A stretch of DNA of 64,000 bases from the IMG/VR virus record IMGVR_UViG_3300040959_000745, positions 1-64,000 of that record; one strand, given 5' to 3'. Both the position numbers and the translations under genes were made by a program. Positions within the stretch are counted from its first letter, which is position 1. Every line of letters begins with the position of its first letter. Shown here in pieces: positions 1-64,000 of this stretch. Under the pieces are notes generated by a model, which saw nothing but the letters and a program-made list of their open reading frames with translations, was not told the DNA's origin and searched no databases. The DNA comes from a virus.

Positions 1-2
1 GT

Positions 3-200
3 AAGATAGAGGAATCTGTTATTAATAAGATAAGAAGCAGAGCAGAGACAGGAGAAAAGAAGTATGGAGTAACTATGGAAAGAAATGATTTAACTTTACT
101 ACAGTGGATAAATCATCTACAAGAAGAGTTACTAGATGCTTCTGTATATATAGAAAAAGTGTTACAAGAATTAAAAAATAATGAACATAAAAGAACTTAA
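3..200 (+). CDS. C-terminal fragment of a phage protein, MazG-like candidate (5' truncated)
   Basis: An open frame enters from the window edge and stops 20 bases inside the next gene, giving 65 residues. The tail contains KYGVTMERNDLTLLQW followed by an EEL-DA-VYIEK helix, which resembles the C-terminal helical part of phage nucleotide pyrophosphohydrolase-like proteins (E-E-x-x-D pattern). The resemblance is from memory only. The 20-nt overlap suggests translational coupling to the downstream nuclease gene. Confidence 0.5.
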   Translation, partial: KIEESVINKIRSRAETGEKKYGVTMERNDLTLLQWINHLQEELLDASVYIEKVLQELKNNEHKRT

Positions 201-1155
201 GGAAAGTATAGACAAATCATTTCAAGAAGAAACTACTAAAGAAGGTTATGGCAGAATTTCCTTCTCACAATACAGTCTATTTGCTAAGTGTCCTAAGAGT
301 TGGGAGTTAGCTTACGGAAAAGGATTACGAACTTATTTACCTAGTATACACACCGCCTTCGGTACAGCGTTTCATGAAACGTTACAGAACTTTCTACAAC
401 TATATTTAGAAGATAAAAAATCTGAAGCTTTGTCTATAGATTTAAAAGATTATCTTAAAAATAAGATGCTTGAAGTATACACTTCTGAGCTTAATAATGT
501 AGACGGAAAGCACTTCTCTACTCCAGAAGAATTAGCTGAATTTTATAAAGATGGTTGTGATATAATAAACTTTCTTAACTATAGAAGGGATTTATACTTT
601 GATCCAGAAAGATATAGTATGTTAGGGATCGAGGCTCCTTTATTTCTGCAAGCTATCGAAACTAATGATAAAGTAAATATGTTATCATTTGTAGATATAG
701 TTCTGTACGATAAGAAGTTAGACAGAGTTAAAATAGTTGACATAAAGACATCTACTAGAGGTTGGGGGAAATGGGCGGTAGAAGATGAGATAAAAGTATC
801 TCAAGTATACTTATACCGACATTACTTTTCTAAACAATACGGATACCCTATAGATAAGATTGATGTTGAATTTTTTATAGTTATCAGAAAACTGGATAAT
901 AGAGTACAAATATTTACTCCTCCTATTTCTGAAGAAGCTCAACAGAGTGCGTTAGATAACATTCAGAGTTTTATAGACTACTGTTTTAATGATGACGGAT
1001 CTTATAACTTAGATAATGAGTTTATAGCAATTCCTGGGGAGAGGTCTAAAAACTGTAAATTCTGTGAGTTCAAAGATAATTATGACTTGTGTCCTAAAGA
1101 GCAAAGACTGACTCCTGCTAAGTACAGAAAGTATTTAGAGAATAATAAACAATAA
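181..1155 (+). CDS. PD-(D/E)XK (Cas4/RecB-like) nuclease with probable Fe-S cluster
   Basis: This 324-residue protein has the RecB/Cas4 exonuclease layout: a Cys at residue 37, the helix GTAFHETLQ with His65, a core D172 and D187-I-K189 metal-binding motif, and a Q-x-x-x-Y helix (QVYLYRHYF, from 208). Three further Cys at 292, 295 and 304 complete a C...CxxC...C set of the kind that holds a [4Fe-4S] cluster in Cas4 and AddB. Such enzymes process DNA ends in phage recombination or replication. It lies more than 20 kb from the CRISPR array, and similar stand-alone nucleases are common in phages, so I do not link it to spacer acquisition. Confidence 0.85.
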   Translation: MNIKELKESIDKSFQEETTKEGYGRISFSQYSLFAKCPKSWELAYGKGLRTYLPSIHTAFGTAFHETLQNFLQLYLEDKKSEALSIDLKDYLKNKMLEVYTSELNNVDGKHFSTPEELAEFYKDGCDIINFLNYRRDLYFDPERYSMLGIEAPLFLQAIETNDKVNMLSFVDIVLYDKKLDRVKIVDIKTSTRGWGKWAVEDEIKVSQVYLYRHYFSKQYGYPIDKIDVEFFIVIRKLDNRVQIFTPPISEEAQQSALDNIQSFIDYCFNDDGSYNLDNEFIAIPGERSKNCKFCEFKDNYDLCPKEQRLTPAKYRKYLENNKQ

Positions 1156-1159
1156 AAAA

Positions 1160-1169
1160 TATATTTATA
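1160..1169 (+). promoter_or_regulatory. TATATTTATA motif, putative phage late promoter
   Basis: Exact copy of the recurring 10-mer, 23 nt before the first glycosyltransferase start codon. The promoter role is inferred from its repeated position before operons. Confidence 0.5.
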
Positions 1170-1192
1170 CATAGAGTTCTAAATATAATATA

Positions 1193-1744
1193 ATGGAGTT
1201 ACCTAAGTTAGTAAAACCTAGACCCACTAAAAAGAAGATACTTCTATTATCAGATGACTTAAGACTACATTCTGGTGTAGGTACTATGAGTCGAGAGTTT
1301 GTTTTAGGCACTGCTGAACAATTTGATTGGTTTCAGTTAGGTGCAGCTATAAAACATCCTGACCAAGGTAAGATAATTGATGTATCTGAAGATGTTAATA
1401 AAGAGTTAGGCATCGACCATGCAGACGTTAAAGTAATGCCTTGGTCTGGATATGGAGACCCGCAAATACTAAGATATTTGTTAGAGACTGTAAAACCAGA
1501 TGCTATACTTCATTTTACTGATCCAAGATTTTGGCAGTGGTTATATCACATGGAACATGAGATTAGACAGCAATGTCCTATAGTATATTATGCTATATGG
1601 GATGATACTCCGTTCCCTAATTACAATTGGTTATCTTACGCATCTTGTGACATGATATTGGGGATTAGTAAGCAATCCCACAATATTCATAATAATGTTT
1701 TAAGAAACAATAACCAAAAAGTAATAGACTTAGATGAACAATAG
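1193..1744 (+). CDS. GT-B glycosyltransferase, N-terminal domain (split gene)
   Basis: This 183-residue ORF has a Rossmann-like start (KKILLLSDDLRLHSGVGTMS, residues 14-33) as in GT-B enzymes, including the typical SGVG acceptor-side loop, and ends just after the segment CDMILGISKQSHN, where GT-B proteins cross into the C-terminal domain. The missing C-terminal half is encoded by the next ORF, overlapping by 11 nt in the +1 frame. Either the two halves are made separately by coupled reinitiation, or a +1 shift at the CAA-TAG-A stop joins them, or a recent indel broke the gene. Confidence 0.8.
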   Translation: MELPKLVKPRPTKKKILLLSDDLRLHSGVGTMSREFVLGTAEQFDWFQLGAAIKHPDQGKIIDVSEDVNKELGIDHADVKVMPWSGYGDPQILRYLLETVKPDAILHFTDPRFWQWLYHMEHEIRQQCPIVYYAIWDDTPFPNYNWLSYASCDMILGISKQSHNIHNNVLRNNNQKVIDLDEQ

Positions 1745-2663
1745 AACTATTTACACAGCCTATGTCCCACATGGTATAAACGAAAATGCTTTTAGGCCTA
1801 TCGTAGAAGGGGACAAAGATTACGAAGATTTTATTAAGTTTAAGAATGAGTTCCTTTCTAAACATGATTTGAACTTTATTGTATTCTGGAATAATAGGAA
1901 CATAAGAAGAAAGCAGCCTGGAGACGTTATCTTATCTTTCAGGCACTTTACAAACACTCTGAGTGAGGAACAGGCAAAGCATGTCGGTCTGTTTATGCAC
2001 ACTCAGGTCTCTGATGAGAATGGAACTAATTTAAAAGCAGTTAAAGAAGCAGTCTGCCCTGACTGTAATATTATTTTTTCTGATGCAAAGATTTCCTCTA
2101 AAGAGTTAAACTTTTTTTATAACCTATCAGATGTTACTTTAAATATAGCATCGAATGAAGGGTTCGGTTTAAGTGGGGCTGAGTCTATTATGGCAGGGAC
2201 TCCTATCATAAATAATGTTACAGGAGGACTACAAGACCAGTGTAGGTTTGAGGACAGTGAAGGTAACTGGATAAACTTTGATTCTACTATAACTTCTAAT
2301 CATACAGGACACTATACAAATCACGGGACTTGGGTAAAGCCTGTGTACCCTAGCAACAGATCTTTGCAAGGTTCTGTACCTACTCCTTATATATTTGATG
2401 ATAGATGTAAGTTTGAGGATGTGTCAAAAGCTATAGGGTATTGGTATTATATAAAACCTGAAAAAAGAAAACAGCTAGGCCTTGAAGGAAGAAAGTGGGC
2501 GGTAAGTGAAGAATCTGGTATGTCATCTAAAGAGATGTGTAATAGATTTGTAAAACATATTAATTTTTTATTAGAGAACTGGACTCCTACTGAGAACTTT
2601 ACGGTTACTAAGGTAGATAAATTTGAGAGTTCTTTTTCAGAAAATATAGGTATAACTTGGTAA
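1734..2663 (+). CDS. GT-B glycosyltransferase, C-terminal nucleotide-sugar-binding domain (split gene)
   Basis: This 309-residue ORF begins with TAYVPHGINENAFRPI, the interdomain segment of family-4-type GT-B enzymes, and carries the donor-binding motif NEGFGLSGAESIMAGTP (E-x7-E type). It lacks an N-terminal domain of its own. In its frame a TAG stop directly precedes the ATG, so it cannot start further upstream. It continues the preceding ORF with an 11-nt overlap and most likely works with it as one enzyme. Confidence 0.85.
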   Translation: MNNRTIYTAYVPHGINENAFRPIVEGDKDYEDFIKFKNEFLSKHDLNFIVFWNNRNIRRKQPGDVILSFRHFTNTLSEEQAKHVGLFMHTQVSDENGTNLKAVKEAVCPDCNIIFSDAKISSKELNFFYNLSDVTLNIASNEGFGLSGAESIMAGTPIINNVTGGLQDQCRFEDSEGNWINFDSTITSNHTGHYTNHGTWVKPVYPSNRSLQGSVPTPYIFDDRCKFEDVSKAIGYWYYIKPEKRKQLGLEGRKWAVSEESGMSSKEMCNRFVKHINFLLENWTPTENFTVTKVDKFESSFSENIGITW

Positions 2664-2665
2664 AT

Positions 2666-3937
2666 ATGAGTAAGAGAGTTTTATTGTACGCACCTGTTAA
2701 GACAAGGTCTGGTTACGGAGACCACGCTAGAGACATTGCAAGATGTATTATATCCTATTCAGATTATGATTTAGAAATATTTCCTACTAATTGGGGAAAT
2801 ACTTCTTGGAATGGTTTAGACACTACTACTGAAGTTGGTAGAGCTATTGAGTCTCGTATTACTAAAAGACCTACACCCAATCCTGATATCTTTATACAAT
2901 TGACTATACCTAATGAGTTTTCTAGATTAGGTAAGTATAATATAGGTATGACAGCTGGTATAGAGACTGATCTATGTAAGCCAGAATGGATTGAGGGAGC
3001 TAATAATATGGATATGCTTATAGGAGTCAGTGAACACTCTGTATCTGTTTTAAAGAACTCGAAATACGATAAACAAGATAAGACTACTAATCAGATAATA
3101 GGGTCAGTAGCCTTAAAAGAAAGTCTTAGAACGGAAGTTCTTTTTGAAGGTATAGACACTGATATATTTAAAAAGACTTCTAAAATAGACCAGGAAGTAA
3201 AAGATAAGCTATCTTCTATAAAAGAAGATTTTTGTTTTTTATTCGTAGGACATTGGTTAGAAGGGGATTTAGGCCAAGATAGAAAAGATGTCGGGATGCT
3301 AGTAAAAACTTTCTGTGAAGCTTTTAAAAATAAACCTTCTAGAACAAGACCTGCTCTTATATTAAAAACTAGCGGATCTGGATTCTCAGTTAGCGATAGG
3401 TACGAAATAAATAAAAAAATACAAGCTATAAGAGATACTGTAGATAACTGTCCGTCTGTGTATCTGATTCATGGACAGTTATCAGACCAACAAATGAATG
3501 GTTTGTATAACCATCATAAAGTAAAAGCGATGGTTAGTTTTACTAAAGGTGAAGGATTTGGTAGACCTTTATTGGAGTTTACAGCTACTGGTAAGCCTGT
3601 TATTGCTTCTGGATGGTCAGGACAAATGGATTTCTTAGACAGTAATATGTCCTACTTACTTCCAGGAGATTTAACTCAAGTACACAAGTCTGTAGTCAAT
3701 AAGTGGTTTATGCAAGAGGCACGATGGTTTACTGTTAACTATGCCTATGCTATTAAAATATTACAGTCTATAGAAAAGAATTACTCTGAGGTTTTAAAGA
3801 GGTCTGAAGAACAGAGAAAGCACACGCTATCTAACTTTACTTTTGATAAAATGTCAAGTAAACTGCATCATATACTTGACAGTATTCCTGTTACTAAAGA
3901 AGTTCCTTTAACACTTCCTAAATTAAAAAAGATATAA
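2666..3937 (+). CDS. GT-B (family 4-like) glycosyltransferase
   Basis: A full-length GT-B protein of about 423 residues, with an N-terminal SGYGDHARD loop (SGxG acceptor motif) and a C-terminal donor site FTKGEGFGRPLLEFTATGKP. I place the start at the ATG two bases after the upstream stop; a TTG nine bases earlier is in frame but less likely. It abuts the next gene directly, so it belongs to the same operon as the other sugar genes. The sugar and acceptor cannot be told from sequence. Confidence 0.9.
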   Translation: MSKRVLLYAPVKTRSGYGDHARDIARCIISYSDYDLEIFPTNWGNTSWNGLDTTTEVGRAIESRITKRPTPNPDIFIQLTIPNEFSRLGKYNIGMTAGIETDLCKPEWIEGANNMDMLIGVSEHSVSVLKNSKYDKQDKTTNQIIGSVALKESLRTEVLFEGIDTDIFKKTSKIDQEVKDKLSSIKEDFCFLFVGHWLEGDLGQDRKDVGMLVKTFCEAFKNKPSRTRPALILKTSGSGFSVSDRYEINKKIQAIRDTVDNCPSVYLIHGQLSDQQMNGLYNHHKVKAMVSFTKGEGFGRPLLEFTATGKPVIASGWSGQMDFLDSNMSYLLPGDLTQVHKSVVNKWFMQEARWFTVNYAYAIKILQSIEKNYSEVLKRSEEQRKHTLSNFTFDKMSSKLHHILDSIPVTKEVPLTLPKLKKI

Positions 3938-4414
3938 ATGGAAAATAGATTTACTTTTGATGAAATATCTCCTATAACTAATAATTTATGTGTTCTAGTA
4001 GATAAGGATTCGTCTACTGGATTATGGTCAAAACTATGTACAGAGTCTGGTTATACTACTAACTCTTTTTTAGTAGAAGGCTCAAAGACTTTAGAAGAGT
4101 TAAAGGAAAAGATACCTAAGTTTGTGTACGAATTAATCAAATATGATAAAGGGTATGCCTGGGTATTATCTATGAACTCTACTAGTAAGGCTAGTATGTT
4201 CCCTATATTAGACACGAACACTTCAGATTATAAATGGCAAGTAGTTCCTTTTAAGATGCTTAATGAGGAGGAGTCTAAAAACTATCCTAATCCAGATAAG
4301 CCAGGAGAGTTTTACAATACTGTAGTCGATTTTGAGAATGCTTCTACTTTTGATAAAGATAAGTTTCTGGAAGCTTTTGATCAGTTTATGTTAATATCTA
4401 AAGAAGATGAGTAG
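3938..4414 (+). CDS. hypothetical protein in glycosyltransferase operon
   Basis: A 158-residue acidic soluble protein I do not recognise. No signal peptide, membrane segment or clear motif is visible. It starts immediately after the preceding stop and overlaps the next start by 8 nt, so it is translated with the glycosyltransferases and may assist them. Confidence 0.75.
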   Translation: MENRFTFDEISPITNNLCVLVDKDSSTGLWSKLCTESGYTTNSFLVEGSKTLEELKEKIPKFVYELIKYDKGYAWVLSMNSTSKASMFPILDTNTSDYKWQVVPFKMLNEEESKNYPNPDKPGEFYNTVVDFENASTFDKDKFLEAFDQFMLISKEDE

Positions 4415-5171
4415 TACTATAAGTTTCCTAGTTACAGTTTGTGACGAGTTTAGGGAGTTAGATCGACTACTAAAGCAGCTTTCTACTGGAAAAAGTGCGG
4501 GAGATGAAATAGTAGTAGTCTACGATTCTAATAAAGTAACAGACGATGTAAAAGAAATTCTTGTTAATTTTGATAATAAGATAGATAAGTATTCCTATCT
4601 TCCTTTTGACTTTAAAGGAAACTTTTCAGATTATAAGAACTTCGGAAATAGTTTATGTAAGAATGATTGGATATTCCAAATAGATGCAGACGAGTACCTG
4701 TCCTTACACTTATATACTAATCTTCACAATATTATAAATGTAAATGAGCCTTCTAATATAGATCTTATAGCTATACCTAGAGTTAATATAGTTAAAGGTA
4801 TAACACAAAAGCATATAGACTCTTGGGGATGGTTTATAGGTAGAGACGAGAACTACGCAGACTCAGATGAGTACGATACTTCTTCAGAGTCTTATAAGTT
4901 TCTTAAGGATAACGGCTTTATAATATCTGAGCATAATCACGCTGATAATATTAATGTAGTTAGGTATTACTGTCCTATAATAAACTATCCTGACTATCAG
5001 ACTAGACTTTACAAGAATAAAGAAGGGATAAAATGGGATGGCAAACTTCATGAAAGAGTTGTAGGCTCTAACAACTTTGCCAGAATACCTGTAGATAATG
5101 ATTTAGATATACTTCACTTTAAAGATATAGATAGACAAGAAAGGCAGAATAATTACTATAATACATTATAA
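4407..5171 (+). CDS. GT-A (family 2) glycosyltransferase
   Basis: The protein (254 residues) opens with SFLVTVCDEFRELDRLLKQL, the nucleotide-sugar-binding strand and helix of family 2 enzymes, and has the metal-binding D-x-D as QIDADEYL. The C-terminal half contains a typical acceptor-side KWDGKLHERVVG segment seen in waaE/TPR-type glycosyltransferases. It overlaps its neighbour by 8 nt in the same operon. Confidence 0.88.
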   Translation: MSSTISFLVTVCDEFRELDRLLKQLSTGKSAGDEIVVVYDSNKVTDDVKEILVNFDNKIDKYSYLPFDFKGNFSDYKNFGNSLCKNDWIFQIDADEYLSLHLYTNLHNIINVNEPSNIDLIAIPRVNIVKGITQKHIDSWGWFIGRDENYADSDEYDTSSESYKFLKDNGFIISEHNHADNINVVRYYCPIINYPDYQTRLYKNKEGIKWDGKLHERVVGSNNFARIPVDNDLDILHFKDIDRQERQNNYYNTL

Positions 5172-5172
5172 T

Positions 5173-6030
5173 ATGGTTTTTTGGAGAACTTTTGGTAATG
5201 CTTTACATCCTATTAAACATGTGGATAAGTTAGGATTTTCTATAAAAGATCCATTTTATATACCAAATTTTTATTTAGAAGAGCAGTATTTTATTGTATT
5301 AAGGACCTGTATGGGAGTTGGGGATTGGGGCATTATTTCTGCAATGCCTAGAAAGCTCAAAGAAAAATATCCTAATTGTAAAGTTTTTATTCCTAATAAG
5401 GATCTTCTTTCTCATCTATTTGTACACTTAAAAGATAATTGGGATTCTTGGGATAACCCTTTTAACGTATCTGAAGTAGTCTTTAAGAATAATCCATACG
5501 TTGACGACTTTATAGATTACTTTTCTGAAGAGGTATTTAATGACCATTATAGAATTTATACTGAAGAAGAGGAGCCTTTACTAAAGCAGATTCTTAGGTT
5601 CTGGCAGTTTCGAGAAGATGAGATGCAAGATTTAGATCCAGAGATTTACTGGACAGACGAAGAAAAAAGTTTGGGGGATGCTATAATAAACCAACACACT
5701 GGAACTAATGACTTCTTTACAGTATTAATATCTAATAGGTATAAGGAAGAGGAGCTGCCTATAATACAAAATAAGATAAATGAGTTAAACACATTTAACT
5801 ATCCTGCTTATTACTGGTTTTCTAATCCTAATATTAATTTAAACTTTAAAAAAGCTTTAGATTTAAGGCATGTGGATATAAGAGTACAGATGTATATAAA
5901 GTCTAAAGCTAAGTTTAACATAGGAAATCAAACAGGAGTACACGATACTATAGCACGTTACGCTCCTACCTATACTATTCCTAGAGGTGATCTAGGTTCC
6001 AATATTATAAATTCTCAAATATATTTTTAA
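5173..6030 (+). CDS. GT-B, family 9 (heptosyltransferase)-like protein
   Basis: This 285-residue protein contains GVGDWGIISAMPRKLKEKYP, matching the G-x-G-D-x-x-x-x-x-P-R-x-L-x-x-x-x-P signature of ADP-heptose:LPS transferase-like proteins, and a C-terminal NIGNQTGVHDTIAR motif where that family binds the donor. The C-terminal domain looks short. It ends on the first base of the next gene's ATG. Confidence 0.7.
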   Translation: MVFWRTFGNALHPIKHVDKLGFSIKDPFYIPNFYLEEQYFIVLRTCMGVGDWGIISAMPRKLKEKYPNCKVFIPNKDLLSHLFVHLKDNWDSWDNPFNVSEVVFKNNPYVDDFIDYFSEEVFNDHYRIYTEEEEPLLKQILRFWQFREDEMQDLDPEIYWTDEEKSLGDAIINQHTGTNDFFTVLISNRYKEEELPIIQNKINELNTFNYPAYYWFSNPNINLNFKKALDLRHVDIRVQMYIKSKAKFNIGNQTGVHDTIARYAPTYTIPRGDLGSNIINSQIYF

Positions 6031-6614
6031 TGTACAATCCTAAAACTATCTTGGATACTATTCCAGATAAATTTGATTCAAAGACGACTACTTCTAAGAG
6101 ATTTAAGACAGACTTGTATAACTTTATAGTGAAGAATGGTGTCAAAAGCATATTAGAGATAGGATCTTCAGTAGGGCATACAGCTTATTTTTTAGGTCAC
6201 TTTGTAGATACGTTTTCTTGTGTGGAGCTTGATAGGTCTAGAGTTGATAGAATAAATAAGTTATGTGAAAACTTAGATAGTGTCGTATGTTATAGAAAAG
6301 ATGTTTATAGAGATGCTTGGGGTTTTAAGTATCATGATATGATTATAATAGACTGTGTTCATTATTATAAGCATGTTAAAAGTGATATAGAGAATGCTCT
6401 TAAACTTAAGCCTATCTACTTAGTTTTTGACGATTATGGTTTAATACCAGAAGTTAAAAGAGCAGTAGATGAGTATGTTGACAGATCTATTTTACAGGTA
6501 GAGTTAAAAGTAGGTCATCCTATGTCTACGGAGTTCTATATGTGTAAGTCAGAAAATATTACTAAAGATAAAAGGTTAGCAGACTCTGAGGGTATAATAT
6601 GTAAAGTATTATGA
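6030..6614 (+). CDS. class I SAM-dependent methyltransferase
   Basis: A 194-residue protein with motif I ILEIGSSVGHTAYFLG, an acidic end of strand 2 (CVELDRSRVDR) and motif IV-like IIIDCVHYYKH followed by LVFDDYG, as in the methyltransferase-24 type. Its place among sugar genes suggests methylation of a glycan or of a sugar precursor (inference). Confidence 0.85.
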   Translation: MYNPKTILDTIPDKFDSKTTTSKRFKTDLYNFIVKNGVKSILEIGSSVGHTAYFLGHFVDTFSCVELDRSRVDRINKLCENLDSVVCYRKDVYRDAWGFKYHDMIIIDCVHYYKHVKSDIENALKLKPIYLVFDDYGLIPEVKRAVDEYVDRSILQVELKVGHPMSTEFYMCKSENITKDKRLADSEGIICKVL

Positions 6615-7315
6615 AAGTAGCTATATATACGTCCATATTCGGAAATTACGACAATTTAATAGAAGATCAATTACAGTTAGATGGCGTTGATTATATTTGT
6701 TTTACTGATGCTGATATTAAATCAAGAACTTGGAGAGTAGTCAAATCTTTGCCTATATATAATGATGCTAATAGGAATGCAAAAAAGTATAAGGTACTTC
6801 CTCATAGGTACTTAAAAGACTATCAGTATAGTATATGGATAGACGGTAACATAAAAGTTGTCGGAGATGTAAGAGAACTGATAGATGATTCTTTACATAA
6901 AGTCTTCGATCATAATCAAACTATCCTAGATGCTAGAAACTGTTTATACGAGGAAGCTAACGCTATACTACAGAAAGGGCAAGAGAATATGAGAATAACT
7001 CCTCATAGAGGTAAGTTAAACTATAAAGATAATCCTAAATTAATAACACAACAAGTATCCAGGTACTTAAAAGAAGGGTATCCTAGCAATAACGGTCTTG
7101 CTACTAATCCTATAATATTAAGGCGGCATAAAGAAAAGGAGGTGGTTGATGTTATGGAAAGTTGGTGGGAAGAAATAAAGTACAATTCTAAGAGAGATCA
7201 GTTAAGTTTTGATTATATATGTTGGAAGAAGAATTTTAAGTATTCTTTATTATTAGGAGATTCTAGAGATAATGAATTTTTTAAATCTATGGGTAAACAT
7301 ACAGGTAAAAAGTAA
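6611..7315 (+). CDS. DUF616/TOD1-MUCI70-type glycosyltransferase-like protein
   Basis: The sequence KVAIYTSIFGNYDNL near the N-terminus, the segment NRNAKKYKVLPHRYL and SIWIDGNIKV are characteristic of the DUF616 (TOD1/MUCI70) family, a GT-A-like fold with WxDG as the metal site. It is 234 residues and overlaps the preceding gene by 4 nt (ATGA). Confidence 0.85.
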   Translation: MKVAIYTSIFGNYDNLIEDQLQLDGVDYICFTDADIKSRTWRVVKSLPIYNDANRNAKKYKVLPHRYLKDYQYSIWIDGNIKVVGDVRELIDDSLHKVFDHNQTILDARNCLYEEANAILQKGQENMRITPHRGKLNYKDNPKLITQQVSRYLKEGYPSNNGLATNPIILRRHKEKEVVDVMESWWEEIKYNSKRDQLSFDYICWKKNFKYSLLLGDSRDNEFFKSMGKHTGKK

Positions 7316-7318
7316 ACA

Positions 7319-7924
7319 ATGAAGATATACGAATACAAAGATTACGATCACTATAGAGATTCTCAAATAGAAGCAAATAAGAAAAAGATAAAAAATTCTT
7401 ATGTAGATAAGAACTCTATAAAATATTTAATAGATTATTATAGTAATAGGTTTGGTAGGAGAGCTAATAAGATTCTTTGTCATGGTACAAGGAGAGGTTT
7501 AGAGCAGGAATACTTTAAGAAGTTTTTAGGTAAAGATATAGATATACTTGGTACAGAGATAAGCGACAATGCTAAAGATTACCCCAACACTATTCAATGG
7601 GATTTCCATAAGTCACAAGAATCTTGGCGTTCCTATTATGACATAGTATATTCTAATTCTTTTGACCATTCTTATAAACCAGCAGAATGTTTAGATGAGT
7701 GGATGTCTTGTATCAATTCTGAAGGTATTTGTATTATAGAGTATAGTCCAATATGTGATACAATTCTCAATAAGGTAGATTGTTTTTCTGGATCTTTACA
7801 GGATTACAAAGAACTTATAGGAACTAAATATAATTTTGACATACTTACTAATGATGGCATCAAAGATGACGGATTAACTTGGAGAGGTCTTAGGTATTTT
7901 TTTATAATCACAAATAAGTTATGA
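7319..7924 (+). CDS. methyltransferase-like protein
   Basis: A 201-residue protein with a degenerate SAM-binding region (KILCHGTRRGLEQEYFKK), a strand-2 acidic residue (GTEISDNAKDYP) and the DIVYSNSFDHSYKPAECLDEW segment that resembles type-11 methyltransferases. The glycine-rich loop is replaced by GTRRG, so activity is uncertain. Overlaps the next start by 4 nt. Confidence 0.65.
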   Translation: MKIYEYKDYDHYRDSQIEANKKKIKNSYVDKNSIKYLIDYYSNRFGRRANKILCHGTRRGLEQEYFKKFLGKDIDILGTEISDNAKDYPNTIQWDFHKSQESWRSYYDIVYSNSFDHSYKPAECLDEWMSCINSEGICIIEYSPICDTILNKVDCFSGSLQDYKELIGTKYNFDILTNDGIKDDGLTWRGLRYFFIITNKL

Positions 7925-8685
7925 GTAAAAATATAATATTTATACCAGCTATTGATGCGGGGAGAAATAGACATAATGCTTATAAGTATAGCATACAGTC
8001 ATGGAAAAATTGGGCAGATAAGAATAATTCTGAAGTTATTGTGTGGGAAAATGCTTTATATCCTTGGAGCGAAATGACTATACCTTGGCAGAGATATTAT
8101 CTATTTGATATGCTTGAGAATAATAAAATAGATTATGATCAAGTTCTGATGGTAGACTCTGATACTATAGTACACCCAGATACGCCTAACTTTTTTGAAT
8201 ATACAACAGATTATAGTGCAGTTATGGATTGTGGATGTTGGGAATGGACAGGTAGAAGTATAAGGCATTATGCCAATTTATTTGATAATTTTAAGTTGGA
8301 AAGAGGTTATTATTTTAATGGAGGATTTCAAATAGTAAATGAATCTAATAAGGAGTTCTTTAAACTTGTTTTAGAATTTTATAAGACCAATAAGAGTATC
8401 TTACTAGAAAAACAGAAAGCTGGATTGGGTACTGATCAAACTTGCGTTAACTATTTAACGCAGATGTCTGGGGTTAAAGTTGAAATTCTTCCAGCTACTT
8501 TTAATTTGCATAGTCTATCCTTAAAGAATCTAATAAATTTAGGTCAACCCTGGCCTGCTGATAGTTTAGAGAATCTTTATGAGCAAGGATGGGTATATCA
8601 CTTTAACTCTATACCTAAAAACTCTTTAAATAGGAATACTGATTATTTTTTGGAAAGAGCATATAGAGAGCTTTGGTCTAAATAA
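7921..8685 (+). CDS. GT-A glycosyltransferase (galactosyl/GT8-GT34-like)
   Basis: The protein has a GT-A start (NIIFIPAIDAGRNRH), a clear metal-binding D-x-D in VLMVDSDTIVHP, a FNGGFQIVN segment and a late TDQT motif, a pattern typical of retaining GT-A enzymes that extend glycans. It is 254 residues, soluble, and in the same operon as its neighbours. Confidence 0.85.
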   Translation: MSKNIIFIPAIDAGRNRHNAYKYSIQSWKNWADKNNSEVIVWENALYPWSEMTIPWQRYYLFDMLENNKIDYDQVLMVDSDTIVHPDTPNFFEYTTDYSAVMDCGCWEWTGRSIRHYANLFDNFKLERGYYFNGGFQIVNESNKEFFKLVLEFYKTNKSILLEKQKAGLGTDQTCVNYLTQMSGVKVEILPATFNLHSLSLKNLINLGQPWPADSLENLYEQGWVYHFNSIPKNSLNRNTDYFLERAYRELWSK

Positions 8686-8696
8686 AATTTACAAAT

Positions 8697-9674
8697 ATGA
8701 GAATAGCATGGTTTTCTGAAGCAGGGTTTAACAGTTCTAATACACCAAGGGACTTTCCTAATATGCGTACAGAGTATGCTTGGTATGTTGCTCAAAATGC
8801 ACACCATTATAATATAGCTACTTTACCAGAACTTAAAGACAATAGTTTTGATTTAGGTATTATAATCATACCAAAAAAACTAGCTGCTTATGCTAATATT
8901 GATATTATCGGGAATCTAAGGAGAACTTGTAAAAAGTATGCCTTTATGCAAGAAGGTGCTTCTTGGTATTTCCAAGAATTACACATAGGAGAAACTTTTC
9001 TTTACTATGACATTATGGTAAATGCAGATTTCTTTTTAGCACATAACATAAAAGATTTAATGTATTATCAGTCTCTCTTGGAGAAAAAAGGATACATTAA
9101 CCCTACCCTAATGATAGAGGATTCTATAAAAGACATATCTAATGTAGAAAGGGAGGGGGTTATTATAGGAGGTAATATCGGACATTACTATGGAGGATTC
9201 AATTCTTTAGTTGTAGGTTTGCATATTGCGGATAAAGTGTATGCTCCTCAAATGGGTAGGATGAAGCCTGAAGAACGTAGTATAACTCAAATAGAGCATC
9301 TTCCTTACACGGAATGGGTTGAGTGGGTACATAACCTTAATAAGTTTAAATATGCCGTTCATATGAACCCTAACACTATTGCAGGAACTTTTAATCTTAA
9401 CTGTGCTTATTTAGGAATACCTTGTATTGGGAATATAGATGCTGATACTCAAAGAATGTGTTTTCCTGAACTTTCGATGGATGCAGAAGATATTATAGGT
9501 GCTAAGATGCTTTTAGAAAAGTTGCGAGATGACAAAGATTTCTATCAAGAAATATCTGAAACTGCTAAAGATAATTACAAGAGATATTTTTCGGAAGAAG
9601 CGTACAAAGTAAATTGGAATAATATTTTAAAACAACAATTCGATTATGAAGATTTCCCTAATACAGCCAAGTAG
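8697..9674 (+). CDS. GT-B-like glycosyltransferase
   Basis: A 325-residue protein with an N-terminal Rossmann-type half and a C-terminal segment (MNPNTIAGTFNLNCAYLG, then a D-x-Q region and a terminal helix) resembling the nucleotide-binding half of GT-B enzymes. The family cannot be named. Its last 29 nt overlap the start of the next gene. Confidence 0.65.
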   Translation: MRIAWFSEAGFNSSNTPRDFPNMRTEYAWYVAQNAHHYNIATLPELKDNSFDLGIIIIPKKLAAYANIDIIGNLRRTCKKYAFMQEGASWYFQELHIGETFLYYDIMVNADFFLAHNIKDLMYYQSLLEKKGYINPTLMIEDSIKDISNVEREGVIIGGNIGHYYGGFNSLVVGLHIADKVYAPQMGRMKPEERSITQIEHLPYTEWVEWVHNLNKFKYAVHMNPNTIAGTFNLNCAYLGIPCIGNIDADTQRMCFPELSMDAEDIIGAKMLLEKLRDDKDFYQEISETAKDNYKRYFSEEAYKVNWNNILKQQFDYEDFPNTAK

Positions 9675-10854
9675 GAATAATTTAAAATATTTAAAGTGGT
9701 CTTATAATGCTATAAGAAAGAACCAAGGCAAACATGATGTTCAGATTTGTGTGGCAGATGATGCATCTACAGATGGAACTTGGGAGTGGTGTATGCAAAT
9801 AATGCACACAGACTCTAACTTCAATGCGATACGAAACGAAGGACCTAAGAGATTAGGACATACTATTTTGTATGATAAATTGATCAAAGAGGTAGCAATT
9901 CACGATATTTGTATGATATATCACGCAGACATGTACCTTGCTCCAGGTGCATTAGATGCAATAGAAAGTTATATTAAAGAAAAAACTATTGTTTCCTTAA
10001 CAAGAGTAGAGCCTCCTTTACACCCAGATGGGCCAGAAAAGGTTCTTGTTGATTTTGGAACAGAACCTGAAGACTTCAATGAAAATATGTTTCTAGATTG
10101 GCTGTCTAATAAGTATACTCCTAAATCTGACAAAGGTTTTACCTTTGGAGTTTTTGCTCCTTGGGCATTTTACAAGAAAGATTTTTTAGAGATTGGAGGT
10201 CATGATCCATTATATGCTCCACAGTCCAAAGAAGATTCAGATATCTTTAATAGATTTAAACTTAATAATGTAAAATTTATACAGACTTGGAGAGGAGTCG
10301 TATACCACATGACTTGTAGAGGTTCTAGATTTAATCCTACTATAACACAGGTAGGTACAGCTTCTGATGAATGGATGAGGCAGAATATAAAGAGTTCAAG
10401 AAACTTTATTAGAAAGTGGGGACATTTTGTAAAGCATGATGAATATATGATGCCTATTGTTCCTTCTAAATATATGGTAGTTATAAAACTTATTAACTGT
10501 ACAAGTATAAAATTACTATCTGCTTTAGAACCTTGGTGTTCAAAAATATTTACAGATTTCTCTGACTGGGAATCTTATGTTAAATCTGAACAAATTAATA
10601 CTTCTTTTGATATGTCTAAAAGAGTATATCCTATAAATAGTATGATTCCTCAATCTGTAAAAGGACTTTTTCTTACAGTAGATGCTCATAATTTTTCTGA
10701 TGAAGATTTTTTAGGCATACAAGAACTTTCTATGATAATTGATAATGCTAAAAAAGATTCTAATGATTTAGAAGGACAGATTTTTTCTTTAGGTAATATT
10801 AAAGTATATGTAAATGATTTAACTACTTATGAAAATTTATTAATAAAACTATAG
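9646..10854 (+). CDS. GT-A (family 2) glycosyltransferase with C-terminal extension
   Basis: Residues 1-240 form a family 2 domain: SLIQPSRNNLKYL, CVADDASTDGT (UDP site), YHADMYL as the D-x-D equivalent and ESD-type KEDSDIFNRF. Residues from about 250 to 402 are an extra domain of unknown role. This is the last sugar gene of the operon. The start lies within the preceding coding sequence, as the PSRNN strand requires it. Confidence 0.88.
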   Translation: MKISLIQPSRNNLKYLKWSYNAIRKNQGKHDVQICVADDASTDGTWEWCMQIMHTDSNFNAIRNEGPKRLGHTILYDKLIKEVAIHDICMIYHADMYLAPGALDAIESYIKEKTIVSLTRVEPPLHPDGPEKVLVDFGTEPEDFNENMFLDWLSNKYTPKSDKGFTFGVFAPWAFYKKDFLEIGGHDPLYAPQSKEDSDIFNRFKLNNVKFIQTWRGVVYHMTCRGSRFNPTITQVGTASDEWMRQNIKSSRNFIRKWGHFVKHDEYMMPIVPSKYMVVIKLINCTSIKLLSALEPWCSKIFTDFSDWESYVKSEQINTSFDMSKRVYPINSMIPQSVKGLFLTVDAHNFSDEDFLGIQELSMIIDNAKKDSNDLEGQIFSLGNIKVYVNDLTTYENLLIKL

Positions 10855-11346
10855 ATGGGCTACGTAACTAAGTATAAAAAGGTAGAAAATAGATTTAAGC
10901 AAGATGTATTATCTTATTTTAAAGATAAATGTAACATTACAGAGGCTACTGAGTATGAAGATATATACGGCCATTGGGATTTAGAAGTGACTGATTCTGA
11001 TTCTTTTATAGGTAAAGTAGATGTAAAGGCATTAAAAAAGAGGCGGAGAAGCGACCCTTCAGTAGATGATTCTATACATTGGGTAGAACTTCAAAATGTA
11101 AATGGAGATGCTGGTTGGTTGTTTGGTCTTGCAGATAATATAGCTTTTGAAACTTTAACAGAGTGGCTTATTGTCAGCAGGACTGCTTTGATTGATTCAT
11201 TAAAATCTAGTATTTTTAAGGAGTTTGTTGACACTCCAGAGATATATAGAATGTATAGAAGAAAAGGTAGAAATGATGTTATTGTTCTTGTTCCTACAAA
11301 AGATCTAAAGATATTAAGTAACTTAGAGATTCCTAAAATTAACTAG
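10855..11346 (+). CDS. putative restriction-fold nuclease-like protein
   Basis: A basic, 163-residue protein that starts directly after the preceding stop. The segment IYGHWDLEV...GKVDVKALKK reads like the D...(D/E)-x-K core of a PD-(D/E)XK fold. No second diagnostic motif is obvious, so the nuclease call is tentative. Related small phage proteins are usually left uncharacterised. Confidence 0.5.
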   Translation: MGYVTKYKKVENRFKQDVLSYFKDKCNITEATEYEDIYGHWDLEVTDSDSFIGKVDVKALKKRRRSDPSVDDSIHWVELQNVNGDAGWLFGLADNIAFETLTEWLIVSRTALIDSLKSSIFKEFVDTPEIYRMYRRKGRNDVIVLVPTKDLKILSNLEIPKIN

Positions 11347-11354
11347 TATATTCT

Positions 11355-11364
11355 TATATTTATA
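11355..11364 (+). promoter_or_regulatory. TATATTTATA motif, putative phage late promoter
   Basis: Exact copy of the recurring 10-mer, 12 nt before the next start codon. Confidence 0.5.
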
Positions 11365-11376
11365 TAAAACAGTCTT

Positions 11377-11754
11377 ATGTCTAAATACTTTGATATTAAT
11401 ATGATTGATGATTATCTTGACTTAGGTCTTAAGTTTAAGGTCTATGTTGATGGTGACTATCTAGTAGTGAATGATCCTTGGGATTTAATAAACGATAAGG
11501 TAGGGATAGGTTATGATTCTAAGGGAGATTCTGTAAAGTTTGAGTATATGGACATAGACCACGTTATGATAGGAAGTATTATAATGTCTAAAGAAGACTT
11601 AATAAAATTAGAAAAACCCGATAATGAGTCAGATGATACCGAGCAACAGGGAGGAGAAGAAGCTCCTGCTGAAGAGCCTGCTGGAGATGAAACAGAACAA
11701 CCAGCTGAAGAGCCTACTGGAGCAGAAGAGGAGCAGCCAGAACAGCCTGCTTAA
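11377..11754 (+). CDS. small protein with acidic E/P/A-rich tail
   Basis: The first 80 residues form a beta-rich domain (FKVYVDGDYLVVNDPWDL), and residues 85-125 are a low-complexity tail rich in Glu, Pro and Ala with approximate EEPA repeats. The last 131 nt overlap, in another frame, the start of the following large ORF. I do not recognise the domain. Confidence 0.7.
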   Translation: MSKYFDINMIDDYLDLGLKFKVYVDGDYLVVNDPWDLINDKVGIGYDSKGDSVKFEYMDIDHVMIGSIIMSKEDLIKLEKPDNESDDTEQQGGEEAPAEEPAGDETEQPAEEPTGAEEEQPEQPA

Positions 11755-13603
11755 TGAGGCTGAGCTAAATGAAATATCTAGAAAAGATATAGTAACAGGA
11801 GTAACTGTTGCAGCATTATCTATTATGCCTTACATATCTAAGGCACAGGCTCAAACCCCAGTAAAAGATCCTGATAAGACTGAAGTAGTACAGCCTCCTA
11901 CTCGAACAGATAAGTTGAGAAACTTTATTATGAGAGCCTATTCCTATTATAAGGACAATCAAAATGTAGACATCACAGACTGGATTAAGGAGAAGTACCC
12001 AGCAAAGTATGAAAAGTGGTTTAAAAATACAGGTCAAGAGCGATATGTAGTAGATGATTCTCATTTTTTAGATCCTAAAAAGTGGATGACTTTAAGTGAT
12101 GAGCTTAAGAACGCCCTTTCTATGACATTATATAATAAGGGAGTGGCTGATAAGTTTATACGAACGGAGGCTCCTGGAGAAGTGGTGGCGATTATTAAGT
12201 ATGATGATAAAGGTTATAAAATAACACCTGTGACTTCTGGCGATCCTTTTAAGATGCCTAAAAATACTATAGGGTTTATAGAAGAAAAGACTCCCTTTCA
12301 AAAAGCATTTGCAGCTGCTATGAAAAAGTATAAGGAAGCTGTGAAAAGAGGGGATAAGGATGCAGATCCTTATTTTGAGTTTAATGGCAAGCTTTATAAG
12401 TTAGAGTATGGCGGGGTAGATAAACCAGGCTATTACAGGAGTGTGGATATACCTGCTACTAAAGATAGTATGCCTTCAGGGCATTTGAATGAAAAAAAAA
12501 GAAAAAAATATAGCAAGAGTAGCACAAGTCTTCACAATTGGTTTAAAAAAGAAGATTGGGTAAGGATAAATACTTCTGGAGAAATAACTGGTCCTTGTGG
12601 TACTATGAAGGATAAGAGTAAACCTAGTAGATGTCTTCCTAGAGCTAAGGCAAATAGCCTATCAAAAAGTGAGCGAGCTGCGACAGCAAAGAAGAAAAAA
12701 GAGGGCGGGAAGAAAGGAAAGCAGTTTGTTTCTAATACTAAAAAAGCTAAAGTAAGAAAGGAAGTAGTATCTCCTAACGATCCTGTATTTAATTCTTTTA
12801 ACCAGAATGATACTTTATCTAAAGATATATTTGATAATAGTAAGGTAATGCATGAGTCTATAAGAACTAGACTTATTGAGATTGCTAATATGTTTGTAAA
12901 ATATTTAGAGATACCTTTAGAGATTAAAGATATAAGACTTACAGGATCTTTAGCTAACTTTAACTGGTCTACTTACTCAGATGTAGATTTACACATAATA
13001 GTAGACTTTGATGAACTTTCAGATAAAGCAGATTTATTAAAAAAGTTCTTTGATTCTAAAAAGTCTATATGGAATGATACTTATGATATTAAAATAAAAG
13101 GATATGATGTAGAACTTTATGTTCAAGATATAGATGAAGTACATACAGCTTCTGGCGTATATTCTGTAACTGATAATAAATGGATAGCAGAACCTTCCGC
13201 AGAAGAAATATCAATAGATTCTAAAAAAGTTTACGATAAGACTAATGAGTACTCTAAAAGAATAGATGCTTTAGAAAAATCTAAAGATGATCCTGAAGTT
13301 ATTATAAGTTTAATAGACTCGCTTAAAGATAAAATAAAGAAGTTTAGAAAATCTGGTTTAGAGAAAGGGGGAGAGTACTCCTATGAGAATTTAGTCTTTA
13401 AGTCTTTAAGAAGATTAGGAGAGATAGAACGTCTTGTTAAGTTGAAAGTAGACTTAACAAATAAAGAGTATTCTATAAACGAGAAGAAGGATGATAGATG
13501 CACTAGAATAGCAAAGAGAAAGTATGAAGAGTGGCCTTCTGCTTATGCTTCTGGAGCTGTTGTTAGGTGCAGACAAGGGAAAATTTGGAAAGGAGAAAAA
13601 TAA
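11624..13603 (+). CDS. multidomain protein: signal-like segment, DUF5872-like, nucleotidyltransferase fold
   Basis: This ORF (659 residues from the first ATG; true start uncertain, 11687 is an alternative) has a Tat/Sec-like segment SRKDIVTGVTVAALSIMPYI ending in KAQAQ at about residues 52-77; a basic Cys-containing domain with GPCGTMKDKSKPSRCLPRAK and AATAKKKK at about 310-365, resembling DUF5872 of large phages; a polymerase-beta-type nucleotidyltransferase core TGSLANFNWSTYSDVDLHI at about 438-456; and a C-terminal CTRIAKRKY-WPSAYASGAVV-CRQGKIW motif common in phages. It overlaps the preceding gene by 131 nt, so the N-terminus may instead come from a frameshift out of that gene. Confidence 0.75.
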   Translation: MSQMIPSNREEKKLLLKSLLEMKQNNQLKSLLEQKRSSQNSLLNEAELNEISRKDIVTGVTVAALSIMPYISKAQAQTPVKDPDKTEVVQPPTRTDKLRNFIMRAYSYYKDNQNVDITDWIKEKYPAKYEKWFKNTGQERYVVDDSHFLDPKKWMTLSDELKNALSMTLYNKGVADKFIRTEAPGEVVAIIKYDDKGYKITPVTSGDPFKMPKNTIGFIEEKTPFQKAFAAAMKKYKEAVKRGDKDADPYFEFNGKLYKLEYGGVDKPGYYRSVDIPATKDSMPSGHLNEKKRKKYSKSSTSLHNWFKKEDWVRINTSGEITGPCGTMKDKSKPSRCLPRAKANSLSKSERAATAKKKKEGGKKGKQFVSNTKKAKVRKEVVSPNDPVFNSFNQNDTLSKDIFDNSKVMHESIRTRLIEIANMFVKYLEIPLEIKDIRLTGSLANFNWSTYSDVDLHIIVDFDELSDKADLLKKFFDSKKSIWNDTYDIKIKGYDVELYVQDIDEVHTASGVYSVTDNKWIAEPSAEEISIDSKKVYDKTNEYSKRIDALEKSKDDPEVIISLIDSLKDKIKKFRKSGLEKGGEYSYENLVFKSLRRLGEIERLVKLKVDLTNKEYSINEKKDDRCTRIAKRKYEEWPSAYASGAVVRCRQGKIWKGEK

Positions 13604-13612
13604 TACTATTAG

Positions 13613-13996
13613 ATGAAACTTAAATTATTACTAGAACAACTTACCGAAGAGAGAGTAAATATATTAGAGGAGTTTGTAGACTACTGTACAAAAGAACTTA
13701 AAATACAGAGACCTACTATGAAGTTAGTAAACTCTCAAAATTTTGCGAAGAAGTACAGAACCTTTGGACAATACTCCCCACAGGATAATACTTTAAAAGT
13801 ATATGTTTATAATAGAAACTTAGCTGATATACTTAGAACTATAGCACATGAATTAGTACACCATAAGCAGATGGGTAAAGGACAATTAGTCCCTGGAGCT
13901 GGAGAGACTGGTTCTCCCCAGGAAAATGAGGCCAATTCTTTGGCTGGAGTCTTACTAAGACATTACGGTAAAATTAATCCAAATATTTACGAATAA
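13613..13996 (+). CDS. zincin metallopeptidase-like protein with leader peptide
   Basis: Residues 79-83 form the zinc-binding HELVH (HExxH) and the third ligand is probably Glu106 in QENEANSLAG. The small size (127 residues) matches phage-encoded minimal zincins. The first 12 residues, MKLKLLLEQLTE, belong to the leader type shared by many genes of this phage and end in L-T-E, so it may be cleaved on head packaging (inference). Target unknown. Confidence 0.8.
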   Translation: MKLKLLLEQLTEERVNILEEFVDYCTKELKIQRPTMKLVNSQNFAKKYRTFGQYSPQDNTLKVYVYNRNLADILRTIAHELVHHKQMGKGQLVPGAGETGSPQENEANSLAGVLLRHYGKINPNIYE

Positions 13997-14031
13997 TTTA
14001 TTATACTTTACCATAGTTGAATATAATTTAG

Positions 14032-14039
14032 TATATTTG
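14032..14039 (+). promoter_or_regulatory. host-type promoter -7 box TATATTTG
   Basis: Bacteroidetes -7 consensus TAnnTTTG, 33 nt before the next gene. A good -33 TTG at standard spacing is not obvious. Confidence 0.5.
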
Positions 14040-14072
14040 TACCAGTTATTAATTTTTAAAAATAAAATATTT

Positions 14073-14270
14073 ATGGAATTTTATTTAGTTAAGTTTAAAG
14101 AACAGTACGACACCGACAAAGGACCTAAATGGAGTACAAAGCAGTACTTGGTCAATGCAGTAAGCGTGGGAGATGCGGAAGCAAAGACAACTGAAAATCT
14201 TTCACAACATGGTATTGAGTTTATGATAGTCTCTGTCTCTAAGAGTCCTATAGAAGAAATACTACAGTAA
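14073..14270 (+). CDS. DUF4494-like small protein
   Basis: A 65-residue protein whose sequence (FYLVKFKEQYDTDKG...YLVNAVSVGDAEA...IVSVSKSPIEEIL) resembles DUF4494 of Bacteroidota and their phages. I use the ATG at this position because an earlier in-frame ATG falls between the promoter and a purine-poor leader. Function unknown. Confidence 0.7.
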   Translation: MEFYLVKFKEQYDTDKGPKWSTKQYLVNAVSVGDAEAKTTENLSQHGIEFMIVSVSKSPIEEILQ

Positions 14271-14485
14271 TGTTTAGATCATTTTCAGAACCTTTAAAAG
14301 ATTCACAAGGATCTATTTCATCAAAGAGGGTGGTTACTATAACCACTCTCTTGTTGATAGTCTTTTGTGTTTTTCTAGATTTGTTTACGTCCTTTAAAGT
14401 CTCAGAGTATATCTTTGACGGGTTAATGTGGATTGTTTTATCTGGTATGGGATTTATATCATCAGAAAAATTCGCTAAAAAATGA
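14270..14485 (+). CDS. small two-TM membrane protein, holin-like candidate
   Basis: A 71-residue protein with two hydrophobic segments, about residues 21-42 (VVTITTLLLIVFCVFLDLF) and 47-63, and a basic C-terminus. Length and topology fit small holins, but many phage membrane proteins look alike. It overlaps its neighbours by 1 and 4 nt. Confidence 0.6.
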   Translation: MFRSFSEPLKDSQGSISSKRVVTITTLLLIVFCVFLDLFTSFKVSEYIFDGLMWIVLSGMGFISSEKFAKK

Positions 14486-14703
14486 CAGAATCAGAATTAG
14501 TAAAAGATATTTTAGAGAAAGATATGTCCAAGATAATAAGTGTAGAGGACATACCTTGGCCGAAAAGATATTCAGATAAAGATAAGTACTATTTTTTATC
14601 TGATTTAAAAGATTGTTATGAGCATATAGAAAACTATGATATGTGTAATTACATATCAAACTTAATTGTAAAACTAGGATTCGATGAAGAAGAGGATTTT
14701 TAA
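14482..14703 (+). CDS. hypothetical acidic protein
   Basis: 73 residues, acidic with a D-E-E-E-D tail. No recognised motif. It overlaps both adjacent genes in a translationally coupled chain. Confidence 0.6.
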   Translation: MTESELVKDILEKDMSKIISVEDIPWPKRYSDKDKYYFLSDLKDCYEHIENYDMCNYISNLIVKLGFDEEEDF

Positions 14704-14860
14704 TAAAAAACTATCAGTAATAACGTTAGGCGTTAGTAAAGTGTGTATCCTATATACAGTAGATAGAAATAGTGGCAGACCAGTTAGTGCTGATCTGTTT
14801 TCTTTATTTTGGTTTCCGTTGTTATATGTATACTCTAAAACATTAAACTTATTTTTATGA
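14684..14860 (+). CDS. small hypothetical protein (58 aa)
   Basis: ATG AAG AAG AGG opens a 58-residue frame that fills an otherwise empty gap and ends in an ATGA overlap with the next gene. The product is basic at the N-terminus and has one hydrophobic stretch FSLFWFPLLYVY (residues 39-50), so it may be membrane-associated. Confidence 0.6.
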   Translation: MKKRIFNKKLSVITLGVSKVCILYTVDRNSGRPVSADLFSLFWFPLLYVYSKTLNLFL

Positions 14861-15087
14861 GTAGTTACTGCTTGAGACTGGAAACTTCTAAACAGATAGA
14901 TGTTAATGTTATGACTCTTGTACTATGTACATACCTTCCTGTACCAGAGTCTCAAGCTGAACAAATATCAATGCTACTAAACAGAAACAAATCTATAGAG
15001 ATTTTTACAGGGTATAGTAAATCTGATTTGGAAAAATACCAAAAGATCTTGAGTAAAAATGTTAAATGTGATATAATAAAAATTTAA
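14857..15087 (+). CDS. hypothetical protein
   Basis: 76 residues, soluble, not recognised. Starts in an ATGA overlap with the preceding small gene. Confidence 0.6.
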   Translation: MSSYCLRLETSKQIDVNVMTLVLCTYLPVPESQAEQISMLLNRNKSIEIFTGYSKSDLEKYQKILSKNVKCDIIKI

Positions 15088-15093
15088 ACTGTT

Positions 15094-15618
15094 ATGCATA
15101 ATAGCAAAGCATACGAATTGTCAGAGGCTAAAATAAGGTATGCAATGGCTAATACTAAGTCAAATAGACAGGCGGCCAACTTTTTGAATGTTGCTTTTAA
15201 TACCTATAAAAAGTACGCAAGCATATATATCGACAAGGAGACTAGTAAGTCTCTATACGATCTTCATAAGAATATAGGACTAAAAGGAGGAAGAAAAGGT
15301 ATAAGATCTCCCCAGGGTGGCCATGTAACTTCTATGGAGATAATAGAAGGTAAATTTCCTAAATACCCTCCAGGAAAACTAAAAGACAAACTACTACAGG
15401 ACGGTCTATTAGAAGCTAAGTGCTATAATGAACTTTGTACTTTTAACAAAAATCCAGAGGAGAGGATAAAAGATAATAGCATACCTTTAAGACTAGACTG
15501 GAAAGATGGCGACATGACAAACCATAAACTAGATAACTTACAGTTACTATGCTATAACTGTTACTTCCTACAGGTAGGTAACTTGAATGGTAATATGAAA
15601 AAATTTGAAGATTTGTAA
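15094..15618 (+). CDS. HNH-like zinc protein with HTH-like N-terminus, probably degenerate
   Basis: Residues 20-45 (KSNRQAANFLNVAFNTYKKY) read as a helix-turn-helix. The C-terminal half has the HNH/ENDO VII-like scaffold CYNELC...LDWKDGD...N...NLQLLCYNC. The usual catalytic D-H-x-D/N-G-D is W-K here and the final His after CxxC is Tyr, so cleavage activity is doubtful; it may be a DNA-binding regulator derived from a homing-type endonuclease. Confidence 0.65.
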   Translation: MHNSKAYELSEAKIRYAMANTKSNRQAANFLNVAFNTYKKYASIYIDKETSKSLYDLHKNIGLKGGRKGIRSPQGGHVTSMEIIEGKFPKYPPGKLKDKLLQDGLLEAKCYNELCTFNKNPEERIKDNSIPLRLDWKDGDMTNHKLDNLQLLCYNCYFLQVGNLNGNMKKFEDL

Positions 15619-15794
15619 TGGAAGATATTTCTGACTTATATAGAAAACTAGGAGTAGTTGAGTATAACATCACCATATATACGGAGACTTTAAGACAACT
15701 ACAAGAGACTAAAGAAACTATTTTATTAGAGATAGATAAACTAGAAGCTAAAAAAATAAAAGATGAAGGTGACAATATGGACAAGGCTGAATAA
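15618..15794 (+). CDS. small coiled-coil protein (58 aa)
   Basis: A 58-residue frame starting on the last base of the preceding stop codon (TAATG). The product is mostly one amphipathic helix (TETLRQLQETKETILLEIDK), likely coiled coil. Function unknown. Confidence 0.65.
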   Translation: MEDISDLYRKLGVVEYNITIYTETLRQLQETKETILLEIDKLEAKKIKDEGDNMDKAE

Positions 15795-15939
15795 TGTAAG
15801 GTACATACATGAAGGTACTTGTGAGTATAGTTGGTTTATTAAAAACCCTACACAAGCCGATGCTGTACAGTTAGAGATTGATTATGATACTTTTTTTAAT
15901 CTTTTAGATAATTTTGAGCATTATTTAGTTTTGTTTTGA
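15763..15939 (+). CDS. small hypothetical protein (58 aa)
   Basis: A 58-residue frame beginning inside the end of the previous small gene (32-nt overlap). The product has balanced composition with aromatic residues (CEYSWFIKNPTQ, DYDTFFNLLDNF) and reads as genuine protein. Not recognised. Confidence 0.55.
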   Translation: MKVTIWTRLNNVRYIHEGTCEYSWFIKNPTQADAVQLEIDYDTFFNLLDNFEHYLVLF

Positions 15940-15940
15940 C

Positions 15941-15948
15941 TATTTATA
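15941..15948 (+). promoter_or_regulatory. TATTTATA, partial late-promoter motif
   Basis: Matches the last eight bases of the recurring TATATTTATA, 20 nt before an ATG encoding a leader-type N-terminus. Confidence 0.4.
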
Positions 15949-15968
15949 TAGTAGATACGTTTAACAAA

Positions 15969-16835
15969 ATGAGTTTAAAGAAAATAGTAAAAGAAGCCTT
16001 ACAGGATAAGGATCTTTTTAAGAAGAATCTTTCTAAGATACAGTCTACTACTATAGATGCCAATGAGATGCCTAAAGGTATCACATCGTTCCCTAATGAG
16101 TTTAGGTTGGTTTTTGTCGATGCTCATTTAGCATTATTAAAACACTTTAAGAAAAAATATAAACTAAGAGGAGAGAAAGCTAGAGTGGAGAACTTAATGG
16201 ATCAGTTAGGGGCGGAGAAACATGTTAGAATAAGCAGTTTGTATCCTCCATTTAAGATACTAAGAAAATCTGTACTTAACGCAAAGGGAGAGAACCAAGG
16301 TAGACTTGCCAGAGTATTTCAGTACAAAAATAAGTTTATACCTTTAGATAGAGAGGACTTTCATATTATGGCTATAGATGCTATAGAGAATGATAAGTTA
16401 TTAGGACCTTGTTCTGTTGTCGATTTATCTGATAGTACCAGAGAAGATATTGGGAATCCTTTGGGTGATATGACCAGGATGGAAAGAGTCTACCAGTTCT
16501 TGGAGATACCTAAAGAAGACGAAGTAAAAGATGAGCCAGACTTATACGATAAGGAAGGAGGAAAGTTGACTAAAAAACAGATAGACTTATTTAATAGACC
16601 TGGGGATGATGCTAGTGTAGATATAGGCTTTAAGAATCCTATCGACACTACAGCAAGCATACAAGGTTTAGACGATCTTGATAACTACGCTCATAAAGTA
16701 AGAGCTACTCTATTAATGATAAACAGAGCTAAGGCTACTCTAAAGAGAACTAAAGATCCTAAAAAGAAACGTAATATTATATCTAGTTTGAAGAAATGGC
16801 AAAACTATAAAAATAGACTAATAGATAAACAATGA
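15969..16835 (+). CDS. hypothetical phage protein with leader-like N-terminus
   Basis: 288 residues from this ATG; a TTG 33 nt upstream would overlap the promoter motif. The start MSLKKIVKEALQD resembles the leader family. The body is basic with a strongly charged C-terminus (KRTKDPKKKRN). A phage structural or DNA-binding role is possible, but I recognise no family. Confidence 0.7.
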   Translation: MSLKKIVKEALQDKDLFKKNLSKIQSTTIDANEMPKGITSFPNEFRLVFVDAHLALLKHFKKKYKLRGEKARVENLMDQLGAEKHVRISSLYPPFKILRKSVLNAKGENQGRLARVFQYKNKFIPLDREDFHIMAIDAIENDKLLGPCSVVDLSDSTREDIGNPLGDMTRMERVYQFLEIPKEDEVKDEPDLYDKEGGKLTKKQIDLFNRPGDDASVDIGFKNPIDTTASIQGLDDLDNYAHKVRATLLMINRAKATLKRTKDPKKKRNIISSLKKWQNYKNRLIDKQ

Positions 16836-17236
16836 AAAAATTTATAGAAATACTAAAGTACGGGGATACTGAACCTTTAGAAATTGTTTTAGCTATTGTT
16901 CTCATAGGACAGTTATGCCATCCTTCTCCTTCCATATTCTGCTGGCATAGTATACTGCCAGAGTATTATTATTTTTTAGGAGCATTGTCAGGAGCTGGTA
17001 TGCTTTTTGGTAATATGTTAGGAAGTTTACAGGTTAGGAAGTGGAGTTCTAATATAGGCTTTGTTGTTATTCTAGGTATAATCGTCATATCTGCTTACAA
17101 TGGTTTTACAGGTTTGCAGATGTACATAATATTGTTTGTTGAGTTTTTAGCATTGTTTTGGGTCACTTGGAGATGCAGTACATTAGAGGTTTTGCACCAT
17201 TTAAAGACTTCCAAAACTCAAAAACAAAATGGATGA
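16832..17236 (+). CDS. polytopic membrane protein
   Basis: 134 residues with about four hydrophobic segments (near 16-32, 45-62, 73-90 and 95-113) and a basic C-terminal tail. It lies directly upstream of a TM/coiled-coil protein, so a lysis role is possible (holin-like), without specific support. Confidence 0.65.
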   Translation: MKKFIEILKYGDTEPLEIVLAIVLIGQLCHPSPSIFCWHSILPEYYYFLGALSGAGMLFGNMLGSLQVRKWSSNIGFVVILGIIVISAYNGFTGLQMYIILFVEFLALFWVTWRCSTLEVLHHLKTSKTQKQNG

Positions 17237-17543
17237 GAACTTATATACGGTATTAATAACTCTTATAACAGTTGCAGGTTCTGCGGGTGCGTGGAAATTT
17301 TATGAGTCTAAACTAAAACTAAGAAGTAGAATAAGAGACTTAGATGTCAAAGAAGGTGTTTTGTTTAGAGAAGATTTGAGAGAAAGGGTTTCTCTATTAG
17401 AGAGTAAATTAGAAGAAAAAGAGCGGGAGAAAGAAGAACTACAAAACCAAATATCAGACTTAAAAACACAACTAGCTGAATATAAAGTAAGGTTAGAGTA
17501 CTTAGAGAAAGACAATAGAAGGTTAAAGAATGCTAATAATTGA
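17229..17543 (+). CDS. TM plus coiled-coil protein, inner-membrane spanin-like candidate
   Basis: One N-terminal membrane segment (VLITLITVAGSAGAW, about 8-22) followed by a long charged coiled coil (residues 45-100, LLESKLEEKEREKEELQNQI). This is the architecture of i-spanins that bridge the periplasm in phage lysis. It could also be a structural membrane anchor. The end overlaps the kinase-like gene by 14 nt. Confidence 0.6.
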   Translation: MDENLYTVLITLITVAGSAGAWKFYESKLKLRSRIRDLDVKEGVLFREDLRERVSLLESKLEEKEREKEELQNQISDLKTQLAEYKVRLEYLEKDNRRLKNANN

Positions 17544-18183
17544 AGTAAATTTTAAGAAAAGAGAGTATATAGGATCTGGAGCAGAAGGAGATGTTTATGA
17601 TTTTACTACAAAATCAGGTAAACTTCCAAGTGGTGTTATAAAGTTATATAATTTAGGAAGTTATAGCGGAGGTCTAAGAAGACTTCAGACTAAATACGAA
17701 ACTCAGAGCAAGTACCCAGAATTGTTTGCAAGAGTATATAGAATCAGGCCTGGCAGTAAAAACCCTAACACTGCTTATGTTGTTATGGAAAAACTTGATA
17801 CAACTAGGATATCAAAAGCTATAGAGGCTCTTCAGAGTAGTATAAAAAAAATAATTAAAGACAATACATCTACTTTAAAGTTTACCGAGCCTTATAAGAG
17901 TTTATATAATAGGTATAGGAGTGATTTTTTAGGAGGTATGTATGAGGAAATAGTAGAAGACGGCAATACTGATTTTATAGATTTTATAAAAGAGAATTTA
18001 CCTACTTCACAGTTAAATGTTTTAAGTAAACTAGAAGAGTATATCTATAAGATAAAAAATATAGCTAAAGATTTATTCGATAAATTTGAGTTTTTAGATG
18101 TTCACTCAAATAATATAGGCATAGACACTAGTGGGAACATTAAGATGTTTGACTTTGTTACTTTATCAGATGTAAAAAACTAA
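17530..18183 (+). CDS. protein kinase-fold protein
   Basis: A 217-residue kinase-like domain: glycine-rich loop GSGAEGDVY at 15-23, ATP-site Lys38 (GVIKLY), hinge YVVMEKL at 83-89, catalytic-loop-like FLDVHSNNIGID with Asp190 and Asn195, and the metal site MFDFV with Asp208. All key residues are present, although the C-lobe is short. A second, divergent kinase-fold gene is near 59.9 kb. T7-like phages use kinases to modify host proteins; that role here is inference. Confidence 0.75.
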   Translation: MLIIEVNFKKREYIGSGAEGDVYDFTTKSGKLPSGVIKLYNLGSYSGGLRRLQTKYETQSKYPELFARVYRIRPGSKNPNTAYVVMEKLDTTRISKAIEALQSSIKKIIKDNTSTLKFTEPYKSLYNRYRSDFLGGMYEEIVEDGNTDFIDFIKENLPTSQLNVLSKLEEYIYKIKNIAKDLFDKFEFLDVHSNNIGIDTSGNIKMFDFVTLSDVKN

Positions 18184-18190
18184 TTAAAAT

Positions 18191-18553
18191 ATGACACACC
18201 CAAAATCTGAACTTTACAACTATAAATGTAAATTACTTAGAGTAATTGATGGAGACACTATTGAGTGCGATGTTGATTTAGGTTTCTATACTTGGAGGAA
18301 AGTAATCCTGAGACTAGCTGATATAGATGCTCCTGAAATTAGAACTAAAGACTTACAAGAGAAAGAAGCAGGACTAAAGACTGCTTATATTTTAGAATTA
18401 AAACTATTAGAGGAAAATCCAGAAGGTATTTTCTATATTAAATCTAACGGTGTTGATTCCTTTGGTAGGTCTATTGCTACTATCTTTACAGAGACTGGAG
18501 ATGACATCAATATGTATCTTTTGGAGTCAGGCAATGCAAAAGAATGGAAATAA
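18191..18553 (+). CDS. staphylococcal nuclease-like (thermonuclease) protein
   Basis: The motif VIDGDTIECDVDLGF, the loop RLADIDAPEI, a Glu in EKEAGLKTA and the FGRSIATIF strand match the SNase fold with its Asp/Arg/Glu active site. 120 residues is the usual domain length. No signal peptide is visible, so it would act in the cytoplasm, possibly in host DNA degradation. Confidence 0.85.
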   Translation: MTHPKSELYNYKCKLLRVIDGDTIECDVDLGFYTWRKVILRLADIDAPEIRTKDLQEKEAGLKTAYILELKLLEENPEGIFYIKSNGVDSFGRSIATIFTETGDDINMYLLESGNAKEWK

Positions 18554-18577
18554 TTTTTTAATTTAAATTTAATAGAT

Positions 18578-18745
18578 ATGAATGACAAAGCAAAAGGTTT
18601 AGGAGACACTGTAGAAAAAATCGCTAAAGCAACTGGTATGGACAAAGTTGCTAACAGTGTCGCTAAGGCTATGGGAAAAGAAGATTGCGGTTGCGGTAAA
18701 AGAAAAGAACAACTGAATCAAATATTCCCTTACAAGAATAAGTAG
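18578..18745 (+). CDS. small Cys-containing phage protein (55 aa)
   Basis: A 55-residue frame with KGLGDTVEKIAKATGMDKVA followed by CGCGKRKEQLN, a short motif I associate with small proteins of Bacteroidota phages. The CxC pair could bind metal. It ends just before a strong hairpin. Confidence 0.75.
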   Translation: MNDKAKGLGDTVEKIAKATGMDKVANSVAKAMGKEDCGCGKRKEQLNQIFPYKNK

Positions 18746-18770
18746 TCTAGTTTTAAACTACTTTGAATAT

Positions 18771-18846
18771 AACCTGCCATGCCTCTCGTAAAACGGTTCT
18801 TTTGGCCAAAGGATATAGAAGCACACTTTGGCAGGTTTTCTCTTTT
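18771..18846 (+). terminator. long-range hairpin with T-rich tail, terminator or small RNA
   Basis: AACCTGCCA (18771-18779) pairs perfectly with TGGCAGGTT (18829-18837), followed by a T-rich tract. The 49-nt loop is long for a simple terminator and contains a further palindrome (TTTGGCCAAA). Confidence 0.5.
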
Positions 18847-18850
18847 TAGG

Positions 18851-18860
18851 TATATTTATA
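18851..18860 (+). promoter_or_regulatory. TATATTTATA motif, putative phage late promoter
   Basis: Exact copy, 22 nt before the chosen start of the subtilase gene. Confidence 0.5.
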
Positions 18861-18882
18861 GATGTACCTAAAACTTAAAAAC

Positions 18883-19830
18883 ATGTCTAATAAAGTATCC
18901 GTACCGCCTTATATAATAAATGTACTTAACCCTATACTTCCTTTTTCGCAAACTGTTGATTGGGGATTAAAAAAACTAGGTATAGAAGACTTACATAAAA
19001 AAGGATATACAGGTAAGGGAGTAAAGATTGGTATCATAGACTCTGGTTGTGATTTATCTCATCCTGATCTTAAAATAGCTTCTTCGCAAGATTTTACAGG
19101 GTCAGGAACTCCTGAAGACTCTTCTGGTCATGGTACTCATGTTGCAGGTATAATAGCAGCACAAGGCAATAATCACGGTGTATTAGGTGTAGCTCCAGAT
19201 TCTGAGATACATATATTTAAAGGACTTGATGGAGGCAGTGGGAATCTAAAGAGTATTACGTCCGCTTTAGATGCAGCCATAAATTCTGGAATGGATATAA
19301 TAAATATGTCTTTAGGTACTCCTTCTGATTCTAAAACACTGCATAAACTGATAAAAAAAGCTAAAGATAAAGGTATTATAGTAGTGGTAGCTTCTGGTAA
19401 TACAGGTAAGGATGAGGATTTTTATCCTGCATCTTATGAAGAGTGTGTAGCTGTTGGTGCTATTGATAATAGTTTTCAAGTAGCTTATTTTACAACATTT
19501 GGAGACCAGTTAGATGTGGTATCTCCAGGCGCAAAAATACTAAGTACGCACTTAAATGGAGGTTATGCAGTTCTATCTGGCACTTCTATGGCAGCACCTT
19601 TTGTCACTGGCTGTTTAGCTTTGATGAAGGAAGCAGGAATAGAACTAACTTATGAGACTATAACTAAATCTACTATAGACATAGAAGATCCTAGCTTCGA
19701 CATAAAGTCAGGGTATGGGATCTTAGATCCTAAGATACTCATACTAAATACTAAAACAGAAGTTAAAAGCGATACTAAATCTTTTAACTTATTTTCTAAT
19801 TTTTTTTGCAAAAAAAAGAAATCTATTTGA
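18883..19830 (+). CDS. subtilisin-like serine protease (S8 family)
   Basis: A complete subtilase domain with Asp53 (GIIDSGCD), His83 (SGHGTHVAG), oxyanion Asn173 (ASGNTG) and Ser235 (SGTSMAAPF), numbered from this ATG. I prefer it to the ATG 21 nt upstream because that one lies one base after the promoter motif. There is no signal peptide, and only a very short N-terminal extension instead of a propeptide, so it may act in the cytoplasm or virion, for example in head maturation or on host proteins (inference). 315 residues. Confidence 0.88.
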   Translation: MSNKVSVPPYIINVLNPILPFSQTVDWGLKKLGIEDLHKKGYTGKGVKIGIIDSGCDLSHPDLKIASSQDFTGSGTPEDSSGHGTHVAGIIAAQGNNHGVLGVAPDSEIHIFKGLDGGSGNLKSITSALDAAINSGMDIINMSLGTPSDSKTLHKLIKKAKDKGIIVVVASGNTGKDEDFYPASYEECVAVGAIDNSFQVAYFTTFGDQLDVVSPGAKILSTHLNGGYAVLSGTSMAAPFVTGCLALMKEAGIELTYETITKSTIDIEDPSFDIKSGYGILDPKILILNTKTEVKSDTKSFNLFSNFFCKKKKSI

Positions 19831-19886
19831 ATTGTAAAAAAATGTTACTATATTGCACTCCAAAGTTACGATTAAATAAAAAAGTT

Positions 19887-20654
19887 ATGGAATATTCAAA
19901 AAGTATATTTTCTTTGTTCGTATTCATTATGGGCTATTTAATAGGCTCTTATACACGAATGCCTAGCAGTGTGGCTTCTGAACCTACAACTACTATGTCT
20001 ATTGTAGCTCCTCAAAAAGTTGGGGGAGAAGACCTACCAAAAGATAACTACATAGAAAAAGTAAATGACATAAAAGTAAAAAGTACTTTTAGTCAAGACC
20101 TAAACAGTATTTTAGCAAAAGCTTATGAGAAGGATAGTATTCATGCTTACTATATTAATAGGTATGCTAAACTAGCTTTAATAGAAAAAGACTTATACGG
20201 ATTTCCTGCATCAGTTAAACTAGCACAGTTTTTAGTTGAAGGAGGTTATGATGAGAAAAACCCTAACGGATCCAGGTTAGTCTTTGAAGGTAATAACCCT
20301 TTTGGTATAAAGTATTACGGTAATAATATACCTAAAAGAGTAGACAATTGGGAAGATTTGGCTTTTGTTAATGACTATGTACTTGCAAAAGATGATTGTC
20401 CAGATAAGTGTAAGTTTATAAAGTTTAAAGGTATCTGGCACTCTTTTAGGTATCATAGCAAGTTTATGGTAGGGACTAAGAACGAGCCTTCTCATTATAT
20501 GAGGTATGTGGGTAAAGGAGATTGGAAAGATTGGTTAGATGCTATAGACAAAGGAAACTATGCTACCTCTAATAACTATAAGAACTTACTATATCAAGTT
20601 ATAACTCAATATAACTTGTACCTATTAGATAATCACCAAAATGAAGGTATATGA
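19887..20654 (+). CDS. glucosaminidase-type (GH73-like) endolysin with signal anchor
   Basis: Residues 1-25 form a signal anchor (SIFSLFVFIMGYLIGSY). The later domain has LAQFLVEGGY, with Glu118 as likely catalytic acid, and NNPFGIKYYG, the GH73 N-x-FGIK signature. It would cleave host peptidoglycan during lysis. I chose this ATG because upstream in-frame starts give an unlikely basic, Cys-rich extension and because a TATATTG box lies about 40 nt ahead. Confidence 0.82.
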   Translation: MEYSKSIFSLFVFIMGYLIGSYTRMPSSVASEPTTTMSIVAPQKVGGEDLPKDNYIEKVNDIKVKSTFSQDLNSILAKAYEKDSIHAYYINRYAKLALIEKDLYGFPASVKLAQFLVEGGYDEKNPNGSRLVFEGNNPFGIKYYGNNIPKRVDNWEDLAFVNDYVLAKDDCPDKCKFIKFKGIWHSFRYHSKFMVGTKNEPSHYMRYVGKGDWKDWLDAIDKGNYATSNNYKNLLYQVITQYNLYLLDNHQNEGI

Positions 20655-20851
20655 AAACTTTTGTAACTAAGTATACAACACCTAATGATCTTACAGAATG
20701 GTCTGGTCCTAATATTGTAGCACCTGATGTTAAGTCTGCTAAAAAGCATTTAGAGAAGTTAAGAGAAAACTATCCTACTATAGAATTGGTAGGGGAGTTA
20801 GTAGAGATTTTGGAGGAAGGGAAAGAAGGAAAACAGATTTTACACGATTAA
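20651..20851 (+). CDS. hypothetical small protein
   Basis: 66 residues, acidic. The pattern (FVTKYTTPND...IVAPDVKSAKKHLEKL) is loosely like the DUF4494-type protein near 14.1 kb. Overlaps the endolysin stop by 4 nt. Confidence 0.6.
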   Translation: MKTFVTKYTTPNDLTEWSGPNIVAPDVKSAKKHLEKLRENYPTIELVGELVEILEEGKEGKQILHD

Positions 20852-20862
20852 ATTTTTATTTT

Positions 20863-21084
20863 ATGAAAAAGTTATTATTTTTGTTATCATTAGTTATGTT
20901 TATGTCATCTTGTTCTGTGTATCCATCTTTAAGCAGTAACTTTAATGTTCCTCTTTCTGATAAGGTAGATTCTAGAATAAACGTAAACGCATCTAATAGA
21001 TATCTTAGTACAGATTTTAATATATCCATTAGAGGTAAACGTTCTACTTCTAATATAAGAATACCTGTTACTTTTAATAAATAA
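20863..21084 (+). CDS. small lipoprotein
   Basis: A 73-residue protein with a lipoprotein signal peptide (KKLLFLLSLVMFMSSC, lipobox ending at Cys17) and a Ser/Asn-rich mature part. It sits just after the endolysin, so an outer-membrane spanin or a superinfection-exclusion lipoprotein are both possible. Confidence 0.7.
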   Translation: MKKLLFLLSLVMFMSSCSVYPSLSSNFNVPLSDKVDSRINVNASNRYLSTDFNISIRGKRSTSNIRIPVTFNK

Positions 21085-21092
21085 TAATTATT

Positions 21093-21476
21093 ATGAATCC
21101 ATTTAATTTGTTTTTAACACTAGACTCCTCAGAAGAAAACTTCAAATCAGCTATGAAGTTAGAGGAGATTTTTAAATCTACTACAGAGAATCTAGAGAGC
21201 GGTTCTTTAGATAGTGATGACATCTTAATGACAGTATGTTATGCTTTAGTAGTTTACTACATTAATGCTTATACAGAAGGTATTTTGTATAGGGGAGAAG
21301 ATCCAGCAGATGAACATACTTATAAGACCTTATTAGATATTGCAGAGGCCGTGTCAAAAAGATCTGAAGATTTAGAATACGATGTAGAAATTCTCACAAA
21401 TTTGGCGGAGCTGAGAATAGCAGAACTTCATATAGTTAAATATTCCTATAATAGAAAGACAACAAGTATAGCATAA
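21093..21476 (+). CDS. hypothetical helical protein
   Basis: 127 residues, acidic and mostly helical, not recognised. The stop overlaps the next ATG by one base (TAATG). Confidence 0.65.
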   Translation: MNPFNLFLTLDSSEENFKSAMKLEEIFKSTTENLESGSLDSDDILMTVCYALVVYYINAYTEGILYRGEDPADEHTYKTLLDIAEAVSKRSEDLEYDVEILTNLAELRIAELHIVKYSYNRKTTSIA

Positions 21477-21709
21477 TGCAATTAGTTATAGATAACTCAG
21501 ACTTTTCTAAGAAAGGTATATTAGATGCCTTATATAACTACTCAGAAGGTATTAAAGAAGAGATGTACACTCAAGTATGTGGGCTAGTATACACTACTAT
21601 GTTAAATAAGGTTATAGATAATTCTAAACATACTTTTACTTTTGAGAAAGGAGACTCAGATAACCTTTACATAAAAATTATAATGATAGAAATATATGCA
21701 AGAGGATAA
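21476..21709 (+). CDS. hypothetical protein
   Basis: 77 residues, no recognised motif. Part of a chain of four overlapping genes. Confidence 0.6.
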   Translation: MQLVIDNSDFSKKGILDALYNYSEGIKEEMYTQVCGLVYTTMLNKVIDNSKHTFTFEKGDSDNLYIKIIMIEIYARG

Positions 21710-22004
21710 TATTTTTTTTATAGAGGATGAATTTATGGACTCTGATTTCATAATCAAGTCGAGAAGGTTTCATGAGTTCCTACTAAAAAATATATCCGAT
21801 AACATAGAAAGTGGATTATACGGTACTCTTGAGTTTACTTTTATATCTAGTACCGATTATGTTATAGAAGGGAAGCTGCCTAAAGAAGGTTACAGTAAGA
21901 GTTTACAGACTAGTTTAGATTACTTTGTTAGTGAGGAGTTATATGAGTATGCTGCTAAATGTAAAAAGATATTAGATAAACTAAATAATTTACAAAATGA
22001 TTGA
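21696..22004 (+). CDS. hypothetical protein with UVR-like helix pair
   Basis: 102 residues. The C-terminal segment YFVSEELYEYAAKCKKILDKL resembles the UVR-domain helix pair, but the rest is unassigned. Overlaps the MazG-like gene by 8 nt. Confidence 0.6.
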   Translation: MQEDNIFFIEDEFMDSDFIIKSRRFHEFLLKNISDNIESGLYGTLEFTFISSTDYVIEGKLPKEGYSKSLQTSLDYFVSEELYEYAAKCKKILDKLNNLQND

Positions 22005-22305
22005 AGAATTTGATACATTGATGGATCATGTAATAAGTTGGGCAGAAGCAAAGGATTTAATAAAAAAAGAAAATGCCACTAAGCAAATGTTAAAGGTAGT
22101 AGAAGAAGTAGGAGAAACTGCTGGAGCATTGGCCAAAGGAAAAGAAGATGCTATTAAAGATGGTATTGGAGATTCTTTTGTAACTTTAATTATATTAGCA
22201 AAACAGTTAGGATATGAACCTAATGAGTGCTTGTCTAAAGCCTGGTATGAAATAAGAAACCGTACAGGTAAAACAGTTAATGGTGTATTTGTAAAAGACG
22301 AATAA
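21997..22305 (+). CDS. MazG-like nucleotide pyrophosphohydrolase
   Basis: The core EEVGETAGALAKGK followed by KDGIGDSFVTLIILA matches the ExxE...D metal-binding helices of the MazG-like superfamily. At 102 residues it is a single-domain version. Phage MazG-like enzymes alter host nucleotide or alarmone pools. Confidence 0.85.
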   Translation: MIEEFDTLMDHVISWAEAKDLIKKENATKQMLKVVEEVGETAGALAKGKEDAIKDGIGDSFVTLIILAKQLGYEPNECLSKAWYEIRNRTGKTVNGVFVKDE

Positions 22306-22311
22306 ATAGTT

Positions 22312-22319
22312 TATATTTG
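22312..22319 (+). promoter_or_regulatory. host-type promoter -7 box TATATTTG
   Basis: TAnnTTTG box 30 nt before the next gene, the usual distance in this window. Confidence 0.55.
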
Positions 22320-22349
22320 TAAAAGTTTTAATCATTAAAAATAATTATT

Positions 22350-22907
22350 ATGTCACAAATTGGATTTGGATCTAACAACGGAGTTGGGAGAAAATTAATT
22401 ACATTGAACATTAAAGACTTGCCCCCTCTTTTTGAACTAAAGGAGAAGGTGGACGATTCCTGGCAAACTACGGATAAGACTAACGAGATCGCTGGTTATT
22501 TGCAAAACGTACAAGTTTTAACCAAAACTAGTGATAAGTATGGAGATAAAAAGCAGGTAGTTTTAGATATGGATTTAGGAGATTTTCTTGCACGAGTTAG
22601 AGTTAACTTAAACTCTGTAGGTAAAGAGATTCTTAACAGAATGTCAAATTCTGATGACCTAAAAGGTTCTGTTTTAAAGATGAGAGTTTATGTTGATAAG
22701 AAGAACTATCCTAGTATTGTATGTTATAAGGATGATGAGATTATGCAATGGGGACTTACTACTGATCAAGTTAAATTAAATTTTGCACAAGAAGGTTTTT
22801 GGGTTTCTTTATATGAAACTAAAATTAGACCTCAATTTGATTCTACGGTAGTAACTGAAGAAGCTACTAGTGATTTAGATGACTTTATGAAAAATGTTAA
22901 ACTGTGA
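22350..22907 (+). CDS. putative single-stranded DNA-binding protein
   Basis: 185 residues of beta-rich sequence with aromatic and basic residues, ending in an acidic tail (EEATSDLDDFMKNVKL). An acidic tip that recruits partners is typical of phage and bacterial SSBs. It has its own host-type promoter. The assignment rests on this general pattern only. Confidence 0.5.
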   Translation: MSQIGFGSNNGVGRKLITLNIKDLPPLFELKEKVDDSWQTTDKTNEIAGYLQNVQVLTKTSDKYGDKKQVVLDMDLGDFLARVRVNLNSVGKEILNRMSNSDDLKGSVLKMRVYVDKKNYPSIVCYKDDEIMQWGLTTDQVKLNFAQEGFWVSLYETKIRPQFDSTVVTEEATSDLDDFMKNVKL

Positions 22908-23173
22908 CAATAGGCAAAGCTTTTGAATCTCAAATTAAGAATAATTTGCCAGCAACAGAGCAAGGTATTAGGGTTTTAATTAACCCTATATACCACTCTG
23001 GTAGAAAGATAAATGCTGGCGATATTGCTTTATGGGCTAAATTAAGAGAAGAAGATGGCTCTACGACTATAGTACTTATACATCCAGATGATATAAAGAT
23101 GTACTCTTTAGATAGAAAAGTTAAAAAAGTAGATCCAGACCTTCCTTGCATTGTTCTGAAAAATAAAAAATAA
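22904..23173 (+). CDS. hypothetical basic protein
   Basis: 89 residues from a GTG in a GTGA overlap with the preceding stop. Beta-rich; not recognised. Confidence 0.6.
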   Translation: MTIGKAFESQIKNNLPATEQGIRVLINPIYHSGRKINAGDIALWAKLREEDGSTTIVLIHPDDIKMYSLDRKVKKVDPDLPCIVLKNKK

Positions 23174-23176
23174 GTT

Positions 23177-23407
23177 ATGTTATATTCAATATACGCAAGT
23201 CTTTGCGGTAAAGTGTATCTAGAGGAGTATACGGACCACGTTAAAGCGTACTCCAGATACTCGCAGTTATCTTATAAATTAGAAAAACTATCAAAAAATA
23301 AGTTAGAGATTAGTGATCTCTCTCACGAACTTTCTGAGAATTTAGACAAGCACTGTACGTCTTCTTTAGGTTTTGTTCACTGTGAGAAATTTGAGGGAGA
23401 TTTATGA
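23177..23407 (+). CDS. hypothetical protein
   Basis: 76 residues, no recognised motif, overlapping the phosphoesterase start by 4 nt. Confidence 0.55.
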   Translation: MLYSIYASLCGKVYLEEYTDHVKAYSRYSQLSYKLEKLSKNKLEISDLSHELSENLDKHCTSSLGFVHCEKFEGDL

Positions 23408-24120
23408 AAACAGTAGTTCTTGGAGATATACACGGTTTAGGTGTATGGGAGTTAATAGTAGCTAAAGAATCTCCTGATAGAGTTATTTTCTTAGGGGACT
23501 ATTTCGACTCTACAGAAGTAAGTACTTCTCAGCAAATAAATAACTACAATAAAATAGTAGAGTTTAAAAAAAGTGGCGGAGCAGACATAATAATGCTAGT
23601 AGGAAATCACGACTTTCATTATCTTCCTTACATAGACACAGACGATATAAGTGGTTTTCAGAGTCACAGTGAAGATGTGTTAAAGGAACTTGTAGGAAGT
23701 ACTTTAAACAATCTTACAATGTGCTATAAACAAGGTAACTACTTATTCACACATGCAGGAGTTTCAGATAATTTCTTACTAAAAGCACAAATAAATTATA
23801 GTAGAGACACAATAGATTCTTCTATTAATACTTTATTTTTGAGTAATCCTCATATATTTGATTTTGATGAAGATTGTGAAGATGCTTCTGGAGATAATAA
23901 GGAGCAGTCCTGTATATGGATACGTCCTAGAAGTCTTATGAATAATTCTCATACTATAAAAAAAGACTATATTCAAATTGTAGGGCATACTACACAAAAG
24001 AGAGTAGATGTAAAAGGAGTAGCTACAGATGGGAGGTTCTATTTTTTAGATACTTTAAGAACTTCTGGACAGTACGGTATTATTGAGTTTAACAATATTA
24101 CTTTTAACTCGTATAAATAA
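23404..24120 (+). CDS. calcineurin-like metallophosphoesterase
   Basis: All metal motifs are present: GDIHG (Asp8, His10), GDYFDS (Asp32), GNHD (68-70), a later THAGV and VGHT near the C-terminus. 238 residues. A clear paralog lies at about 37 kb with the same motif spacing; the two bracket the CRISPR and accessory region. The substrate (protein phosphate, nucleotide or RNA end) is unknown. Confidence 0.9.
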   Translation: MKTVVLGDIHGLGVWELIVAKESPDRVIFLGDYFDSTEVSTSQQINNYNKIVEFKKSGGADIIMLVGNHDFHYLPYIDTDDISGFQSHSEDVLKELVGSTLNNLTMCYKQGNYLFTHAGVSDNFLLKAQINYSRDTIDSSINTLFLSNPHIFDFDEDCEDASGDNKEQSCIWIRPRSLMNNSHTIKKDYIQIVGHTTQKRVDVKGVATDGRFYFLDTLRTSGQYGIIEFNNITFNSYK

Positions 24121-24126
24121 TAGGTT

Positions 24127-25413
24127 ATGAACTACTATAAGATAAAAAGAAAACAAGTAAAGCGTGATGCTGAAGAATCTTATTACTACGGCACTTCTAT
24201 AGTATATAGGATGTATCCTAATAAGAAGCAGGAGGAGTGGTTAACTGAGATAGGCAACAAATGTCGGGGAGCTTATAACAAACTGGTAGAAGAGTTCTGC
24301 CAAAATCCAGATAAACCCAGGAACTTACCTGGAACTTCTTTAAAGGAGATTAATAGGCTTAGACATTATTTAAAAGAGTTTGACTGGTTAGATGATGTTC
24401 CTTCTATATTTTTGTATAATGTTTGTAATAATTTTATTAAAGGAGTTGATAACTTTTATACTCAAATTAAAAAGAATAAAAAGATATTAGAGAAAGATCC
24501 TTATGCTACAGTTAGAAAAACAAGTCCCCCTAAAAAGAAAAAGTCTTATAGAGACCTGCATTTTGGGTCTAATAACTCAACTATAGAAAGAAGCACTGCT
24601 ATTGACTATGACAACAATAGATATTATTGTTTTACGAAAACATTAAAAAGATTAGGTATTAGTGATTCTTTTAAGATAAAATGTCACAAGAAGTTTTATA
24701 ATAGCAAAATAAAAAGAGTTTCTTTTATGAGGGACAGTTCTATGTGTTGGTATGTGTCTTTTGGTTTGGAGCTTCCGCAAATAGATAGGTATGATAAAAT
24801 TTATGTACCTAAAGATAATAGTTTAGGTATAGACTTGGGTGTAAAAACCGCAGCTACTACTTCTGATGGGGTAAAATTTCACCCTCCAGTAGAGCAGATA
24901 AAAAAGTTGGAGAAGAAGATAGATGTTTTAAATAAAGTTATTAGCAGGAAACAAAGATTAGATAAAAAGAATTACTGGAAGAGTAATAACTATAGTAGGG
25001 TGTTGGAGAAGAAGTACAGAATACAGAAAAAGATAAATAACATAAGAGCTAATTATAACGAGTATGTATCTCATGTTCTTACCAAAGGAGAGTATAATAA
25101 GATTCAGATGGAAGATCTTAAGTTAAATTTTATGGTAGAAAAAAGGAAGAAGAAGTTTGGTATGAGTAGATCGGCAACTCGTTTAGGTTTGGGAAGTTTA
25201 ACTAATAAGATAAAATCTAAATCTCAGGTAAGAGGTATAGAGTTTAATAAAATAAATCCTGCAAACACAACTAAGTATTGTAGTAATTGTGGACATATAG
25301 AGAACAGTTTAACTCTTAATACAAGAGAGTGGACGTGTCCTAGATGTGGTGTTGACCACGATAGAGATATAAATGCTGCAAAAAATATTCAAAAAAGTTT
25401 GGATATTAGATAA
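24127..25413 (+). CDS. compact TnpB/Cas12f-like RuvC nuclease, candidate type V effector
   Basis: 428 residues of the IS605 OrfB/Cas12f type: an N-terminal wedge segment YRMYPNKKQEEWLTEIG-x-x-CRGAYN, RuvC-I GIDLGVKTAATTSDG with Asp236, RuvC-II IQMEDLKLN with Glu329, a zinc finger CSNCG...CPRCG (Cys385/388/404/407) and RuvC-III DRDINAAKNI with Asp414. All three catalytic acids and four Cys are intact. No TnpA gene or transposon ends are visible. Directly downstream lie a structured RNA with an anti-repeat and a CRISPR array, the order seen in type V-F loci (effector, tracrRNA, array), and the length matches the smallest Cas12f proteins. Whether it should be called Cas12f or a TnpB that acquired an array needs a phylogeny. 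Confidence 0.88.
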   Translation: MNYYKIKRKQVKRDAEESYYYGTSIVYRMYPNKKQEEWLTEIGNKCRGAYNKLVEEFCQNPDKPRNLPGTSLKEINRLRHYLKEFDWLDDVPSIFLYNVCNNFIKGVDNFYTQIKKNKKILEKDPYATVRKTSPPKKKKSYRDLHFGSNNSTIERSTAIDYDNNRYYCFTKTLKRLGISDSFKIKCHKKFYNSKIKRVSFMRDSSMCWYVSFGLELPQIDRYDKIYVPKDNSLGIDLGVKTAATTSDGVKFHPPVEQIKKLEKKIDVLNKVISRKQRLDKKNYWKSNNYSRVLEKKYRIQKKINNIRANYNEYVSHVLTKGEYNKIQMEDLKLNFMVEKRKKKFGMSRSATRLGLGSLTNKIKSKSQVRGIEFNKINPANTTKYCSNCGHIENSLTLNTREWTCPRCGVDHDRDINAAKNIQKSLDIR

Positions 25414-25653
25414 AAGGTTTGTAGATTTACGATCTAAGTAAGTTCATTGAAATAATCGCCCGTGTGTAGCGGGTTTAAAGGCTTGCAGATATAGCGTCAA
25501 CCCCTTCTTTGCTACGCAAGTGGTAAAGTCGCTCAAAATCTTTCTTTAAAATGAAAGCGAGAGGCCGAGAGGACGCTAGGCGGCTAATGTCGAAAGACAT
25601 AACGTGTGAGAACACACGAAATATCTTTTAAATTGTAGCCTTTGTATAGTTAG
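25414..25653 (+). ncRNA. putative tracrRNA with anti-repeat
   Basis: The 240 nt between effector and array have no ORF but several hairpins: CCCG/CGGG (25459-25462 with 25470-25473), CTTGC/GCAAG (25482-25486 with 25516-25520), ATGTC-GAAA-GACAT (25587-25600) and CGTGTG-AGAA-CACACG (25603-25618). Immediately after the last hairpin, 25619-25638 is complementary to the repeat segment ending GGTATTT: 19 of 20 positions pair, two of them G-U. Hairpins plus anti-repeat are what a tracrRNA of a Cas12f-type system needs. Ends of the RNA are not determined. Confidence 0.8.
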
Positions 25654-26324
25654 GGTGTATACCACCACAATTTGAAAGGTGTTTACAACTAATGTTAGAC
25701 AAAAAAATAAGTATAGCTTGGTATATAGCACCACAGTTTGAAAGGTATTTACAACGGAAACTTAGGTTACCTACTATCTGCTGAAGGTGTATACCACCAC
25801 AGTTTGAAAGGTATTTACAACGAAAACTTAGGTTACCTACTATCTGCTGAAGGTGTATACCACCACATTTTGAAAGGTATTTACAACCAAATGAAGAACG
25901 ATGCACAATAAGATGTAGGTGTATAGCACCACAATTTGAAAGGTGTTTACAACAGATCTAAAAGAAGAAGCAGAAAAACTTTCAGTGTATACCACCACAA
26001 TTTGAAAGGTATTTACAACTAGTACCTATAGTATCAAAGTTAAATCAGAGGTGTATACCACCACAGTTTGAAAGGTATTTACAACTTATGTTATGAAGGT
26101 AGTACTCCTTATATTGGTGTATACCACCACAATTTGAAAGGTATTTACAAACGGTGTCTCTTTAGCATCATAATTTTAAAACTGTTTACAACATAGCGAC
26201 ATCAATGTCGTTACCATAGATGGCTGTATACCACCACAATTTTAAAACTGTTTACAACATAGCGACATCAATGTCGTTACCATAGATGGCTGTATACCAC
26301 CACAATTTTAAAACTGTTTACAAC
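25654..26324 (+). CRISPR. CRISPR array, 11 repeats of 36 nt, 30-nt spacers
   Basis: Repeats start at 25654, 25720, 25786, 25852, 25918, 25984, 26050, 26116, 26157, 26223 and 26289. Core features are GGTGTATACCACCAC, then CA(A/G)TTTGAAAGG, ending ATTTACAAC. Full spacers are all 30 nt, so the period is 66. Spacers 2 and 3 differ by one base; the last two are identical. Between repeats 8 and 9 only 5 nt remain, and repeats 9-11 have drifted (AATTTTAAAACTG version). The array runs in the same direction as the effector, and the drifted end is distal. No cas1/cas2 genes are in the window. Confidence 0.93.
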
Positions 26325-26341
26325 ATTAAAAAATCAAAGTT

Positions 26342-26737
26342 ATGAAAAGAATTAGTTTAGTTTTAGTATTACTGTTATCAGCATATCTTGGGTATTCACA
26401 AAAAGGCCAGGATATTGTCTCTTTAGAAGAGATCTTAGAAACTATAAACACTGGCTTGGAAGATCAAGCCTTTGAAAAATTACGGCAAGAAGCACACTCC
26501 AAAGAAGATAACGTTATCTTTAATGTAAAGTATCTATATCCTAATGTATGTTACAGACAACTAATAACTAAAGCAACAGGACAGAAGCTTTATATACAGG
26601 TAGCTTGTGATGCTATACACGCTAAGAATGGTCTTACTTTTAAAGAAGAAGAGGCGTATGAAAGATACCAGTTTCTTATAAAGAACAAACGTAAATTTGA
26701 TAGATTAGATAGAAGAATAGAAAGAATGCACAATTAA
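26342..26737 (+). CDS. secreted hypothetical protein
   Basis: 131 residues with a Sec signal peptide (KRISLVLVLLLSAYLGYSQ, cleavage likely after YS or SQ). The mature part is helical and basic. It starts 17 nt after the last CRISPR repeat. Not recognised. Confidence 0.7.
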   Translation: MKRISLVLVLLLSAYLGYSQKGQDIVSLEEILETINTGLEDQAFEKLRQEAHSKEDNVIFNVKYLYPNVCYRQLITKATGQKLYIQVACDAIHAKNGLTFKEEEAYERYQFLIKNKRKFDRLDRRIERMHN

Positions 26738-26755
26738 CACTATGAAAAACTTTTT

Positions 26756-26785
26756 GGAGAGGTAACTACTGCCTCTCCTTTTTAA
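26756..26785 (+). terminator. intrinsic terminator
   Basis: GGAGAGG (26756-26762) pairs with CCTCTCC (26772-26778), followed by T5. Confidence 0.85.
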
Positions 26786-26794
26786 ATTTTAACT

Positions 26795-26932
26795 ATGAAG
26801 ATACAAACATTCACAAATGCAAATACCTTTTATCTTATTCCAACCTTCTATATTAAGGAGGATTGTGATTATTCTTTAAACTTTACCTGGCTTCATTTTG
26901 GAGTATGTGTAGAAATAATAAAATGTAAATGA
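26795..26932 (+). CDS. small hypothetical protein (45 aa)
   Basis: A 45-residue frame that begins 17 nt after the terminator stem and ends in an ATGA overlap with the next gene. Rich in aromatic residues and Cys. Weakly supported by context only. Confidence 0.45.
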   Translation: MKIQTFTNANTFYLIPTFYIKEDCDYSLNFTWLHFGVCVEIIKCK

Positions 26933-27165
26933 CACCAAAAGAAAAAGCAGAAGACCTTGTTAACCAATTCAGAATGATATTAATGGCTGAAGATACTGAC
27001 TGTGGTAATGAAATACTTTGCACTTCGATAGCAATTAAGAATGCGTTAATATGTGCAGATGAAGTCTTGATGCGAGTGCCTCATAAAGACGTAGCTAATT
27101 GGATTGCAGATGATTTGGCTGTTAAATATTGGATTGATGTAAAAATGGAATTAAGACAAATGTAA
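26929..27165 (+). CDS. hypothetical protein of Bacteroidota-phage type
   Basis: 78 residues starting TPKEKAEDLVNQF, a pattern common in small proteins of Bacteroidota phages and prophages. A related but start-less frame follows directly. Confidence 0.65.
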   Translation: MTPKEKAEDLVNQFRMILMAEDTDCGNEILCTSIAIKNALICADEVLMRVPHKDVANWIADDLAVKYWIDVKMELRQM

Positions 27166-27171
27166 TTATAA

Positions 27172-27378
27172 GAAAAAGCAAAAGAATTAATTGTAAGTAT
27201 TAGTCACGATTCGTTTGTAGGAGCATCTTTGAACGCTTCACAAGTTAAGCACATTGTATTTATACATTTAAATAATATGATTGCTGAACTACAGAGTGTT
27301 GAGAATATTTATGAACTTGATATGAAGGGTACTATATCTTATTGGATGAGAGTTAAGGGAGAAGTAATAAAACTATAA
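27172..27378 (+). pseudogene. start-less paralog of the preceding gene
   Basis: A 68-codon open frame (EKAKELIVSISHDSF...YELDMKGTISYWMRVKGEVIKL) follows a TAA and has no ATG, GTG or TTG near its beginning. It resembles the preceding EKAEDLV protein in layout. Either it is a decayed duplicate or it uses a rare start codon. Confidence 0.5.
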
Positions 27379-27394
27379 CCTAAATTACAAATAT

Positions 27395-27640
27395 ATGCTA
27401 GAATCTATACTTGAAAATTACTATGAAGAAGAGTTCTTAAAAGCTGATGGATTTGATGATGCTATTATAGGAGTAGAAGAAAACTCTATGAGACTTATCT
27501 ATTCAGTTAAAAAGTGTTTAGAGATCTTACAGACTGATATGGATGAGATAGATGCTATGGAGTACTTTACTTATAATGTAAGTGGAGCTTATATGGGAGA
27601 AAAGACTCCTATCTGGTGTTGTGATTTATTTGAAGATTAA
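27395..27640 (+). CDS. conserved phage-type hypothetical protein
   Basis: 81 acidic residues with GFDDAIIGVEENSMRLIYSV and GAYMGEKTPIWC, a combination I have seen in short phage proteins of unknown function. Confidence 0.7.
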   Translation: MLESILENYYEEEFLKADGFDDAIIGVEENSMRLIYSVKKCLEILQTDMDEIDAMEYFTYNVSGAYMGEKTPIWCCDLFED

Positions 27641-27649
27641 CTATAGACT

Positions 27650-27958
27650 ATGAAAAAATTAATAAAAGAGGTACTTAGTAGTTTTGACTTTGAAAAAGTA
27701 CATAAGACTATGACATTTTTAAATTGGACTTGGTATTTTAAAGAAGTACCAAATTTACTTAAGTTGAAAAGTACAGCACAAGAATTGTTAGAAGAGGCTT
27801 GTGGTAGGTGTTTAGAAAGTAAAAAAACAAGTCGTGACATACCTTATATTATTATGACAGGTGGGTTTAGAGTAGAGGCATACCCTAACAAAAAGAGAAC
27901 AAAGATTAAAAAGTTAAAATTAGACTTTATATTAACTACATCTTTTGATTATAGATGA
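27650..27958 (+). CDS. hypothetical protein
   Basis: 102 residues, basic at the C-terminus, containing FLNWTWYF and TGGFRVEAYPNKK. Similar short proteins occur in Bacteroidota genomes. The start MKKLIKEVLSSF resembles the leader family only superficially. Confidence 0.65.
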   Translation: MKKLIKEVLSSFDFEKVHKTMTFLNWTWYFKEVPNLLKLKSTAQELLEEACGRCLESKKTSRDIPYIIMTGGFRVEAYPNKKRTKIKKLKLDFILTTSFDYR

Positions 27959-28005
27959 TGAATATTTAATAAAATTTCGACATAACTTATATTAAGCAAA
28001 AAATT

Positions 28006-28257
28006 ATGAGTAAAGACAAAAACATTGTGTTGGCATTTAATATTATCAATGCAGTTAGGGATAATAATTGGGAGGAAATGTTGAAATTATTTCCAGAGGG
28101 TGTAGAGCATAGAACGTATAAATACGATAGCATAGAATGTTTTACAGATTGGGAACATTACCAAGATTATGCAAGATATGTAGCACCTGCACGAGATATA
28201 ATGAAAGAAAAATGTCTGGACAAAGCACTTGAGTGTCTTAATGTGTATGATAAGTAA
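28006..28257 (+). CDS. hypothetical protein
   Basis: 83 residues, not recognised; mixed helical content with many aromatic residues. Lies upstream of thyX with 18 nt between, so probably cotranscribed. Confidence 0.55.
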   Translation: MSKDKNIVLAFNIINAVRDNNWEEMLKLFPEGVEHRTYKYDSIECFTDWEHYQDYARYVAPARDIMKEKCLDKALECLNVYDK

Positions 28258-28275
28258 TTCAAAAAATCTATACAA

Positions 28276-28893
28276 ATGAATACAGTAGAGTTGATTGGGT
28301 ATTATGGTAGTGATTTAACCCACGCACAAAGTGCCTGGACCAGTACAAGTAGAGATTTGAGTGATGAGAAGTTATCGAGAGTTCCTGCCCTTCTTAAAAT
28401 GTTGGCAGAAAATGGACATCATACTCCGTTTGAAAAAAGTACACTACACTTTTTAGTTACTGTCGACCAGGCATCTCATATCCATTTATTAAAACATCGT
28501 ATAGGTGTGAGCATCAATGGGGAGAGTGCAAGGTATAAAGAACTTAAAGAAGATAAAACATATATACCTCAAGACTTTCCAAAAGAATGGCAAGGTAAGT
28601 TAGAGGTGTTTTCTCAAGCATCAAACAACTTATACCATAAGTGCCTGGAAGAACTTACGCCAATACTTGGTAGGAAAAGAGCAAAGGAATCAGCAAGATT
28701 TTTTAAGACATTTAATAGTCAGATTACTATGGATGTTTCTTTTAATTGGAGAAGTTTTTACCACTTCTTATCTTTAAGAAATAAACCTGATGCTCAAAAA
28801 GAAATACAAGAGATTGCACAGCAGATGTTAGATTTGGTTCTTGATATAGAAGGCAATCCATTTAAAAATACGATTATAGCTTTTGGGTTATAA
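28276..28893 (+). CDS. thyX: flavin-dependent thymidylate synthase
   Basis: 205 residues with the ThyX signature in the RHR-x(7-8)-S form: K73-H74-R75, then Ser84-A-R86-Y87 (KHRIGVSINGESARY). The first Arg is Lys, a conservative change. The N-terminal GHHTPFEK motif also fits the family. It makes dTMP from dUMP using FAD and methylene-tetrahydrofolate, supplying phage DNA synthesis. Confidence 0.93.
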   Translation: MNTVELIGYYGSDLTHAQSAWTSTSRDLSDEKLSRVPALLKMLAENGHHTPFEKSTLHFLVTVDQASHIHLLKHRIGVSINGESARYKELKEDKTYIPQDFPKEWQGKLEVFSQASNNLYHKCLEELTPILGRKRAKESARFFKTFNSQITMDVSFNWRSFYHFLSLRNKPDAQKEIQEIAQQMLDLVLDIEGNPFKNTIIAFGL

Positions 28894-28930
28894 CCCTAAA
28901 CTTATACTTAGACTTAAAAGTTTTTAGGGG
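28894..28930 (+). terminator. hairpin after thyX, possible terminator
   Basis: CCCTAAA (28894-28900) pairs with TTTAGGG (28923-28929). The T run lies in the stem arm, not after it, so termination is uncertain. Confidence 0.45.
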
Positions 28931-28947
28931 TATAACCATAAAAATAC

Positions 28948-29080
28948 AACAAGGAGGTGAGTACGCTTTAGTTGAGAGGTAGAGTGGATTAATTGCCGAA
29001 AAAGGGTTTGTAGTAGGTAGACGTTCCTCATTGCACTCAACAAGAAACCCTGAAACACCCAAAGCCTCCTTGTTTTTTGT
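28948..29080 (+). ncRNA. candidate structured RNA with pseudoknot
   Basis: A 10-bp outer stem (AACAAGGAGG at 28948, CCTCCTTGTT at 29065) encloses about 107 nt without a convincing ORF and is followed by T-rich sequence. Inside, GTTGAG (28971) pairs with CTCAAC (29036) and AGGGTTT (29003) pairs with AAACCCT (29045); the two stems interlock in the order 1-2-1'-2', as in an H-type pseudoknot. A late-promoter motif follows immediately. Confidence 0.55.
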
Positions 29081-29084
29081 TTAC

Positions 29085-29094
29085 TATATTTATA
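29085..29094 (+). promoter_or_regulatory. TATATTTATA motif, putative phage late promoter
   Basis: Exact copy, 14 nt before an ART-like gene. Confidence 0.5.
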
Positions 29095-29108
29095 TATAAA
29101 GTAAAGAT

Positions 29109-29651
29109 ATGAAAGATTCGAGAAAGCTTTTAGCAACCATTGCAAAGGGATATTTGAGTGAAGAATTAAATCATAATATAGATGGGATAATAGCATATCA
29201 TAGAAGCCCCAAAAAATTTTATGATTTTAAATTGTCAAATGTTAGTTCTGACAGTAATAGACAGAGATATGGGTGGGGGTTATATTTTTCAAACAGTATT
29301 CCAAATACGCAATATGGTGATTATTTATATCAAGTAAGTCTTTTTAAAAATAAGAAACAGTATGTTTTAATTGATTTAAAACAACCAGTTGAAGGACTTA
29401 TAGTTAATAGGATTGTAGAAGCACTTAATCATTATAACAAAAAATCTGATGAAGTTGTTGAGTTTGCTTATAATGGATTTTTGTTTTATAAAACGTTATC
29501 AAGAATTTTAGGTGGTGATAAAAACGCATCTTTGTTTTTATCTAAAAATGGTATAGATGGGTTACTAAATAAAATAACTAAAAATTGGCACGATTATATA
29601 TTATTCAATGACGATAATATAATAATTGATGAGATTAAATATGACCCATAA
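29109..29651 (+). CDS. ADP-ribosyltransferase-like protein with leader peptide
   Basis: 180 residues. The leader MKDSRKLLATIAKGYLSE ends in L-S-E. The body has AYHRSPKKFYDFKLS (Tyr30-His31) and YGWGLYFSN (54-62), matching the YHGS/T...G-x-GLYFT motifs of ART domains found in phage polyvalent proteins. The classical third acidic motif is not clear. Two siblings with almost the same leader lie downstream. By analogy with T4 Alt it may be carried in the head and modify host proteins (inference). Confidence 0.7.
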   Translation: MKDSRKLLATIAKGYLSEELNHNIDGIIAYHRSPKKFYDFKLSNVSSDSNRQRYGWGLYFSNSIPNTQYGDYLYQVSLFKNKKQYVLIDLKQPVEGLIVNRIVEALNHYNKKSDEVVEFAYNGFLFYKTLSRILGGDKNASLFLSKNGIDGLLNKITKNWHDYILFNDDNIIIDEIKYDP

Positions 29652-29712
29652 AAATAAAACAAAAAGAATGTTACGATGAAAATTAATACGAAGATGAAAC
29701 GTAGCATTGCAT

Positions 29713-29732
29713 ATAACTGTTTGTTAATCCAA
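29713..29732 (+). repeat. cassette-boundary repeat copy
   Basis: ATAACTGTTTGTTAATCCAA, a near-match of the recurring ATAACTATTTGTTAATCCAA, preceded by GTAGCATTGCAT. Confidence 0.6.
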
Positions 29733-29779
29733 TATGCTTCTGGCTATGTTTTGCAACTATTTATTAATAAAGTAAAGGT

Positions 29780-30274
29780 ATGAAAGATTCGAGAAAGCTT
29801 TTAGTAACCATTGCAAGAGGGTATTTAAATGAAAATATTGAAGATTATTCAAAATGGAAACGTAAAAATGTAACTTTGCGTGGAATGAAAGAATTAGGTA
29901 AAGCAAATGAAGTATATGGTTCTTTTGGAAAAGGATTATATACAGTACCTTTAAGTAATAAAGCAATGGCAAAACAATATGGTAAAATATATTTTGTTGT
30001 AAATGGGATACCAAGAAAACCAAAAATTGTTGATTCATTAAATAATGCTGAATTGTTAAGACAAAAATTAATTAATGATTTTTGTAAAAAACATAACGAA
30101 GATTATAGTCCTCGTTTTTTTGAATCAAATACAACTATGGAAGATGAAATGTTAAAGTTGGGTTATGATGGTCTTATAATAAAAGGTAGAGAGATGGTTA
30201 ACTACACCCCAAAGGATATTAAATATTTTAAAAATGAAAATGATTTACAACGTTACTATGAAGCACTTTCATAG
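29780..30274 (+). CDS. ADP-ribosyltransferase-like protein with leader peptide
   Basis: 164 residues. The leader MKDSRKLLVTIARGYLNE ends in L-N-E and is nearly identical, also in DNA, to that of the ART-like gene 670 bp upstream, while the rest differs. The body has LRGMKELG (Arg34), GSFGKGLYTVPLSN (47-60) and LGYDGLIIKGREMVNYTP, as in R-S-E-type ART domains of polyvalent proteins. Confidence 0.72.
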   Translation: MKDSRKLLVTIARGYLNENIEDYSKWKRKNVTLRGMKELGKANEVYGSFGKGLYTVPLSNKAMAKQYGKIYFVVNGIPRKPKIVDSLNNAELLRQKLINDFCKKHNEDYSPRFFESNTTMEDEMLKLGYDGLIIKGREMVNYTPKDIKYFKNENDLQRYYEALS

Positions 30275-30352
30275 TATTGGTGCTAAATTATTACTTAACC
30301 CAATCTCTAAAAGCATCTATTTCGATGCCTTTAAAAATTAAATAAAAAAGTT

Positions 30353-30940
30353 ATGAAAATAGTAGAAAACACAGTTACAGCCATTATGGTTATTTTTGTT
30401 TTGGTATTTCTTTATTTCTTTATGTCTGCCCAAAAAAGTGTGGGAGAAGAACCTAAAACAGAACAAGTCTCTCACGATGTCATTCTAAATTCTGTGCGAG
30501 AAGTAATCTCCCTAACAGTAATAGAAGCAAACTTTACAGAGATATATACTAAAGAAGACTATTGGAAGTTAGATCTATCTCCTTTCAGAAAGAAGATGGT
30601 AGTTAAAGTAAAAGCTAATGTAGGTATAGGGTATGATCTAAATGAGTTATATATAGATGTAGATAGAGAATCTAAAACTATATTAGTATTAAGAATGCCT
30701 TCTCCCAAACTTTTGTATATAGATGATACATTGGAGTATTTTGATATATCTGAAGGATATTTTAATTGGTTTGACCCAGGAGATTACACAGAGATAGACA
30801 GAGAGACAAGAGATAAGATAGAGTCTATGGTAACTAATAGTAGTCTTTTTACTGATGCAGACATAAAATTATTTGAAAATTTAAAAATAATTCGTAACTT
30901 AGCATCCGAGATGGGATGGACAGTAGTTATAAAGGATTGA
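30353..30940 (+). CDS. DUF4230-like membrane-anchored protein
   Basis: 195 residues with one N-terminal membrane segment (TAIMVIFVLVFLYFFMS) and a soluble periplasmic-type domain. The pattern LTVIEANFTEIYTKEDYW...GYDLNEL resembles DUF4230 of Bacteroidota. Function unknown. Codon usage is phage-like (many ATA, AGA). Confidence 0.7.
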   Translation: MKIVENTVTAIMVIFVLVFLYFFMSAQKSVGEEPKTEQVSHDVILNSVREVISLTVIEANFTEIYTKEDYWKLDLSPFRKKMVVKVKANVGIGYDLNELYIDVDRESKTILVLRMPSPKLLYIDDTLEYFDISEGYFNWFDPGDYTEIDRETRDKIESMVTNSSLFTDADIKLFENLKIIRNLASEMGWTVVIKD

Positions 30941-30950
30941 TACTCTCGTT

Positions 30951-30960
30951 TATATTTATA
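30951..30960 (+). promoter_or_regulatory. TATATTTATA motif, putative phage late promoter
   Basis: Exact copy, 10 nt before the acetyltransferase gene. Confidence 0.5.
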
Positions 30961-30970
30961 GTAAAAGCTA

Positions 30971-31465
30971 ATGAAACTTACAAAACTTTTAGAGACAGTT
31001 AGGGAAGATTTCGTAAATGAAGATATTAACCGTGATAAGTCAAGGAAAGTGTTGTTTGTTGATGGACACGGGAAACAAATTGTTTACGATGATGGTGCTT
31101 TTAGGATTGCTGTTGATGATAAAGATGATGCACTATATGTAACTTTATGGCATAAAGAAGATGTGAAAGGTAAAGAGTATTGGGTTAAACGTGGGTACAT
31201 AGATGCTTGGAAGAGTAAAATGAACTTTAAAGATAGAAGTGGTACTTATTTATCTATTCGTTCAATAGAAATTGAGAATAAATATAGAAATAAGGGGTAC
31301 GGCACAAAGTTATACAAAGCTCTATTTGATTTTTCAGCAAATGATGTTAAAGGTGTTTATTCTTACTTACCAAATAGGGTTAATAAAAAACAAGTGCCTA
31401 AAATATATAATAAATTAGGTGCTATTACTGATGGTGATTACCAATTTATTGAGTTTAGTAATTAG
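30971..31465 (+). CDS. GNAT acetyltransferase with leader peptide
   Basis: 164 residues. The leader MKLTKLLETVREDFVNE contains L-L-E and ends V-N-E. Residues 96-115 (IRSIEIENKYRNKGYGTKLY) are the acetyl-CoA-binding R/Q-x-x-G-x-G/A strand and helix of the GNAT fold. A second GNAT with a different leader of the same family lies near 59.4 kb. Acceptor unknown. Confidence 0.8.
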   Translation: MKLTKLLETVREDFVNEDINRDKSRKVLFVDGHGKQIVYDDGAFRIAVDDKDDALYVTLWHKEDVKGKEYWVKRGYIDAWKSKMNFKDRSGTYLSIRSIEIENKYRNKGYGTKLYKALFDFSANDVKGVYSYLPNRVNKKQVPKIYNKLGAITDGDYQFIEFSN

Positions 31466-31513
31466 TGATAAAACAAAAGTATTTAAAATATTAATTAATT
31501 AAAAGTTACAAAA

Positions 31514-31777
31514 ATGAATTACAAAGGTTTTGATGTACAGATTGAGATTAAGCAGTACAAAAATGGGGGAGATGCTATCTATCTAATAGATAAGCAGGAC
31601 CATTCACCAGTAGCAGTAGCAACAAGTTGGATTGAAGGTTTAGAACCTGATGAGTTAGCCATTAAAGATTATAGTGAGAATGAAGGTATATATAGATGGT
31701 TAGTAGACAATAATATTGTTACTCCATCCGTTAGAATGCTTTATGGATTTCCTATTTGTAAATTAGTTAACAATTAA
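31514..31777 (+). CDS. hypothetical protein
   Basis: 87 residues, acidic, beta-rich start (YKGFDVQIEIKQYKNGGDAIY). Not recognised. Start of a run of small genes with codon usage richer in ATT than the core phage genes. Confidence 0.6.
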   Translation: MNYKGFDVQIEIKQYKNGGDAIYLIDKQDHSPVAVATSWIEGLEPDELAIKDYSENEGIYRWLVDNNIVTPSVRMLYGFPICKLVNN

Positions 31778-31789
31778 ATAAAAAAAGTT

Positions 31790-32155
31790 ATGGAAAAGCA
31801 AATTAAAAACTTAATCGAATTAGCAGAGCAGTATTACCAATATGCCATAGAAGAAGATTTCCCAAGTGGACACACCTGGTTACAGACAGACTATGGGGAG
31901 GTTGGGGTATACTTATCCACTTACAGTAGAAGAGATTACTCAGTGAAATTCGATGGCGAAGTGGAGGTTGCAGGATATGCAAATAGAATAGCAATGGGAT
32001 TTACTGCCACTTCAGAAACTTTAGAGAAATTATATAATAACTTTTCAAAATATCTTAAAACTGAAAAAGATAAGATTCAAGAACAAGTAGCAGTCCAAAG
32101 AGCTGAGAAGATAAAAAATTTGGAAGAAGAACTATCAAGATTAAAAAACTTATGA
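31790..32155 (+). CDS. hypothetical protein with C-terminal coiled coil
   Basis: 121 residues: an N-terminal domain with GHTWLQTDYGEVGVYLST and a C-terminal charged helix (QRAEKIKNLEEELSRLKNL). The stop overlaps the next ATG. Confidence 0.6.
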   Translation: MEKQIKNLIELAEQYYQYAIEEDFPSGHTWLQTDYGEVGVYLSTYSRRDYSVKFDGEVEVAGYANRIAMGFTATSETLEKLYNNFSKYLKTEKDKIQEQVAVQRAEKIKNLEEELSRLKNL

Positions 32156-32574
32156 ATAGGTTCACTTTCTTAAAAGTCTATAACTCTCCATTTAAGCCAT
32201 TCCTACCTAAGTTATATATAGGTAGGATGACTATTGGAGTACCTTACTTTTATTCTCGTAAAAAAGTAGGGTTTGACCTTGTAGGCTTAGGTTATAAGAC
32301 AAAGTGGTCAGATACTGACTATAGGTTCGAGTATAATCCTATATGGTCATTTACATTTTATAAGTGGCAGATTGCTTTAATCTTTGCACCTATTGAATGT
32401 AACTATTATTGGCAGGCTTGGTTGTACTACTTTTACAATACTAAAGGTACGAAGGAAGAAAGGATAAGAGAATGTAAGAAGGAGTATCCACTTAAAATTA
32501 CAGTAAGTGGTGTAAAGGATGGGAGGAGGTATGAGTATAGTTACGATGCGTATGATAAAGTTTTAAAATCGTAA
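32152..32574 (+). CDS. hypothetical aromatic-rich protein
   Basis: 140 residues rich in Tyr, Trp and Phe, with KTKWSDTDYRFEY. The same K-T-K-W-S-D-x-D/Y-x-R core occurs in the gene at 35384, so the two are probably distant relatives. Unknown function. Confidence 0.6.
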   Translation: MNRFTFLKVYNSPFKPFLPKLYIGRMTIGVPYFYSRKKVGFDLVGLGYKTKWSDTDYRFEYNPIWSFTFYKWQIALIFAPIECNYYWQAWLYYFYNTKGTKEERIRECKKEYPLKITVSGVKDGRRYEYSYDAYDKVLKS

Positions 32575-32579
32575 AAATT

Positions 32580-32756
32580 ATGGAAAACGAAGAAGTAAAA
32601 AACAACGAAAAATATTCAATACCAATCTATGAGAATGGTGTGAAAACTGAATGGACTATTGATGGTGTAATAGGTGATGAAAAATATTTTGAGTTGTTGA
32701 AATATGGAAATGGTAAAGATTTACCTGATATGGTTAATGTTGGCGTAAAGAAATAA
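32580..32756 (+). CDS. small hypothetical protein (58 aa)
   Basis: An acidic 58-residue frame beginning shortly after the previous stop; well-formed composition, not recognised. Confidence 0.55.
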   Translation: MENEEVKNNEKYSIPIYENGVKTEWTIDGVIGDEKYFELLKYGNGKDLPDMVNVGVKK

Positions 32757-32768
32757 TTTTTATATTTT

Positions 32769-32790
32769 ATAACTTTTTGTTAATTCAAGT
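32769..32790 (+). repeat. cassette-boundary repeat copy
   Basis: Variant ATAACTTTTTGTTAATTCAA of the recurring boundary sequence. Confidence 0.5.
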
Positions 32791-32806
32791 TTTTAAACAT
32801 AAAATT

Positions 32807-33127
32807 ATGGAAAGAAATATAAGCGAAACACCCGAAAAATGGGTAATATTAAAACTACCAAATAATTACTATAAAGTTTTTGGAACTTGGGCTGGTGGTT
32901 ATTTATATGGTGACAGATATAGATTAAATTCTGGAATTAGTAAAGTAGAACAAGACGAAAACTTTTATTATTTTATTGGATTTAGTGGAAGTTGCTATAA
33001 GTGTCACAAAAAAGGATATGGAACAGCGACATCTTACGGGTTAGGTGTTTTAAATAAAATAATAGAACAAGGAAACGGACAGATTGAGTTAATGGAAGAT
33101 GCTGACGATTGGATAAATGTGGTATAA
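32807..33127 (+). CDS. conserved hypothetical protein
   Basis: 106 residues with PEKWVILKLPNNYYKVFGTW and SGSCYKCHKKGYG. I recall similar stand-alone proteins from Bacteroidota accessory regions. I reject the TTG 30 nt upstream because it lies inside the boundary repeat. Confidence 0.65.
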   Translation: MERNISETPEKWVILKLPNNYYKVFGTWAGGYLYGDRYRLNSGISKVEQDENFYYFIGFSGSCYKCHKKGYGTATSYGLGVLNKIIEQGNGQIELMEDADDWINVV

Positions 33128-33146
33128 CTATTTATTAATTAAAGTT
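33124..33146 (+). repeat. cassette-boundary repeat copy
   Basis: Variant ATAACTATTTATTAATTAAA, overlapping the preceding stop codon. Confidence 0.5.
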
Positions 33147-33204
33147 TTAAACCTATCGAAATCGATGCCTTTAATAAATTACTAACAATTAAATTTTTAA
33201 AATT

Positions 33205-33462
33205 ATGAAAATGTATTATTACAATCCAAACAATTATAGTGCTGAATTTTTCGTTATGGCTGAAAACAAAACAAAAGCACATGAATACTTATTAAAACAT
33301 TTAGAAAATAAGATTGTATCTGAAAGTTGCTATGCTGAGATGTATCAAGAAGATTTAGAAATATGGAAAAAAGTAAATCCCTTGGATATTAAAACATTTC
33401 CAGGTAAATATACTTTGGATGAACATGAAATTGGTTCAGTTATCGAATCTGAAATTGCTTAG
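33205..33462 (+). CDS. hypothetical protein
   Basis: 85 residues, acidic, not recognised. Single gene between two boundary repeats. Confidence 0.55.
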   Translation: MKMYYYNPNNYSAEFFVMAENKTKAHEYLLKHLENKIVSESCYAEMYQEDLEIWKKVNPLDIKTFPGKYTLDEHEIGSVIESEIA

Positions 33463-33487
33463 TGGTTGCACTTTCGTAGCATTGTGT

Positions 33488-33510
33488 ATAACTATTTGTT
33501 AATCCAAGGT
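33488..33510 (+). repeat. cassette-boundary repeat copy
   Basis: ATAACTATTTGTTAATCCAA, consensus copy, preceded by GTAGCATTGTGT. Confidence 0.65.
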
Positions 33511-33557
33511 TTTAAACCCATCGAAATTAAGGGGTTTGTAAATTAAAAACAGATAAA

Positions 33558-33863
33558 ATGGAATTAAAAAGAGTTATTGAAACATTAGAAAAACATCAAG
33601 AGTGGAGGCGTGACCAAAACGTACCACCAAAAGTAGAAATGCAAAGCCCTATTGAAATAGGAGCAGCTATTGATTATGCAATAAGCGAGTTAAAAAAATT
33701 GCGTTTATCTGATGTTGTAAAATCGTTGCCTAAAGACACAGACGGATGCAATATAAACAGTGTTAGCAACTATTTTCACTGCCAAAGAGAAGAAGAGATG
33801 GAAAGTAAATGTCAAACACAATGTGAACACTGTAAAGAATATTACAAACCATTAGAGCAATAA
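33558..33863 (+). CDS. hypothetical protein with C-terminal Cys cluster
   Basis: 101 residues; helical N-terminus and a C-terminal CQTQCEHCKEYY cluster that could bind zinc. Not recognised. Confidence 0.55.
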   Translation: MELKRVIETLEKHQEWRRDQNVPPKVEMQSPIEIGAAIDYAISELKKLRLSDVVKSLPKDTDGCNINSVSNYFHCQREEEMESKCQTQCEHCKEYYKPLEQ

Positions 33864-33872
33864 TATTACTGC

Positions 33873-33926
33873 CAACGTTTTGGCTATGTGCCGTATGACG
33901 ATAGGAATATGGACATATAGCCGTTG
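33873..33926 (+). repeat. bulged inverted repeat after small gene
   Basis: CAACG (33873) pairs with CGTTG (33922) and GCTAT (33883) with ATAGC (33917), forming a bulged hairpin of recombination-site (attC-like) shape just downstream of the stop. Confidence 0.55.
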
Positions 33927-33966
33927 TTGTGCATAGTAGCGGATTAATTAACTAAAGTTTGAATAA

Positions 33967-34152
33967 ATGAAATTACAATTCTTAACAATCGAAATTGATG
34001 GAAAATGCTTTGACTTACCAAAGGATATGCAGATTCCGCAGAAAGGTAGCACTGTATTTATTGAGGGTAAAACAGGGATAGTTGAAAACATTCACTACCA
34101 TATAGTAGACGGAAAAGTACACATGATAAGCATTTTTGCTACGAAAGGGTAG
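33967..34152 (+). CDS. hypothetical protein
   Basis: 61 residues, beta-rich (LQFLTIEIDGKCFDLPKDM). Not recognised; single-gene module. Confidence 0.5.
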   Translation: MKLQFLTIEIDGKCFDLPKDMQIPQKGSTVFIEGKTGIVENIHYHIVDGKVHMISIFATKG

Positions 34153-34161
34153 CTATTATGC

Positions 34162-34184
34162 ACAACTATTTGTTAATCCAAGTT
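34162..34184 (+). repeat. cassette-boundary repeat copy
   Basis: ACAACTATTTGTTAATCCAA, one base from consensus, 9 nt after a stop codon. Confidence 0.65.
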
Positions 34185-34207
34185 ATTAAGATAAAAAACA
34201 ATAAAAG

Positions 34208-34369
34208 ATGAAAAAGTACAGAATTACAATTAGAACCAGTTTTGGGTCATTTGAGATTGATGACATTGAAGCACAAGATGAGGATGAGGCATTTGATAAG
34301 GCTTGTGAAGAGGCTAAAAAAGAAATTGATTGTGCAAAACTGGATGAAGTTTATGAGTACGATTCTTAA
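34208..34369 (+). CDS. small acidic hypothetical protein (53 aa)
   Basis: A 53-residue frame filling a module between boundary sequences: KKYRITIRTSFGSFEI then an acidic helix. The composition supports it being real. Confidence 0.55.
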   Translation: MKKYRITIRTSFGSFEIDDIEAQDEDEAFDKACEEAKKEIDCAKLDEVYEYDS

Positions 34370-34386
34370 TGGTGCATAACGGTACA

Positions 34387-34642
34387 GTATAACAGTAGTG
34401 CGGATAATTAAAAACAATAATATGGATAAGTACACGAAAAAAGCGGTGTTTAGTTACTTAAAGAAGTATGACCACATAGCAAACGAAGAGGACTTTATAG
34501 AAGTTACTGAATGGAAAAACGGTGAAGGATTTGATGTAGAGATAGTTGGAAAATTAAGTACAAGGTTTCAATTAACTTGGGGTGAATACACCGCTTTGAA
34601 GAAGTTGGTTAAAAAACTTGATGGTTAGCATTACTGTTATAC
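34387..34642 (+). repeat. 11-bp inverted repeat flanking one gene
   Basis: GTATAACAGTA (34387-34397) and its exact inverse TACTGTTATAC (34632-34642) bracket a single small gene. Confidence 0.6.
34422..34628 (+). CDS. hypothetical protein
   Basis: 68 residues from the first ATG after the inverted repeat; a GTG 24 nt upstream is less likely. Mixed charge, not recognised. Confidence 0.55.
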   Translation: MDKYTKKAVFSYLKKYDHIANEEDFIEVTEWKNGEGFDVEIVGKLSTRFQLTWGEYTALKKLVKKLDG

Positions 34643-34694
34643 ATTGTTGTAGTGTCGTTTTAATGCACTACAACGGCTACAGGTATGGCAATGT
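34641..34694 (+). repeat. nested inverted repeat (attC-like shape)
   Basis: GTTGTAGTG (34646-34654) pairs with CACTACAAC (34666-34674), and ACATTG (34641) with CAATGT (34689), giving a nested imperfect hairpin between two small genes. Confidence 0.55.
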
Positions 34695-34726
34695 AATTTT
34701 ACGGATTTGAAACACGGAAATTAATT

Positions 34727-34963
34727 ATGGACAAGATAGATAGATTAAAGCAATTACTTCTGACACACAGAACAGAAGATATAAGCAAATTAACATTTGA
34801 AGAAAGGATTGATTTTGACGATGCGTTTGCACAAGAGATAGTAAAATTATTTGCTATACCTGATGTTATAGAGCCGAAGGGAAAGTTAAAATGCGAATGT
34901 AAAGATGAGTGGATGGAAGATGTTATTTATGTTCAGTGTAGTAAGTGTGGTGAAAAGTACTAA
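34727..34963 (+). CDS. small protein with C-terminal zinc ribbon
   Basis: 78 residues; the tail CECKDEWMEDVIYVQCSKCGEKY has a CxC...CxxC arrangement suited to zinc binding. The N-terminal part is helical. Not otherwise recognised. Confidence 0.6.
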   Translation: MDKIDRLKQLLLTHRTEDISKLTFEERIDFDDAFAQEIVKLFAIPDVIEPKGKLKCECKDEWMEDVIYVQCSKCGEKY

Positions 34964-34979
34964 CGCATTTTAATTCTCT

Positions 34980-35002
34980 ATAACTATTTGTTAATCCAAG
35001 TT
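34980..35002 (+). repeat. cassette-boundary repeat copy
   Basis: ATAACTATTTGTTAATCCAA, consensus copy, 16 nt after a stop codon. Confidence 0.65.
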
Positions 35003-35018
35003 ATAAAAATAAGGAACA

Positions 35019-35387
35019 TTGGCAAATAAAAATAAAGACCTTAAATTAGTAAAAGTTGGTACTGTTCGAAAACATATGGATGCGCATTTTAGAGATGAAA
35101 TCAGCTACTCTGAAGCAGTTAATAGAATAAATAAAGAAGCAAATAAAAATATGAGAAATATGAAAGCAAAATTAACATTTATACTGCCAGAAGATAGGTA
35201 CGAATATGACATGGCAGTCAATGGAAGCAATTGGCATCACGTTGCTTGGGAGATGTACCAATACTTGAGAGGCAAAACTAAATATGCACCAGATGATGCT
35301 CATGAGGAGTACACTCAAGCAATGTCTGATTGTAAGGATAAGTTGTTTGAAATTATGCGAGAAAACGGAGTAGATTTTGACTTATGA
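35019..35387 (+). CDS. phage-type hypothetical protein
   Basis: 122 residues from a TTG; the ATG at codon 20 (MDAHFRDE) is an alternative. The segment KAKLTFILPEDRYEYDMAVNG...YQYLRGKTKYAPDD is typical of small phage proteins of unknown function. The stop overlaps the next start. Confidence 0.7.
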   Translation: MANKNKDLKLVKVGTVRKHMDAHFRDEISYSEAVNRINKEANKNMRNMKAKLTFILPEDRYEYDMAVNGSNWHHVAWEMYQYLRGKTKYAPDDAHEEYTQAMSDCKDKLFEIMRENGVDFDL

Positions 35388-36028
35388 GAAAATCAAAGTT
35401 TGACATATCATCACAAAAACCTTTGAGTTTTAGAATCAAAGAGTTTTTTAGAAGCCTACTTTTTTGGAAAGGTAGACAGAAAGGTGTGATTCATACCCGT
35501 AATATTATATTGGATGATTTCCGATATAAGGATGATTTCCGATACATCTTTTTTCCAAAAGATTTTGCTGAGAAATATGGATATTTGGGTACTTCTGTTT
35601 GGAATGAGGATAGTGTTTATTTCAAAGCACTTTATCCACTTGTTCTTGCATTAGATTATGAAGCAAAACCAAAATGGTGTCCAAGATGGTTTCTTCGTTT
35701 TCTTGATGTATTTGGTTCTGATAGGTCAGTCGTTAGAGTTAGGAATTTGAGATTGCACAATTTACAAACAAAACTAACCAAAGGAATTGCATTTGTAGAT
35801 TGGAAAACAAAATGGAGTGATTACGATTTAAGAATCAGTATCCATGCACCTTCTCACTTACAAGATTTGGCTTCAGCCATTGAAGAAAAGTTTTATTCTA
35901 AAGGTAGACAGAAAGAGTTAGTAAAACAAATCAAACAGTTAGACCCAAATGCCTCTATAATATGGGGGAGTATAAAACGGTTAGAAGAACAATTAGAGAA
36001 GTTAGAAAATAAGGTTGTAGACTTATAA
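35384..36028 (+). CDS. hypothetical protein
   Basis: 214 residues, basic, with WKTKWSDYDLRISIH similar to the protein at 32152, and a C-terminal coiled coil (RLEEQLEKLENK). Its last codons lie in a tandem duplication. Confidence 0.6.
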   Translation: MRKSKFDISSQKPLSFRIKEFFRSLLFWKGRQKGVIHTRNIILDDFRYKDDFRYIFFPKDFAEKYGYLGTSVWNEDSVYFKALYPLVLALDYEAKPKWCPRWFLRFLDVFGSDRSVVRVRNLRLHNLQTKLTKGIAFVDWKTKWSDYDLRISIHAPSHLQDLASAIEEKFYSKGRQKELVKQIKQLDPNASIIWGSIKRLEEQLEKLENKVVDL

Positions 36029-36064
36029 TACCTATAAATAAGGTTGTAGACTTATAATACCTAT
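36007..36064 (+). repeat. 29-bp tandem duplication
   Basis: A 29-bp unit containing AAGGTTGTAGACTTATAATA occurs twice in tandem over the end of the gene; the first copy supplies the stop codon. Confidence 0.85.
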
Positions 36065-36093
36065 AATTGTGAATAACTACGATAAGTTTATTG

Positions 36094-36103
36094 TATATTT
36101 ATA
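36094..36103 (+). promoter_or_regulatory. TATATTTATA motif, putative phage late promoter
   Basis: Exact copy, 14 nt before an ART-like gene. Confidence 0.5.
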
Positions 36104-36117
36104 TATAAACAGAATTA

Positions 36118-36822
36118 ATGAAAGACTTAAGAAAATTCTTATCTACAACTGCGAAACAGTATTTGAATGAACAAGCATCATTAGAAAATGTGAAACTAAA
36201 TGATAATTTTTGGGAATGGTTTGGTAATAGTAAAGTTGTTGATAAAGATGGGAATCCAATGATTTGTTATCATGGAACACCAAAAGGTGGTTTTACTGAA
36301 TTTAAACCAAAAACTGGTTATAAAGGTAAATCAAAACAACAAGTTGATTTAGGTTCGCATTTTTCAATTGATAAAGAATATGCTTCAGGATATGCTGGTG
36401 ATAAAAAAACATCAAAAGTTTATGAATCATTTTTGAGAATAGAAAATCCGTTATATACTAATCAAATGTTTTATAGAGAGGATAATGAAAAATTATTTCT
36501 CAATTATTTGAATTTTATAACCAAAACATTCAAATTAAAATTAGGTGGTGATTACTACTATAACAAAAATGGAGATAAGCAAAATGAACCACAAAATATT
36601 ATGCTCAATAGTTTTTTGATTGATAAAATACCATCAAATAAACTTTATAATAGTTTAATAGAATTTGGTTTTGATGGTGTTTTTCACGAACCATATAATA
36701 GGGAGGGGTTGAGTCATTTTAAAAAACATCCATTGGCATACATAATTATAGAACCGAACCAAGTTAAATCAATTGATAATGATGGTAGTTGGGATGTAAA
36801 TGATAATAATATTTATTCTTAA
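36118..36822 (+). CDS. ADP-ribosyltransferase (polyvalent-protein type) with leader peptide
   Basis: 234 residues. The leader MKDLRKFLSTTAKQYLNE (ends L-N-E) is followed by FWEWFGNSKVVDKDGNP and YHGTPKGGFTEF (51-62), LGSHFSIDKEYASGYA (78-93), a SFLRIENPLY strand and LIEFGFDGVF, then a C-terminal NQVKSIDNDGSWD. This is the full pattern of ART domains described in phage polyvalent proteins. Probably an ADP-ribosylating effector. Confidence 0.82.
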   Translation: MKDLRKFLSTTAKQYLNEQASLENVKLNDNFWEWFGNSKVVDKDGNPMICYHGTPKGGFTEFKPKTGYKGKSKQQVDLGSHFSIDKEYASGYAGDKKTSKVYESFLRIENPLYTNQMFYREDNEKLFLNYLNFITKTFKLKLGGDYYYNKNGDKQNEPQNIMLNSFLIDKIPSNKLYNSLIEFGFDGVFHEPYNREGLSHFKKHPLAYIIIEPNQVKSIDNDGSWDVNDNNIYS

Positions 36823-36953
36823 TTTTGTGTGGTGGAGAAAAAGTAAAACAAAAAGATTATAATCACGAAACTTAATACGAAGCACAAACGTAGCATTGCA
36901 TATAACTAATCGCTATCCGCATATTTATGGTGGATATACAACAAAAACAAATT

Positions 36954-37697
36954 ATGAAAACAGTTATATTAGGAGACATCCACGGAACAAATTATTGGCA
37001 AACTATAATAAACTTCGAGAAACCTGATAGAGTTGTGTTCGTAGGAGATTATTTTGATTCTTTTGATATTCCTTACGATAAGCAGATAGATAACTTCCTG
37101 GACCTCATAGAGTACAAGGAAAAAAGTGGGGGAGAAGTCATACTACTAATAGGTAACCACGACTATCATTATCTACCCTATATAAACGACACATATACAT
37201 CAGGCTATCAATCTAAATATGCTCATTTAATAAAACAAGTAGTAGAAACTAACTTACACCATCTACAGATAGCCTATCAGTTTGATGACTTTCTAATAAC
37301 ACATGCAGGAGTAAGTGAAGAGTTTATGGATAATAACTTTGATAAGTGGTCTGAGGAAACTATAGTAGAACATCTTAATGATTTATTTAAATATAAACCT
37401 AATAAGTTTTTATTTAATGGTCTTGACCCTTATGGAGACGATACTTACCAGTCTCCTATATGGATAAGACCTAAAAGTCTTATGAGAGCAAACAAGACAT
37501 CAGAACTAAAGAGAAGGTATGTTCAAGTAGTAGGGCATACTCAAGTAAAGGAAATTGATACGAAGGGAGGTGCTACGGGAGGAAGGTATTATTTTATCGA
37601 CTGCTTATCTACGAGTGGGCAGTATATGATCGTAGATGAAGATTCGTTTATAAATTTTAAAAGTTATAAAGATTATGATAAAGAAGATACTGAGTAA
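36954..37697 (+). CDS. calcineurin-like metallophosphoesterase (paralog)
   Basis: 247 residues from this ATG, chosen because it aligns with the start of the paralog near 23.4 kb (MKTV-LGDIHG). Motifs GDIHG, GDYFDSFD, GNHDYHYLPY, THAGV and VGHTQ are intact. The extended similarity shows gene duplication or acquisition from a relative. Confidence 0.9.
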   Translation: MKTVILGDIHGTNYWQTIINFEKPDRVVFVGDYFDSFDIPYDKQIDNFLDLIEYKEKSGGEVILLIGNHDYHYLPYINDTYTSGYQSKYAHLIKQVVETNLHHLQIAYQFDDFLITHAGVSEEFMDNNFDKWSEETIVEHLNDLFKYKPNKFLFNGLDPYGDDTYQSPIWIRPKSLMRANKTSELKRRYVQVVGHTQVKEIDTKGGATGGRYYFIDCLSTSGQYMIVDEDSFINFKSYKDYDKEDTE

Positions 37698-37887
37698 AGT
37701 TTGGACCTCAAAAATAATTTGTATATTGTTGCACACCAGGATAAAGATAAAGGACTTTCCTTATGAGATAGATCCTGTAACACAACGGCCCTACGGTAGG
37801 TATAAGTGTAAAATTTGCGGGAGAAGATACCTTGCCAATAATAGATTCGATTGGTATCAAATAGATATAAAGAAGAAACATAAATAA
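37675..37887 (+). CDS. small zinc-finger-like protein
   Basis: 70 residues, very basic, with RYKCKICGRRY (CxxC). A second metal pair is absent unless His residues serve. Overlaps the phosphoesterase gene by 23 nt. Confidence 0.6.
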   Translation: MIKKILSKVWTSKIICILLHTRIKIKDFPYEIDPVTQRPYGRYKCKICGRRYLANNRFDWYQIDIKKKHK

Positions 37888-37899
37888 ACTAATTATAGA

Positions 37900-38103
37900 A
37901 TGAACATAGGCGTACTAAAACATAACGAGACTGGATGGTACATCGAAACTCCAGATAGAGACTATAAACTACATCCTGAAGAAGAGAAGGTCTGTAACAT
38001 GTATGTAGACTATTCTATAGACTGGATAGGAAAAACTGTAGAGTTCCGTATAAAGAAAGATAAAAAAATATCCTATGCTATTACAGAAAAGTTTGTAAAA
38101 TAG
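37900..38103 (+). CDS. hypothetical protein
   Basis: 67 residues, beta-rich (IGVLKHNETGWYIETPDRDYKLH). Not recognised. Confidence 0.6.
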   Translation: MNIGVLKHNETGWYIETPDRDYKLHPEEEKVCNMYVDYSIDWIGKTVEFRIKKDKKISYAITEKFVK

Positions 38104-38128
38104 AAAATAAAGATTTATATTAGCGTTT

Positions 38129-38218
38129 ATGAAACACATTAAGCAAGCGTTACGACTATTACTACTATGTTGGCTTATTGTATTTCTATTATTTATATTA
38201 TTAATTAACTTAAATTAA
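38129..38218 (+). CDS. single-TM micropeptide (29 aa)
   Basis: A 29-residue frame: basic start KHIKQALR then a continuous hydrophobic helix. It has sensible spacing to both neighbours. Such mini membrane proteins are common in phages but hard to prove from one sequence. Confidence 0.4.
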   Translation: MKHIKQALRLLLLCWLIVFLLFILLINLN

Positions 38219-38224
38219 AAGGTT

Positions 38225-38401
38225 ATGGCATTATTTTTTTTCGGTTTGGGAGCAGGAGTTTCTCTGTCGTTGGTTTTATCGTTTATTGGTATAAGGTCTT
38301 TAATTTTATCTAAAAAGAACAGCTCTTCTATAGAGGTGTTAGAGAATGACATTAGTTACAAGCTATCTATGATGCAAAAGCAGATAGCCAGACTTAAGTA
38401 A
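38225..38401 (+). CDS. small membrane-anchored coiled-coil protein (58 aa)
   Basis: One N-terminal membrane helix (LFFFGLGAGVSLSLVLSFIG) followed by a short helical tail. Same layout as the larger gene that follows, so perhaps functionally linked. Ends just before a terminator. Confidence 0.6.
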   Translation: MALFFFGLGAGVSLSLVLSFIGIRSLILSKKNSSSIEVLENDISYKLSMMQKQIARLK

Positions 38402-38411
38402 GATTTTATGT

Positions 38412-38437
38412 GGGGACAAACTGTCCCCATTTGTTTT
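38412..38437 (+). terminator. intrinsic terminator
   Basis: GGGGACA (38412-38418) pairs with TGTCCCC (38422-38428) around a 3-nt loop; T-rich tail interrupted by G. Confidence 0.7.
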
Positions 38438-38466
38438 GAACTTTAATTTTAATAAAATAATTAACT

Positions 38467-38955
38467 ATGAATTTATTTTTTTTCCTTGTTGGTGTTAGCT
38501 GTTGCTTAATAGTTCTTCTCATTATCAACGCTGTTATTTTGCGAAACGATATAAATAGACTTAGGAAATCAGCATACAGAATGGAGAAGATGATTGAAGA
38601 TGTTAATAATTCTTCGGACACTATGGCTATAACGTTAGAGAATAGACAAGATCGTTTAGCAGAAAGTCTCTCTCGCAGAATAGATGATTTGATTGCTACT
38701 GTAGATGCTAATGAAAAAGATCTCTACAGAGCCTTATCGAACAAAGAGTGTGACATCGATACCAGATTTAATTCTAGTATAAATGGTATTTACACTTCTT
38801 TAAAAGATATAGAAAATGTTGTTGATAACAACTCCAAAGAGGTTTATAACTCTTTAGATAAGTTAGAAGACAGGTTTGATAATAGGATAGATACTGCTAT
38901 GAAAATCTTTTATGAAGATTTACAAAGTCTAGAAGGTTCTATTGATAAGGCTTAA
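38467..38955 (+). CDS. membrane-anchored coiled-coil protein
   Basis: 162 residues. An N-terminal membrane helix (FFFLVGVSCCLIVLLIINAV) is followed by about 130 residues of acidic heptad-like repeats (DRLAESLSRRIDDL, YNSLDKLEDRFDNRID). Could be a spanin-like, partition or structural protein. Confidence 0.65.
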   Translation: MNLFFFLVGVSCCLIVLLIINAVILRNDINRLRKSAYRMEKMIEDVNNSSDTMAITLENRQDRLAESLSRRIDDLIATVDANEKDLYRALSNKECDIDTRFNSSINGIYTSLKDIENVVDNNSKEVYNSLDKLEDRFDNRIDTAMKIFYEDLQSLEGSIDKA

Positions 38956-38975
38956 TACTCATGCTTTTTTTATAC

Positions 38976-39001
38976 GTGGGAGGCTAGTCCTCCTACTTTT
39001 T
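38976..39001 (+). terminator. intrinsic terminator
   Basis: GTGGGAGG (38976-38983) pairs with CCTCCTAC (38989-38996) with one G-T pair, followed by T4. Confidence 0.75.
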
Positions 39002-39012
39002 AAATTTAAATT

Positions 39013-39333
39013 ATGATTAATACGTTACAATACTATTCTGAAAAATCTAAGTTTTTAGTATTCAAATACCATAGAGTAATTTTTGATGATCTACTTTTTA
39101 AAGGCTGGTCTGCGCATAATAATTATAGAGAGGTTTTATCTTTATACATCTATCTTATGAATGTTTACTTTAGAGTCCCTTTAAACTTATTAGCATCTAC
39201 TCTTCCGATTGAGGAGTGTAGGTGTAAACTATATCTGGATAGTATTAAGATTTCATATATAACTAAAATATCTGAAAAATTAGACAATTATTCTGAACAG
39301 TATGATATAACTTTAGCTAAGTTGTTTAAGTAG
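39013..39333 (+). CDS. hypothetical helical protein
   Basis: 106 residues rich in Tyr and Leu, helical, not recognised. Confidence 0.55.
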   Translation: MINTLQYYSEKSKFLVFKYHRVIFDDLLFKGWSAHNNYREVLSLYIYLMNVYFRVPLNLLASTLPIEECRCKLYLDSIKISYITKISEKLDNYSEQYDITLAKLFK

Positions 39334-39384
39334 CCCAAACAAACTCTTCGCATCTTAGTTTGTTTTTAAATGTTTTTTTGTGAA

Positions 39385-39412
39385 AGGGTGAGGTAAAGTT
39401 CTCACCCTATTT
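39385..39412 (+). terminator. hairpin, probable terminator
   Basis: AGGGTGAG (39385-39392) pairs perfectly with CTCACCCT (39401-39408), followed by ATTTA. Confidence 0.6.
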
Positions 39413-39442
39413 AGAATCCAAAAAAGTTGCCGAGAAGCCCTA

Positions 39443-39712
39443 ATGAAAAATATACATACACTACAACTACATAATAAACTAATAATAGATAATAACACTT
39501 CAGTACTAAAAGTACCCAATGGACTAATATATACTATAAAGACAATAGAAACTATAACTAATACTAAAGATAATTCTAAATACACTATAACAAATACTAA
39601 TATAGTGTATGTACCTTATACTAATAACACTGATACTATAACAAATAAGGATACAGATAATAAACCTAACCCAGATATAGATCTACCAGATAGTCAATAC
39701 ACTATAATATAA
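39443..39712 (+). CDS. doubtful low-complexity ORF
   Basis: An 89-residue frame dominated by Asn, Thr, Ile and Asp, built on repeated ACTATA/ACTAATA words. It has a start soon after a terminator, but the repeats suggest the DNA itself may be the functional part (see the TACACTATA repeats). Kept as a weak call. Confidence 0.35.
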   Translation: MKNIHTLQLHNKLIIDNNTSVLKVPNGLIYTIKTIETITNTKDNSKYTITNTNIVYVPYTNNTDTITNKDTDNKPNPDIDLPDSQYTII

Positions 39713-39801
39713 CTTTATTATGTTTATCAAACTAAAATGATTGTTAAATTAAATACATACACTATAACTAATAGGTTATTTTATAGTATATATACACTAT
39801 A
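39581..39801 (+). repeat. TACACTATA repeat cluster
   Basis: The 9-mer TACACTATA occurs at 39581, 39698, 39758 and 39793, and inverted (TATAGTGTA) at 39601; another copy is at 40506. The first pair makes an inverted repeat spaced by 11 nt. Iteron or operator function is possible. Confidence 0.6.
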
Positions 39802-39842
39802 ATATATAACTACAAAGTATACGTTAGTCTTTCGTTTTTACA

Positions 39843-39874
39843 GGCTTCTCACTTAGGTGGGAGGCCTTTTTATT
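39843..39874 (+). terminator. intrinsic terminator
   Basis: GGCTTCTCAC pairs with GTGGGAGGCC (39857-39866) with two G-U pairs, followed by T5. Confidence 0.75.
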
Positions 39875-40102
39875 TATAACCCTAAAGGGTGGAGGTGGGA
39901 AGGATTACAAAACGCATTCTAAAGGTTTACAAAATGTTTATCAAACTGGGGTGTCAAATTGGGGAGGTAGGTGCATATTTGCCCTGTCTTTTTCTCGACC
40001 CTCCATTTTTTTCCTACCAAATTTTATTTGGCCTGGGCTGGCCATCCTTCCTGGTTGATCTTCACCTGCCTGGTGGGTGGAGGACCTGGTCTGGTAGGAA
40101 AT

Positions 40103-40152
40103 GCTTATAAGGGTCTACCTCATATCTATTTGTTTTGCGTGTTTGGTCAACC
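40103..40152 (+). repeat. conserved intergenic element, copy 1
   Basis: Begins GCTTATAAGG and contains TTTTGCGTGTTTG. Not followed by a coding gene. Confidence 0.7.
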
Positions 40153-40223
40153 AGGGTCTGGTTGGAATAACTTATTTTTGAAAAAAGTTGGGAAAATATT
40201 TGGAGATGTGGGTGAGGTTATAT

Positions 40224-40231
40224 TATCTTTG
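40224..40231 (+). promoter_or_regulatory. host-type promoter -7 box TATCTTTG
   Basis: TAnnTTTG with a TTG 21 nt upstream; the context TATCTTTGTGG is the same as before the gene at 49.55 kb. Confidence 0.5.
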
Positions 40232-40237
40232 TGGAAC

Positions 40238-40340
40238 TTTAAGCAAGGGGGGAGTCCTTCCTCCCGTTTCCATGTTTTAAGTTTTAGTTGATTAATGATT
40301 TTGGGGCCTCCTCTTTAACTAGGGGAGGCTTTCTTTTTAT
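40238..40340 (+). ncRNA. candidate small RNA transcription unit
   Basis: About 100 nt lie between the -7 box and an intrinsic terminator and contain no ORF with a sensible start. An internal GGGAG/CTCCC hairpin is possible near 40251-40265. Confidence 0.4.
40306..40340 (+). terminator. intrinsic terminator
   Basis: GCCTCCTCT pairs with AGGGGAGGC (40321-40329) with one G-U, followed by a T-rich tail. Confidence 0.75.
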
Positions 40341-40350
40341 AACTCCAGAA

Positions 40351-40400
40351 GCTTATAAGGATGTTTCTGTATACTGGATTGTTTGCGTGTTTGACCAACC
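40351..40400 (+). repeat. conserved intergenic element, copy 2
   Basis: GCTTATAAGGAT...GTTTGCGTGTTTGACCAACC, directly after a terminator. Confidence 0.7.
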
Positions 40401-40579
40401 AGGCCTGGCAGGCTGGTAAGTTTGGTGTGAAGTTAGTAGGCGGCTTGGATCCTTAAGTTCAGTATAAAGTTAAACTACCTATTATATAAGGTGTAGTATA
40501 CTATATACACTATATACTATAAAGTTATTTTTTTTTAAAAAAGTTGCAGCGAGGTATTGTGTAATTAAAAACTTACTTA

Positions 40580-40587
40580 TATATTTG
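40580..40587 (+). promoter_or_regulatory. host-type promoter -7 box TATATTTG
   Basis: TAnnTTTG, with TTG about 20 nt upstream, 28 nt before the start codon. Confidence 0.75.
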
Positions 40588-40615
40588 CGACATCGTTAAT
40601 CACTAAAATAGAAAT

Positions 40616-41011
40616 ATGATGAAAAAGATCAGGGTAACAAATGAAGAACTATTCTACGGTAAGAATGTAGAAGTATTTACTGAGAACTTAAATGTAGGTA
40701 CTATTAGAGGTAGGTTTATTGGTACTGGACATTTACGCATTGTATGGGATGGGGACTCTATGGTAAGTTCTGGTGAGTTTGGGAGGGATGATTTTGAGGA
40801 GGACTTTGGGTTTGTGTTTGAGGTGGAGAAAAATCCTAAAGAGGAGCAGTACTTTATACTGAGGGATATCCAGAGGTCTGGGTATAATGTAGTAACGTGT
40901 GGAGATTGTGGCACGGTTAATCTTGTTAGGTTTTCTGATGGAGACTTTTACAAGTGCCATAAATGTGGGTTTGATGATGACAGTAGTTCTTTTCCAGATT
41001 TATTTTATTAA
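40616..41011 (+). CDS. early protein with C-terminal zinc ribbon
   Basis: 131 acidic residues; the C-terminus has CGDCGTVNL...FYKCHKCGFDD, a CxxC...CxxC zinc ribbon. The N-terminal part is beta-rich. First gene of the modular region, with its own host-type promoter. It may interact with nucleic acid or host transcription proteins (inference). Confidence 0.7.
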   Translation: MMKKIRVTNEELFYGKNVEVFTENLNVGTIRGRFIGTGHLRIVWDGDSMVSSGEFGRDDFEEDFGFVFEVEKNPKEEQYFILRDIQRSGYNVVTCGDCGTVNLVRFSDGDFYKCHKCGFDDDSSSFPDLFY

Positions 41012-41032
41012 TTAATTTAAAACTTAAATATT

Positions 41033-41320
41033 ATGACAAAGACAAAGATGTGTTCATTGGTAAAGTTAAACAACCTTATCTACAACTTTACCAAAGTTAT
41101 TCCTTCCCTAAAGGAGCAGTACCTTCACTTTCATTATGATATATCTACGGATACAATATCTCTATTAGAGATTAATGGTGGAAAGCCTATGGAGGGAGAT
41201 GATATGTCTATAAGGTTTTCTGAGGAGGGTGATTTGTATGAGATTACTGTAACTGGGGATAAGTCCTTTTGTAATACGGTAGGTGATGTATTAAATCATA
41301 TAGAGAATTGGTTTGCATAA
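41033..41320 (+). CDS. hypothetical early protein
   Basis: 95 residues, not recognised; shares the upstream promoter and ends before a terminator. Confidence 0.6.
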   Translation: MTKTKMCSLVKLNNLIYNFTKVIPSLKEQYLHFHYDISTDTISLLEINGGKPMEGDDMSIRFSEEGDLYEITVTGDKSFCNTVGDVLNHIENWFA

Positions 41321-41351
41321 TAACTTGTTTTATATCTGGAATTGGTGATGA

Positions 41352-41386
41352 ACCTCTCCCCAACTTTTGGTGGAGGGGTTTTTTTA
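41352..41386 (+). terminator. intrinsic terminator
   Basis: CCTCTCC (41353) pairs with GGAGGGG (41372-41378) with one G-U pair, followed by T8. Confidence 0.85.
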
Positions 41387-41387
41387 T

Positions 41388-41437
41388 GCTTATAAGGATC
41401 TACCTTATATCTATTTGTTTTGCGTGTTTGCCCAACC
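41388..41437 (+). repeat. conserved intergenic element, copy 3
   Basis: GCTTATAAGGAT...TTTTGCGTGTTTGCCCAACC. Confidence 0.75.
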
Positions 41438-41458
41438 AGGGAAGGTCTGGCCTGGTTA

Positions 41459-41535
41459 GTTTACTTTGAAGTTATTATAGAGCTGGTTAGTTTACTATAA
41501 ACTTATTATATGTAGATCTACTTTAAAGTTATTTT
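41459..41535 (+). repeat. 31-bp iterons
   Basis: Units beginning GTTTACT at 41459 and 41490 (period 31), followed by a partial unit, upstream of a promoter. Confidence 0.65.
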
Positions 41536-41583
41536 TTTTGAAAAAAGTTGGGGTGAGGTATTGCGTAATTAAAAACTTACCTA

Positions 41584-41591
41584 TATATTTG
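41584..41591 (+). promoter_or_regulatory. host-type promoter -7 box TATATTTG
   Basis: Same context as the copy at 40580 (TTGCGTAATTAAAAACTTAC upstream), 30 nt before the start. Confidence 0.75.
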
Positions 41592-41621
41592 CAACATCAT
41601 TAATCATTAAAACAAAAAATT

Positions 41622-41885
41622 ATGAAAGCTTTTGTAGTATTAATCCTAGTTGAAGGTTCATTAGTAGAGCCAAGAAAGACTTGTGAATTCCTTGAAGGAA
41701 CTAAATTTGATATCGGAGGTTCAGTTCAAGCCACATCTACTGACGTATTGAACAAGGTTCTGTTTGAATTAGGTCTAAATGATTCTGATGGCATAGGAGT
41801 GCTTTCAATTTCAGACTTTATGGACAGGTTTAATGACCAAGAATTAAACCCAGATGACTACTTTATGTCTTATGTGTATGCTTAG
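41622..41885 (+). CDS. hypothetical early protein
   Basis: 87 residues, acidic, not recognised. Single-gene unit with its own promoter. Confidence 0.65.
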   Translation: MKAFVVLILVEGSLVEPRKTCEFLEGTKFDIGGSVQATSTDVLNKVLFELGLNDSDGIGVLSISDFMDRFNDQELNPDDYFMSYVYA

Positions 41886-41910
41886 TATTGTGTAATTAAA
41901 AACTTTCCCC

Positions 41911-41918
41911 TATATTTG
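41911..41918 (+). promoter_or_regulatory. host-type promoter -7 box TATATTTG
   Basis: TTG at 41888-41890, 20-nt spacer, 30 nt before the start codon. Confidence 0.75.
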
Positions 41919-41948
41919 CAATCATTAATTAACTTTAAACTAAACAAT

Positions 41949-42359
41949 ATGGAAAACTTACAAATGATAAATATGTTAGACTTTCTGTTTGATATGTTAG
42001 AGCATTACCCAGACTTCCCAAATTATTCAGAAGCAAAACAGTTATCTGTTCTTACAAAGCATATAAACTATCAAGATGGTCATACTAAATTAAATTTACA
42101 GTATGATTATATAGGAGAAGCATCAGATGATTACTATAAAGTTATATTTGATATGAGTGATTTTGGTGAGGTATTTAAGTATGCAGATGAAGAGGTTTTA
42201 TCTGAAATAAAAAGTAGTGAAGAGTTTAAGAGTAATAATAAGTATTTTATGTTTAATGGTAAAGGTATAGTATCTAATGATGATATTACTGTGTTAGGTT
42301 TTGACTCTAAAAAGATTGCACAGTACATATTAGAAGAGTATCATAATTTTATATGTTAG
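41949..42359 (+). CDS. hypothetical early protein
   Basis: 136 acidic residues from this ATG; the earlier in-frame ATG overlaps the promoter -7 box and is unlikely. Not recognised. Confidence 0.65.
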   Translation: MENLQMINMLDFLFDMLEHYPDFPNYSEAKQLSVLTKHINYQDGHTKLNLQYDYIGEASDDYYKVIFDMSDFGEVFKYADEEVLSEIKSSEEFKSNNKYFMFNGKGIVSNDDITVLGFDSKKIAQYILEEYHNFIC

Positions 42360-42383
42360 CATAGTTTCGGATAGTATGTTTGA

Positions 42384-42419
42384 GCCTCTCCGCCAGATTT
42401 TGGTTGGAGGGGTTTTTTT
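42384..42419 (+). terminator. intrinsic terminator
   Basis: GCCTCTCC and GGAGGGG form a stem around the loop GCCAGATTTTGGTT, followed by T7. Confidence 0.8.
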
Positions 42420-42421
42420 AT

Positions 42422-42470
42422 GCTTATAAGGATCTACCTTATACCTATCTGTTTTGCGTGTTTGCCCAAC
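42422..42470 (+). repeat. conserved intergenic element, copy 4
   Basis: GCTTATAAGGAT...TTTTGCGTGTTTGCCCAAC. Confidence 0.75.
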
Positions 42471-42489
42471 AGAGCTGGCTGATCTGTAA

Positions 42490-42565
42490 GTTTACTTTGA
42501 AGTTATTATATGTACTGGGTAGTTTACTGTAAACTTATTATATATAGGTTTAATAAAAAGTTATT
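42490..42565 (+). repeat. iterons (about 32-bp period)
   Basis: GTTTACTTTGAAGTTATTAT at 42490 and GTTTACTGTAAACTTATTAT at 42522. Confidence 0.6.
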
Positions 42566-42603
42566 TTTTTTTCAAAAAAGTTTGCGGAGAAGAAATAAAA
42601 AAC

Positions 42604-42611
42604 TATATTTG
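42604..42611 (+). promoter_or_regulatory. host-type promoter -7 box TATATTTG
   Basis: TTG at 42582-42584 and a 19-nt spacer give a textbook Bacteroidetes promoter, 30 nt before the start. Confidence 0.85.
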
Positions 42612-42641
42612 CAGAACATTAATCATTAAAACATAACAAAC

Positions 42642-43046
42642 ATGAACAATTACGATTTCTTTTTATTCACAAAACTAGTGGATGTAAGATTCCCCAACAA
42701 TAAGGATTCTTACGATGAGTTGTACGATACCTTATCTATGGCTTATAACTCTTTTCTATCAAGTAAGTATAACGACTTTGATAAAGGAGTTTATGAGTGT
42801 ATAGAAGAATACTTGGAAGATGAGGACTTACCATTCAGACAATGTACAAAGACTGGTAGTTACATTGTAGAGGGGTATATGGTCAATCACAATTTAATGT
42901 CGTACGGAGATATCGAATACTATGCTTCAGAAGAAGATTTAGTAGAAAGATTGAAGGAAACTTATCCTGAAATTTCAGATAAGGAAGAACTACTGGCTAC
43001 TGCCTATGAAGATGAGTATTACTGTTGGACACAATTTAATAATTAA
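42642..43046 (+). CDS. hypothetical early protein
   Basis: 134 residues, strongly acidic, with many Tyr; not recognised. First of four genes in one unit. Confidence 0.65.
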   Translation: MNNYDFFLFTKLVDVRFPNNKDSYDELYDTLSMAYNSFLSSKYNDFDKGVYECIEEYLEDEDLPFRQCTKTGSYIVEGYMVNHNLMSYGDIEYYASEEDLVERLKETYPEISDKEELLATAYEDEYYCWTQFNN

Positions 43047-43064
43047 CTTTAAACTAAAACTATT

Positions 43065-43259
43065 ATGGAAGATTTCAAATTAATCAATGTACTGGAACTG
43101 GCTTCTGAACTAGCAGATATGAAAGTTAGAGAAATTATGGTAAACTTTTCAGATATTTACATTGAAGATAGTGATGGAAGTACAAGGTATACTGAAGAGG
43201 CTCAAGACCTATTTAACGAGTGGTACGATTCCTACACTGAACTAATACAATCTATTTAA
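43065..43259 (+). CDS. hypothetical small acidic protein
   Basis: 64 residues, acidic. Its upstream spacer (ACTTTAAACTAAAACTATT) is repeated before the next gene and may carry the ribosome-binding context. Confidence 0.6.
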   Translation: MEDFKLINVLELASELADMKVREIMVNFSDIYIEDSDGSTRYTEEAQDLFNEWYDSYTELIQSI

Positions 43260-43277
43260 CTTTAAACTAAAACTATT

Positions 43278-43523
43278 ATGGACAAATTACTTAAATCTGA
43301 AATTGACAAAGCAAAAAAACTTTTAAAAGACAATGGCTACCAAACGTATAACTTGTGGCACATTGACGATGTATTGGATGAAGAAGGGCTTTTAGAGGAT
43401 GGCGATAAGATGGAGATACTGGAAGAAGCACTCACAAATGAATGGGTTATAGAACAAATTTTTTTTATTATAAACGACATTAGAGATAGGTATATTGAAG
43501 AAGTTAAAAACAAAAAAGCATGA
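43278..43523 (+). CDS. hypothetical early protein
   Basis: 81 residues, helical, with an acidic middle (DDVLDEEGLLEDGDK). Overlaps the next start by 4 nt. Confidence 0.6.
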   Translation: MDKLLKSEIDKAKKLLKDNGYQTYNLWHIDDVLDEEGLLEDGDKMEILEEALTNEWVIEQIFFIINDIRDRYIEEVKNKKA

Positions 43524-43771
43524 GAAGGAAGTATTTAAATAGAGTAACAGAAAGTGATTTTATAAACTGGTACTTTAGCGATTCAGAAGACTTGACCGAA
43601 TTTGCAAAAGGTATTATTGATGAACTGGCAGAGACTGGTAAATGTAACTTGACTGTAAAGAAAGTATTTGATAACTGTGGGTATATACCCTCACACATTT
43701 GCGAGTCTAAACTGGATGGGGAAGAATACCAACCGCACGAAGTTAGACTGGTAAAAGATATTTCTAATTAA
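43520..43771 (+). CDS. hypothetical early protein
   Basis: 83 residues with an N-terminal RRKYLNRVTESDFINWY. Similar small proteins occur in Bacteroidota phages. Function unknown. Confidence 0.6.
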   Translation: MRRKYLNRVTESDFINWYFSDSEDLTEFAKGIIDELAETGKCNLTVKKVFDNCGYIPSHICESKLDGEEYQPHEVRLVKDISN

Positions 43772-43818
43772 AAGTAAAAAAGTTAGGGGAGAGTGTATAA
43801 TAATTAAAAACTTTCCCC

Positions 43819-43826
43819 TATATTTG
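43819..43826 (+). promoter_or_regulatory. host-type promoter -7 box TATATTTG
   Basis: Same AATTAAAAACTTTCCCC context as the copy at 41911. Confidence 0.75.
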
Positions 43827-43859
43827 CAGAACATTAATTAACCATAAAAACTTAAAGTT

Positions 43860-44027
43860 ATGAAAGTAGCAAGACCCAAGACAGAAAAATGGCATAATGA
43901 CCAAGAAGGTGATTGCAGAAAACCTATTGATAGAGATGGAAGTAAAAAATCATATTATAAAAAAGGATGGTGGAAAAGATATGATAGAAAGAAGTTTTTC
44001 CGCAATATTAACAAGTGGTTTGGATAA
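43860..44027 (+). CDS. small basic protein (55 aa)
   Basis: A 55-residue very basic frame rich in Lys, Arg and Trp (KKGWWKRYDRKKFFRN) placed 33 nt after a good promoter. It would bind nucleic acid readily. Confidence 0.6.
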   Translation: MKVARPKTEKWHNDQEGDCRKPIDRDGSKKSYYKKGWWKRYDRKKFFRNINKWFG

Positions 44028-44063
44028 TTACCGCTAAAAGTTTGCGGAGAAGAAATAAAAAAC

Positions 44064-44071
44064 TATATTTG
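44064..44071 (+). promoter_or_regulatory. host-type promoter -7 box TATATTTG
   Basis: TTG at 44042-44044 with 19-nt spacer, 34 nt before the start. Confidence 0.85.
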
Positions 44072-44105
44072 CAGAACATTAATTAACAACTAAAAATTTA
44101 AAACT

Positions 44106-44765
44106 ATGCCAAACTGGTGTTCAAATTACGTAACGATTTACGGAGAAGATTTCTCCAAAGTAAAAGATTTACTTTTAACTAAAACTGATGATGATGGTCT
44201 TTTCGAGCATACTGTAGGTATTGTAAAGGAAGGCTATTTAAGAGATGAAAAGTATAAAAATTTAGGAGAGGTTATGCTTGATAACAAATACTTTAACTGG
44301 TACGACCACAACATAAACGAGTATGGTACAAAGTGGGATGTTAATGAGATTTCATTTGATGTTTTTGCCGACCCATCTGATGAGCATATTTCCTTTAGTT
44401 TTGAGTCCGCTTGGTCTCCTCCTTTAGAATGGGCAAGAAAACTGTCAGATAAGTTTAAAGTAATTGTGGTAATAGAGTATGCTGAAAATGGTTGTGATTT
44501 TGGAGGTAGGTCAATATTTGAGAATGGAGATGAAAAGGAATTTGCACAATACACATACCTTAACTGGATGTTAGTTGATGATACGAGTGGAACTAGGTTT
44601 ATGGAGGAAATAGAGTACATAACATCTCATATGGACAAAGATGAGTTTGAAGAGTATAAGCAGGATATTATAGAGTCTGCTGAAGAACAGTTAGACTCTA
44701 CTTTTGTAAAGACTGTTGTGGATGTATTTGATGAAATAGAAAAGAGTATGTTTGAAGAATCTTAA
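44106..44765 (+). CDS. DUF1281/Api92-like ferredoxin-fold protein
   Basis: 219 residues. The start PNWCSNYVTIYG, the middle YGTKWDV and ESAWSPPLEWARKLS, and YAENGCDFGG are hallmarks of the DUF1281/Api92 group found on phages and plasmids. The fold is ferredoxin-like; function unknown. It has its own promoter and terminator. Confidence 0.8.
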   Translation: MPNWCSNYVTIYGEDFSKVKDLLLTKTDDDGLFEHTVGIVKEGYLRDEKYKNLGEVMLDNKYFNWYDHNINEYGTKWDVNEISFDVFADPSDEHISFSFESAWSPPLEWARKLSDKFKVIVVIEYAENGCDFGGRSIFENGDEKEFAQYTYLNWMLVDDTSGTRFMEEIEYITSHMDKDEFEEYKQDIIESAEEQLDSTFVKTVVDVFDEIEKSMFEES

Positions 44766-44790
44766 TAGTAATAGGTTATGTTTTAGAGTG

Positions 44791-44823
44791 CCTCTCCCCC
44801 GCTTTTGGAGGAGGGGTTTTTTT
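44791..44823 (+). terminator. intrinsic terminator
   Basis: CCTCTCCCC region pairs with GGAGGAGGGG; T7 tail. Confidence 0.8.
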
Positions 44824-44825
44824 GT

Positions 44826-44868
44826 GCTTATAAGGATGATCCGATATACCTACTAGTTTGCGTGTTGT
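44826..44868 (+). repeat. conserved intergenic element, copy 5
   Basis: GCTTATAAGGATGATCC...GTTTGCGTGTTG. Confidence 0.75.
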
Positions 44869-44893
44869 GTGAACTGGTTGAACGTATTTGTAA

Positions 44894-44998
44894 GTTTATT
44901 TTAAAGTTATTGTACATACTATATGTTTACTTTTAAGTTATTATATGTATTATATGTTTACTGTAAAGTTATTCTGTTTACTTTTAATTTATTTTTTT
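44894..44998 (+). repeat. 31-bp iterons
   Basis: Units at 44894, 44925 and 44956, beginning GTTTA(T/C)T and ending ACTATAT or TTATAT. Confidence 0.75.
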
Positions 44999-45032
44999 TT
45001 GTAGAAAAGTTTGCGGAGAAGAAACAAAAAAC

Positions 45033-45040
45033 TATATTTG
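45033..45040 (+). promoter_or_regulatory. host-type promoter -7 box TATATTTG
   Basis: TTG at 45011-45013 with 19-nt spacer. Confidence 0.85.
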
Positions 45041-45073
45041 CAGAACATTAATCAACATTAAAAACTTAAAGTT

Positions 45074-45352
45074 ATGGAAACTTACAAAAAGATTGGTAAT
45101 TACACATTCAAGTTAACATCAAAATACAATATTGGTGATGAAATTTTTTATCAGAATATGAAATGGAGTTATAAAGATGAGAAAAATATCATTACAAAAG
45201 AAAAGGCAAAAATAGTTGATATGTATGATTATGGTAATAAAAATTGGGGAACACTAAATGTTAGAGTTATACCTGAAAGAAAAGAATTGTGGGATAAGGA
45301 TGGTGGTAGGTGGATTAGTGAAAATGATATTATTTCAAAGGTGGGTGGGTAA
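45074..45352 (+). CDS. hypothetical protein
   Basis: 92 residues, beta-rich and basic, not recognised. Codon use and the boundary repeat immediately after it suggest it was acquired like the small genes at 32-35 kb. Confidence 0.6.
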   Translation: METYKKIGNYTFKLTSKYNIGDEIFYQNMKWSYKDEKNIITKEKAKIVDMYDYGNKNWGTLNVRVIPERKELWDKDGGRWISENDIISKVGG

Positions 45353-45364
45353 AAATTATTGCAC

Positions 45365-45387
45365 ATAACTATTTGTTAACCCAAGTT
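45365..45387 (+). repeat. cassette-boundary repeat copy
   Basis: ATAACTATTTGTTAACCCAA, one base from consensus, 10 kb from the other copies. Confidence 0.65.
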
Positions 45388-45401
45388 TAAACTTAATACC
45401 A

Positions 45402-45794
45402 ATGAAACTAACATTCAGTATTTTAATTATCTTTATATCTTTAACTGTACATTCACAGTCCAGAAGATTCACTTTAGATAAAAGTAATTTAGCAACAGTA
45501 CAAAGTAACAATATTAATCAACCAACAAAACAATCTACTATGAAGTTATTCATCGCAATCGAAGAAGGAAGGAACCTACGTTCCAGATTCATTACAAGCT
45601 TGGAAATTATTGCTAGAAATGAAATTGAAGCTAGAAAAATTATCAGAGAGTATAATCGTTATGTATTTGATAATAAGTTAAAAGTAAAAGAATTGAACAG
45701 ACCTATCATTTGTGAAGTAACTATGACTGGTGCATTTGAACACCATAAGAACTCTACTAGAGGGTTTTATAACCCTACTACAGAAGTACAGTAA
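45402..45794 (+). CDS. hypothetical protein with N-terminal signal-like segment
   Basis: 130 residues. The first 20 (KLTFSILIIFISLTVHSQS) look like a Sec signal; an internal ATG at codon 47 begins a compact domain (KLFIAIEEGRNLRSRFITSLEII) that may be the original gene start. Not recognised. Confidence 0.55.
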   Translation: MKLTFSILIIFISLTVHSQSRRFTLDKSNLATVQSNNINQPTKQSTMKLFIAIEEGRNLRSRFITSLEIIARNEIEARKIIREYNRYVFDNKLKVKELNRPIICEVTMTGAFEHHKNSTRGFYNPTTEVQ

Positions 45795-45829
45795 AGATAT
45801 ATTCACTCACTCTGTATAAAGGTGCTACA

Positions 45830-45853
45830 TTAATTTGTAGTGCCTTTTTTTAT
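45830..45853 (+). terminator. intrinsic terminator
   Basis: GGTGCTACA and TGTAGTGCC pair with two G-U pairs around TTAATT; T7 tail. Confidence 0.8.
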
Positions 45854-45898
45854 GCTTATAAGGATGATCCTTTATACCTATTAGTTTGCGTGTTTGAT
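45854..45898 (+). repeat. conserved intergenic element, copy 6
   Basis: GCTTATAAGGATGATCC...GTTTGCGTGTTTGA. Confidence 0.75.
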
Positions 45899-45920
45899 GA
45901 AGTGACCAGTCAGTATATAT

Positions 45921-46050
45921 GTTTATTGTAAAGTTATTCTGTATACTATATGTTTACTTTTAAGTTATTCTGTATACTATATGTTTACTTTTAAGTTATT
46001 CTGTATACTATATGTTTACTTTTAAGTTATTCTGTATACTTTTAAGTTAT
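45921..46050 (+). repeat. 31-bp iterons, best-preserved array
   Basis: Units start at 45921, 45952, 45983 and 46014; the second and third are identical. Each contains AAGTTATTCTGTATAC; the last runs into a T-rich tract before the promoter. Confidence 0.9.
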
Positions 46051-46089
46051 TTTTTTTGCAGAAAAGTTTGCGGTGATGAAATAAAAAAC

Positions 46090-46097
46090 TATATTTG
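46090..46097 (+). promoter_or_regulatory. host-type promoter -7 box TATATTTG
   Basis: TTG at 46068-46070 with 19-nt spacer. Confidence 0.85.
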
Positions 46098-46128
46098 CAG
46101 AACATTAATCATTCTAAAACAACACAAT

Positions 46129-46851
46129 ATGAAAAGTTTAACGTTTTTATCAGCCAATCAAAAAGTTGTAAATGTCATTGCATTAAATAAAACTAAAAAT
46201 GGCAAAATAACTACACCGAATAAATTAATACTACAAACCTATCACTTTGATATTGAGCAAATAAATTTTGCCAAACAAGGTGGTAAAGGTATTAATTTAG
46301 ATACTGGATTTCTTAATCCTAAATTAACTGAAAATAATTGTTTGAGCTGTCCTTTAAGATTTGGCGGTTGTTATACACATCACGGTATCCAGCCTGTAGG
46401 CCATTTATCTATGTTACGTAGATTGGCTAAATTAGATAAAATACCTCAATATTCTGTTGATACCATTAACCAATCTTTAGCAATGTTACAATTAACTACA
46501 AATAAATACATTAGGTTTGGCAGTTATGGGTGTCCAACAAATTTACCCTTTAATTTGGTACAATTATTAGCCGAAAATGCTAATAACTATACGGGATATA
46601 CGCATGAATGGCACAATCCTAAAAACTACAAATATATGGCTTATTTTATGGCTTCTACTCACCAAAGTGACCCTATATTCAGTAGCAAATTAGCCAATGA
46701 TTTGGGTTTTAGAACATTTGAGATAGACGGAAAAGTTAATACCGTCCAATGTCCACATTCAACCAACAAAGATATTAAATGTGACAAATGTGGTTTATGT
46801 AGCGGATATAAAGGTAAAGGAAAAACAAATATAGGTATCCCAAAACACTAG
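46129..46851 (+). CDS. Cys-rich conserved phage/plasmid protein
   Basis: 240 residues from this ATG; the longer in-frame start would run through the promoter and iterons. It has NCLSCPLRFGGCYTHHG, a FGSYGCPTNLP segment, TGYTHEWHNP and a C-terminal VQCPHSTNKDIKCDKCGLCSG cluster, a pattern of phage proteins of unknown function. Two metal sites are likely. Its codon use is closer to the host type (more CAA, ATT). Confidence 0.7.
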   Translation: MKSLTFLSANQKVVNVIALNKTKNGKITTPNKLILQTYHFDIEQINFAKQGGKGINLDTGFLNPKLTENNCLSCPLRFGGCYTHHGIQPVGHLSMLRRLAKLDKIPQYSVDTINQSLAMLQLTTNKYIRFGSYGCPTNLPFNLVQLLAENANNYTGYTHEWHNPKNYKYMAYFMASTHQSDPIFSSKLANDLGFRTFEIDGKVNTVQCPHSTNKDIKCDKCGLCSGYKGKGKTNIGIPKH

Positions 46852-46873
46852 GTTTAGATTGATTAATTAGTTT

Positions 46874-46907
46874 AACGGCCTGGCAATAAGTTAGGCCGTT
46901 TTTTTTA
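46874..46907 (+). terminator. intrinsic terminator
   Basis: AACGGCCT pairs perfectly with AGGCCGTT (46893-46900); T8 run. Confidence 0.9.
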
Positions 46908-46908
46908 T

Positions 46909-46952
46909 GCTTATAAGGATGATCCTTTATACCTATTTATTTGCGTGTTTGA
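46909..46952 (+). repeat. conserved intergenic element, copy 7
   Basis: GCTTATAAGGATGATCC...ATTTGCGTGTTTGA. Confidence 0.75.
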
Positions 46953-46974
46953 TTAATTACTAATTAGTGTTTAT

Positions 46975-47090
46975 GTTTACTTTTAAGTTATTATACACAC
47001 TATATGTTTATTGTAAAGTTATTCTATATAGTATATGTTTACTTTTAAGTTATTCTATATAGTATATGTTTACTTTTAAGTTATTTTTTT
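46975..47090 (+). repeat. 31-bp iterons
   Basis: Units at 46975, 47006, 47037 and a partial one at 47068. Confidence 0.85.
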
Positions 47091-47122
47091 CTAGAAAATT
47101 TTGCGGTGATGAAATAAAAAAC

Positions 47123-47130
47123 TATATTTG
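47123..47130 (+). promoter_or_regulatory. host-type promoter -7 box TATATTTG
   Basis: TTG at 47101-47103 with 19-nt spacer. Confidence 0.85.
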
Positions 47131-47163
47131 CAAAAGATTAATTAACAATTAAAACTTATTAAA

Positions 47164-47445
47164 ATGAGGAATTTAAAATTGCACGAAATTATTGAAAGGT
47201 CTGAATCGCTTGTGGAAATTAGCTATAAAGACGTTGCACCAAAAGTAAAACAATTAAAAACTTACTACGGTACTAAAGTTTTCTTTTTGGCTACATTTGT
47301 TAGCAATGCTATTCAAGGTGGTATTGTTGTCCCAATAGATTATATAAATGAAGCAATAGATGAAATAGCACTACTACATTCAGAAGATAATGAGGAATTT
47401 GAATATTTAAAAGAATTATACAGTCACCAAACAGTATTATTATAA
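47164..47445 (+). CDS. hypothetical early protein
   Basis: 93 residues, helical, not recognised. Confidence 0.6.
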   Translation: MRNLKLHEIIERSESLVEISYKDVAPKVKQLKTYYGTKVFFLATFVSNAIQGGIVVPIDYINEAIDEIALLHSEDNEEFEYLKELYSHQTVLL

Positions 47446-47471
47446 TTAATTAACAATTAAAACTTATTATT

Positions 47472-47720
47472 ATGCCGTACTCAATTGAAGATACTATGGA
47501 AATTTACCTGTTAAATAATGAAACAGGCGAAGAATGTACTTTTAAAGTAGATTTCAACTATTACTATGACGAAGGTAGATATCACAGTGCGTGGGAAGAT
47601 AGTTATCCTGCTGAAGAATGTCTGGAAGTTACATGGGTTGAAAATGAAGAAAATTTGCCCGACTGGGTAACTGAGGAAATGATATATAATGAGGTGGAAA
47701 ATAACTTACACTGTTATTAA
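47472..47720 (+). CDS. hypothetical acidic early protein
   Basis: 82 residues, very acidic (many Glu, few basic residues), with Trp and Tyr. Strongly acidic small phage proteins often mimic DNA; that is only a possibility here. Confidence 0.6.
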   Translation: MPYSIEDTMEIYLLNNETGEECTFKVDFNYYYDEGRYHSAWEDSYPAEECLEVTWVENEENLPDWVTEEMIYNEVENNLHCY

Positions 47721-47743
47721 TATCATAGAAAAATAGTGTTAAA

Positions 47744-47779
47744 ATAGGGTAACATTAATTTGTTATCCTATTTTTTTTC
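47744..47779 (+). terminator. intrinsic terminator
   Basis: GGGTAACA (47747) pairs with TGTTATCC (47761-47768) around TTAATT, then a T8 tract. Confidence 0.85.
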
Positions 47780-47820
47780 TTATAAGGAAGACCTAATATG
47801 CGTACTTGTTTGCGTGTTTG
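47779..47820 (+). repeat. conserved intergenic element, copy 8
   Basis: CTTATAAGGAAG...GTTTGCGTGTTTG. Confidence 0.7.
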
Positions 47821-47855
47821 ACCAATTGACTGGTTGACTGGATCTATTTTTATAT

Positions 47856-47940
47856 GTTTACTTTAAAGTTATTCTGTATACTATATGTTTACTTTAAAGT
47901 TATTCTGTATACTATATGTTTACTTTTAACTTATTATTAC
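47856..47940 (+). repeat. 31-bp iterons
   Basis: Identical units at 47856 and 47887, then a diverged one at 47918. Confidence 0.85.
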
Positions 47941-47992
47941 TATCAAAATAACTTTTTAGTAAAAAAAATTAACTTGATATTGAAATAAAAAC

Positions 47993-48000
47993 TATCTTTG
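47993..48000 (+). promoter_or_regulatory. host-type promoter -7 box TATCTTTG
   Basis: TAnnTTTG, in the context TTGATATTGAAATAAAAAC shared with the copy at 49511. Confidence 0.75.
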
Positions 48001-48033
48001 TATCGTATTAATTAATAACTAAAACAACACAAC

Positions 48034-48192
48034 ATGGAATTTTTAAAAGAATTCGAATTGCAAGGATTTACTTACCACCTAGTTTTACACTGCGAAAAAA
48101 CATACTTTTTTTTCGCTGGACTATTTTTTGAGGCTAACGGTTTTGAGTCTCAAATAACCGTTGAAAATTACATTTTATCATTATTAAATTAA
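48034..48192 (+). CDS. small hypothetical protein (52 aa)
   Basis: A 52-residue frame 33 nt after a promoter. Aromatic-rich (TYFFFAGLFFEANGF). Not recognised. Confidence 0.6.
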   Translation: MEFLKEFELQGFTYHLVLHCEKTYFFFAGLFFEANGFESQITVENYILSLLN

Positions 48193-48198
48193 TTAACT

Positions 48199-48378
48199 AT
48201 GCTAAACTTAATCAAGCTCGTATTTTTGGTTTTAATTGGTATTGCATTATTGTATATTGATGCGGTTATAAAAATACCACAATTAAAACTTATTGCATCA
48301 TTTCCTTTTATGACAGTGGGAATATATCTAATTATCCTATTCCTTTTCCCTAAATTGGAAAAGCGGATAATTGGCTAA
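48199..48378 (+). CDS. small two-TM membrane protein (59 aa)
   Basis: Two hydrophobic segments (residues 5-24 and 32-50) and a basic tail KLEKRIIG. Cotranscribed with the preceding small gene. Confidence 0.6.
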   Translation: MLNLIKLVFLVLIGIALLYIDAVIKIPQLKLIASFPFMTVGIYLIILFLFPKLEKRIIG

Positions 48379-48438
48379 CTTTTTTTTAATTGGGTGAAAA
48401 TTTTTTCATCCAATTATTCTTTATTTCAAATTTATTTA

Positions 48439-48446
48439 TATCTTTG
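48439..48446 (+). promoter_or_regulatory. host-type promoter -7 box TATCTTTG
   Basis: TAnnTTTG 32 nt before the start of the DUF932 gene. Confidence 0.65.
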
Positions 48447-48478
48447 CTATCATTTTAAACTTTAAAAATTTTCAAAAC

Positions 48479-49267
48479 ATGGAAAAAGTAATTTCAAAAG
48501 ACGAATTAATTAAGATTTGTCCAGCAGTAATTTCAAAGCAATCACCATCAGTTAAAAGCCGTTATGTTCATATTAACACTATGGACGTTATTGAGCAAGT
48601 ATTAAACAGTGGCAATTGGGATATTACCAAAGCAATTGGTAAGGACCAATACGGTTACCATCAAGTTATCTTGACTCAAAACGATAGTTTTGAGAACACT
48701 GACAAATTAGGAAAATTGTTTCCTCAAATTAAAGTAATTTCGTCTCATGACGGTACAACAAAATTTCAGATGCTTATGGGTATTTTTAGACTCATTTGTG
48801 ATAACGGTTTAGTTGCACCGATGAAAAATACTTCAGAAGCAAATACCGTAAAACATATTGGCATAGACACTGATTATGTTAACGGGGTAATCGAAAATAC
48901 TTTATCTAACGGTTACGGTATTATTGGGAAAATTTCTAAAATGAGGAACACTGATATTTTTGAGGATGCAAAAATAGACCTTATTAACACCGCACTATTG
49001 ACTAAAGGTAGGGTACATGAAAATGAGGCTAGTAACTTTATTTCAAAGTTAAATACCGAAACCTACAAATCTATTTGTGAAATAAATAGACCACAGGATG
49101 CGGGAAATAATATTTGGAATGTTTTTAATACCGTTCAAGAAAATGTGCTACGTGGTAATTATACGGTTTACGGGGAAAAGAATAGAAAGGCTAGACCTGT
49201 TACTGATTTTCGACTAAACGACCGTATTAATACAGCTATGTTTGAAAAGGTATTAGAACTAGTATAA
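48479..49267 (+). CDS. DUF932 family protein
   Basis: 262 residues. The core SHDGTTKFQMLMGIFRLICDNGLV and the later IWNVFNTVQENVLRGNY match DUF932, a family common on phages and plasmids and of unknown biochemical role. Codon use is closer to host type. Confidence 0.85.
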   Translation: MEKVISKDELIKICPAVISKQSPSVKSRYVHINTMDVIEQVLNSGNWDITKAIGKDQYGYHQVILTQNDSFENTDKLGKLFPQIKVISSHDGTTKFQMLMGIFRLICDNGLVAPMKNTSEANTVKHIGIDTDYVNGVIENTLSNGYGIIGKISKMRNTDIFEDAKIDLINTALLTKGRVHENEASNFISKLNTETYKSICEINRPQDAGNNIWNVFNTVQENVLRGNYTVYGEKNRKARPVTDFRLNDRINTAMFEKVLELV

Positions 49268-49290
49268 CATTAAAATAGTCTAGCATTAAG

Positions 49291-49322
49291 ATAGGGTAAC
49301 ATTAATTTGTTACCCTATTTTT
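49291..49322 (+). terminator. intrinsic terminator
   Basis: An 11-bp perfect stem ATAGGGTAACA / TGTTACCCTAT around TTAATT, then T-rich. Confidence 0.9.
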
Positions 49323-49326
49323 TTAT

Positions 49327-49369
49327 CTTATAAGGACGGTATAATATGTATATTTATTTGCGTGTTTGA
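49327..49369 (+). repeat. conserved intergenic element, copy 9
   Basis: CTTATAAGGACGG...ATTTGCGTGTTTGA, the most diverged copy; no clear iterons follow. Confidence 0.65.
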
Positions 49370-49510
49370 CCTATTTTAAAGCGGTTTTTTTAGACGTTTT
49401 TTTGTTGACTGGGATTGTTCCCTATTGAGTAAAAAAAAGTCCTGAAATTAGCCTTAAAATAGCCTTGTAAAAAAAATGAAAAAAAATTAACTTGATATTG
49501 AAATAAAAAC

Positions 49511-49518
49511 TATCTTTG
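49511..49518 (+). promoter_or_regulatory. host-type promoter -7 box TATCTTTG
   Basis: Same upstream context as the copy at 47993; 33 nt before the start. Confidence 0.75.
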
Positions 49519-49551
49519 TGGAAATTAATTTTTTAACTAAACTTAACTATC

Positions 49552-50019
49552 ATGAAAAATTTAAAAGAACTTTTAGATTATTTGCACAAATTAATCGTAC
49601 TGGAAAACCGCTCAAATGTCGGCTTTGTATGGATAGGGAAAACGTCCATTGCTAACTTAAATAAGTTAGGCAAAGAACTTTATCCTGAGGGAATAACTAA
49701 GGTGCAAAAGACTAAGGCTAATATTGCTAATAAAATTAGCCGTCATTTTGATAAAGTTAATGAGCCGTTAAAAGGTATTGGTACATGGGGAAAAAGGATA
49801 CATGCTGGACGTGTTGACCACAAAGAAGCAAGTTATATTGAAGTTTTCAGTGCGAAAAATGAGTATCAATATTTTTGCAATGCTACGGGCAATGAATTAA
49901 ATTTTGCTGAAATTAAGCAATACCTATCTTTAAGACAGCCAACAGCACATAAATATAGACGTTTTAAATTGGATGCAAATGTAGATTTTGTTTCCTTTGC
50001 AGGAAAGCGATTTAAATAG
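49552..50019 (+). CDS. hypothetical basic early protein
   Basis: 155 residues, basic, with a possible nucleic-acid-binding character (KVQKTKANIANKISRHF). Not recognised. Last gene of the modular region. Confidence 0.6.
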   Translation: MKNLKELLDYLHKLIVLENRSNVGFVWIGKTSIANLNKLGKELYPEGITKVQKTKANIANKISRHFDKVNEPLKGIGTWGKRIHAGRVDHKEASYIEVFSAKNEYQYFCNATGNELNFAEIKQYLSLRQPTAHKYRRFKLDANVDFVSFAGKRFK

Positions 50020-50040
50020 CCTATAATTTAGTTTAAATAG

Positions 50041-50071
50041 GGGACTACATTAATTTGTAGTCCCTTTTTTT
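50041..50071 (+). terminator. intrinsic terminator
   Basis: GGGACTACA pairs perfectly with TGTAGTCCC around TTAATT, followed by T7. Confidence 0.95.
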
Positions 50072-50630
50072 GTGCCTATCTTATTCTAATAGGCTATTTA
50101 GACGTCAAATTTTAGACGTTTTTTTATTTTAGGTATATTACTATCATATTGATACAAGTATCGAAATTTCGCCTTAAAATAGGCAATTAGACCATCCAGA
50201 ATATTATACTATTATTTAAGTGTTTTACGAAATTATATTTTATAATTTAAAAGTATAATTTAGCCAAAGTATAATATAATAATATAATTTGGTATTATAC
50301 GTGTATGGCGAAATTATATTTGGGGGTTAGGTTTCTTGGCGATATAAAATTTGGTGGAGGGTGGCCTGGCGCAGACTCGTTTTTATATCGAGGTCAAAAT
50401 TTTTTACTGGGAAAAGTGTTTATCAAACTGGACCTACCTCCCTACCTCCCTACCAACCCTATCCTTCCATCCTACCTACCCACCTACCTACCATCCTACC
50501 AACCTACCTACCAACCTACCAACCCATCAGTCTACTTAGTCATATACCTCCAGCCTTACTCTTTGTATCAAACATAAAGGATCGAAAAAAGTTGGGGGGA
50601 GACTCTAAAAAATTATTTGCCTAAAAAGTA
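50072..50630 (+). other. non-coding region: AT-rich block, shared 15-mer, G-free CCTACC tract
   Basis: No credible gene. An AT-rich part (about 50195-50310, with CGAAATTATATTT repeated) is followed by a G-rich part and then a 98-nt stretch (50432-50529) with no G at all, made of CCTA/ACCT units. The 15-mer TGTTTATCAAACTGG at 50417 is shared with 39935. The layout would suit a replication origin or regulatory landmark. Open frames across the tract are repetitive Pro/Tyr/Thr and not convincing. Confidence 0.6.
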
Positions 50631-50640
50631 AATATTTATA
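50631..50640 (+). promoter_or_regulatory. AATATTTATA, near-match of the late-promoter motif
   Basis: Nine of ten bases match, 45 nt before the first gene of the 50.7-59 kb late operon. Confidence 0.4.
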
Positions 50641-50685
50641 TAAGAATAGTATTTTAAAAAAATTCCGCAAAAAAAATTTTTTCCT

Positions 50686-51318
50686 GTGAGACTAGTTTCC
50701 CTACTTCCTATTAGAGAGTCTGTAACTTCCAAGTTTTCTTCTATGATCAAGTCTAATCCAGGGCTTATTACAAAGACTTTACTACCCACTTCAGTTCTTA
50801 TGTTAATACCTTTATTAGCTAATAGTAGGAGTGTTAAGTATTTGGTTCCAGATCATAAAGACACTTTGTTAAGTTTTTGGCGAAGGTCTATTAAGTATTT
50901 AGGAAGTAGTGTAATTTCTATAAAGGAGTATGATATAGACTTGGATAAGTTAACTCCAGAAATTGTTGGCGAGATGTCTGCATCTTCTGTTGATATTATA
51001 ACAGCCAGGGTAATCTTAGATTTGCTTTCCAAAGATATTTTAACAAAAGTTAAGGTTAGATCAGATAAGGTAAGAAAAGCTGTGTCGTATTTGGTAAAGG
51101 ATATTACCAATTTAAAGGATATTGACGATAGTGCTATAGATGCGTATTTAGAGTCTTTAAGGGATGGGAGTAATACTTTTTCTTATAATGGCATTCAGTA
51201 TAATACCTATTTAGAAGATAGTCCTATTCAGATTGCAAAAGCAGAATTAAGTGATAAGGCAAGTGATCATAAAAAAGTTGGCGAGATGGTAGACGAATTA
51301 GAAAAACTGTTAAAATGA
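50686..51318 (+). CDS. hypothetical protein with leader-like N-terminus
   Basis: 210 residues from a GTG. The start MRLVSLLPIRES is leader-like (I-R-E). A hydrophobic stretch TSVLMLIPLLAN follows near residue 36-47, and the rest is helical and charged. Not recognised. Overlaps the next gene by 4 nt. Confidence 0.6.
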   Translation: MRLVSLLPIRESVTSKFSSMIKSNPGLITKTLLPTSVLMLIPLLANSRSVKYLVPDHKDTLLSFWRRSIKYLGSSVISIKEYDIDLDKLTPEIVGEMSASSVDIITARVILDLLSKDILTKVKVRSDKVRKAVSYLVKDITNLKDIDDSAIDAYLESLRDGSNTFSYNGIQYNTYLEDSPIQIAKAELSDKASDHKKVGEMVDELEKLLK

Positions 51319-51968
51319 TAAAACTAAAAGACATACTTTTAGAGGTTAGTAAGGTGTTTTATCACGGCACTCCAGATTCCAGGCAGATATCAAAACAAGC
51401 TGGTTTTGAAAGAAAGACAAAAACTATAAACTATATAGAGGATTTGGATAGATACAAAGAATTACAAAGACAGCTTAAGGATACAGACTATGCTAATATA
51501 GGACAGATAGGTAAAGAGATAAAGTCTTTAGAAAAAAAACATACTTTTAGATCTCCTATATTTTTAACAGATACTCTTTCAGTTGCAAAGACATATAGTA
51601 AGAAGCCTGCCTGGGGTAGTCAGAATAGTACCCCTAAAGTGTATAAGGTAAAGACCAGTCCTTCAAAGATATTAACCTTAGATATAAAAGGTAAGAGGTT
51701 TGATTTTTTAGATGTAGGTTTAGTTGCAGGTGCGTTTAAAAGTGCGGGAGAAGATACTAACACCTTCCATAATTTATTACAAAAGTATGAGTACTATCAG
51801 TTAGGTAACATAGAAGGAGTACCTACAGACTCTTTAGTGGCTATTGCAGACGAGTTAGGCTTTGACTGTATTGATGTTTTAAATGCAGAGGATAGTTATA
51901 ATGTAGGAAACAAATTATCAACAATAAGAATTATGTTGGAACCAAACGATATAAATATTATAAGATGA
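51315..51968 (+). CDS. ADP-ribosyltransferase-like protein with leader peptide
   Basis: 217 residues. The leader MIKLKDILLE ends L-L-E; YHGTPDSRQ follows at 16-24, SPIFLTDTLSVAKTYS at 80-95, DELGFDCIDV and a terminal EPNDINII. This order is typical of ART domains. The leader is in the same position as in five neighbours. Probably an injected or late effector (inference). Confidence 0.75.
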   Translation: MIKLKDILLEVSKVFYHGTPDSRQISKQAGFERKTKTINYIEDLDRYKELQRQLKDTDYANIGQIGKEIKSLEKKHTFRSPIFLTDTLSVAKTYSKKPAWGSQNSTPKVYKVKTSPSKILTLDIKGKRFDFLDVGLVAGAFKSAGEDTNTFHNLLQKYEYYQLGNIEGVPTDSLVAIADELGFDCIDVLNAEDSYNVGNKLSTIRIMLEPNDINIIR

Positions 51969-52984
51969 TTAAATTAAAAAACATTGTAGAGAGTATCTTA
52001 AAAGAAAGAATATCAGATATAGTATACCACGCTACGTATCTTAATAAAGGCCTAAGCATATTAAAACAAGATGCTTTTGTTTTAGCTACTGTAACTGGTA
52101 CTAAATCTGAAAAAGAAAAAAATAAAGGTAAAAACTACTATATGTCTTTAGCAAGATCTATGAGCAGTGGTTATAATCTTTTTAGAAATGCTAGACAAAT
52201 TATATTTTTTAAACTTGATGGAAAATTGTTGGGAAATAACTTAAAAGGAGGTCCTATAGATTATTGGGATGGTATGCATATGATGAATATAAGTAATATG
52301 ACAAATAAAGAAATGGAAGATAGAATATTCTCGGATAAACCTAAAATAGAAAATGCTTCTAAATATATAGAAGAGGTATATATTTTTTTAGGAGAAAAAA
52401 AATTTAAAATGAATAAAGATGAAAAAGGTATACCTACTGGTACATATACATCCTGGTATGAATTGGAAAATATGTTATCAGATAATACAAAAAACATTAT
52501 ATTACAAATACTTGTACTACTAAAAAAAAGAGGCATACCTTTTTACATATACTTTAATAAATCAGATTTATTATCAAACAATAAGAAAAATGCCGTCAAT
52601 TTTAAACAACTTAATTTAGGAGATAGAAAAGGTAATTTAGAATACAGTTATGACCGCTCAGATGTAAATAAATATAGGTATTTGGAAAAATCTCAATTAT
52701 TAATATACTTATATTATTTTAACAATATAAATAAAATTAAAAACATTGTTCCAAAACACTATAAAGATATTGTAAAATCTAAAGTATACGATATAACTAA
52801 GTTACATAAAAACGATTTTCTAATGAGTGAGTATATTAGAAGTTTAAAAGGTGAGATCCACAATGAAAAATCTAAAAACAACAACTATATTAATAGGCTC
52901 AATAAAATAATGAGAGATGAAAAATTAACTAATTTAGAAGACCTTGTTACCTTAATATCAAAAAAATGGGATAAAATATTATGA
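51965..52984 (+). CDS. ART-like protein (YH-x-T / YYMSLAR type) with leader peptide
   Basis: 339 residues. The leader MIKLKNIVESILKE ends L-K-E and is followed at once by VYHATYLNKGLSILKQDAF and NYYMSLARS (58-66), a pattern resembling the H-x-T...S-x-x-R core of DarT-like or related ART folds. The long C-terminal part is basic and unassigned. The protein at 60885 is a clear paralog over the first 70 residues. Confidence 0.6.
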   Translation: MIKLKNIVESILKERISDIVYHATYLNKGLSILKQDAFVLATVTGTKSEKEKNKGKNYYMSLARSMSSGYNLFRNARQIIFFKLDGKLLGNNLKGGPIDYWDGMHMMNISNMTNKEMEDRIFSDKPKIENASKYIEEVYIFLGEKKFKMNKDEKGIPTGTYTSWYELENMLSDNTKNIILQILVLLKKRGIPFYIYFNKSDLLSNNKKNAVNFKQLNLGDRKGNLEYSYDRSDVNKYRYLEKSQLLIYLYYFNNINKIKNIVPKHYKDIVKSKVYDITKLHKNDFLMSEYIRSLKGEIHNEKSKNNNYINRLNKIMRDEKLTNLEDLVTLISKKWDKIL

Positions 52985-53466
52985 TTAAATTAAAACAAAT
53001 ACTAAACACCTTAACAGAATCATTAGAAAGATTACAATTCTCAAACTGGGAGATTCCTGACTTAAAGCAGCTTAAGCTAGAGTTTAAGGTAGAGCATCAG
53101 CTAAAAAGAAATAACTTTTTTGAAAGTGAAGAAGATTTCTTAGAAAGAGTAGATAAAGGTGAGATAATAACAATAACAGAGCAAGATGATAGAAGTATAT
53201 CTTATAGATCAAGAACAAAGAGCTTTGATCAGCTACATAATCTTATAAGAAGTTACGCTTCTTATCCAGAGTTTAGAAATGAGGATACTTTAAAAAATAT
53301 TTACAAAGGTTTTAGAGAAGGTAAGGCTATGGATTTACCTATTGTAATTGAGTTTAGTAACGGAGCAAGAAGAATATTCTCTGGAAATACAAGATTAGAT
53401 GTAGCCTTTCAGTTAGGGGTTACTCCTGTAAAGGTTCTTCTTATAAAGTCTGACCGAGAATATTAA
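52981..53466 (+). CDS. ParB/Srx-like domain protein with leader peptide
   Basis: 161 residues. The leader MIKLKQILNTLTES is followed by a helical part and a C-terminal ParB-type core: DLPIVIEFSNGARRIFSGNTRLDVAFQLGV with the GNTRL motif. ParB/sulfiredoxin-like folds in phages include nucleases and ATP/CTP-binding proteins. Activity unknown. Confidence 0.65.
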   Translation: MIKLKQILNTLTESLERLQFSNWEIPDLKQLKLEFKVEHQLKRNNFFESEEDFLERVDKGEIITITEQDDRSISYRSRTKSFDQLHNLIRSYASYPEFRNEDTLKNIYKGFREGKAMDLPIVIEFSNGARRIFSGNTRLDVAFQLGVTPVKVLLIKSDREY

Positions 53467-53495
53467 TATCCGCTGCGTATTTTGTGGCGGAGAAG

Positions 53496-53505
53496 TATAT
53501 TTATA
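53496..53505 (+). promoter_or_regulatory. TATATTTATA motif, putative phage late promoter
   Basis: Exact copy, 13 nt before the next gene. Confidence 0.5.
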
Positions 53506-53518
53506 TTAAAACAACAGT

Positions 53519-54619
53519 ATGAACAAACAACTTATTAAAGAAGAAATCGCCAAAATACAGAGAATTGCAGAGGTAAAACAGCAATTAGACGGCAAATATG
53601 AGTATCCTTCCTATACAAATGAGCAAATTGAGGTCTTAAAGGAGGGTTTTTTAGACAAAATGAAGGCTAAGTTTAAGGATAAGTTTACATATGATCCTAA
53701 CGTAAAAGCTATCTATTCTTATATAAAAGGTGGCGGAAAAGGCAATTTAAGGCTTCAAAACTACCCTTATGGTACATTTCCACCTGAATTGAAGAAAGTT
53801 GGCGGCAATTTTACTGTATCTTCTTCTAAAATAGAGGAGTTTTCTCCTAAAATGCAGATAGATGGAGATTTAACTGTTATGAAAACAGATATAAAGAATT
53901 TAGGAAAAGACTTAACTATTAAGAATGACCTAGCTATTATAAACTGTACTAACTTAAATGTATTTCCTAATAAGATTTTTGTTGGGGGAAGTATTGCAAT
54001 CAAGGACACTCCGATAAAATCTTGGCCCAAAACTATATCAAAGATCAACGGTAATCTAGGATTATATAAAACAGATGTAGCTGAACTACCTTCAGGTCTA
54101 TCTGTAAACGGAGTTCTAGATTTAAGAGACACTCCGATAAAGAAGATTCCAGATAATTTATTTGTAGCAGATAGTTTGTATGTGACTGGATGTCCTAATC
54201 TTAAGGGTGTATTCAGTTTTGGAAAAAATATTAGAGTAGATAAGAATGTTCATTTAAAGAAGACTCCTTTGATGAAGAGCTTAAGTACTCAGGATGATGT
54301 AAAAAGTTTTGTTGAAGCTACTGGTATGCAAGTAGGTGCGATACACTACGGTAAAAAATATCCTGTTGCTTTTAATGCTGGAAAAAAATCAAAGAAGGTA
54401 ACAGCAGACATTGGAGGTAAGATCAGAGCTAAGCGAACAGCTCAAGGAGGTGGAGGGTTTGGCGGACAACTTGGAGCAGGTGGTAGAGCTGCTGGTGGAA
54501 GTAGAAAGAAGAGTATCTTCAACATCTTCAGAGAAAGTTTAAAAGAGGCTGAATATAGTCCAGAGGAGTTAAAGGAGATCGAAGGTGCTATTTCTATCTT
54601 ACAAAAATATGATGCCTAA
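53519..54619 (+). CDS. beta-solenoid/LRR-like repeat protein with leader
   Basis: 366 residues. The start MNKQLIKEEIAKIQRIAEV is leader-like. Residues 95-250 are about eight degenerate repeats of the form GNLTV-x-x-T-x-I-x-x-LPKDL, like short leucine-rich repeats; the same repeat type builds the genes at 57670 and 58284. A Gly-rich linker (GGGGFGGQLGAGGRAAGG) and a helical tail follow. A binding role in virion or host is likely. Confidence 0.65.
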   Translation: MNKQLIKEEIAKIQRIAEVKQQLDGKYEYPSYTNEQIEVLKEGFLDKMKAKFKDKFTYDPNVKAIYSYIKGGGKGNLRLQNYPYGTFPPELKKVGGNFTVSSSKIEEFSPKMQIDGDLTVMKTDIKNLGKDLTIKNDLAIINCTNLNVFPNKIFVGGSIAIKDTPIKSWPKTISKINGNLGLYKTDVAELPSGLSVNGVLDLRDTPIKKIPDNLFVADSLYVTGCPNLKGVFSFGKNIRVDKNVHLKKTPLMKSLSTQDDVKSFVEATGMQVGAIHYGKKYPVAFNAGKKSKKVTADIGGKIRAKRTAQGGGGFGGQLGAGGRAAGGSRKKSIFNIFRESLKEAEYSPEELKEIEGAISILQKYDA

Positions 54620-55173
54620 TGAACATATTAAAGGTAAGTAAGAATAAGCCTTTAGTAGATGCTATTGCCAACAGACATCCTATATCTTTTATGTATTATG
54701 GAGACAAGAACAGAGATGTACTTGTAGGTAAGAGGCAGTACGCTGAACCTGTTGCTATAGGAATCTCAAAAAAAGGCAATCTTATGATAAGATGTTACAT
54801 AGAGCCTCCAACCAAGTCTAAGTCAGGCTATAAGAGGAGTTACTGGAGAACTTATTTAGTCTCTGGTATGAGAGGTGTGGTTGTTATGAAATCTAAAACT
54901 TTTGATTTAACAAGACCATTATATAATGGTGGAGGGGATGATAGGACTATGGTAACTACACTGTTTTCTAATGAGCCTGGTGCTGATCCGTACAGAACTC
55001 CAAAACAGATTCAGGCTGATGAGAAAAAGAAGCAAAGAGAAAAGGACACTCAGATTTCAGATAAGATAAAGAAGTCTATACAAGATAAGGTTAAAAAAGC
55101 AAGAGGGAACTTGAGTGCGAGGGATAAGGCCTTTATCAAACAGCAACAAGAAAAGTTAAAAAGAAAAAGATGA
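54619..55173 (+). CDS. WYL-like domain protein
   Basis: 184 residues. The segment ANRHPISFMYYGD...YAEPVAIGISKKGNLMIRCYI...WRTYLVSGM resembles the SH3-like WYL domain, which binds ligands or DNA ends in regulators. There is no HTH. The basic helical tail (KKARGNLSARDKAFIKQQQ) is unassigned. A paralog follows directly. Confidence 0.55.
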   Translation: MNILKVSKNKPLVDAIANRHPISFMYYGDKNRDVLVGKRQYAEPVAIGISKKGNLMIRCYIEPPTKSKSGYKRSYWRTYLVSGMRGVVVMKSKTFDLTRPLYNGGGDDRTMVTTLFSNEPGADPYRTPKQIQADEKKKQREKDTQISDKIKKSIQDKVKKARGNLSARDKAFIKQQQEKLKRKR

Positions 55174-55775
55174 CAAAGCTATCTGAGTTAAAAAAAGAAA
55201 CGCTTTTAAATACTGAAGAGTATTATGAGGTAGCTAAGGCTATAAGAGCTGGCAAACCTATAGACTTTTATTACTCACAAAAAAGTTCAGTATCTCCTTT
55301 ATACTGGGCTGGTCCTGGTGCTGGACCTGAAGCTTCAAAAAGAATAACCGTCCAACCCTATGCTTTAGGTATATCTAATAAGTATACTGGATCTGGAGTC
55401 TTTATGTTGGCAATGATAAGAAAAGGAGAAACCTTTAGTATGTCCAACACAGGAATTTGGAGAACTTATTATTTACATAGAATGGCAGATATAGAGCAGT
55501 CTTCTGAAAGGTGGGTAACGCCTAATAAAAGACCGCCAGATGATAAATTATTTAAAAATATAGGAGATATAACAATGGTACACAGAGAATTAAACAGCAT
55601 ACCTCAAGATGACACTCTAGATACAGACGTAGACTATGAGATAAGCGAAGCTGAAGAAGCGGATATTAAAAACCTACAAAAAGATGTAGAGGAGTTTAGT
55701 AAGAATAAGGAGAAGATAAAGACAAAGTTATCTGATATTGCCAAACAACTTTTAGGAGATAAAGACAAGAAATGA
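55170..55775 (+). CDS. WYL-like domain protein (paralog)
   Basis: 201 residues with ITVQPYALGISNKYTGSGVFML and IWRTYYLHRM, matching the preceding protein at the same positions. The N-terminus MTKLSELKKETLLN is weakly leader-like. Coupled by a 4-nt overlap. Confidence 0.55.
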   Translation: MTKLSELKKETLLNTEEYYEVAKAIRAGKPIDFYYSQKSSVSPLYWAGPGAGPEASKRITVQPYALGISNKYTGSGVFMLAMIRKGETFSMSNTGIWRTYYLHRMADIEQSSERWVTPNKRPPDDKLFKNIGDITMVHRELNSIPQDDTLDTDVDYEISEAEEADIKNLQKDVEEFSKNKEKIKTKLSDIAKQLLGDKDKK

Positions 55776-56338
55776 TAAAGATATTACTTTTTACATTTGC
55801 CCCCATCTTTTTGATGGCACAAGATAACTCTCTATTTTATAGTTTTGGCTTTTATATGAACGATGTAAGAGACTTAGATGGGAGAACTCCTATATCTTTA
55901 GAGATAGGTGCTGATATGGACACTTACACTGCGTCTTTGCAATCAGATGTAAGAAGAGGAAAGACTTACATAGGGAATTATGTTTCTAACTCTGATCCTG
56001 TTAGTATAGACACCAGGTATGTAATTAATGGTAAGATAAATAAGAATCATTTATTAGGAGGGTATGGGCAGTTTACAACAACTGCAATGGCCATAGATGG
56101 AGCTGCCATAGGATTATCTTATAGGTATATAAATAAGCCTACAAAAGTTTTTTCTTTTTTTGCCGACTTTTTTTTGCCTGTATTAGGCTATAACAAAATA
56201 AGAAAGTGGAACCCTGTTGACGAGCGTGTAAATAGTATTATCTTTGGACATAACCTTAATCCTGCCTACAAAGCCAGGAACACAGAAATTAGGTTTAAAG
56301 TAGGATTAGTAATTAGAAACTTTATAAATGAAAGATAA
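55772..56338 (+). CDS. secreted beta-barrel-like outer-membrane protein
   Basis: 188 residues with a Sec signal (IKILLFTFAPIFLMAQ) and alternating hydrophobic strands (RRGKTYIGNYV, LLGGYGQFTT, AAIGLSYRYI, IRFKVGLVIRNF). A related protein lies at 58726. A phage-made outer-membrane protein could alter the infected cell's surface; this is inference. Confidence 0.6.
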   Translation: MIKILLFTFAPIFLMAQDNSLFYSFGFYMNDVRDLDGRTPISLEIGADMDTYTASLQSDVRRGKTYIGNYVSNSDPVSIDTRYVINGKINKNHLLGGYGQFTTTAMAIDGAAIGLSYRYINKPTKVFSFFADFFLPVLGYNKIRKWNPVDERVNSIIFGHNLNPAYKARNTEIRFKVGLVIRNFINER

Positions 56339-56840
56339 AGAAGAAATGTCTCCACAAGAGAAAAAGATGGAGATGTTAAAAAAACATTACAAGTCTTTAC
56401 CTCTTCCTAAAGTAAGAGATATACAGGCGCAGTTAAAAAGAAAGTCTAAAAGATACCAGGACTTAGGTACAAAAGTTCCTAAAGATGTCACGTCTTTACA
56501 AAGAACATTAACTTATATTATCAGAGCAAAAGAAGCAGAAGCTATAGAAAAAGGTGCGGTGAAGGAAAGCATTGATTATGGGGTTTTAAAGGATCTAATA
56601 ACAAGTAGGATAAAGGTAAAGCCTTTAAAAAAAGTAAAACAGTCTATTTTTCCAAATGCTATAGATGTTTGGAAGTTATCAGAAAATATTTACTTAAAGA
56701 CTACAGACGATAATAACCTAGTATTATTTAGTATGTCTGCTGATGATAATTTAAAACTTAAGTACAAAGAGTTGAAAAAAATTGGCGGAGATGAAGATCT
56801 CTCTAACTTTTTAAATTTAGCAAAAAGAAAAAAAGTATGA
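56328..56840 (+). CDS. hypothetical basic protein
   Basis: 170 residues, Lys-rich helical N-terminus (QEKKMEMLKKHYKSLPL), mixed C-terminus. Not recognised. Confidence 0.6.
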   Translation: MKDKEEMSPQEKKMEMLKKHYKSLPLPKVRDIQAQLKRKSKRYQDLGTKVPKDVTSLQRTLTYIIRAKEAEAIEKGAVKESIDYGVLKDLITSRIKVKPLKKVKQSIFPNAIDVWKLSENIYLKTTDDNNLVLFSMSADDNLKLKYKELKKIGGDEDLSNFLNLAKRKKV

Positions 56841-57658
56841 AACAAAACACTTTTTACAAATTATATGATAAGTTAATATTAGAAACTATAAGCATCCTAT
56901 CAGAATCTCAGTTAGACCAATTAAAGGCAACTTTTGTTGGGGAAGGAGAATTAGACAAACCTGTTAAGATAGGAGGCAAAAAAGAGAAAGGCAAAAAAAT
57001 GTCGGAAGATGTTTGGAATAAAATCTCTAATTTAACTGTATCTCGTGCTAATAAGGATAATACCAAATTAAAAGATTTACCTCAATATTTTATCTGGTTG
57101 TTAAAAATGGTAGCAGCAGAAAAACTCCCAAAGGAAGATATAGACCAATTTGGAGATTCCAGTTTTGGAAAAGGTCTTATATCCAGGTTTATTAGTAAAA
57201 AGATAGCAAAGTATCTAAAACAAAGAGATATAACAAAGTATAGTAATATAGAGGATTTAAGAACTGACGTAGCTGATGCAGAAGACCAATTACCCTACGA
57301 GTATGAACAAGGAGAAAATTTAGTGCCTAAAGAAGGTATAGATGAGTTAAAACAAGTTGGAGTAGACCTTATAGGTACTGTTGCAGGATATCAATGCTTT
57401 AAAGTATCTCAAGGAAATGATAGTGAAGAGACTTTTAAAGTATATACTAAATATTTGGCAAAATGTGCAAGTGGGGATATCACTTTAGATATTTGTACTA
57501 TGAGAAATTATGATAGTTTTAAAAAGTACATAAAAAATGAAGATTATTATATATTCTTTAACACTAATGATAAAAAAGCACCTTACCAGTTTGGATACGG
57601 TAGTCAGCAGTTTCACGATGTAGGAAATAGAAGTGTCATTGCCGCTGATTATGAATAA
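56837..57658 (+). CDS. hypothetical phage protein with leader-like N-terminus
   Basis: 273 residues. The start MKQNTFYKLYDKLILE ends I-L-E. The C-terminal part (GNDSEETFKVYTKYLAKC, then YDSFKKYIKNEDYYIFFN and YQFGYGSQQFHDVGN) resembles a domain repeated in large phage genomes next to virion genes, with the pattern Y-x-x-Y...YIF...KYQF...QFHD. Function unknown. Confidence 0.6.
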   Translation: MKQNTFYKLYDKLILETISILSESQLDQLKATFVGEGELDKPVKIGGKKEKGKKMSEDVWNKISNLTVSRANKDNTKLKDLPQYFIWLLKMVAAEKLPKEDIDQFGDSSFGKGLISRFISKKIAKYLKQRDITKYSNIEDLRTDVADAEDQLPYEYEQGENLVPKEGIDELKQVGVDLIGTVAGYQCFKVSQGNDSEETFKVYTKYLAKCASGDITLDICTMRNYDSFKKYIKNEDYYIFFNTNDKKAPYQFGYGSQQFHDVGNRSVIAADYE

Positions 57659-57669
57659 AGTATAGGATA

Positions 57670-58284
57670 ATGAAAAAACACATATTACAATTTTTTAAAT
57701 TTTTAAAAGATAAGGAAGGTAAATCAGCTCCCTTAAAACTCAAGCTCTTAGACCCACAAACTTTTGGTAAACCCACAAAAAATCAGTTAAATGTAAAAGG
57801 TGACTTAAATTTAAGTAAGACAAATATAAAGGAACTACCTCAAGGACTACAGGTGAGTGGGGATTTAGATTTAAGCGGTTGCACATCTCTTACAAAACTT
57901 CTACAAGGACTACAGGTGGGTGGGAGTTTAGATTTACAAGGCTGTACTTCTCTAAAAGAACTACCTCAAGACCTTAAGGTGGGTGACGGTATAAATTTAA
58001 TGGATTGCACATCTCTTAAAGAATTACCACAAGACCTTTATGTGGGTGAAGATTTAGATTTAGAAGGTTGCACATCGCTTAAAGAACTCCCACAAGGACT
58101 ACAGGTGGGTTGGAGTTTAAATTTAATGGATTGCACATCTTTAAAAGAACTTCCACAAGGTCTTAAGGTGATTGATAATTTATGGTTAGTAAACACACCT
58201 ATAGCAGATAAATACTCAAAAGAAGAGATAAAAAAGATGATAGAAGATGGGGGAGGATTTGTTGAAGGTGAAATTAATGTATAA
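57670..58284 (+). CDS. leucine-rich-type repeat protein
   Basis: 204 residues. After a conserved start (KKHILQFFKFLKDKEGK...LLDPQTFGKPT) come about six 21-residue repeats of the form CTSLKELPQGLQVGGSLDL, and a capping end (NTPIADKYSKEEIKKMIE). Each repeat is a 63-bp unit in DNA, so copy number can change. A shorter tandem copy follows. Confidence 0.75.
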   Translation: MKKHILQFFKFLKDKEGKSAPLKLKLLDPQTFGKPTKNQLNVKGDLNLSKTNIKELPQGLQVSGDLDLSGCTSLTKLLQGLQVGGSLDLQGCTSLKELPQDLKVGDGINLMDCTSLKELPQDLYVGEDLDLEGCTSLKELPQGLQVGWSLNLMDCTSLKELPQGLKVIDNLWLVNTPIADKYSKEEIKKMIEDGGGFVEGEINV

Positions 58285-58709
58285 TGAAAAAACACATAGC
58301 ACAATTCTTTAAATTTTTAGAGGATAAGGAAGGTAAGCCTGCTCCGTTAAGACTCAAGCTCTTAGATCCTCAAACATGGGGTAAACCTACGAAGGAAGAT
58401 TTAAACGTTAAAGGTGATTTAGATTTATCAGAAACAAACATAAAAGAGCTTCCACAAGGACTTAAGGTAGATAAGAATTTATGGCTAGATGGTTGTACAT
58501 CGCTTGAAAAACTACCCCAAGGTCTTAAGGTGGGGTGGCTTTTAGATTTAACAGATTGCACCTCCCTTGAAAAACTACCCCAAGGACTTGAGGTGGGTAT
58601 GGGTTTAAATTTAACAAACACACCCATAGCACAAAAATACTCAAAAGAAGAAATACGAAAAATGATCGAGCGTGGAGGTAAATCTGTTAAAGGTCAAATT
58701 ATTATATAA
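58284..58709 (+). CDS. leucine-rich-type repeat protein, shorter tandem copy
   Basis: 141 residues, the same N-terminal and C-terminal caps as the preceding protein but about three repeats. The stop and start overlap by one base. Tandem duplication with repeat loss or gain. Confidence 0.75.
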   Translation: MKKHIAQFFKFLEDKEGKPAPLRLKLLDPQTWGKPTKEDLNVKGDLDLSETNIKELPQGLKVDKNLWLDGCTSLEKLPQGLKVGWLLDLTDCTSLEKLPQGLEVGMGLNLTNTPIAQKYSKEEIRKMIERGGKSVKGQIII

Positions 58710-58725
58710 TGGAAAAACACAAATT

Positions 58726-59358
58726 ATGAAACAGATTATAACAACATTCCTACTACTATTAGGAATCACAACCTATTCTCAAACAGGGTGCTATACTTTT
58801 CCTTCAAGTACAAGATCATCGGTAGGTGTTTTAAAACTTGGAGCAGGTATTATGCCATTTATGATGCAAGACAATGACCAGCTTCCTATTAGAATGTTTA
58901 TGATGGAGATGGAGTATAAAACTTGGGGAGGAGGAGTTCAACTTGATGCGAGATCAGGTAAGACATATCTATCAAAAACATTTCCCTATGCTCCTTCCAT
59001 ATCTATGGATTCAAGACTCTACGGCTATCATAATATGAATGATAATGTATCTATAGGAGGATACGGACAGATTAACTCTACAAGTATGTGGGTGGATGGA
59101 TGTGCTTTGGGAGGACTCCTACGATACTCACAAGACTTTAAGAACGTTGGTATGTTTGGACAAGTACAACTACCTTTCTTTAGTATGCAAAGAAGACCTC
59201 CCTCAACGGTAGCAAATGGGATGGAGCATCAAAAACTATATTGGTTTGGTATTCCTGAAAATTTTGGGCAAGATGACTTTCACAAAACAAGACCATCAGA
59301 ATATAGATTTACAGTTGGAGTATATATAAGAATAAACAGTAGAATATATCCATATTAA
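58726..59358 (+). CDS. secreted beta-barrel-like outer-membrane protein (paralog)
   Basis: 210 residues from this ATG, which directly begins a Sec signal (KQIITTFLLLLGITTYSQ). DARSGKTYLSK, SMDSRLYGY and IGGYGQINSTSMWVDGCALGG align with the protein at 55772. The 54-nt longer frame overlaps the preceding gene and is rejected. Confidence 0.65.
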   Translation: MKQIITTFLLLLGITTYSQTGCYTFPSSTRSSVGVLKLGAGIMPFMMQDNDQLPIRMFMMEMEYKTWGGGVQLDARSGKTYLSKTFPYAPSISMDSRLYGYHNMNDNVSIGGYGQINSTSMWVDGCALGGLLRYSQDFKNVGMFGQVQLPFFSMQRRPPSTVANGMEHQKLYWFGIPENFGQDDFHKTRPSEYRFTVGVYIRINSRIYPY

Positions 59359-59371
59359 TAAACCCAGCCTT

Positions 59372-59872
59372 ATGATTAAACTAAAGGAAATATATAATAC
59401 ATATATCATTTCAGAATTTACAAAATCTGATTATATAGAAATACCTTATGGTAAAGATGATGGTATAGATTATGATACTTTAGAGGATGAAGGGTTAGAA
59501 GATTATGAAGATGATATACTTGACCAAATAGATACCTTAGAAAAAGAGTCTGGAATACATTTTACAAGAGATAGGTTTATAGATACAATATTATTTCATA
59601 AAAAAGATAATAAGGTAGTTGGAGTGTTATACTATTCTGATGATACTGATAAATTTACCTTTGATGTAATAGTCTCTAAAGATTATAGAAATAAAGGAAT
59701 AGCTTCTTATTTAGTTAAATTGGCTTTAGATTTTTATAACTTTGATACAGAAATGTTTAATAATAAAATAGAAGTAGATGCAGTTAATCCGATTATGGCT
59801 AATTTACTAAAAACTAAATTTAATTTTAAAGTAAAAGAAAAACTACCTGGTAGAGAAATACTCACACGATAA
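59372..59872 (+). CDS. GNAT acetyltransferase-like protein with leader peptide
   Basis: 166 residues. Leader MIKLKEIYNTYIISE ends I-S-E. VVGVLYYSDD and VIVSKDYRNKGIASYLVKLA (around 105-124) form the GNAT acetyl-CoA site. An acidic stretch (EDEGLEDYEDDILDQ) precedes the domain. Confidence 0.75.
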   Translation: MIKLKEIYNTYIISEFTKSDYIEIPYGKDDGIDYDTLEDEGLEDYEDDILDQIDTLEKESGIHFTRDRFIDTILFHKKDNKVVGVLYYSDDTDKFTFDVIVSKDYRNKGIASYLVKLALDFYNFDTEMFNNKIEVDAVNPIMANLLKTKFNFKVKEKLPGREILTR

Positions 59873-59883
59873 GACAACTAATT

Positions 59884-60462
59884 ATGATTAAACTAAAGCC
59901 ACTTGTAGAAGGTATTTTAAAAGAAAGATATGATATTTCCAAATACGACAATATGTTAAAACAAAAATATGATATAGATTATTCAGACTTAAATTATTTA
60001 GGAAGTGGAGACTTTGGTGAAGCATATTCTGATGATGAAGGGAAGGTCTTTAAGTTTACAAGTTCTAAAAGCGAGGCATCATTAGCAAAAGAAATATTGA
60101 AAAGTAACTCAAAGTATGATGCCTTTGCAGATATCTACGATGTAGTAGATTTAGATAATAGAGTGACACTCATAGTACAAGAAGAATTAGAAGAAGACAG
60201 TTCTATAGAAGATATGTACTATCAAGTAGAAAATATATTAGCTAATCAAGAACTTCCTATACAGTATATACATAATTTAGATTATGATGAATTAGACGAA
60301 GAAATTGATTCAGAGTTAGAAAAATTTATTAACGATTTAGAAGATATAGTTAGGTCGTATAGAATGTTAGGTATAGAAGCCTCTGATATACGCCCAGAAA
60401 ATATGGGATATGATAAATCAGGTAAACTAAAAGCATTTGATATAGATGATAAAAATAAGTAA
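59884..60462 (+). CDS. kinase-fold protein with leader peptide
   Basis: 192 residues. Leader MIKLKPLVEGILKE ends L-K-E. Then YLGSGDFGEAYSD (glycine loop, 38-50), VFKFTS with Lys57, VQEEL hinge, SDIRPENMGYD with Asp168 and Asn173, and AFDIDD with Asp186. The catalytic Asp is followed by IRPEN as in the kinase/choline-kinase group. The gene resembles the one at 17530 in layout. Confidence 0.7.
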   Translation: MIKLKPLVEGILKERYDISKYDNMLKQKYDIDYSDLNYLGSGDFGEAYSDDEGKVFKFTSSKSEASLAKEILKSNSKYDAFADIYDVVDLDNRVTLIVQEELEEDSSIEDMYYQVENILANQELPIQYIHNLDYDELDEEIDSELEKFINDLEDIVRSYRMLGIEASDIRPENMGYDKSGKLKAFDIDDKNK

Positions 60463-60463
60463 G

Positions 60464-60892
60464 ATGATTAAACTAAGACAACTATTAAAAGAAGCCAAGA
60501 AGAAACTCTATCCTTGTCCTAAACCAACAAAGGATTTAAAACTTAATACAAAGAATAGAAACAAGGCTATTAAAGCAGACCACATTAAGTATGGTCCTTT
60601 AAACGTAGATAAGCCAGGAAACTTTTGGAAACAAATAGCAAAGTTTTGGAACACAGAAGAAGATGCAGCAAAGTCTTCTTTATGCGGTAACTGTGCTGCA
60701 TTTGATGTATCTCCAAGAATGAAGCAGTGTATGCCTGGAGAACTACAAGATGATGATGGAGAGTTAGGATATTGTTGGATGCACCACTTTAAGTGCCACT
60801 CTGCAAGGACTTGTAGAACTTGGGCGAAGGGTGGACCTATAAAAACAGATGATGTATCTGAAACTTGGCAAAATCAAAAATCAGATGACTAA
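60464..60892 (+). CDS. Cys-rich conserved phage protein with leader peptide
   Basis: 142 residues from this ATG, chosen to give the leader MIKLRQLLKEAKKK; an ATG 18 nt upstream is possible. The body has YPCPKPTKDLKLNTKNR, YGPLNVDKPGNFW, CGNCAAFDVSPRMKQCMPG and GYCWMHHFKCHSARTCRTW: eight or more Cys and several His, suited to a metal or Fe-S site. I recognise it as a conserved large-phage protein without known function. Confidence 0.75.
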   Translation: MIKLRQLLKEAKKKLYPCPKPTKDLKLNTKNRNKAIKADHIKYGPLNVDKPGNFWKQIAKFWNTEEDAAKSSLCGNCAAFDVSPRMKQCMPGELQDDDGELGYCWMHHFKCHSARTCRTWAKGGPIKTDDVSETWQNQKSDD

Positions 60893-61907
60893 ATTAAAGA
60901 TATTATTAGAACAAGTATTAAAAGAGCGTATAACTGATAAAGTGTATCATATAACTACTATAGAAAATGCTCTAAATATCTTACAATCAGATTCTTTTAA
61001 AGCATCTAAAGTGTATGCTAAAGACAAAGAAAAGGAGATAAACCCAGAAGGTTATGATTATTATATGTCTACTGCCAGGGTAAGAAATAGTATTTATATT
61101 AAAGATCACGCATCCTCATTCTCTGAAGTTATGTTTGTATTAGATGGTAATAAGTTAAATCAGAATTTCAAAGGAAGAGCTGTGAATTATCACGCAGGTA
61201 GTTCACATTCGCCTACAAGAAGGTATTCAGAAGATGAAGATAGAGTGTTTTTGAAAAAACCCTTTATAAAAAACTTCTCAAAATATATAAAAAGAGTAGA
61301 TATATTTATTAAAGAATCTACAAATAGTAATAATATTAATTGGATAGCGGCTAGAAAAATTATTTTAAAATGTAAAAAATATAATATAGACTATTTAATA
61401 TTTAATAAAAGGGGAGATTTTATAAAAGGAGACAAAAAATTATCTATCCCTTTTGAAGATGTTAAAGGCTATATGAAAGGAGACTTACCAAAACGTAGAC
61501 CTTTTCTAGATACTTTAGATAGAAAAGAGAAACAGTATGTAACATCTTTTATATTTCTATACCATTCTAAGTCTTTATATGATTTCTATGTTAAAAATAA
61601 AACAAAAGGCTATCCTTATATTTTTCCTAATAATAATTTAAAACCAGAAGAGTTAAAAAAATGGATAAGCAATCCTAAGAATAAGGCTGATTTATTATCA
61701 TCTCTAGTACGTGTACTAGACGAGTTTGGTGATATAACAAGCTATTCATTCTTTTTTAGTATACGTGATAAAGATAATACACACAAAAGAATAAGTGATG
61801 CTATAGAAAAAATATTTAGAACAGAAAGAGTAAGAAGTTTAGATGATAAGTTAGAGTCTAAAATAATAAACAAGTGGAAAGATATATTAGATAATTATAT
61901 AGAATAA
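60885..61907 (+). CDS. ART-like protein (YH-x-T / YYMSTAR type) with leader peptide
   Basis: 340 residues from this ATG; the longer frame overlaps the previous gene. Leader MTKLKILLEQVLKE (L-K-E), then VYHITTIENALNILQSDSF (20-38) and YYMSTARVR (59-67). It is a paralog of the gene at 51965 and its first 120 nt are almost identical to those of the next gene. Confidence 0.65.
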   Translation: MTKLKILLEQVLKERITDKVYHITTIENALNILQSDSFKASKVYAKDKEKEINPEGYDYYMSTARVRNSIYIKDHASSFSEVMFVLDGNKLNQNFKGRAVNYHAGSSHSPTRRYSEDEDRVFLKKPFIKNFSKYIKRVDIFIKESTNSNNINWIAARKIILKCKKYNIDYLIFNKRGDFIKGDKKLSIPFEDVKGYMKGDLPKRRPFLDTLDRKEKQYVTSFIFLYHSKSLYDFYVKNKTKGYPYIFPNNNLKPEELKKWISNPKNKADLLSSLVRVLDEFGDITSYSFFFSIRDKDNTHKRISDAIEKIFRTERVRSLDDKLESKIINKWKDILDNYIE

Positions 61908-61908
61908 G

Positions 61909-63006
61909 ATGACTAAATTAAAGATATTATTAGAACAAGTTTTAAAAGAGCGTATAACTGATGAAGTCTATCACCTGACTACCACACGAAGAGCTTTGTC
62001 TATTTTAGAGTCAGATACTTTTAAAGCATCTACTGTATTTGGAACATATTTAGATACGAAACAATTAATTAGAGAAATATTAAAGGAGAAAACAATTAAT
62101 AATTTGGGATTAATGACCCAAATATTATATCATGGCACAAAGTATGAATTTGATAAATTTGATTTAAATTTTTTTAATAGTGGTTCTGGAGATGGTGGAT
62201 GGCTAGGTTATGGTATTTATTTAACTAATGATTATGAATATGCTGAATCATATGGTAATGTTTTGGAGTGTAAGATTAATATTAAAACCCCATATATTAT
62301 TTCAGAATTTAGTTATAGTAGAAGTCCAGAAAAATTAGCCAATGAATTAGGTGTTAAAAATGCTAGAGAAATTACAAAAAAATTAATAAAAGAGGGCTAT
62401 GATTCAGTTGTTTTAACCTATCCAGATAAAGGTTACACTAAAGACGATGAATATAGTGAATTTATAGAGATATGCGTTTTTAATCCAAATGATATTCAAA
62501 TAATGAATAATTTAAATGAACAACAAATATCCTTACATAAAAGTGAGTTGTTTGCCTTAGAAGATGATATACTAAAAAACATTCCAGATGGTTACTTATA
62601 TCATGGTTCAAATAACATATCTTACTTTAATGATACGTCTGATATAGATACATCAAACAATACGGTTAATGCTAAAAGTAAATATTTATTTTTAACACCA
62701 AACAAGTTAACAGCATTCAATTATTCTACAATAAATAATGGTATGAATGTTAAAATAAGTGATAAAAGTGGTGTTTTATCGTTTGCTTTAAAAAAAGCTA
62801 AAGGTAAGAAATTAACATCAAACGAACTAAAATATAGTAATATGGTTGAGTTTGAAGAGATATTAGATTATTACAAAAACAAAGGCTATGATTATGTGAT
62901 AATAGTACCAGATGGTAGAAACTATGCTATACTAAATCCTAGTATATTAAAAATAGTAAGTAAAACATATACATATGATATTATTAATAATCAAACTATA
63001 AATTAA
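61909..63006 (+). CDS. chimeric protein with stacked ART-like domains
   Basis: 365 residues. Residues 1-41 copy the preceding gene (leader plus YHLTTTRRALSILESDTF), then the sequence switches at about 62030 to a second leader-like helix (TKQLIREILKE) and a complete ART domain: YHGTKYEFDKF (74-84), GYGIYLTNDYEYAESYG (100-116), EYSEFIEICVFNP. A third ART-like part begins with YLYHGSNNISYF (229-240). The original 3' end of the copied gene survives just downstream, so the new domains were inserted into a duplicate. Confidence 0.75.
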   Translation: MTKLKILLEQVLKERITDEVYHLTTTRRALSILESDTFKASTVFGTYLDTKQLIREILKEKTINNLGLMTQILYHGTKYEFDKFDLNFFNSGSGDGGWLGYGIYLTNDYEYAESYGNVLECKINIKTPYIISEFSYSRSPEKLANELGVKNAREITKKLIKEGYDSVVLTYPDKGYTKDDEYSEFIEICVFNPNDIQIMNNLNEQQISLHKSELFALEDDILKNIPDGYLYHGSNNISYFNDTSDIDTSNNTVNAKSKYLFLTPNKLTAFNYSTINNGMNVKISDKSGVLSFALKKAKGKKLTSNELKYSNMVEFEEILDYYKNKGYDYVIIVPDGRNYAILNPSILKIVSKTYTYDIINNQTIN

Positions 63007-63068
63007 AATCCAAGATAATAAAAAAGTGGAAAGATATATTAGATAATTATATAGAAAAGCAAAACTAA
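63006..63068 (+). pseudogene. remnant 3' end of a duplicated ART-like gene
   Basis: An untranslated 20-codon frame (KIIKKWKDILDNYIE) matches the end of the gene at 60885 (KIINKWKDILDNYIE), separated from its own 5' half by the inserted domains. Confidence 0.8.
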
Positions 63069-63070
63069 GA

Positions 63071-63080
63071 TATATTTATA
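63071..63080 (+). promoter_or_regulatory. TATATTTATA motif, putative phage late promoter
   Basis: Exact copy, 18 nt before the next start. Confidence 0.5.
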
Positions 63081-63098
63081 CATAAAACCTATTCTATA

Positions 63099-63521
63099 AT
63101 GAAAACTCACAAACTAAAAGTAACTCTTAACGAGATAAAAAGAATGCAAGAATTGGCAGGAATACAGACTTTAAAAGAGTCGATGTCTAATAACCAAAAT
63201 ATAGAAGTTATTGTAAATTTTAAAAAATCACAATTAGAATTTTATGACCCAGAAGAACACGATTTAATTGGGTCTTTTGAGTTTGAACCTCTTGCGAATG
63301 GGACTATTGATACTGACAAAACAGGTATCTTAGATTTATTTAAAAATGATTATAGTTTTAATATCTTAATAAAAGGTATAGATTATGAAGGTAAAGAACT
63401 AAGAAATTTAGAAATGGACGATGTTATAAGGAATCCTAAAGACCTTATGGATACATTAAACGATGCTGTTCTTGATTACGATAGTATGATGAATCTTGAT
63501 GCTATGGGAAAACTTGGTTAA
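63099..63521 (+). CDS. hypothetical protein with RMQELAG-type leader
   Basis: 140 residues. The start KLKVTLNEIKRMQELAGIQ and LKES is of the R-M-Q-x-L-A-G type seen at the N-terminus of many large-phage proteins, a second flavour of possible packaging leader. The body is acidic and unassigned. Confidence 0.65.
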   Translation: MKTHKLKVTLNEIKRMQELAGIQTLKESMSNNQNIEVIVNFKKSQLEFYDPEEHDLIGSFEFEPLANGTIDTDKTGILDLFKNDYSFNILIKGIDYEGKELRNLEMDDVIRNPKDLMDTLNDAVLDYDSMMNLDAMGKLG

Positions 63522-63565
63522 TATAAAAACTACATACTTATACACAAACAAACAATTTAAACATT

Positions 63566-64000
63566 ATGAAATTACACAGTTTATTTTTTATTTTAATGTT
63601 ATCTCTTTTTAGTTGTTCAACTGAGGGAGATGTAGACACAACAGAACAGGAAGGAAAAGATACAGTAATTGTAGATGTTCCTACAGGAGATGTGGTTGAT
63701 GCTCCTGTTGTTTCCGCTCCTATAAAAAAGAAGAAGCCAGTTTTAAAACAAGAAGACTTGCCTAAATCTCCAGATGGTAGTGTTGTAGAAATGTCTACAG
63801 AAGAAGTAGAGGAGTCAGTAGTAACTCCTCCTATCTTTTTTGACTGTGAGCTTAAAAAAAGAGAAAGATCTCAGATGAGATGCTCAGAAAAGTATTTACA
63901 GTCTTATGTAGAAGAGCATATTGAGTTTGAAGCAGAACAAGGAGTAGAACATTATGCTTCTGTTAAGTTTAGTATTAGAGCTAACGGATCAACAGGAACC
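63566..64000 (+). CDS. lipoprotein with TonB C-terminal-like domain (3' truncated)
   Basis: The frame runs off the window after 145 codons. It has a lipoprotein signal (SLFFILMLSLFSC, lipobox Cys17), an acidic Pro/Val-rich linker and a domain PPIFFDCELKKRERSQM-x-CSEKYLQSYVEEHIEFE followed by VKFSIRANGSTG, which resembles the TonB C-terminal domain of Bacteroidota energy transducers. An unusual thing for a phage to carry. Confidence 0.6.
   Translation, partial: MKLHSLFFILMLSLFSCSTEGDVDTTEQEGKDTVIVDVPTGDVVDAPVVSAPIKKKKPVLKQEDLPKSPDGSVVEMSTEEVEESVVTPPIFFDCELKKRERSQMRCSEKYLQSYVEEHIEFEAEQGVEHYASVKFSIRANGSTGT

What the first reader, a model, noticed from the sequence alone, without database searches (positions are those of the whole stretch)
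24127..26324. Minimal phage-encoded type V CRISPR locus: 428-residue TnpB/Cas12f-like nuclease, structured RNA, 11-repeat array
The effector has intact RuvC acids (D236, E329, D414) and a zinc finger, and is followed in the same direction by a hairpin-rich RNA region and a true array (36-nt repeats, 30-nt spacers). The order effector-tracrRNA-array is that of type V-F, but there are no cas1/cas2/cas4 genes nearby and the protein is at the lower size limit. It could be a phage weapon against competing phages or host elements, or an intermediate between TnpB with its omega RNA and Cas12.
Basis: partly seen in the sequence, partly recalled or inferred. Interest (0 to 1): 0.95.

Follow-up and report, generated by a model that had tools for sequence, protein, structure and literature searches.

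The report
Phage TnpB-like nuclease with CRISPR array
A large virus of (probably) Bacteroidota bacteria carries one small TnpB-type cutting enzyme, a folded helper RNA and a short CRISPR array, and a second, distantly related virus keeps the same set with a matching RNA fold, so it is most likely a working minimal CRISPR system built from a transposon enzyme; about 50 such events are already inferred, so it is a new example of a known kind.

Summary
A 428-aa TnpB-type nuclease with intact RuvC residues (24127-25413) is followed on the same strand by a ~240-nt structured region (25414-25653) and an array of 11 repeats (36 nt, 66-nt period; 25654-26324). It lies in a T4-like phage of at least ~154 kb, probably infecting Bacteroidota. 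A second phage lineage (IMG/VR 3300035438_000894, L012) has a 46%-identical effector in the same order. Across 28 scaffold and repeat:anti-repeat pairs compared, 14 carry compensatory changes and none is broken. The anti-repeat (25619-25636) pairs with the repeat over 18 bp (0 of 1000 shuffles). No cas1, no TnpA, one TnpB per phage. HMM score and fold put the effector nearer TnpB (TM 0.74) than Cas12f (0.61), so it is not V-F by descent but an unclassified V-U-like unit that works like V-F. Best explanation: a tracrRNA + crRNA-guided DNA nuclease aimed at competing elements, with a fixed, partly decaying array. Targets are only hinted at. About 50 TnpB-to-type V transitions, and phage TnpBs beside arrays, are already published, so this is a new variant of a known kind. 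Main rival: the array serves a host type VI-B system, whose repeats it resembles (from memory, untested).

The parts
24127..25413 (+). TnpB/Cas12-type RNA-guided nuclease, 428 aa; RuvC D236/E329/D414, TNB zinc ribbon C385-C407, about 20-aa N-terminal extension
25414..25653 (+). Structured scaffold RNA, tracrRNA-like (5' end not determined)
   Evidence: z -2.3 alone, -3.2 with repeat 1; conserved with L012
25459..25473 (+). Scaffold hairpin A, CCCGU-GUGUA-GCGGG
   Evidence: 2 compensatory pairs against L012:5256-5270, loop conserved
25492..25578 (+). Scaffold stem B, arms TAGCGTC (25492-25498) and GACGCTA (25572-25578), next to the conserved TGCAGATATA and TAGGCGGCTA motifs
   Evidence: 2 compensatory pairs; motifs visible
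25587..25600 (+). Scaffold hairpin D, ATGTC-GAAA-GACAT
   Evidence: 4 compensatory pairs; 2 of the 3 pairs counted by tool
25603..25618 (+). Scaffold hairpin E, CGTGTG-AGAA-CACACG
   Evidence: 4 of 6 pairs compensatory, AGAA loop conserved
25619..25636 (+). Anti-repeat AAATATCTTTTAAATTGT, 18 bp with repeat positions 14-31
   Evidence: 0 of 1000 shuffles as good; 2 compensatory pairs against L012:5390-5396
25654..26324 (+). CRISPR array: 11 repeats of 36 nt (consensus GGTGTATACCACCACAATTTGAAAGGTATTTACAAC), 30-nt spacers
26116..26324 (+). Degenerate 3' part of the array: spacer 8 reduced to about 5 nt, half-degenerate repeat at 26157, two identical spacers, altered repeat core

Best explanation
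A phage-borne, minimal, class 2 type V-like (V-U-type) RNA-guided DNA nuclease, derived from a TnpB. The scaffold RNA (25414-25653) acts as tracrRNA: its anti-repeat pairs with the 3' half of each repeat in the array transcript. The duplex is trimmed, probably by host RNase III or by the effector. The effector then carries a tracrRNA:crRNA pair whose 30-nt spacer guides RuvC cutting of DNA next to a T-rich motif. Because repeat 1 follows the anti-repeat directly, scaffold + repeat 1 + spacer 1 can also fold as one omegaRNA-like single guide. The array is not extended by the phage, in which no Cas1 was found; it is a fixed guide set, duplicated and decaying at its 3' end. The likely use is against competing phages or other mobile elements in the same bacterium. 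Shown: the architecture, intact catalytic residues, TnpB-type fold, anti-repeat, covarying scaffold, and conservation of the whole set in a second phage lineage. Inferred: expression, processing, DNA cutting, PAM and target class.
For: Same order and spacing in two phage lineages whose effectors share 46% identity and form a 100%-supported pair on a long branch. 14 of 28 scaffold and R:AR pairs change on both sides, none is broken; on the subset counted by tool, 6 of 9, with 11 of 500 shuffles as high and slid controls at 0-1. The anti-repeat helix beats all 1000 shuffles. In L012 it sits at the same place, directly after hairpin E, and covaries. The scaffold core model finds only these two loci among 99 sources. 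In L012 the 5' half of repeat 1 has decayed while its AAAGGTAGTCACAAC 3' half is intact, as expected if only the 3' half is used. A Bacteroidota-type promoter motif (TTTG-N20-TATCTTTG) sits at the end of the L012 effector gene, just before the scaffold. Catalytic residues are intact. Similar effector + array sets with 36-nt GTTG...ACAAC repeats occur in two more phages, L121 and L082.
Against: No RNA or activity data. The covariation rests on two sequences and helices chosen partly by eye. L012's anti-repeat core is only 7 bp and not significant alone. No spacer turnover: arrays are identical in two and in four assemblies. No convincing protospacer: W5 matches Bacteroides phage DAC16 at 27 of 30 nt but with E 0.1; W9/W10 has a 23-nt exact match, but in an intergenic palindrome of a 45% GC contig. 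Array duplications and truncation could mean disuse.
Confidence: 0.74

Rival explanations
1. The array is a captured or mimicked host array of type VI-B (Cas13b) whose crRNAs load into host Cas13b (inter-phage competition or decoy). The anti-repeat is the leader:first-repeat hairpin known from VI-B arrays, and the neighbouring TnpB works separately.
For: The repeats resemble Cas13b repeats as I remember them (36 nt, GTTG...TTTGAAGGGTATTCACAAC, 30-nt spacers); the L012 repeat would match one of them at 29 of 36. VI-B leaders form a hairpin with repeat 1 (PMC13187072). Viral mini-arrays usually carry host repeats (PMC11656645). A Flavobacteriia plasmid carries one lone similar repeat, 30 of 35 to the L012 repeat, E 0.2.
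Against: Four covarying scaffold helices upstream of the anti-repeat are not explained by a leader hairpin. The effector-scaffold-array set is kept together in two lineages. In L012 the 5' half of repeat 1, which a Cas13b repeat hairpin would need, has decayed. No Cas13 hit among the large ORFs scanned in G001 and G003, although a host gene would not be seen there. The VI-B resemblance was not tested against real loci.
Confidence: 0.13
2. An ordinary TnpB with its own omegaRNA, domesticated or left by a lost transposon, beside an unrelated, decaying array.
For: HMM score and fold are TnpB-like; the array is degenerate at its 3' end.
Against: The anti-repeat matches the array repeat and covaries with it. 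The linkage recurs in L012, L121 and L082. No Y1 transposase; single copy per genome. The scaffold runs into the array instead of ending in the TTCA-type end seen in typical relatives.
Confidence: 0.07
3. A regulator or other non-cutting use: the RNA-guided effector binds host or phage DNA to block transcription, like V-M or TnpB-like repressors.
For: Decaying array and lack of turnover fit a fixed guide set.
Against: RuvC triad fully intact; no spacer match in its own genome.
Confidence: 0.06

Closest known systems
Phage TnpB genes beside CRISPR arrays (landfill phages, PMC12607003; hypercompact phage type V systems cited there)
   Same: Phage-encoded 401/433-aa TnpBs with RuvC motifs next to arrays
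   Different: No scaffold, anti-repeat or covariation is described in the passages read; sequence identity to this locus could not be checked
Type V-U variants / about 50 independent TnpB-to-type V events (PMC12669027; Altae-Tran 2023 not held)
   Same: TnpB joined to a CRISPR array
   Different: Whether this lineage is among the about 50 could not be checked (data files not held)
TranC transposon-CRISPR intermediates (LaTranC, PDB 9jfo/9jfq; Jin et al., Cell 2025, title seen)
   Same: TnpB-derived effector with a guide split into tracr-like and crRNA parts (the TranC mechanism is from memory)
   Different: LaTranC is larger (478-575 residues in the PDB chains) and only a distant match (79.7 bits; TM 0.62)
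Type V-F (Cas12f)
   Same: Order effector, tracrRNA, array; similar size; R:AR duplex
   Different: Below the Cas12f2 curated cut-off; fold closer to TnpB than to Cas12f
ISFba1 and ISDra2 TnpB (PDB 8iaz, 8h1j)
   Same: Best fold matches (TM 0.74 and 0.67), same RuvC and zinc ribbon
   Different: Here no Y1 TnpA; an array instead of a single transposon-end guide

Membership tests
TnpB RNA-guided nuclease family | Score above the curated cut-off of the guided_TnpB model | tested here: met
   194.5 bits against cut-off 100; L012 185 bits
TnpB RNA-guided nuclease family | Intact RuvC D/E/D triad and zinc ribbon | tested here: met
   Invariant in 42 relatives
Mobile IS200/IS605 or IS607 element | Y1 TnpA transposase and multiple copies | tested here: not met
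   No Y1_Tnp in six phage records; one TnpB per phage record. Serine TnpA of IS607 not tested
Mobile IS200/IS605 or IS607 element | OmegaRNA ending at a transposon right end | tested here: not met
   Scaffold runs into an array; typical relatives end in TTCA-type ends
CRISPR-Cas type V | RuvC effector genetically linked to a CRISPR array | tested here: met
   conserved in L012
CRISPR-Cas type V | tracrRNA with anti-repeat (where a tracr is used) | tested here: met
   18 bp, 0 of 1000 shuffles; covariation with L012. Expression of the RNA not tested
CRISPR-Cas type V | crRNA-guided interference | not testable with these tools
   Needs expression and cleavage or interference assays
CRISPR-Cas type V | Adaptation genes (optional in V-U and V-F) | tested here: not met
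   No Cas1 in six phage records; cas2 and cas4 not searched
Subtype V-F (Cas12f) | Effector falls in Cas12f by curated model or fold | tested here: not met
   Cas12f2 45.8 bits against cut-off 450; TM 0.61 with AsCas12f against 0.74 with TnpB; most PADLOC Cas12f models do not separate it from ordinary TnpBs. No Cas12f in the tree
Subtype V-F (Cas12f) | Works as an asymmetric homodimer | not tested
   No multimer prediction available
TranC intermediate | Uses both crRNA and its own reRNA | not testable with these tools
   The fold of scaffold + repeat 1 as one hairpin is compatible
Subtype VI-B array | Repeats match Cas13b repeats; Cas13b in genome | tested here: inconclusive
   Only a remembered resemblance; no Cas13 hit among large ORFs scanned in G001 and G003; no Bacteroidota genomes reachable

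The most novel reading that the evidence does not exclude
A TnpB lineage in Bacteroidota phages did not build its repeats out of its own omegaRNA end but recruited ready-made CRISPR repeats of the host (VI-B-like, 36 nt, GTTG...ACAAC), replacing the transposon-end part of its guide RNA. Its scaffold then coevolved with the borrowed repeat. This would be a recruitment route to type V, alongside RNA splitting.
Probability: 0.22. Interest if true: 0.8.

Novelty: new variant of a known kind. Interest (0 to 1): 0.55.

Why it matters
It is a small set (effector gene, scaffold, array in about 2.2 kb) in which the step from a transposon nuclease to a CRISPR effector can be compared across lineages: two phages share a covarying tracr-like RNA, and two more (L121, L082) show similar repeats beside other TnpB-like effectors, one with an omegaRNA-like scaffold running straight into the array. 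If active, it is a 428-aa nuclease and a natural case of viruses using CRISPR against rivals. It also asks a testable question: did TnpBs make their own repeats or borrow those of host CRISPR systems?

Tried and rejected
Repeat-pattern hit in 3300031994_000023 (L162): chance match inside a coding gene. PADLOC Cas12f/Cas12u4 hits: most are matched or exceeded by ordinary phage TnpBs, so not used as evidence for V-F. Rfam: only spurious hits, far below gathering scores. Independent origins of the array-bearing TnpBs: the tree scatters them, but the AU test does not reject one clade of W, L012, L082 and L121 (p 0.52), so not claimed. Self-targeting: no spacer match in G000, G001 or G003 beyond short chance matches. 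Spacer searches of phages and plasmids: nothing significant. W9/W10 23-nt match: a palindrome, so its chance value is uncertain. Close relatives of the L121 and L082 effectors to look for spacer turnover: none in IMG/VR. Comparison with real Cas13b repeats: no Bacteroidota genome could be reached, and the remembered sequences were not found in papers except part of the PspCas13b repeat. Scaffold core in other TnpB loci: not found.

Full report
Observation. The finding is really there at the coordinates given. The ORF 24127-25413 encodes 428 aa and matches Pfam OrfB_IS605 and Cas12f1-like_TNB and NCBIfam guided_TnpB at 194.5 bits (cut-off 100), against 64 for C2c8 and 46 for Cas12f2, both far below their cut-offs. 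RuvC residues D236, E329 and D414 and four zinc cysteines are invariant among 42 relatives. Downstream lie eleven 36-nt repeats at a 66-nt period. The array is not pristine: two spacers are duplicated, one is cut to about 5 nt and the last three repeats have drifted.

Setting. The window is part of an 85,550-b virus record. A second assembly, G001, overlaps it by 33.5 kb at 99.997% and extends it to at least ~154 kb. The terminase is 56% identical to that of Microcystis phage Mel-JY01 and 50% to those of Flavobacterium phages. In the relative L012, the promoter motif TTTG-N20-TATCTTTG, typical of Bacteroidota (from my knowledge), precedes the scaffold. The host is therefore probably a member of Bacteroidota. 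There is one TnpB per phage record, no Y1 transposase and no Cas1.

A second lineage. A viral search with an alignment of relatives found L012 (3300035438_000894), whose effector is 46% identical over its full length and is followed by the same layout. Three further contigs carry essentially the same L012 region with identical arrays. All other relatives lie at about 30% identity. The pair is a 100%-supported clade on a long stem.

The RNA. The stretch 25414-25653 folds better than shuffles. Compared with L012, hairpins A, D and E, stem B and the anti-repeat are kept: of 28 pairs, 14 have changed on both sides, one on one side and none is broken; mixing arms from the two phages leaves 36 of 56 paired. 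On the 3' part, counted by tool, 6 of 9 pairs change on both sides, 11 of 500 shuffles reach this, and slid structures give 0-1. The anti-repeat AAATATCTTTTAAATTGT pairs with the repeat over 18 bp (0 of 1000 shuffles). In L012 the core GACTATC at the same place, right after hairpin E, pairs with GGTAGTC; two of the seven pairs are compensatory. A caution: these are two sequences with helices chosen partly by eye, although A, D and E are predicted independently in both. L012's scaffold as a whole does not fold better than shuffles (z -0.7 to -1.0). A covariance model of the 3' scaffold finds only these two loci among 99 sources.

The protein. AlphaFold (mean pLDDT 85.9) and Foldseek give ISFba1 TnpB first (TM 0.74), then ISDra2 TnpB 0.67, a viral Fanzor2 0.65, LaTranC 0.62 and AsCas12f 0.61. 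So the chain is a TnpB-type effector. The PADLOC 'Cas12f' hits are not diagnostic, because most are matched or exceeded by ordinary phage TnpBs.

Mechanism. The anatomy says how it should work: scaffold as tracrRNA, 3' half of the repeat as crRNA handle, 30-nt spacer as guide, RuvC as cutter. That the 5' half of L012's first repeat has decayed while the 3' half is intact fits this. With no Cas1 and identical arrays in separate assemblies, the array looks like a fixed guide set. Use against competing elements is the usual role of viral arrays (PMC11656645) and is inferred here. Spacer evidence is weak: one 27-of-30 match to Bacteroides phage DAC16 (E 0.1) and one 23-nt exact match in a palindrome, both with T-rich 5' flanks.

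Main rival. The repeats look like type VI-B (Cas13b) repeats as I remember them, also 36 nt with 30-nt spacers, and VI-B leaders form a hairpin with the first repeat (PMC13187072). A Flavobacteriia plasmid carries a lone repeat of this kind. I could not reach Bacteroidota genomes to test this. The covarying scaffold upstream of the anti-repeat and the conserved linkage speak for use by the TnpB-like effector.

More of the kind. Among 152 loci examined, two further phages have TnpB-like effectors followed by 36-nt GTTG...ACAAC arrays: L121 (531 aa, seven repeats) and L082 (380 aa, whose scaffold ends AAAGTAATTACAAC + guide and then continues as an array). The data do not reject a single clade of all four (p 0.52).

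Novelty. About 50 independent TnpB-to-type V events are already inferred, with more expected (PMC12669027), and phage TnpBs beside arrays have been reported (PMC12607003). This is therefore a new variant of a known kind. What is added is a two-lineage conserved, covarying tracr-like RNA and the question where the repeats came from.

Noticed in passing
L121:4203-6460 (IMG/VR 3300003877_000001, 325,854 b): 531-aa TnpB-family protein followed by ~220 nt with an ACCTTACAAA anti-repeat and seven 36-nt repeats (GTTGGTTATTATCATATTTTGTAAGGTGATCACAAC), mostly 30-nt spacers.
   Followed up: partly
L082:3977-5540 (IMG/VR 3300050139_000044): 380-aa IS200-type TnpB whose omegaRNA-like scaffold ends ...AAAGTAATTACAAC plus a 30-nt guide and runs directly into 36-nt repeats: looks like an omegaRNA extended into an array.
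   Followed up: partly
L067:4850-5470 (IMG/VR 3300010276_000129): TnpB followed by a scaffold and then an array of a different repeat type (GTTTACATTCAACTATAGTTGGTACTAAAG).
   Followed up: no
L191:650-685 (Empedobacter stercoris plasmid pES183-2): A lone CRISPR-like repeat, GTTGGGAAGTACCACAATTTGAAAGCAAGTCACAAT, 30 of 35 to the L012 repeat, between a RepL gene and a MobV relaxase gene; possibly a single repeat unit acting on a host CRISPR system.
   Followed up: partly
L012:3893-3946 and 6260-6313: 54-nt direct repeats (87% alike) flank the effector-array locus in the L012 phage; intergenic elements or remnants of an insertion.
   Followed up: no
window 36118-36822 and 61909-63006; possibly 29109-29651, 29780-30274, 60849-61907: 36118-36822 is an ADP-ribosyltransferase of the ART-PolyVal family; 61909-63006 matches the same PHROG weakly. 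Similar-looking neighbouring ORFs gave no Pfam hit where tested.
   Followed up: partly
window 1734-11000: Several glycosyltransferase-like genes and one GtrB-like match, perhaps for surface or DNA modification.
   Followed up: no
window 23404-24120 and 36927-37697: Two calcineurin-like phosphoesterases, one directly upstream of the effector.
   Followed up: no
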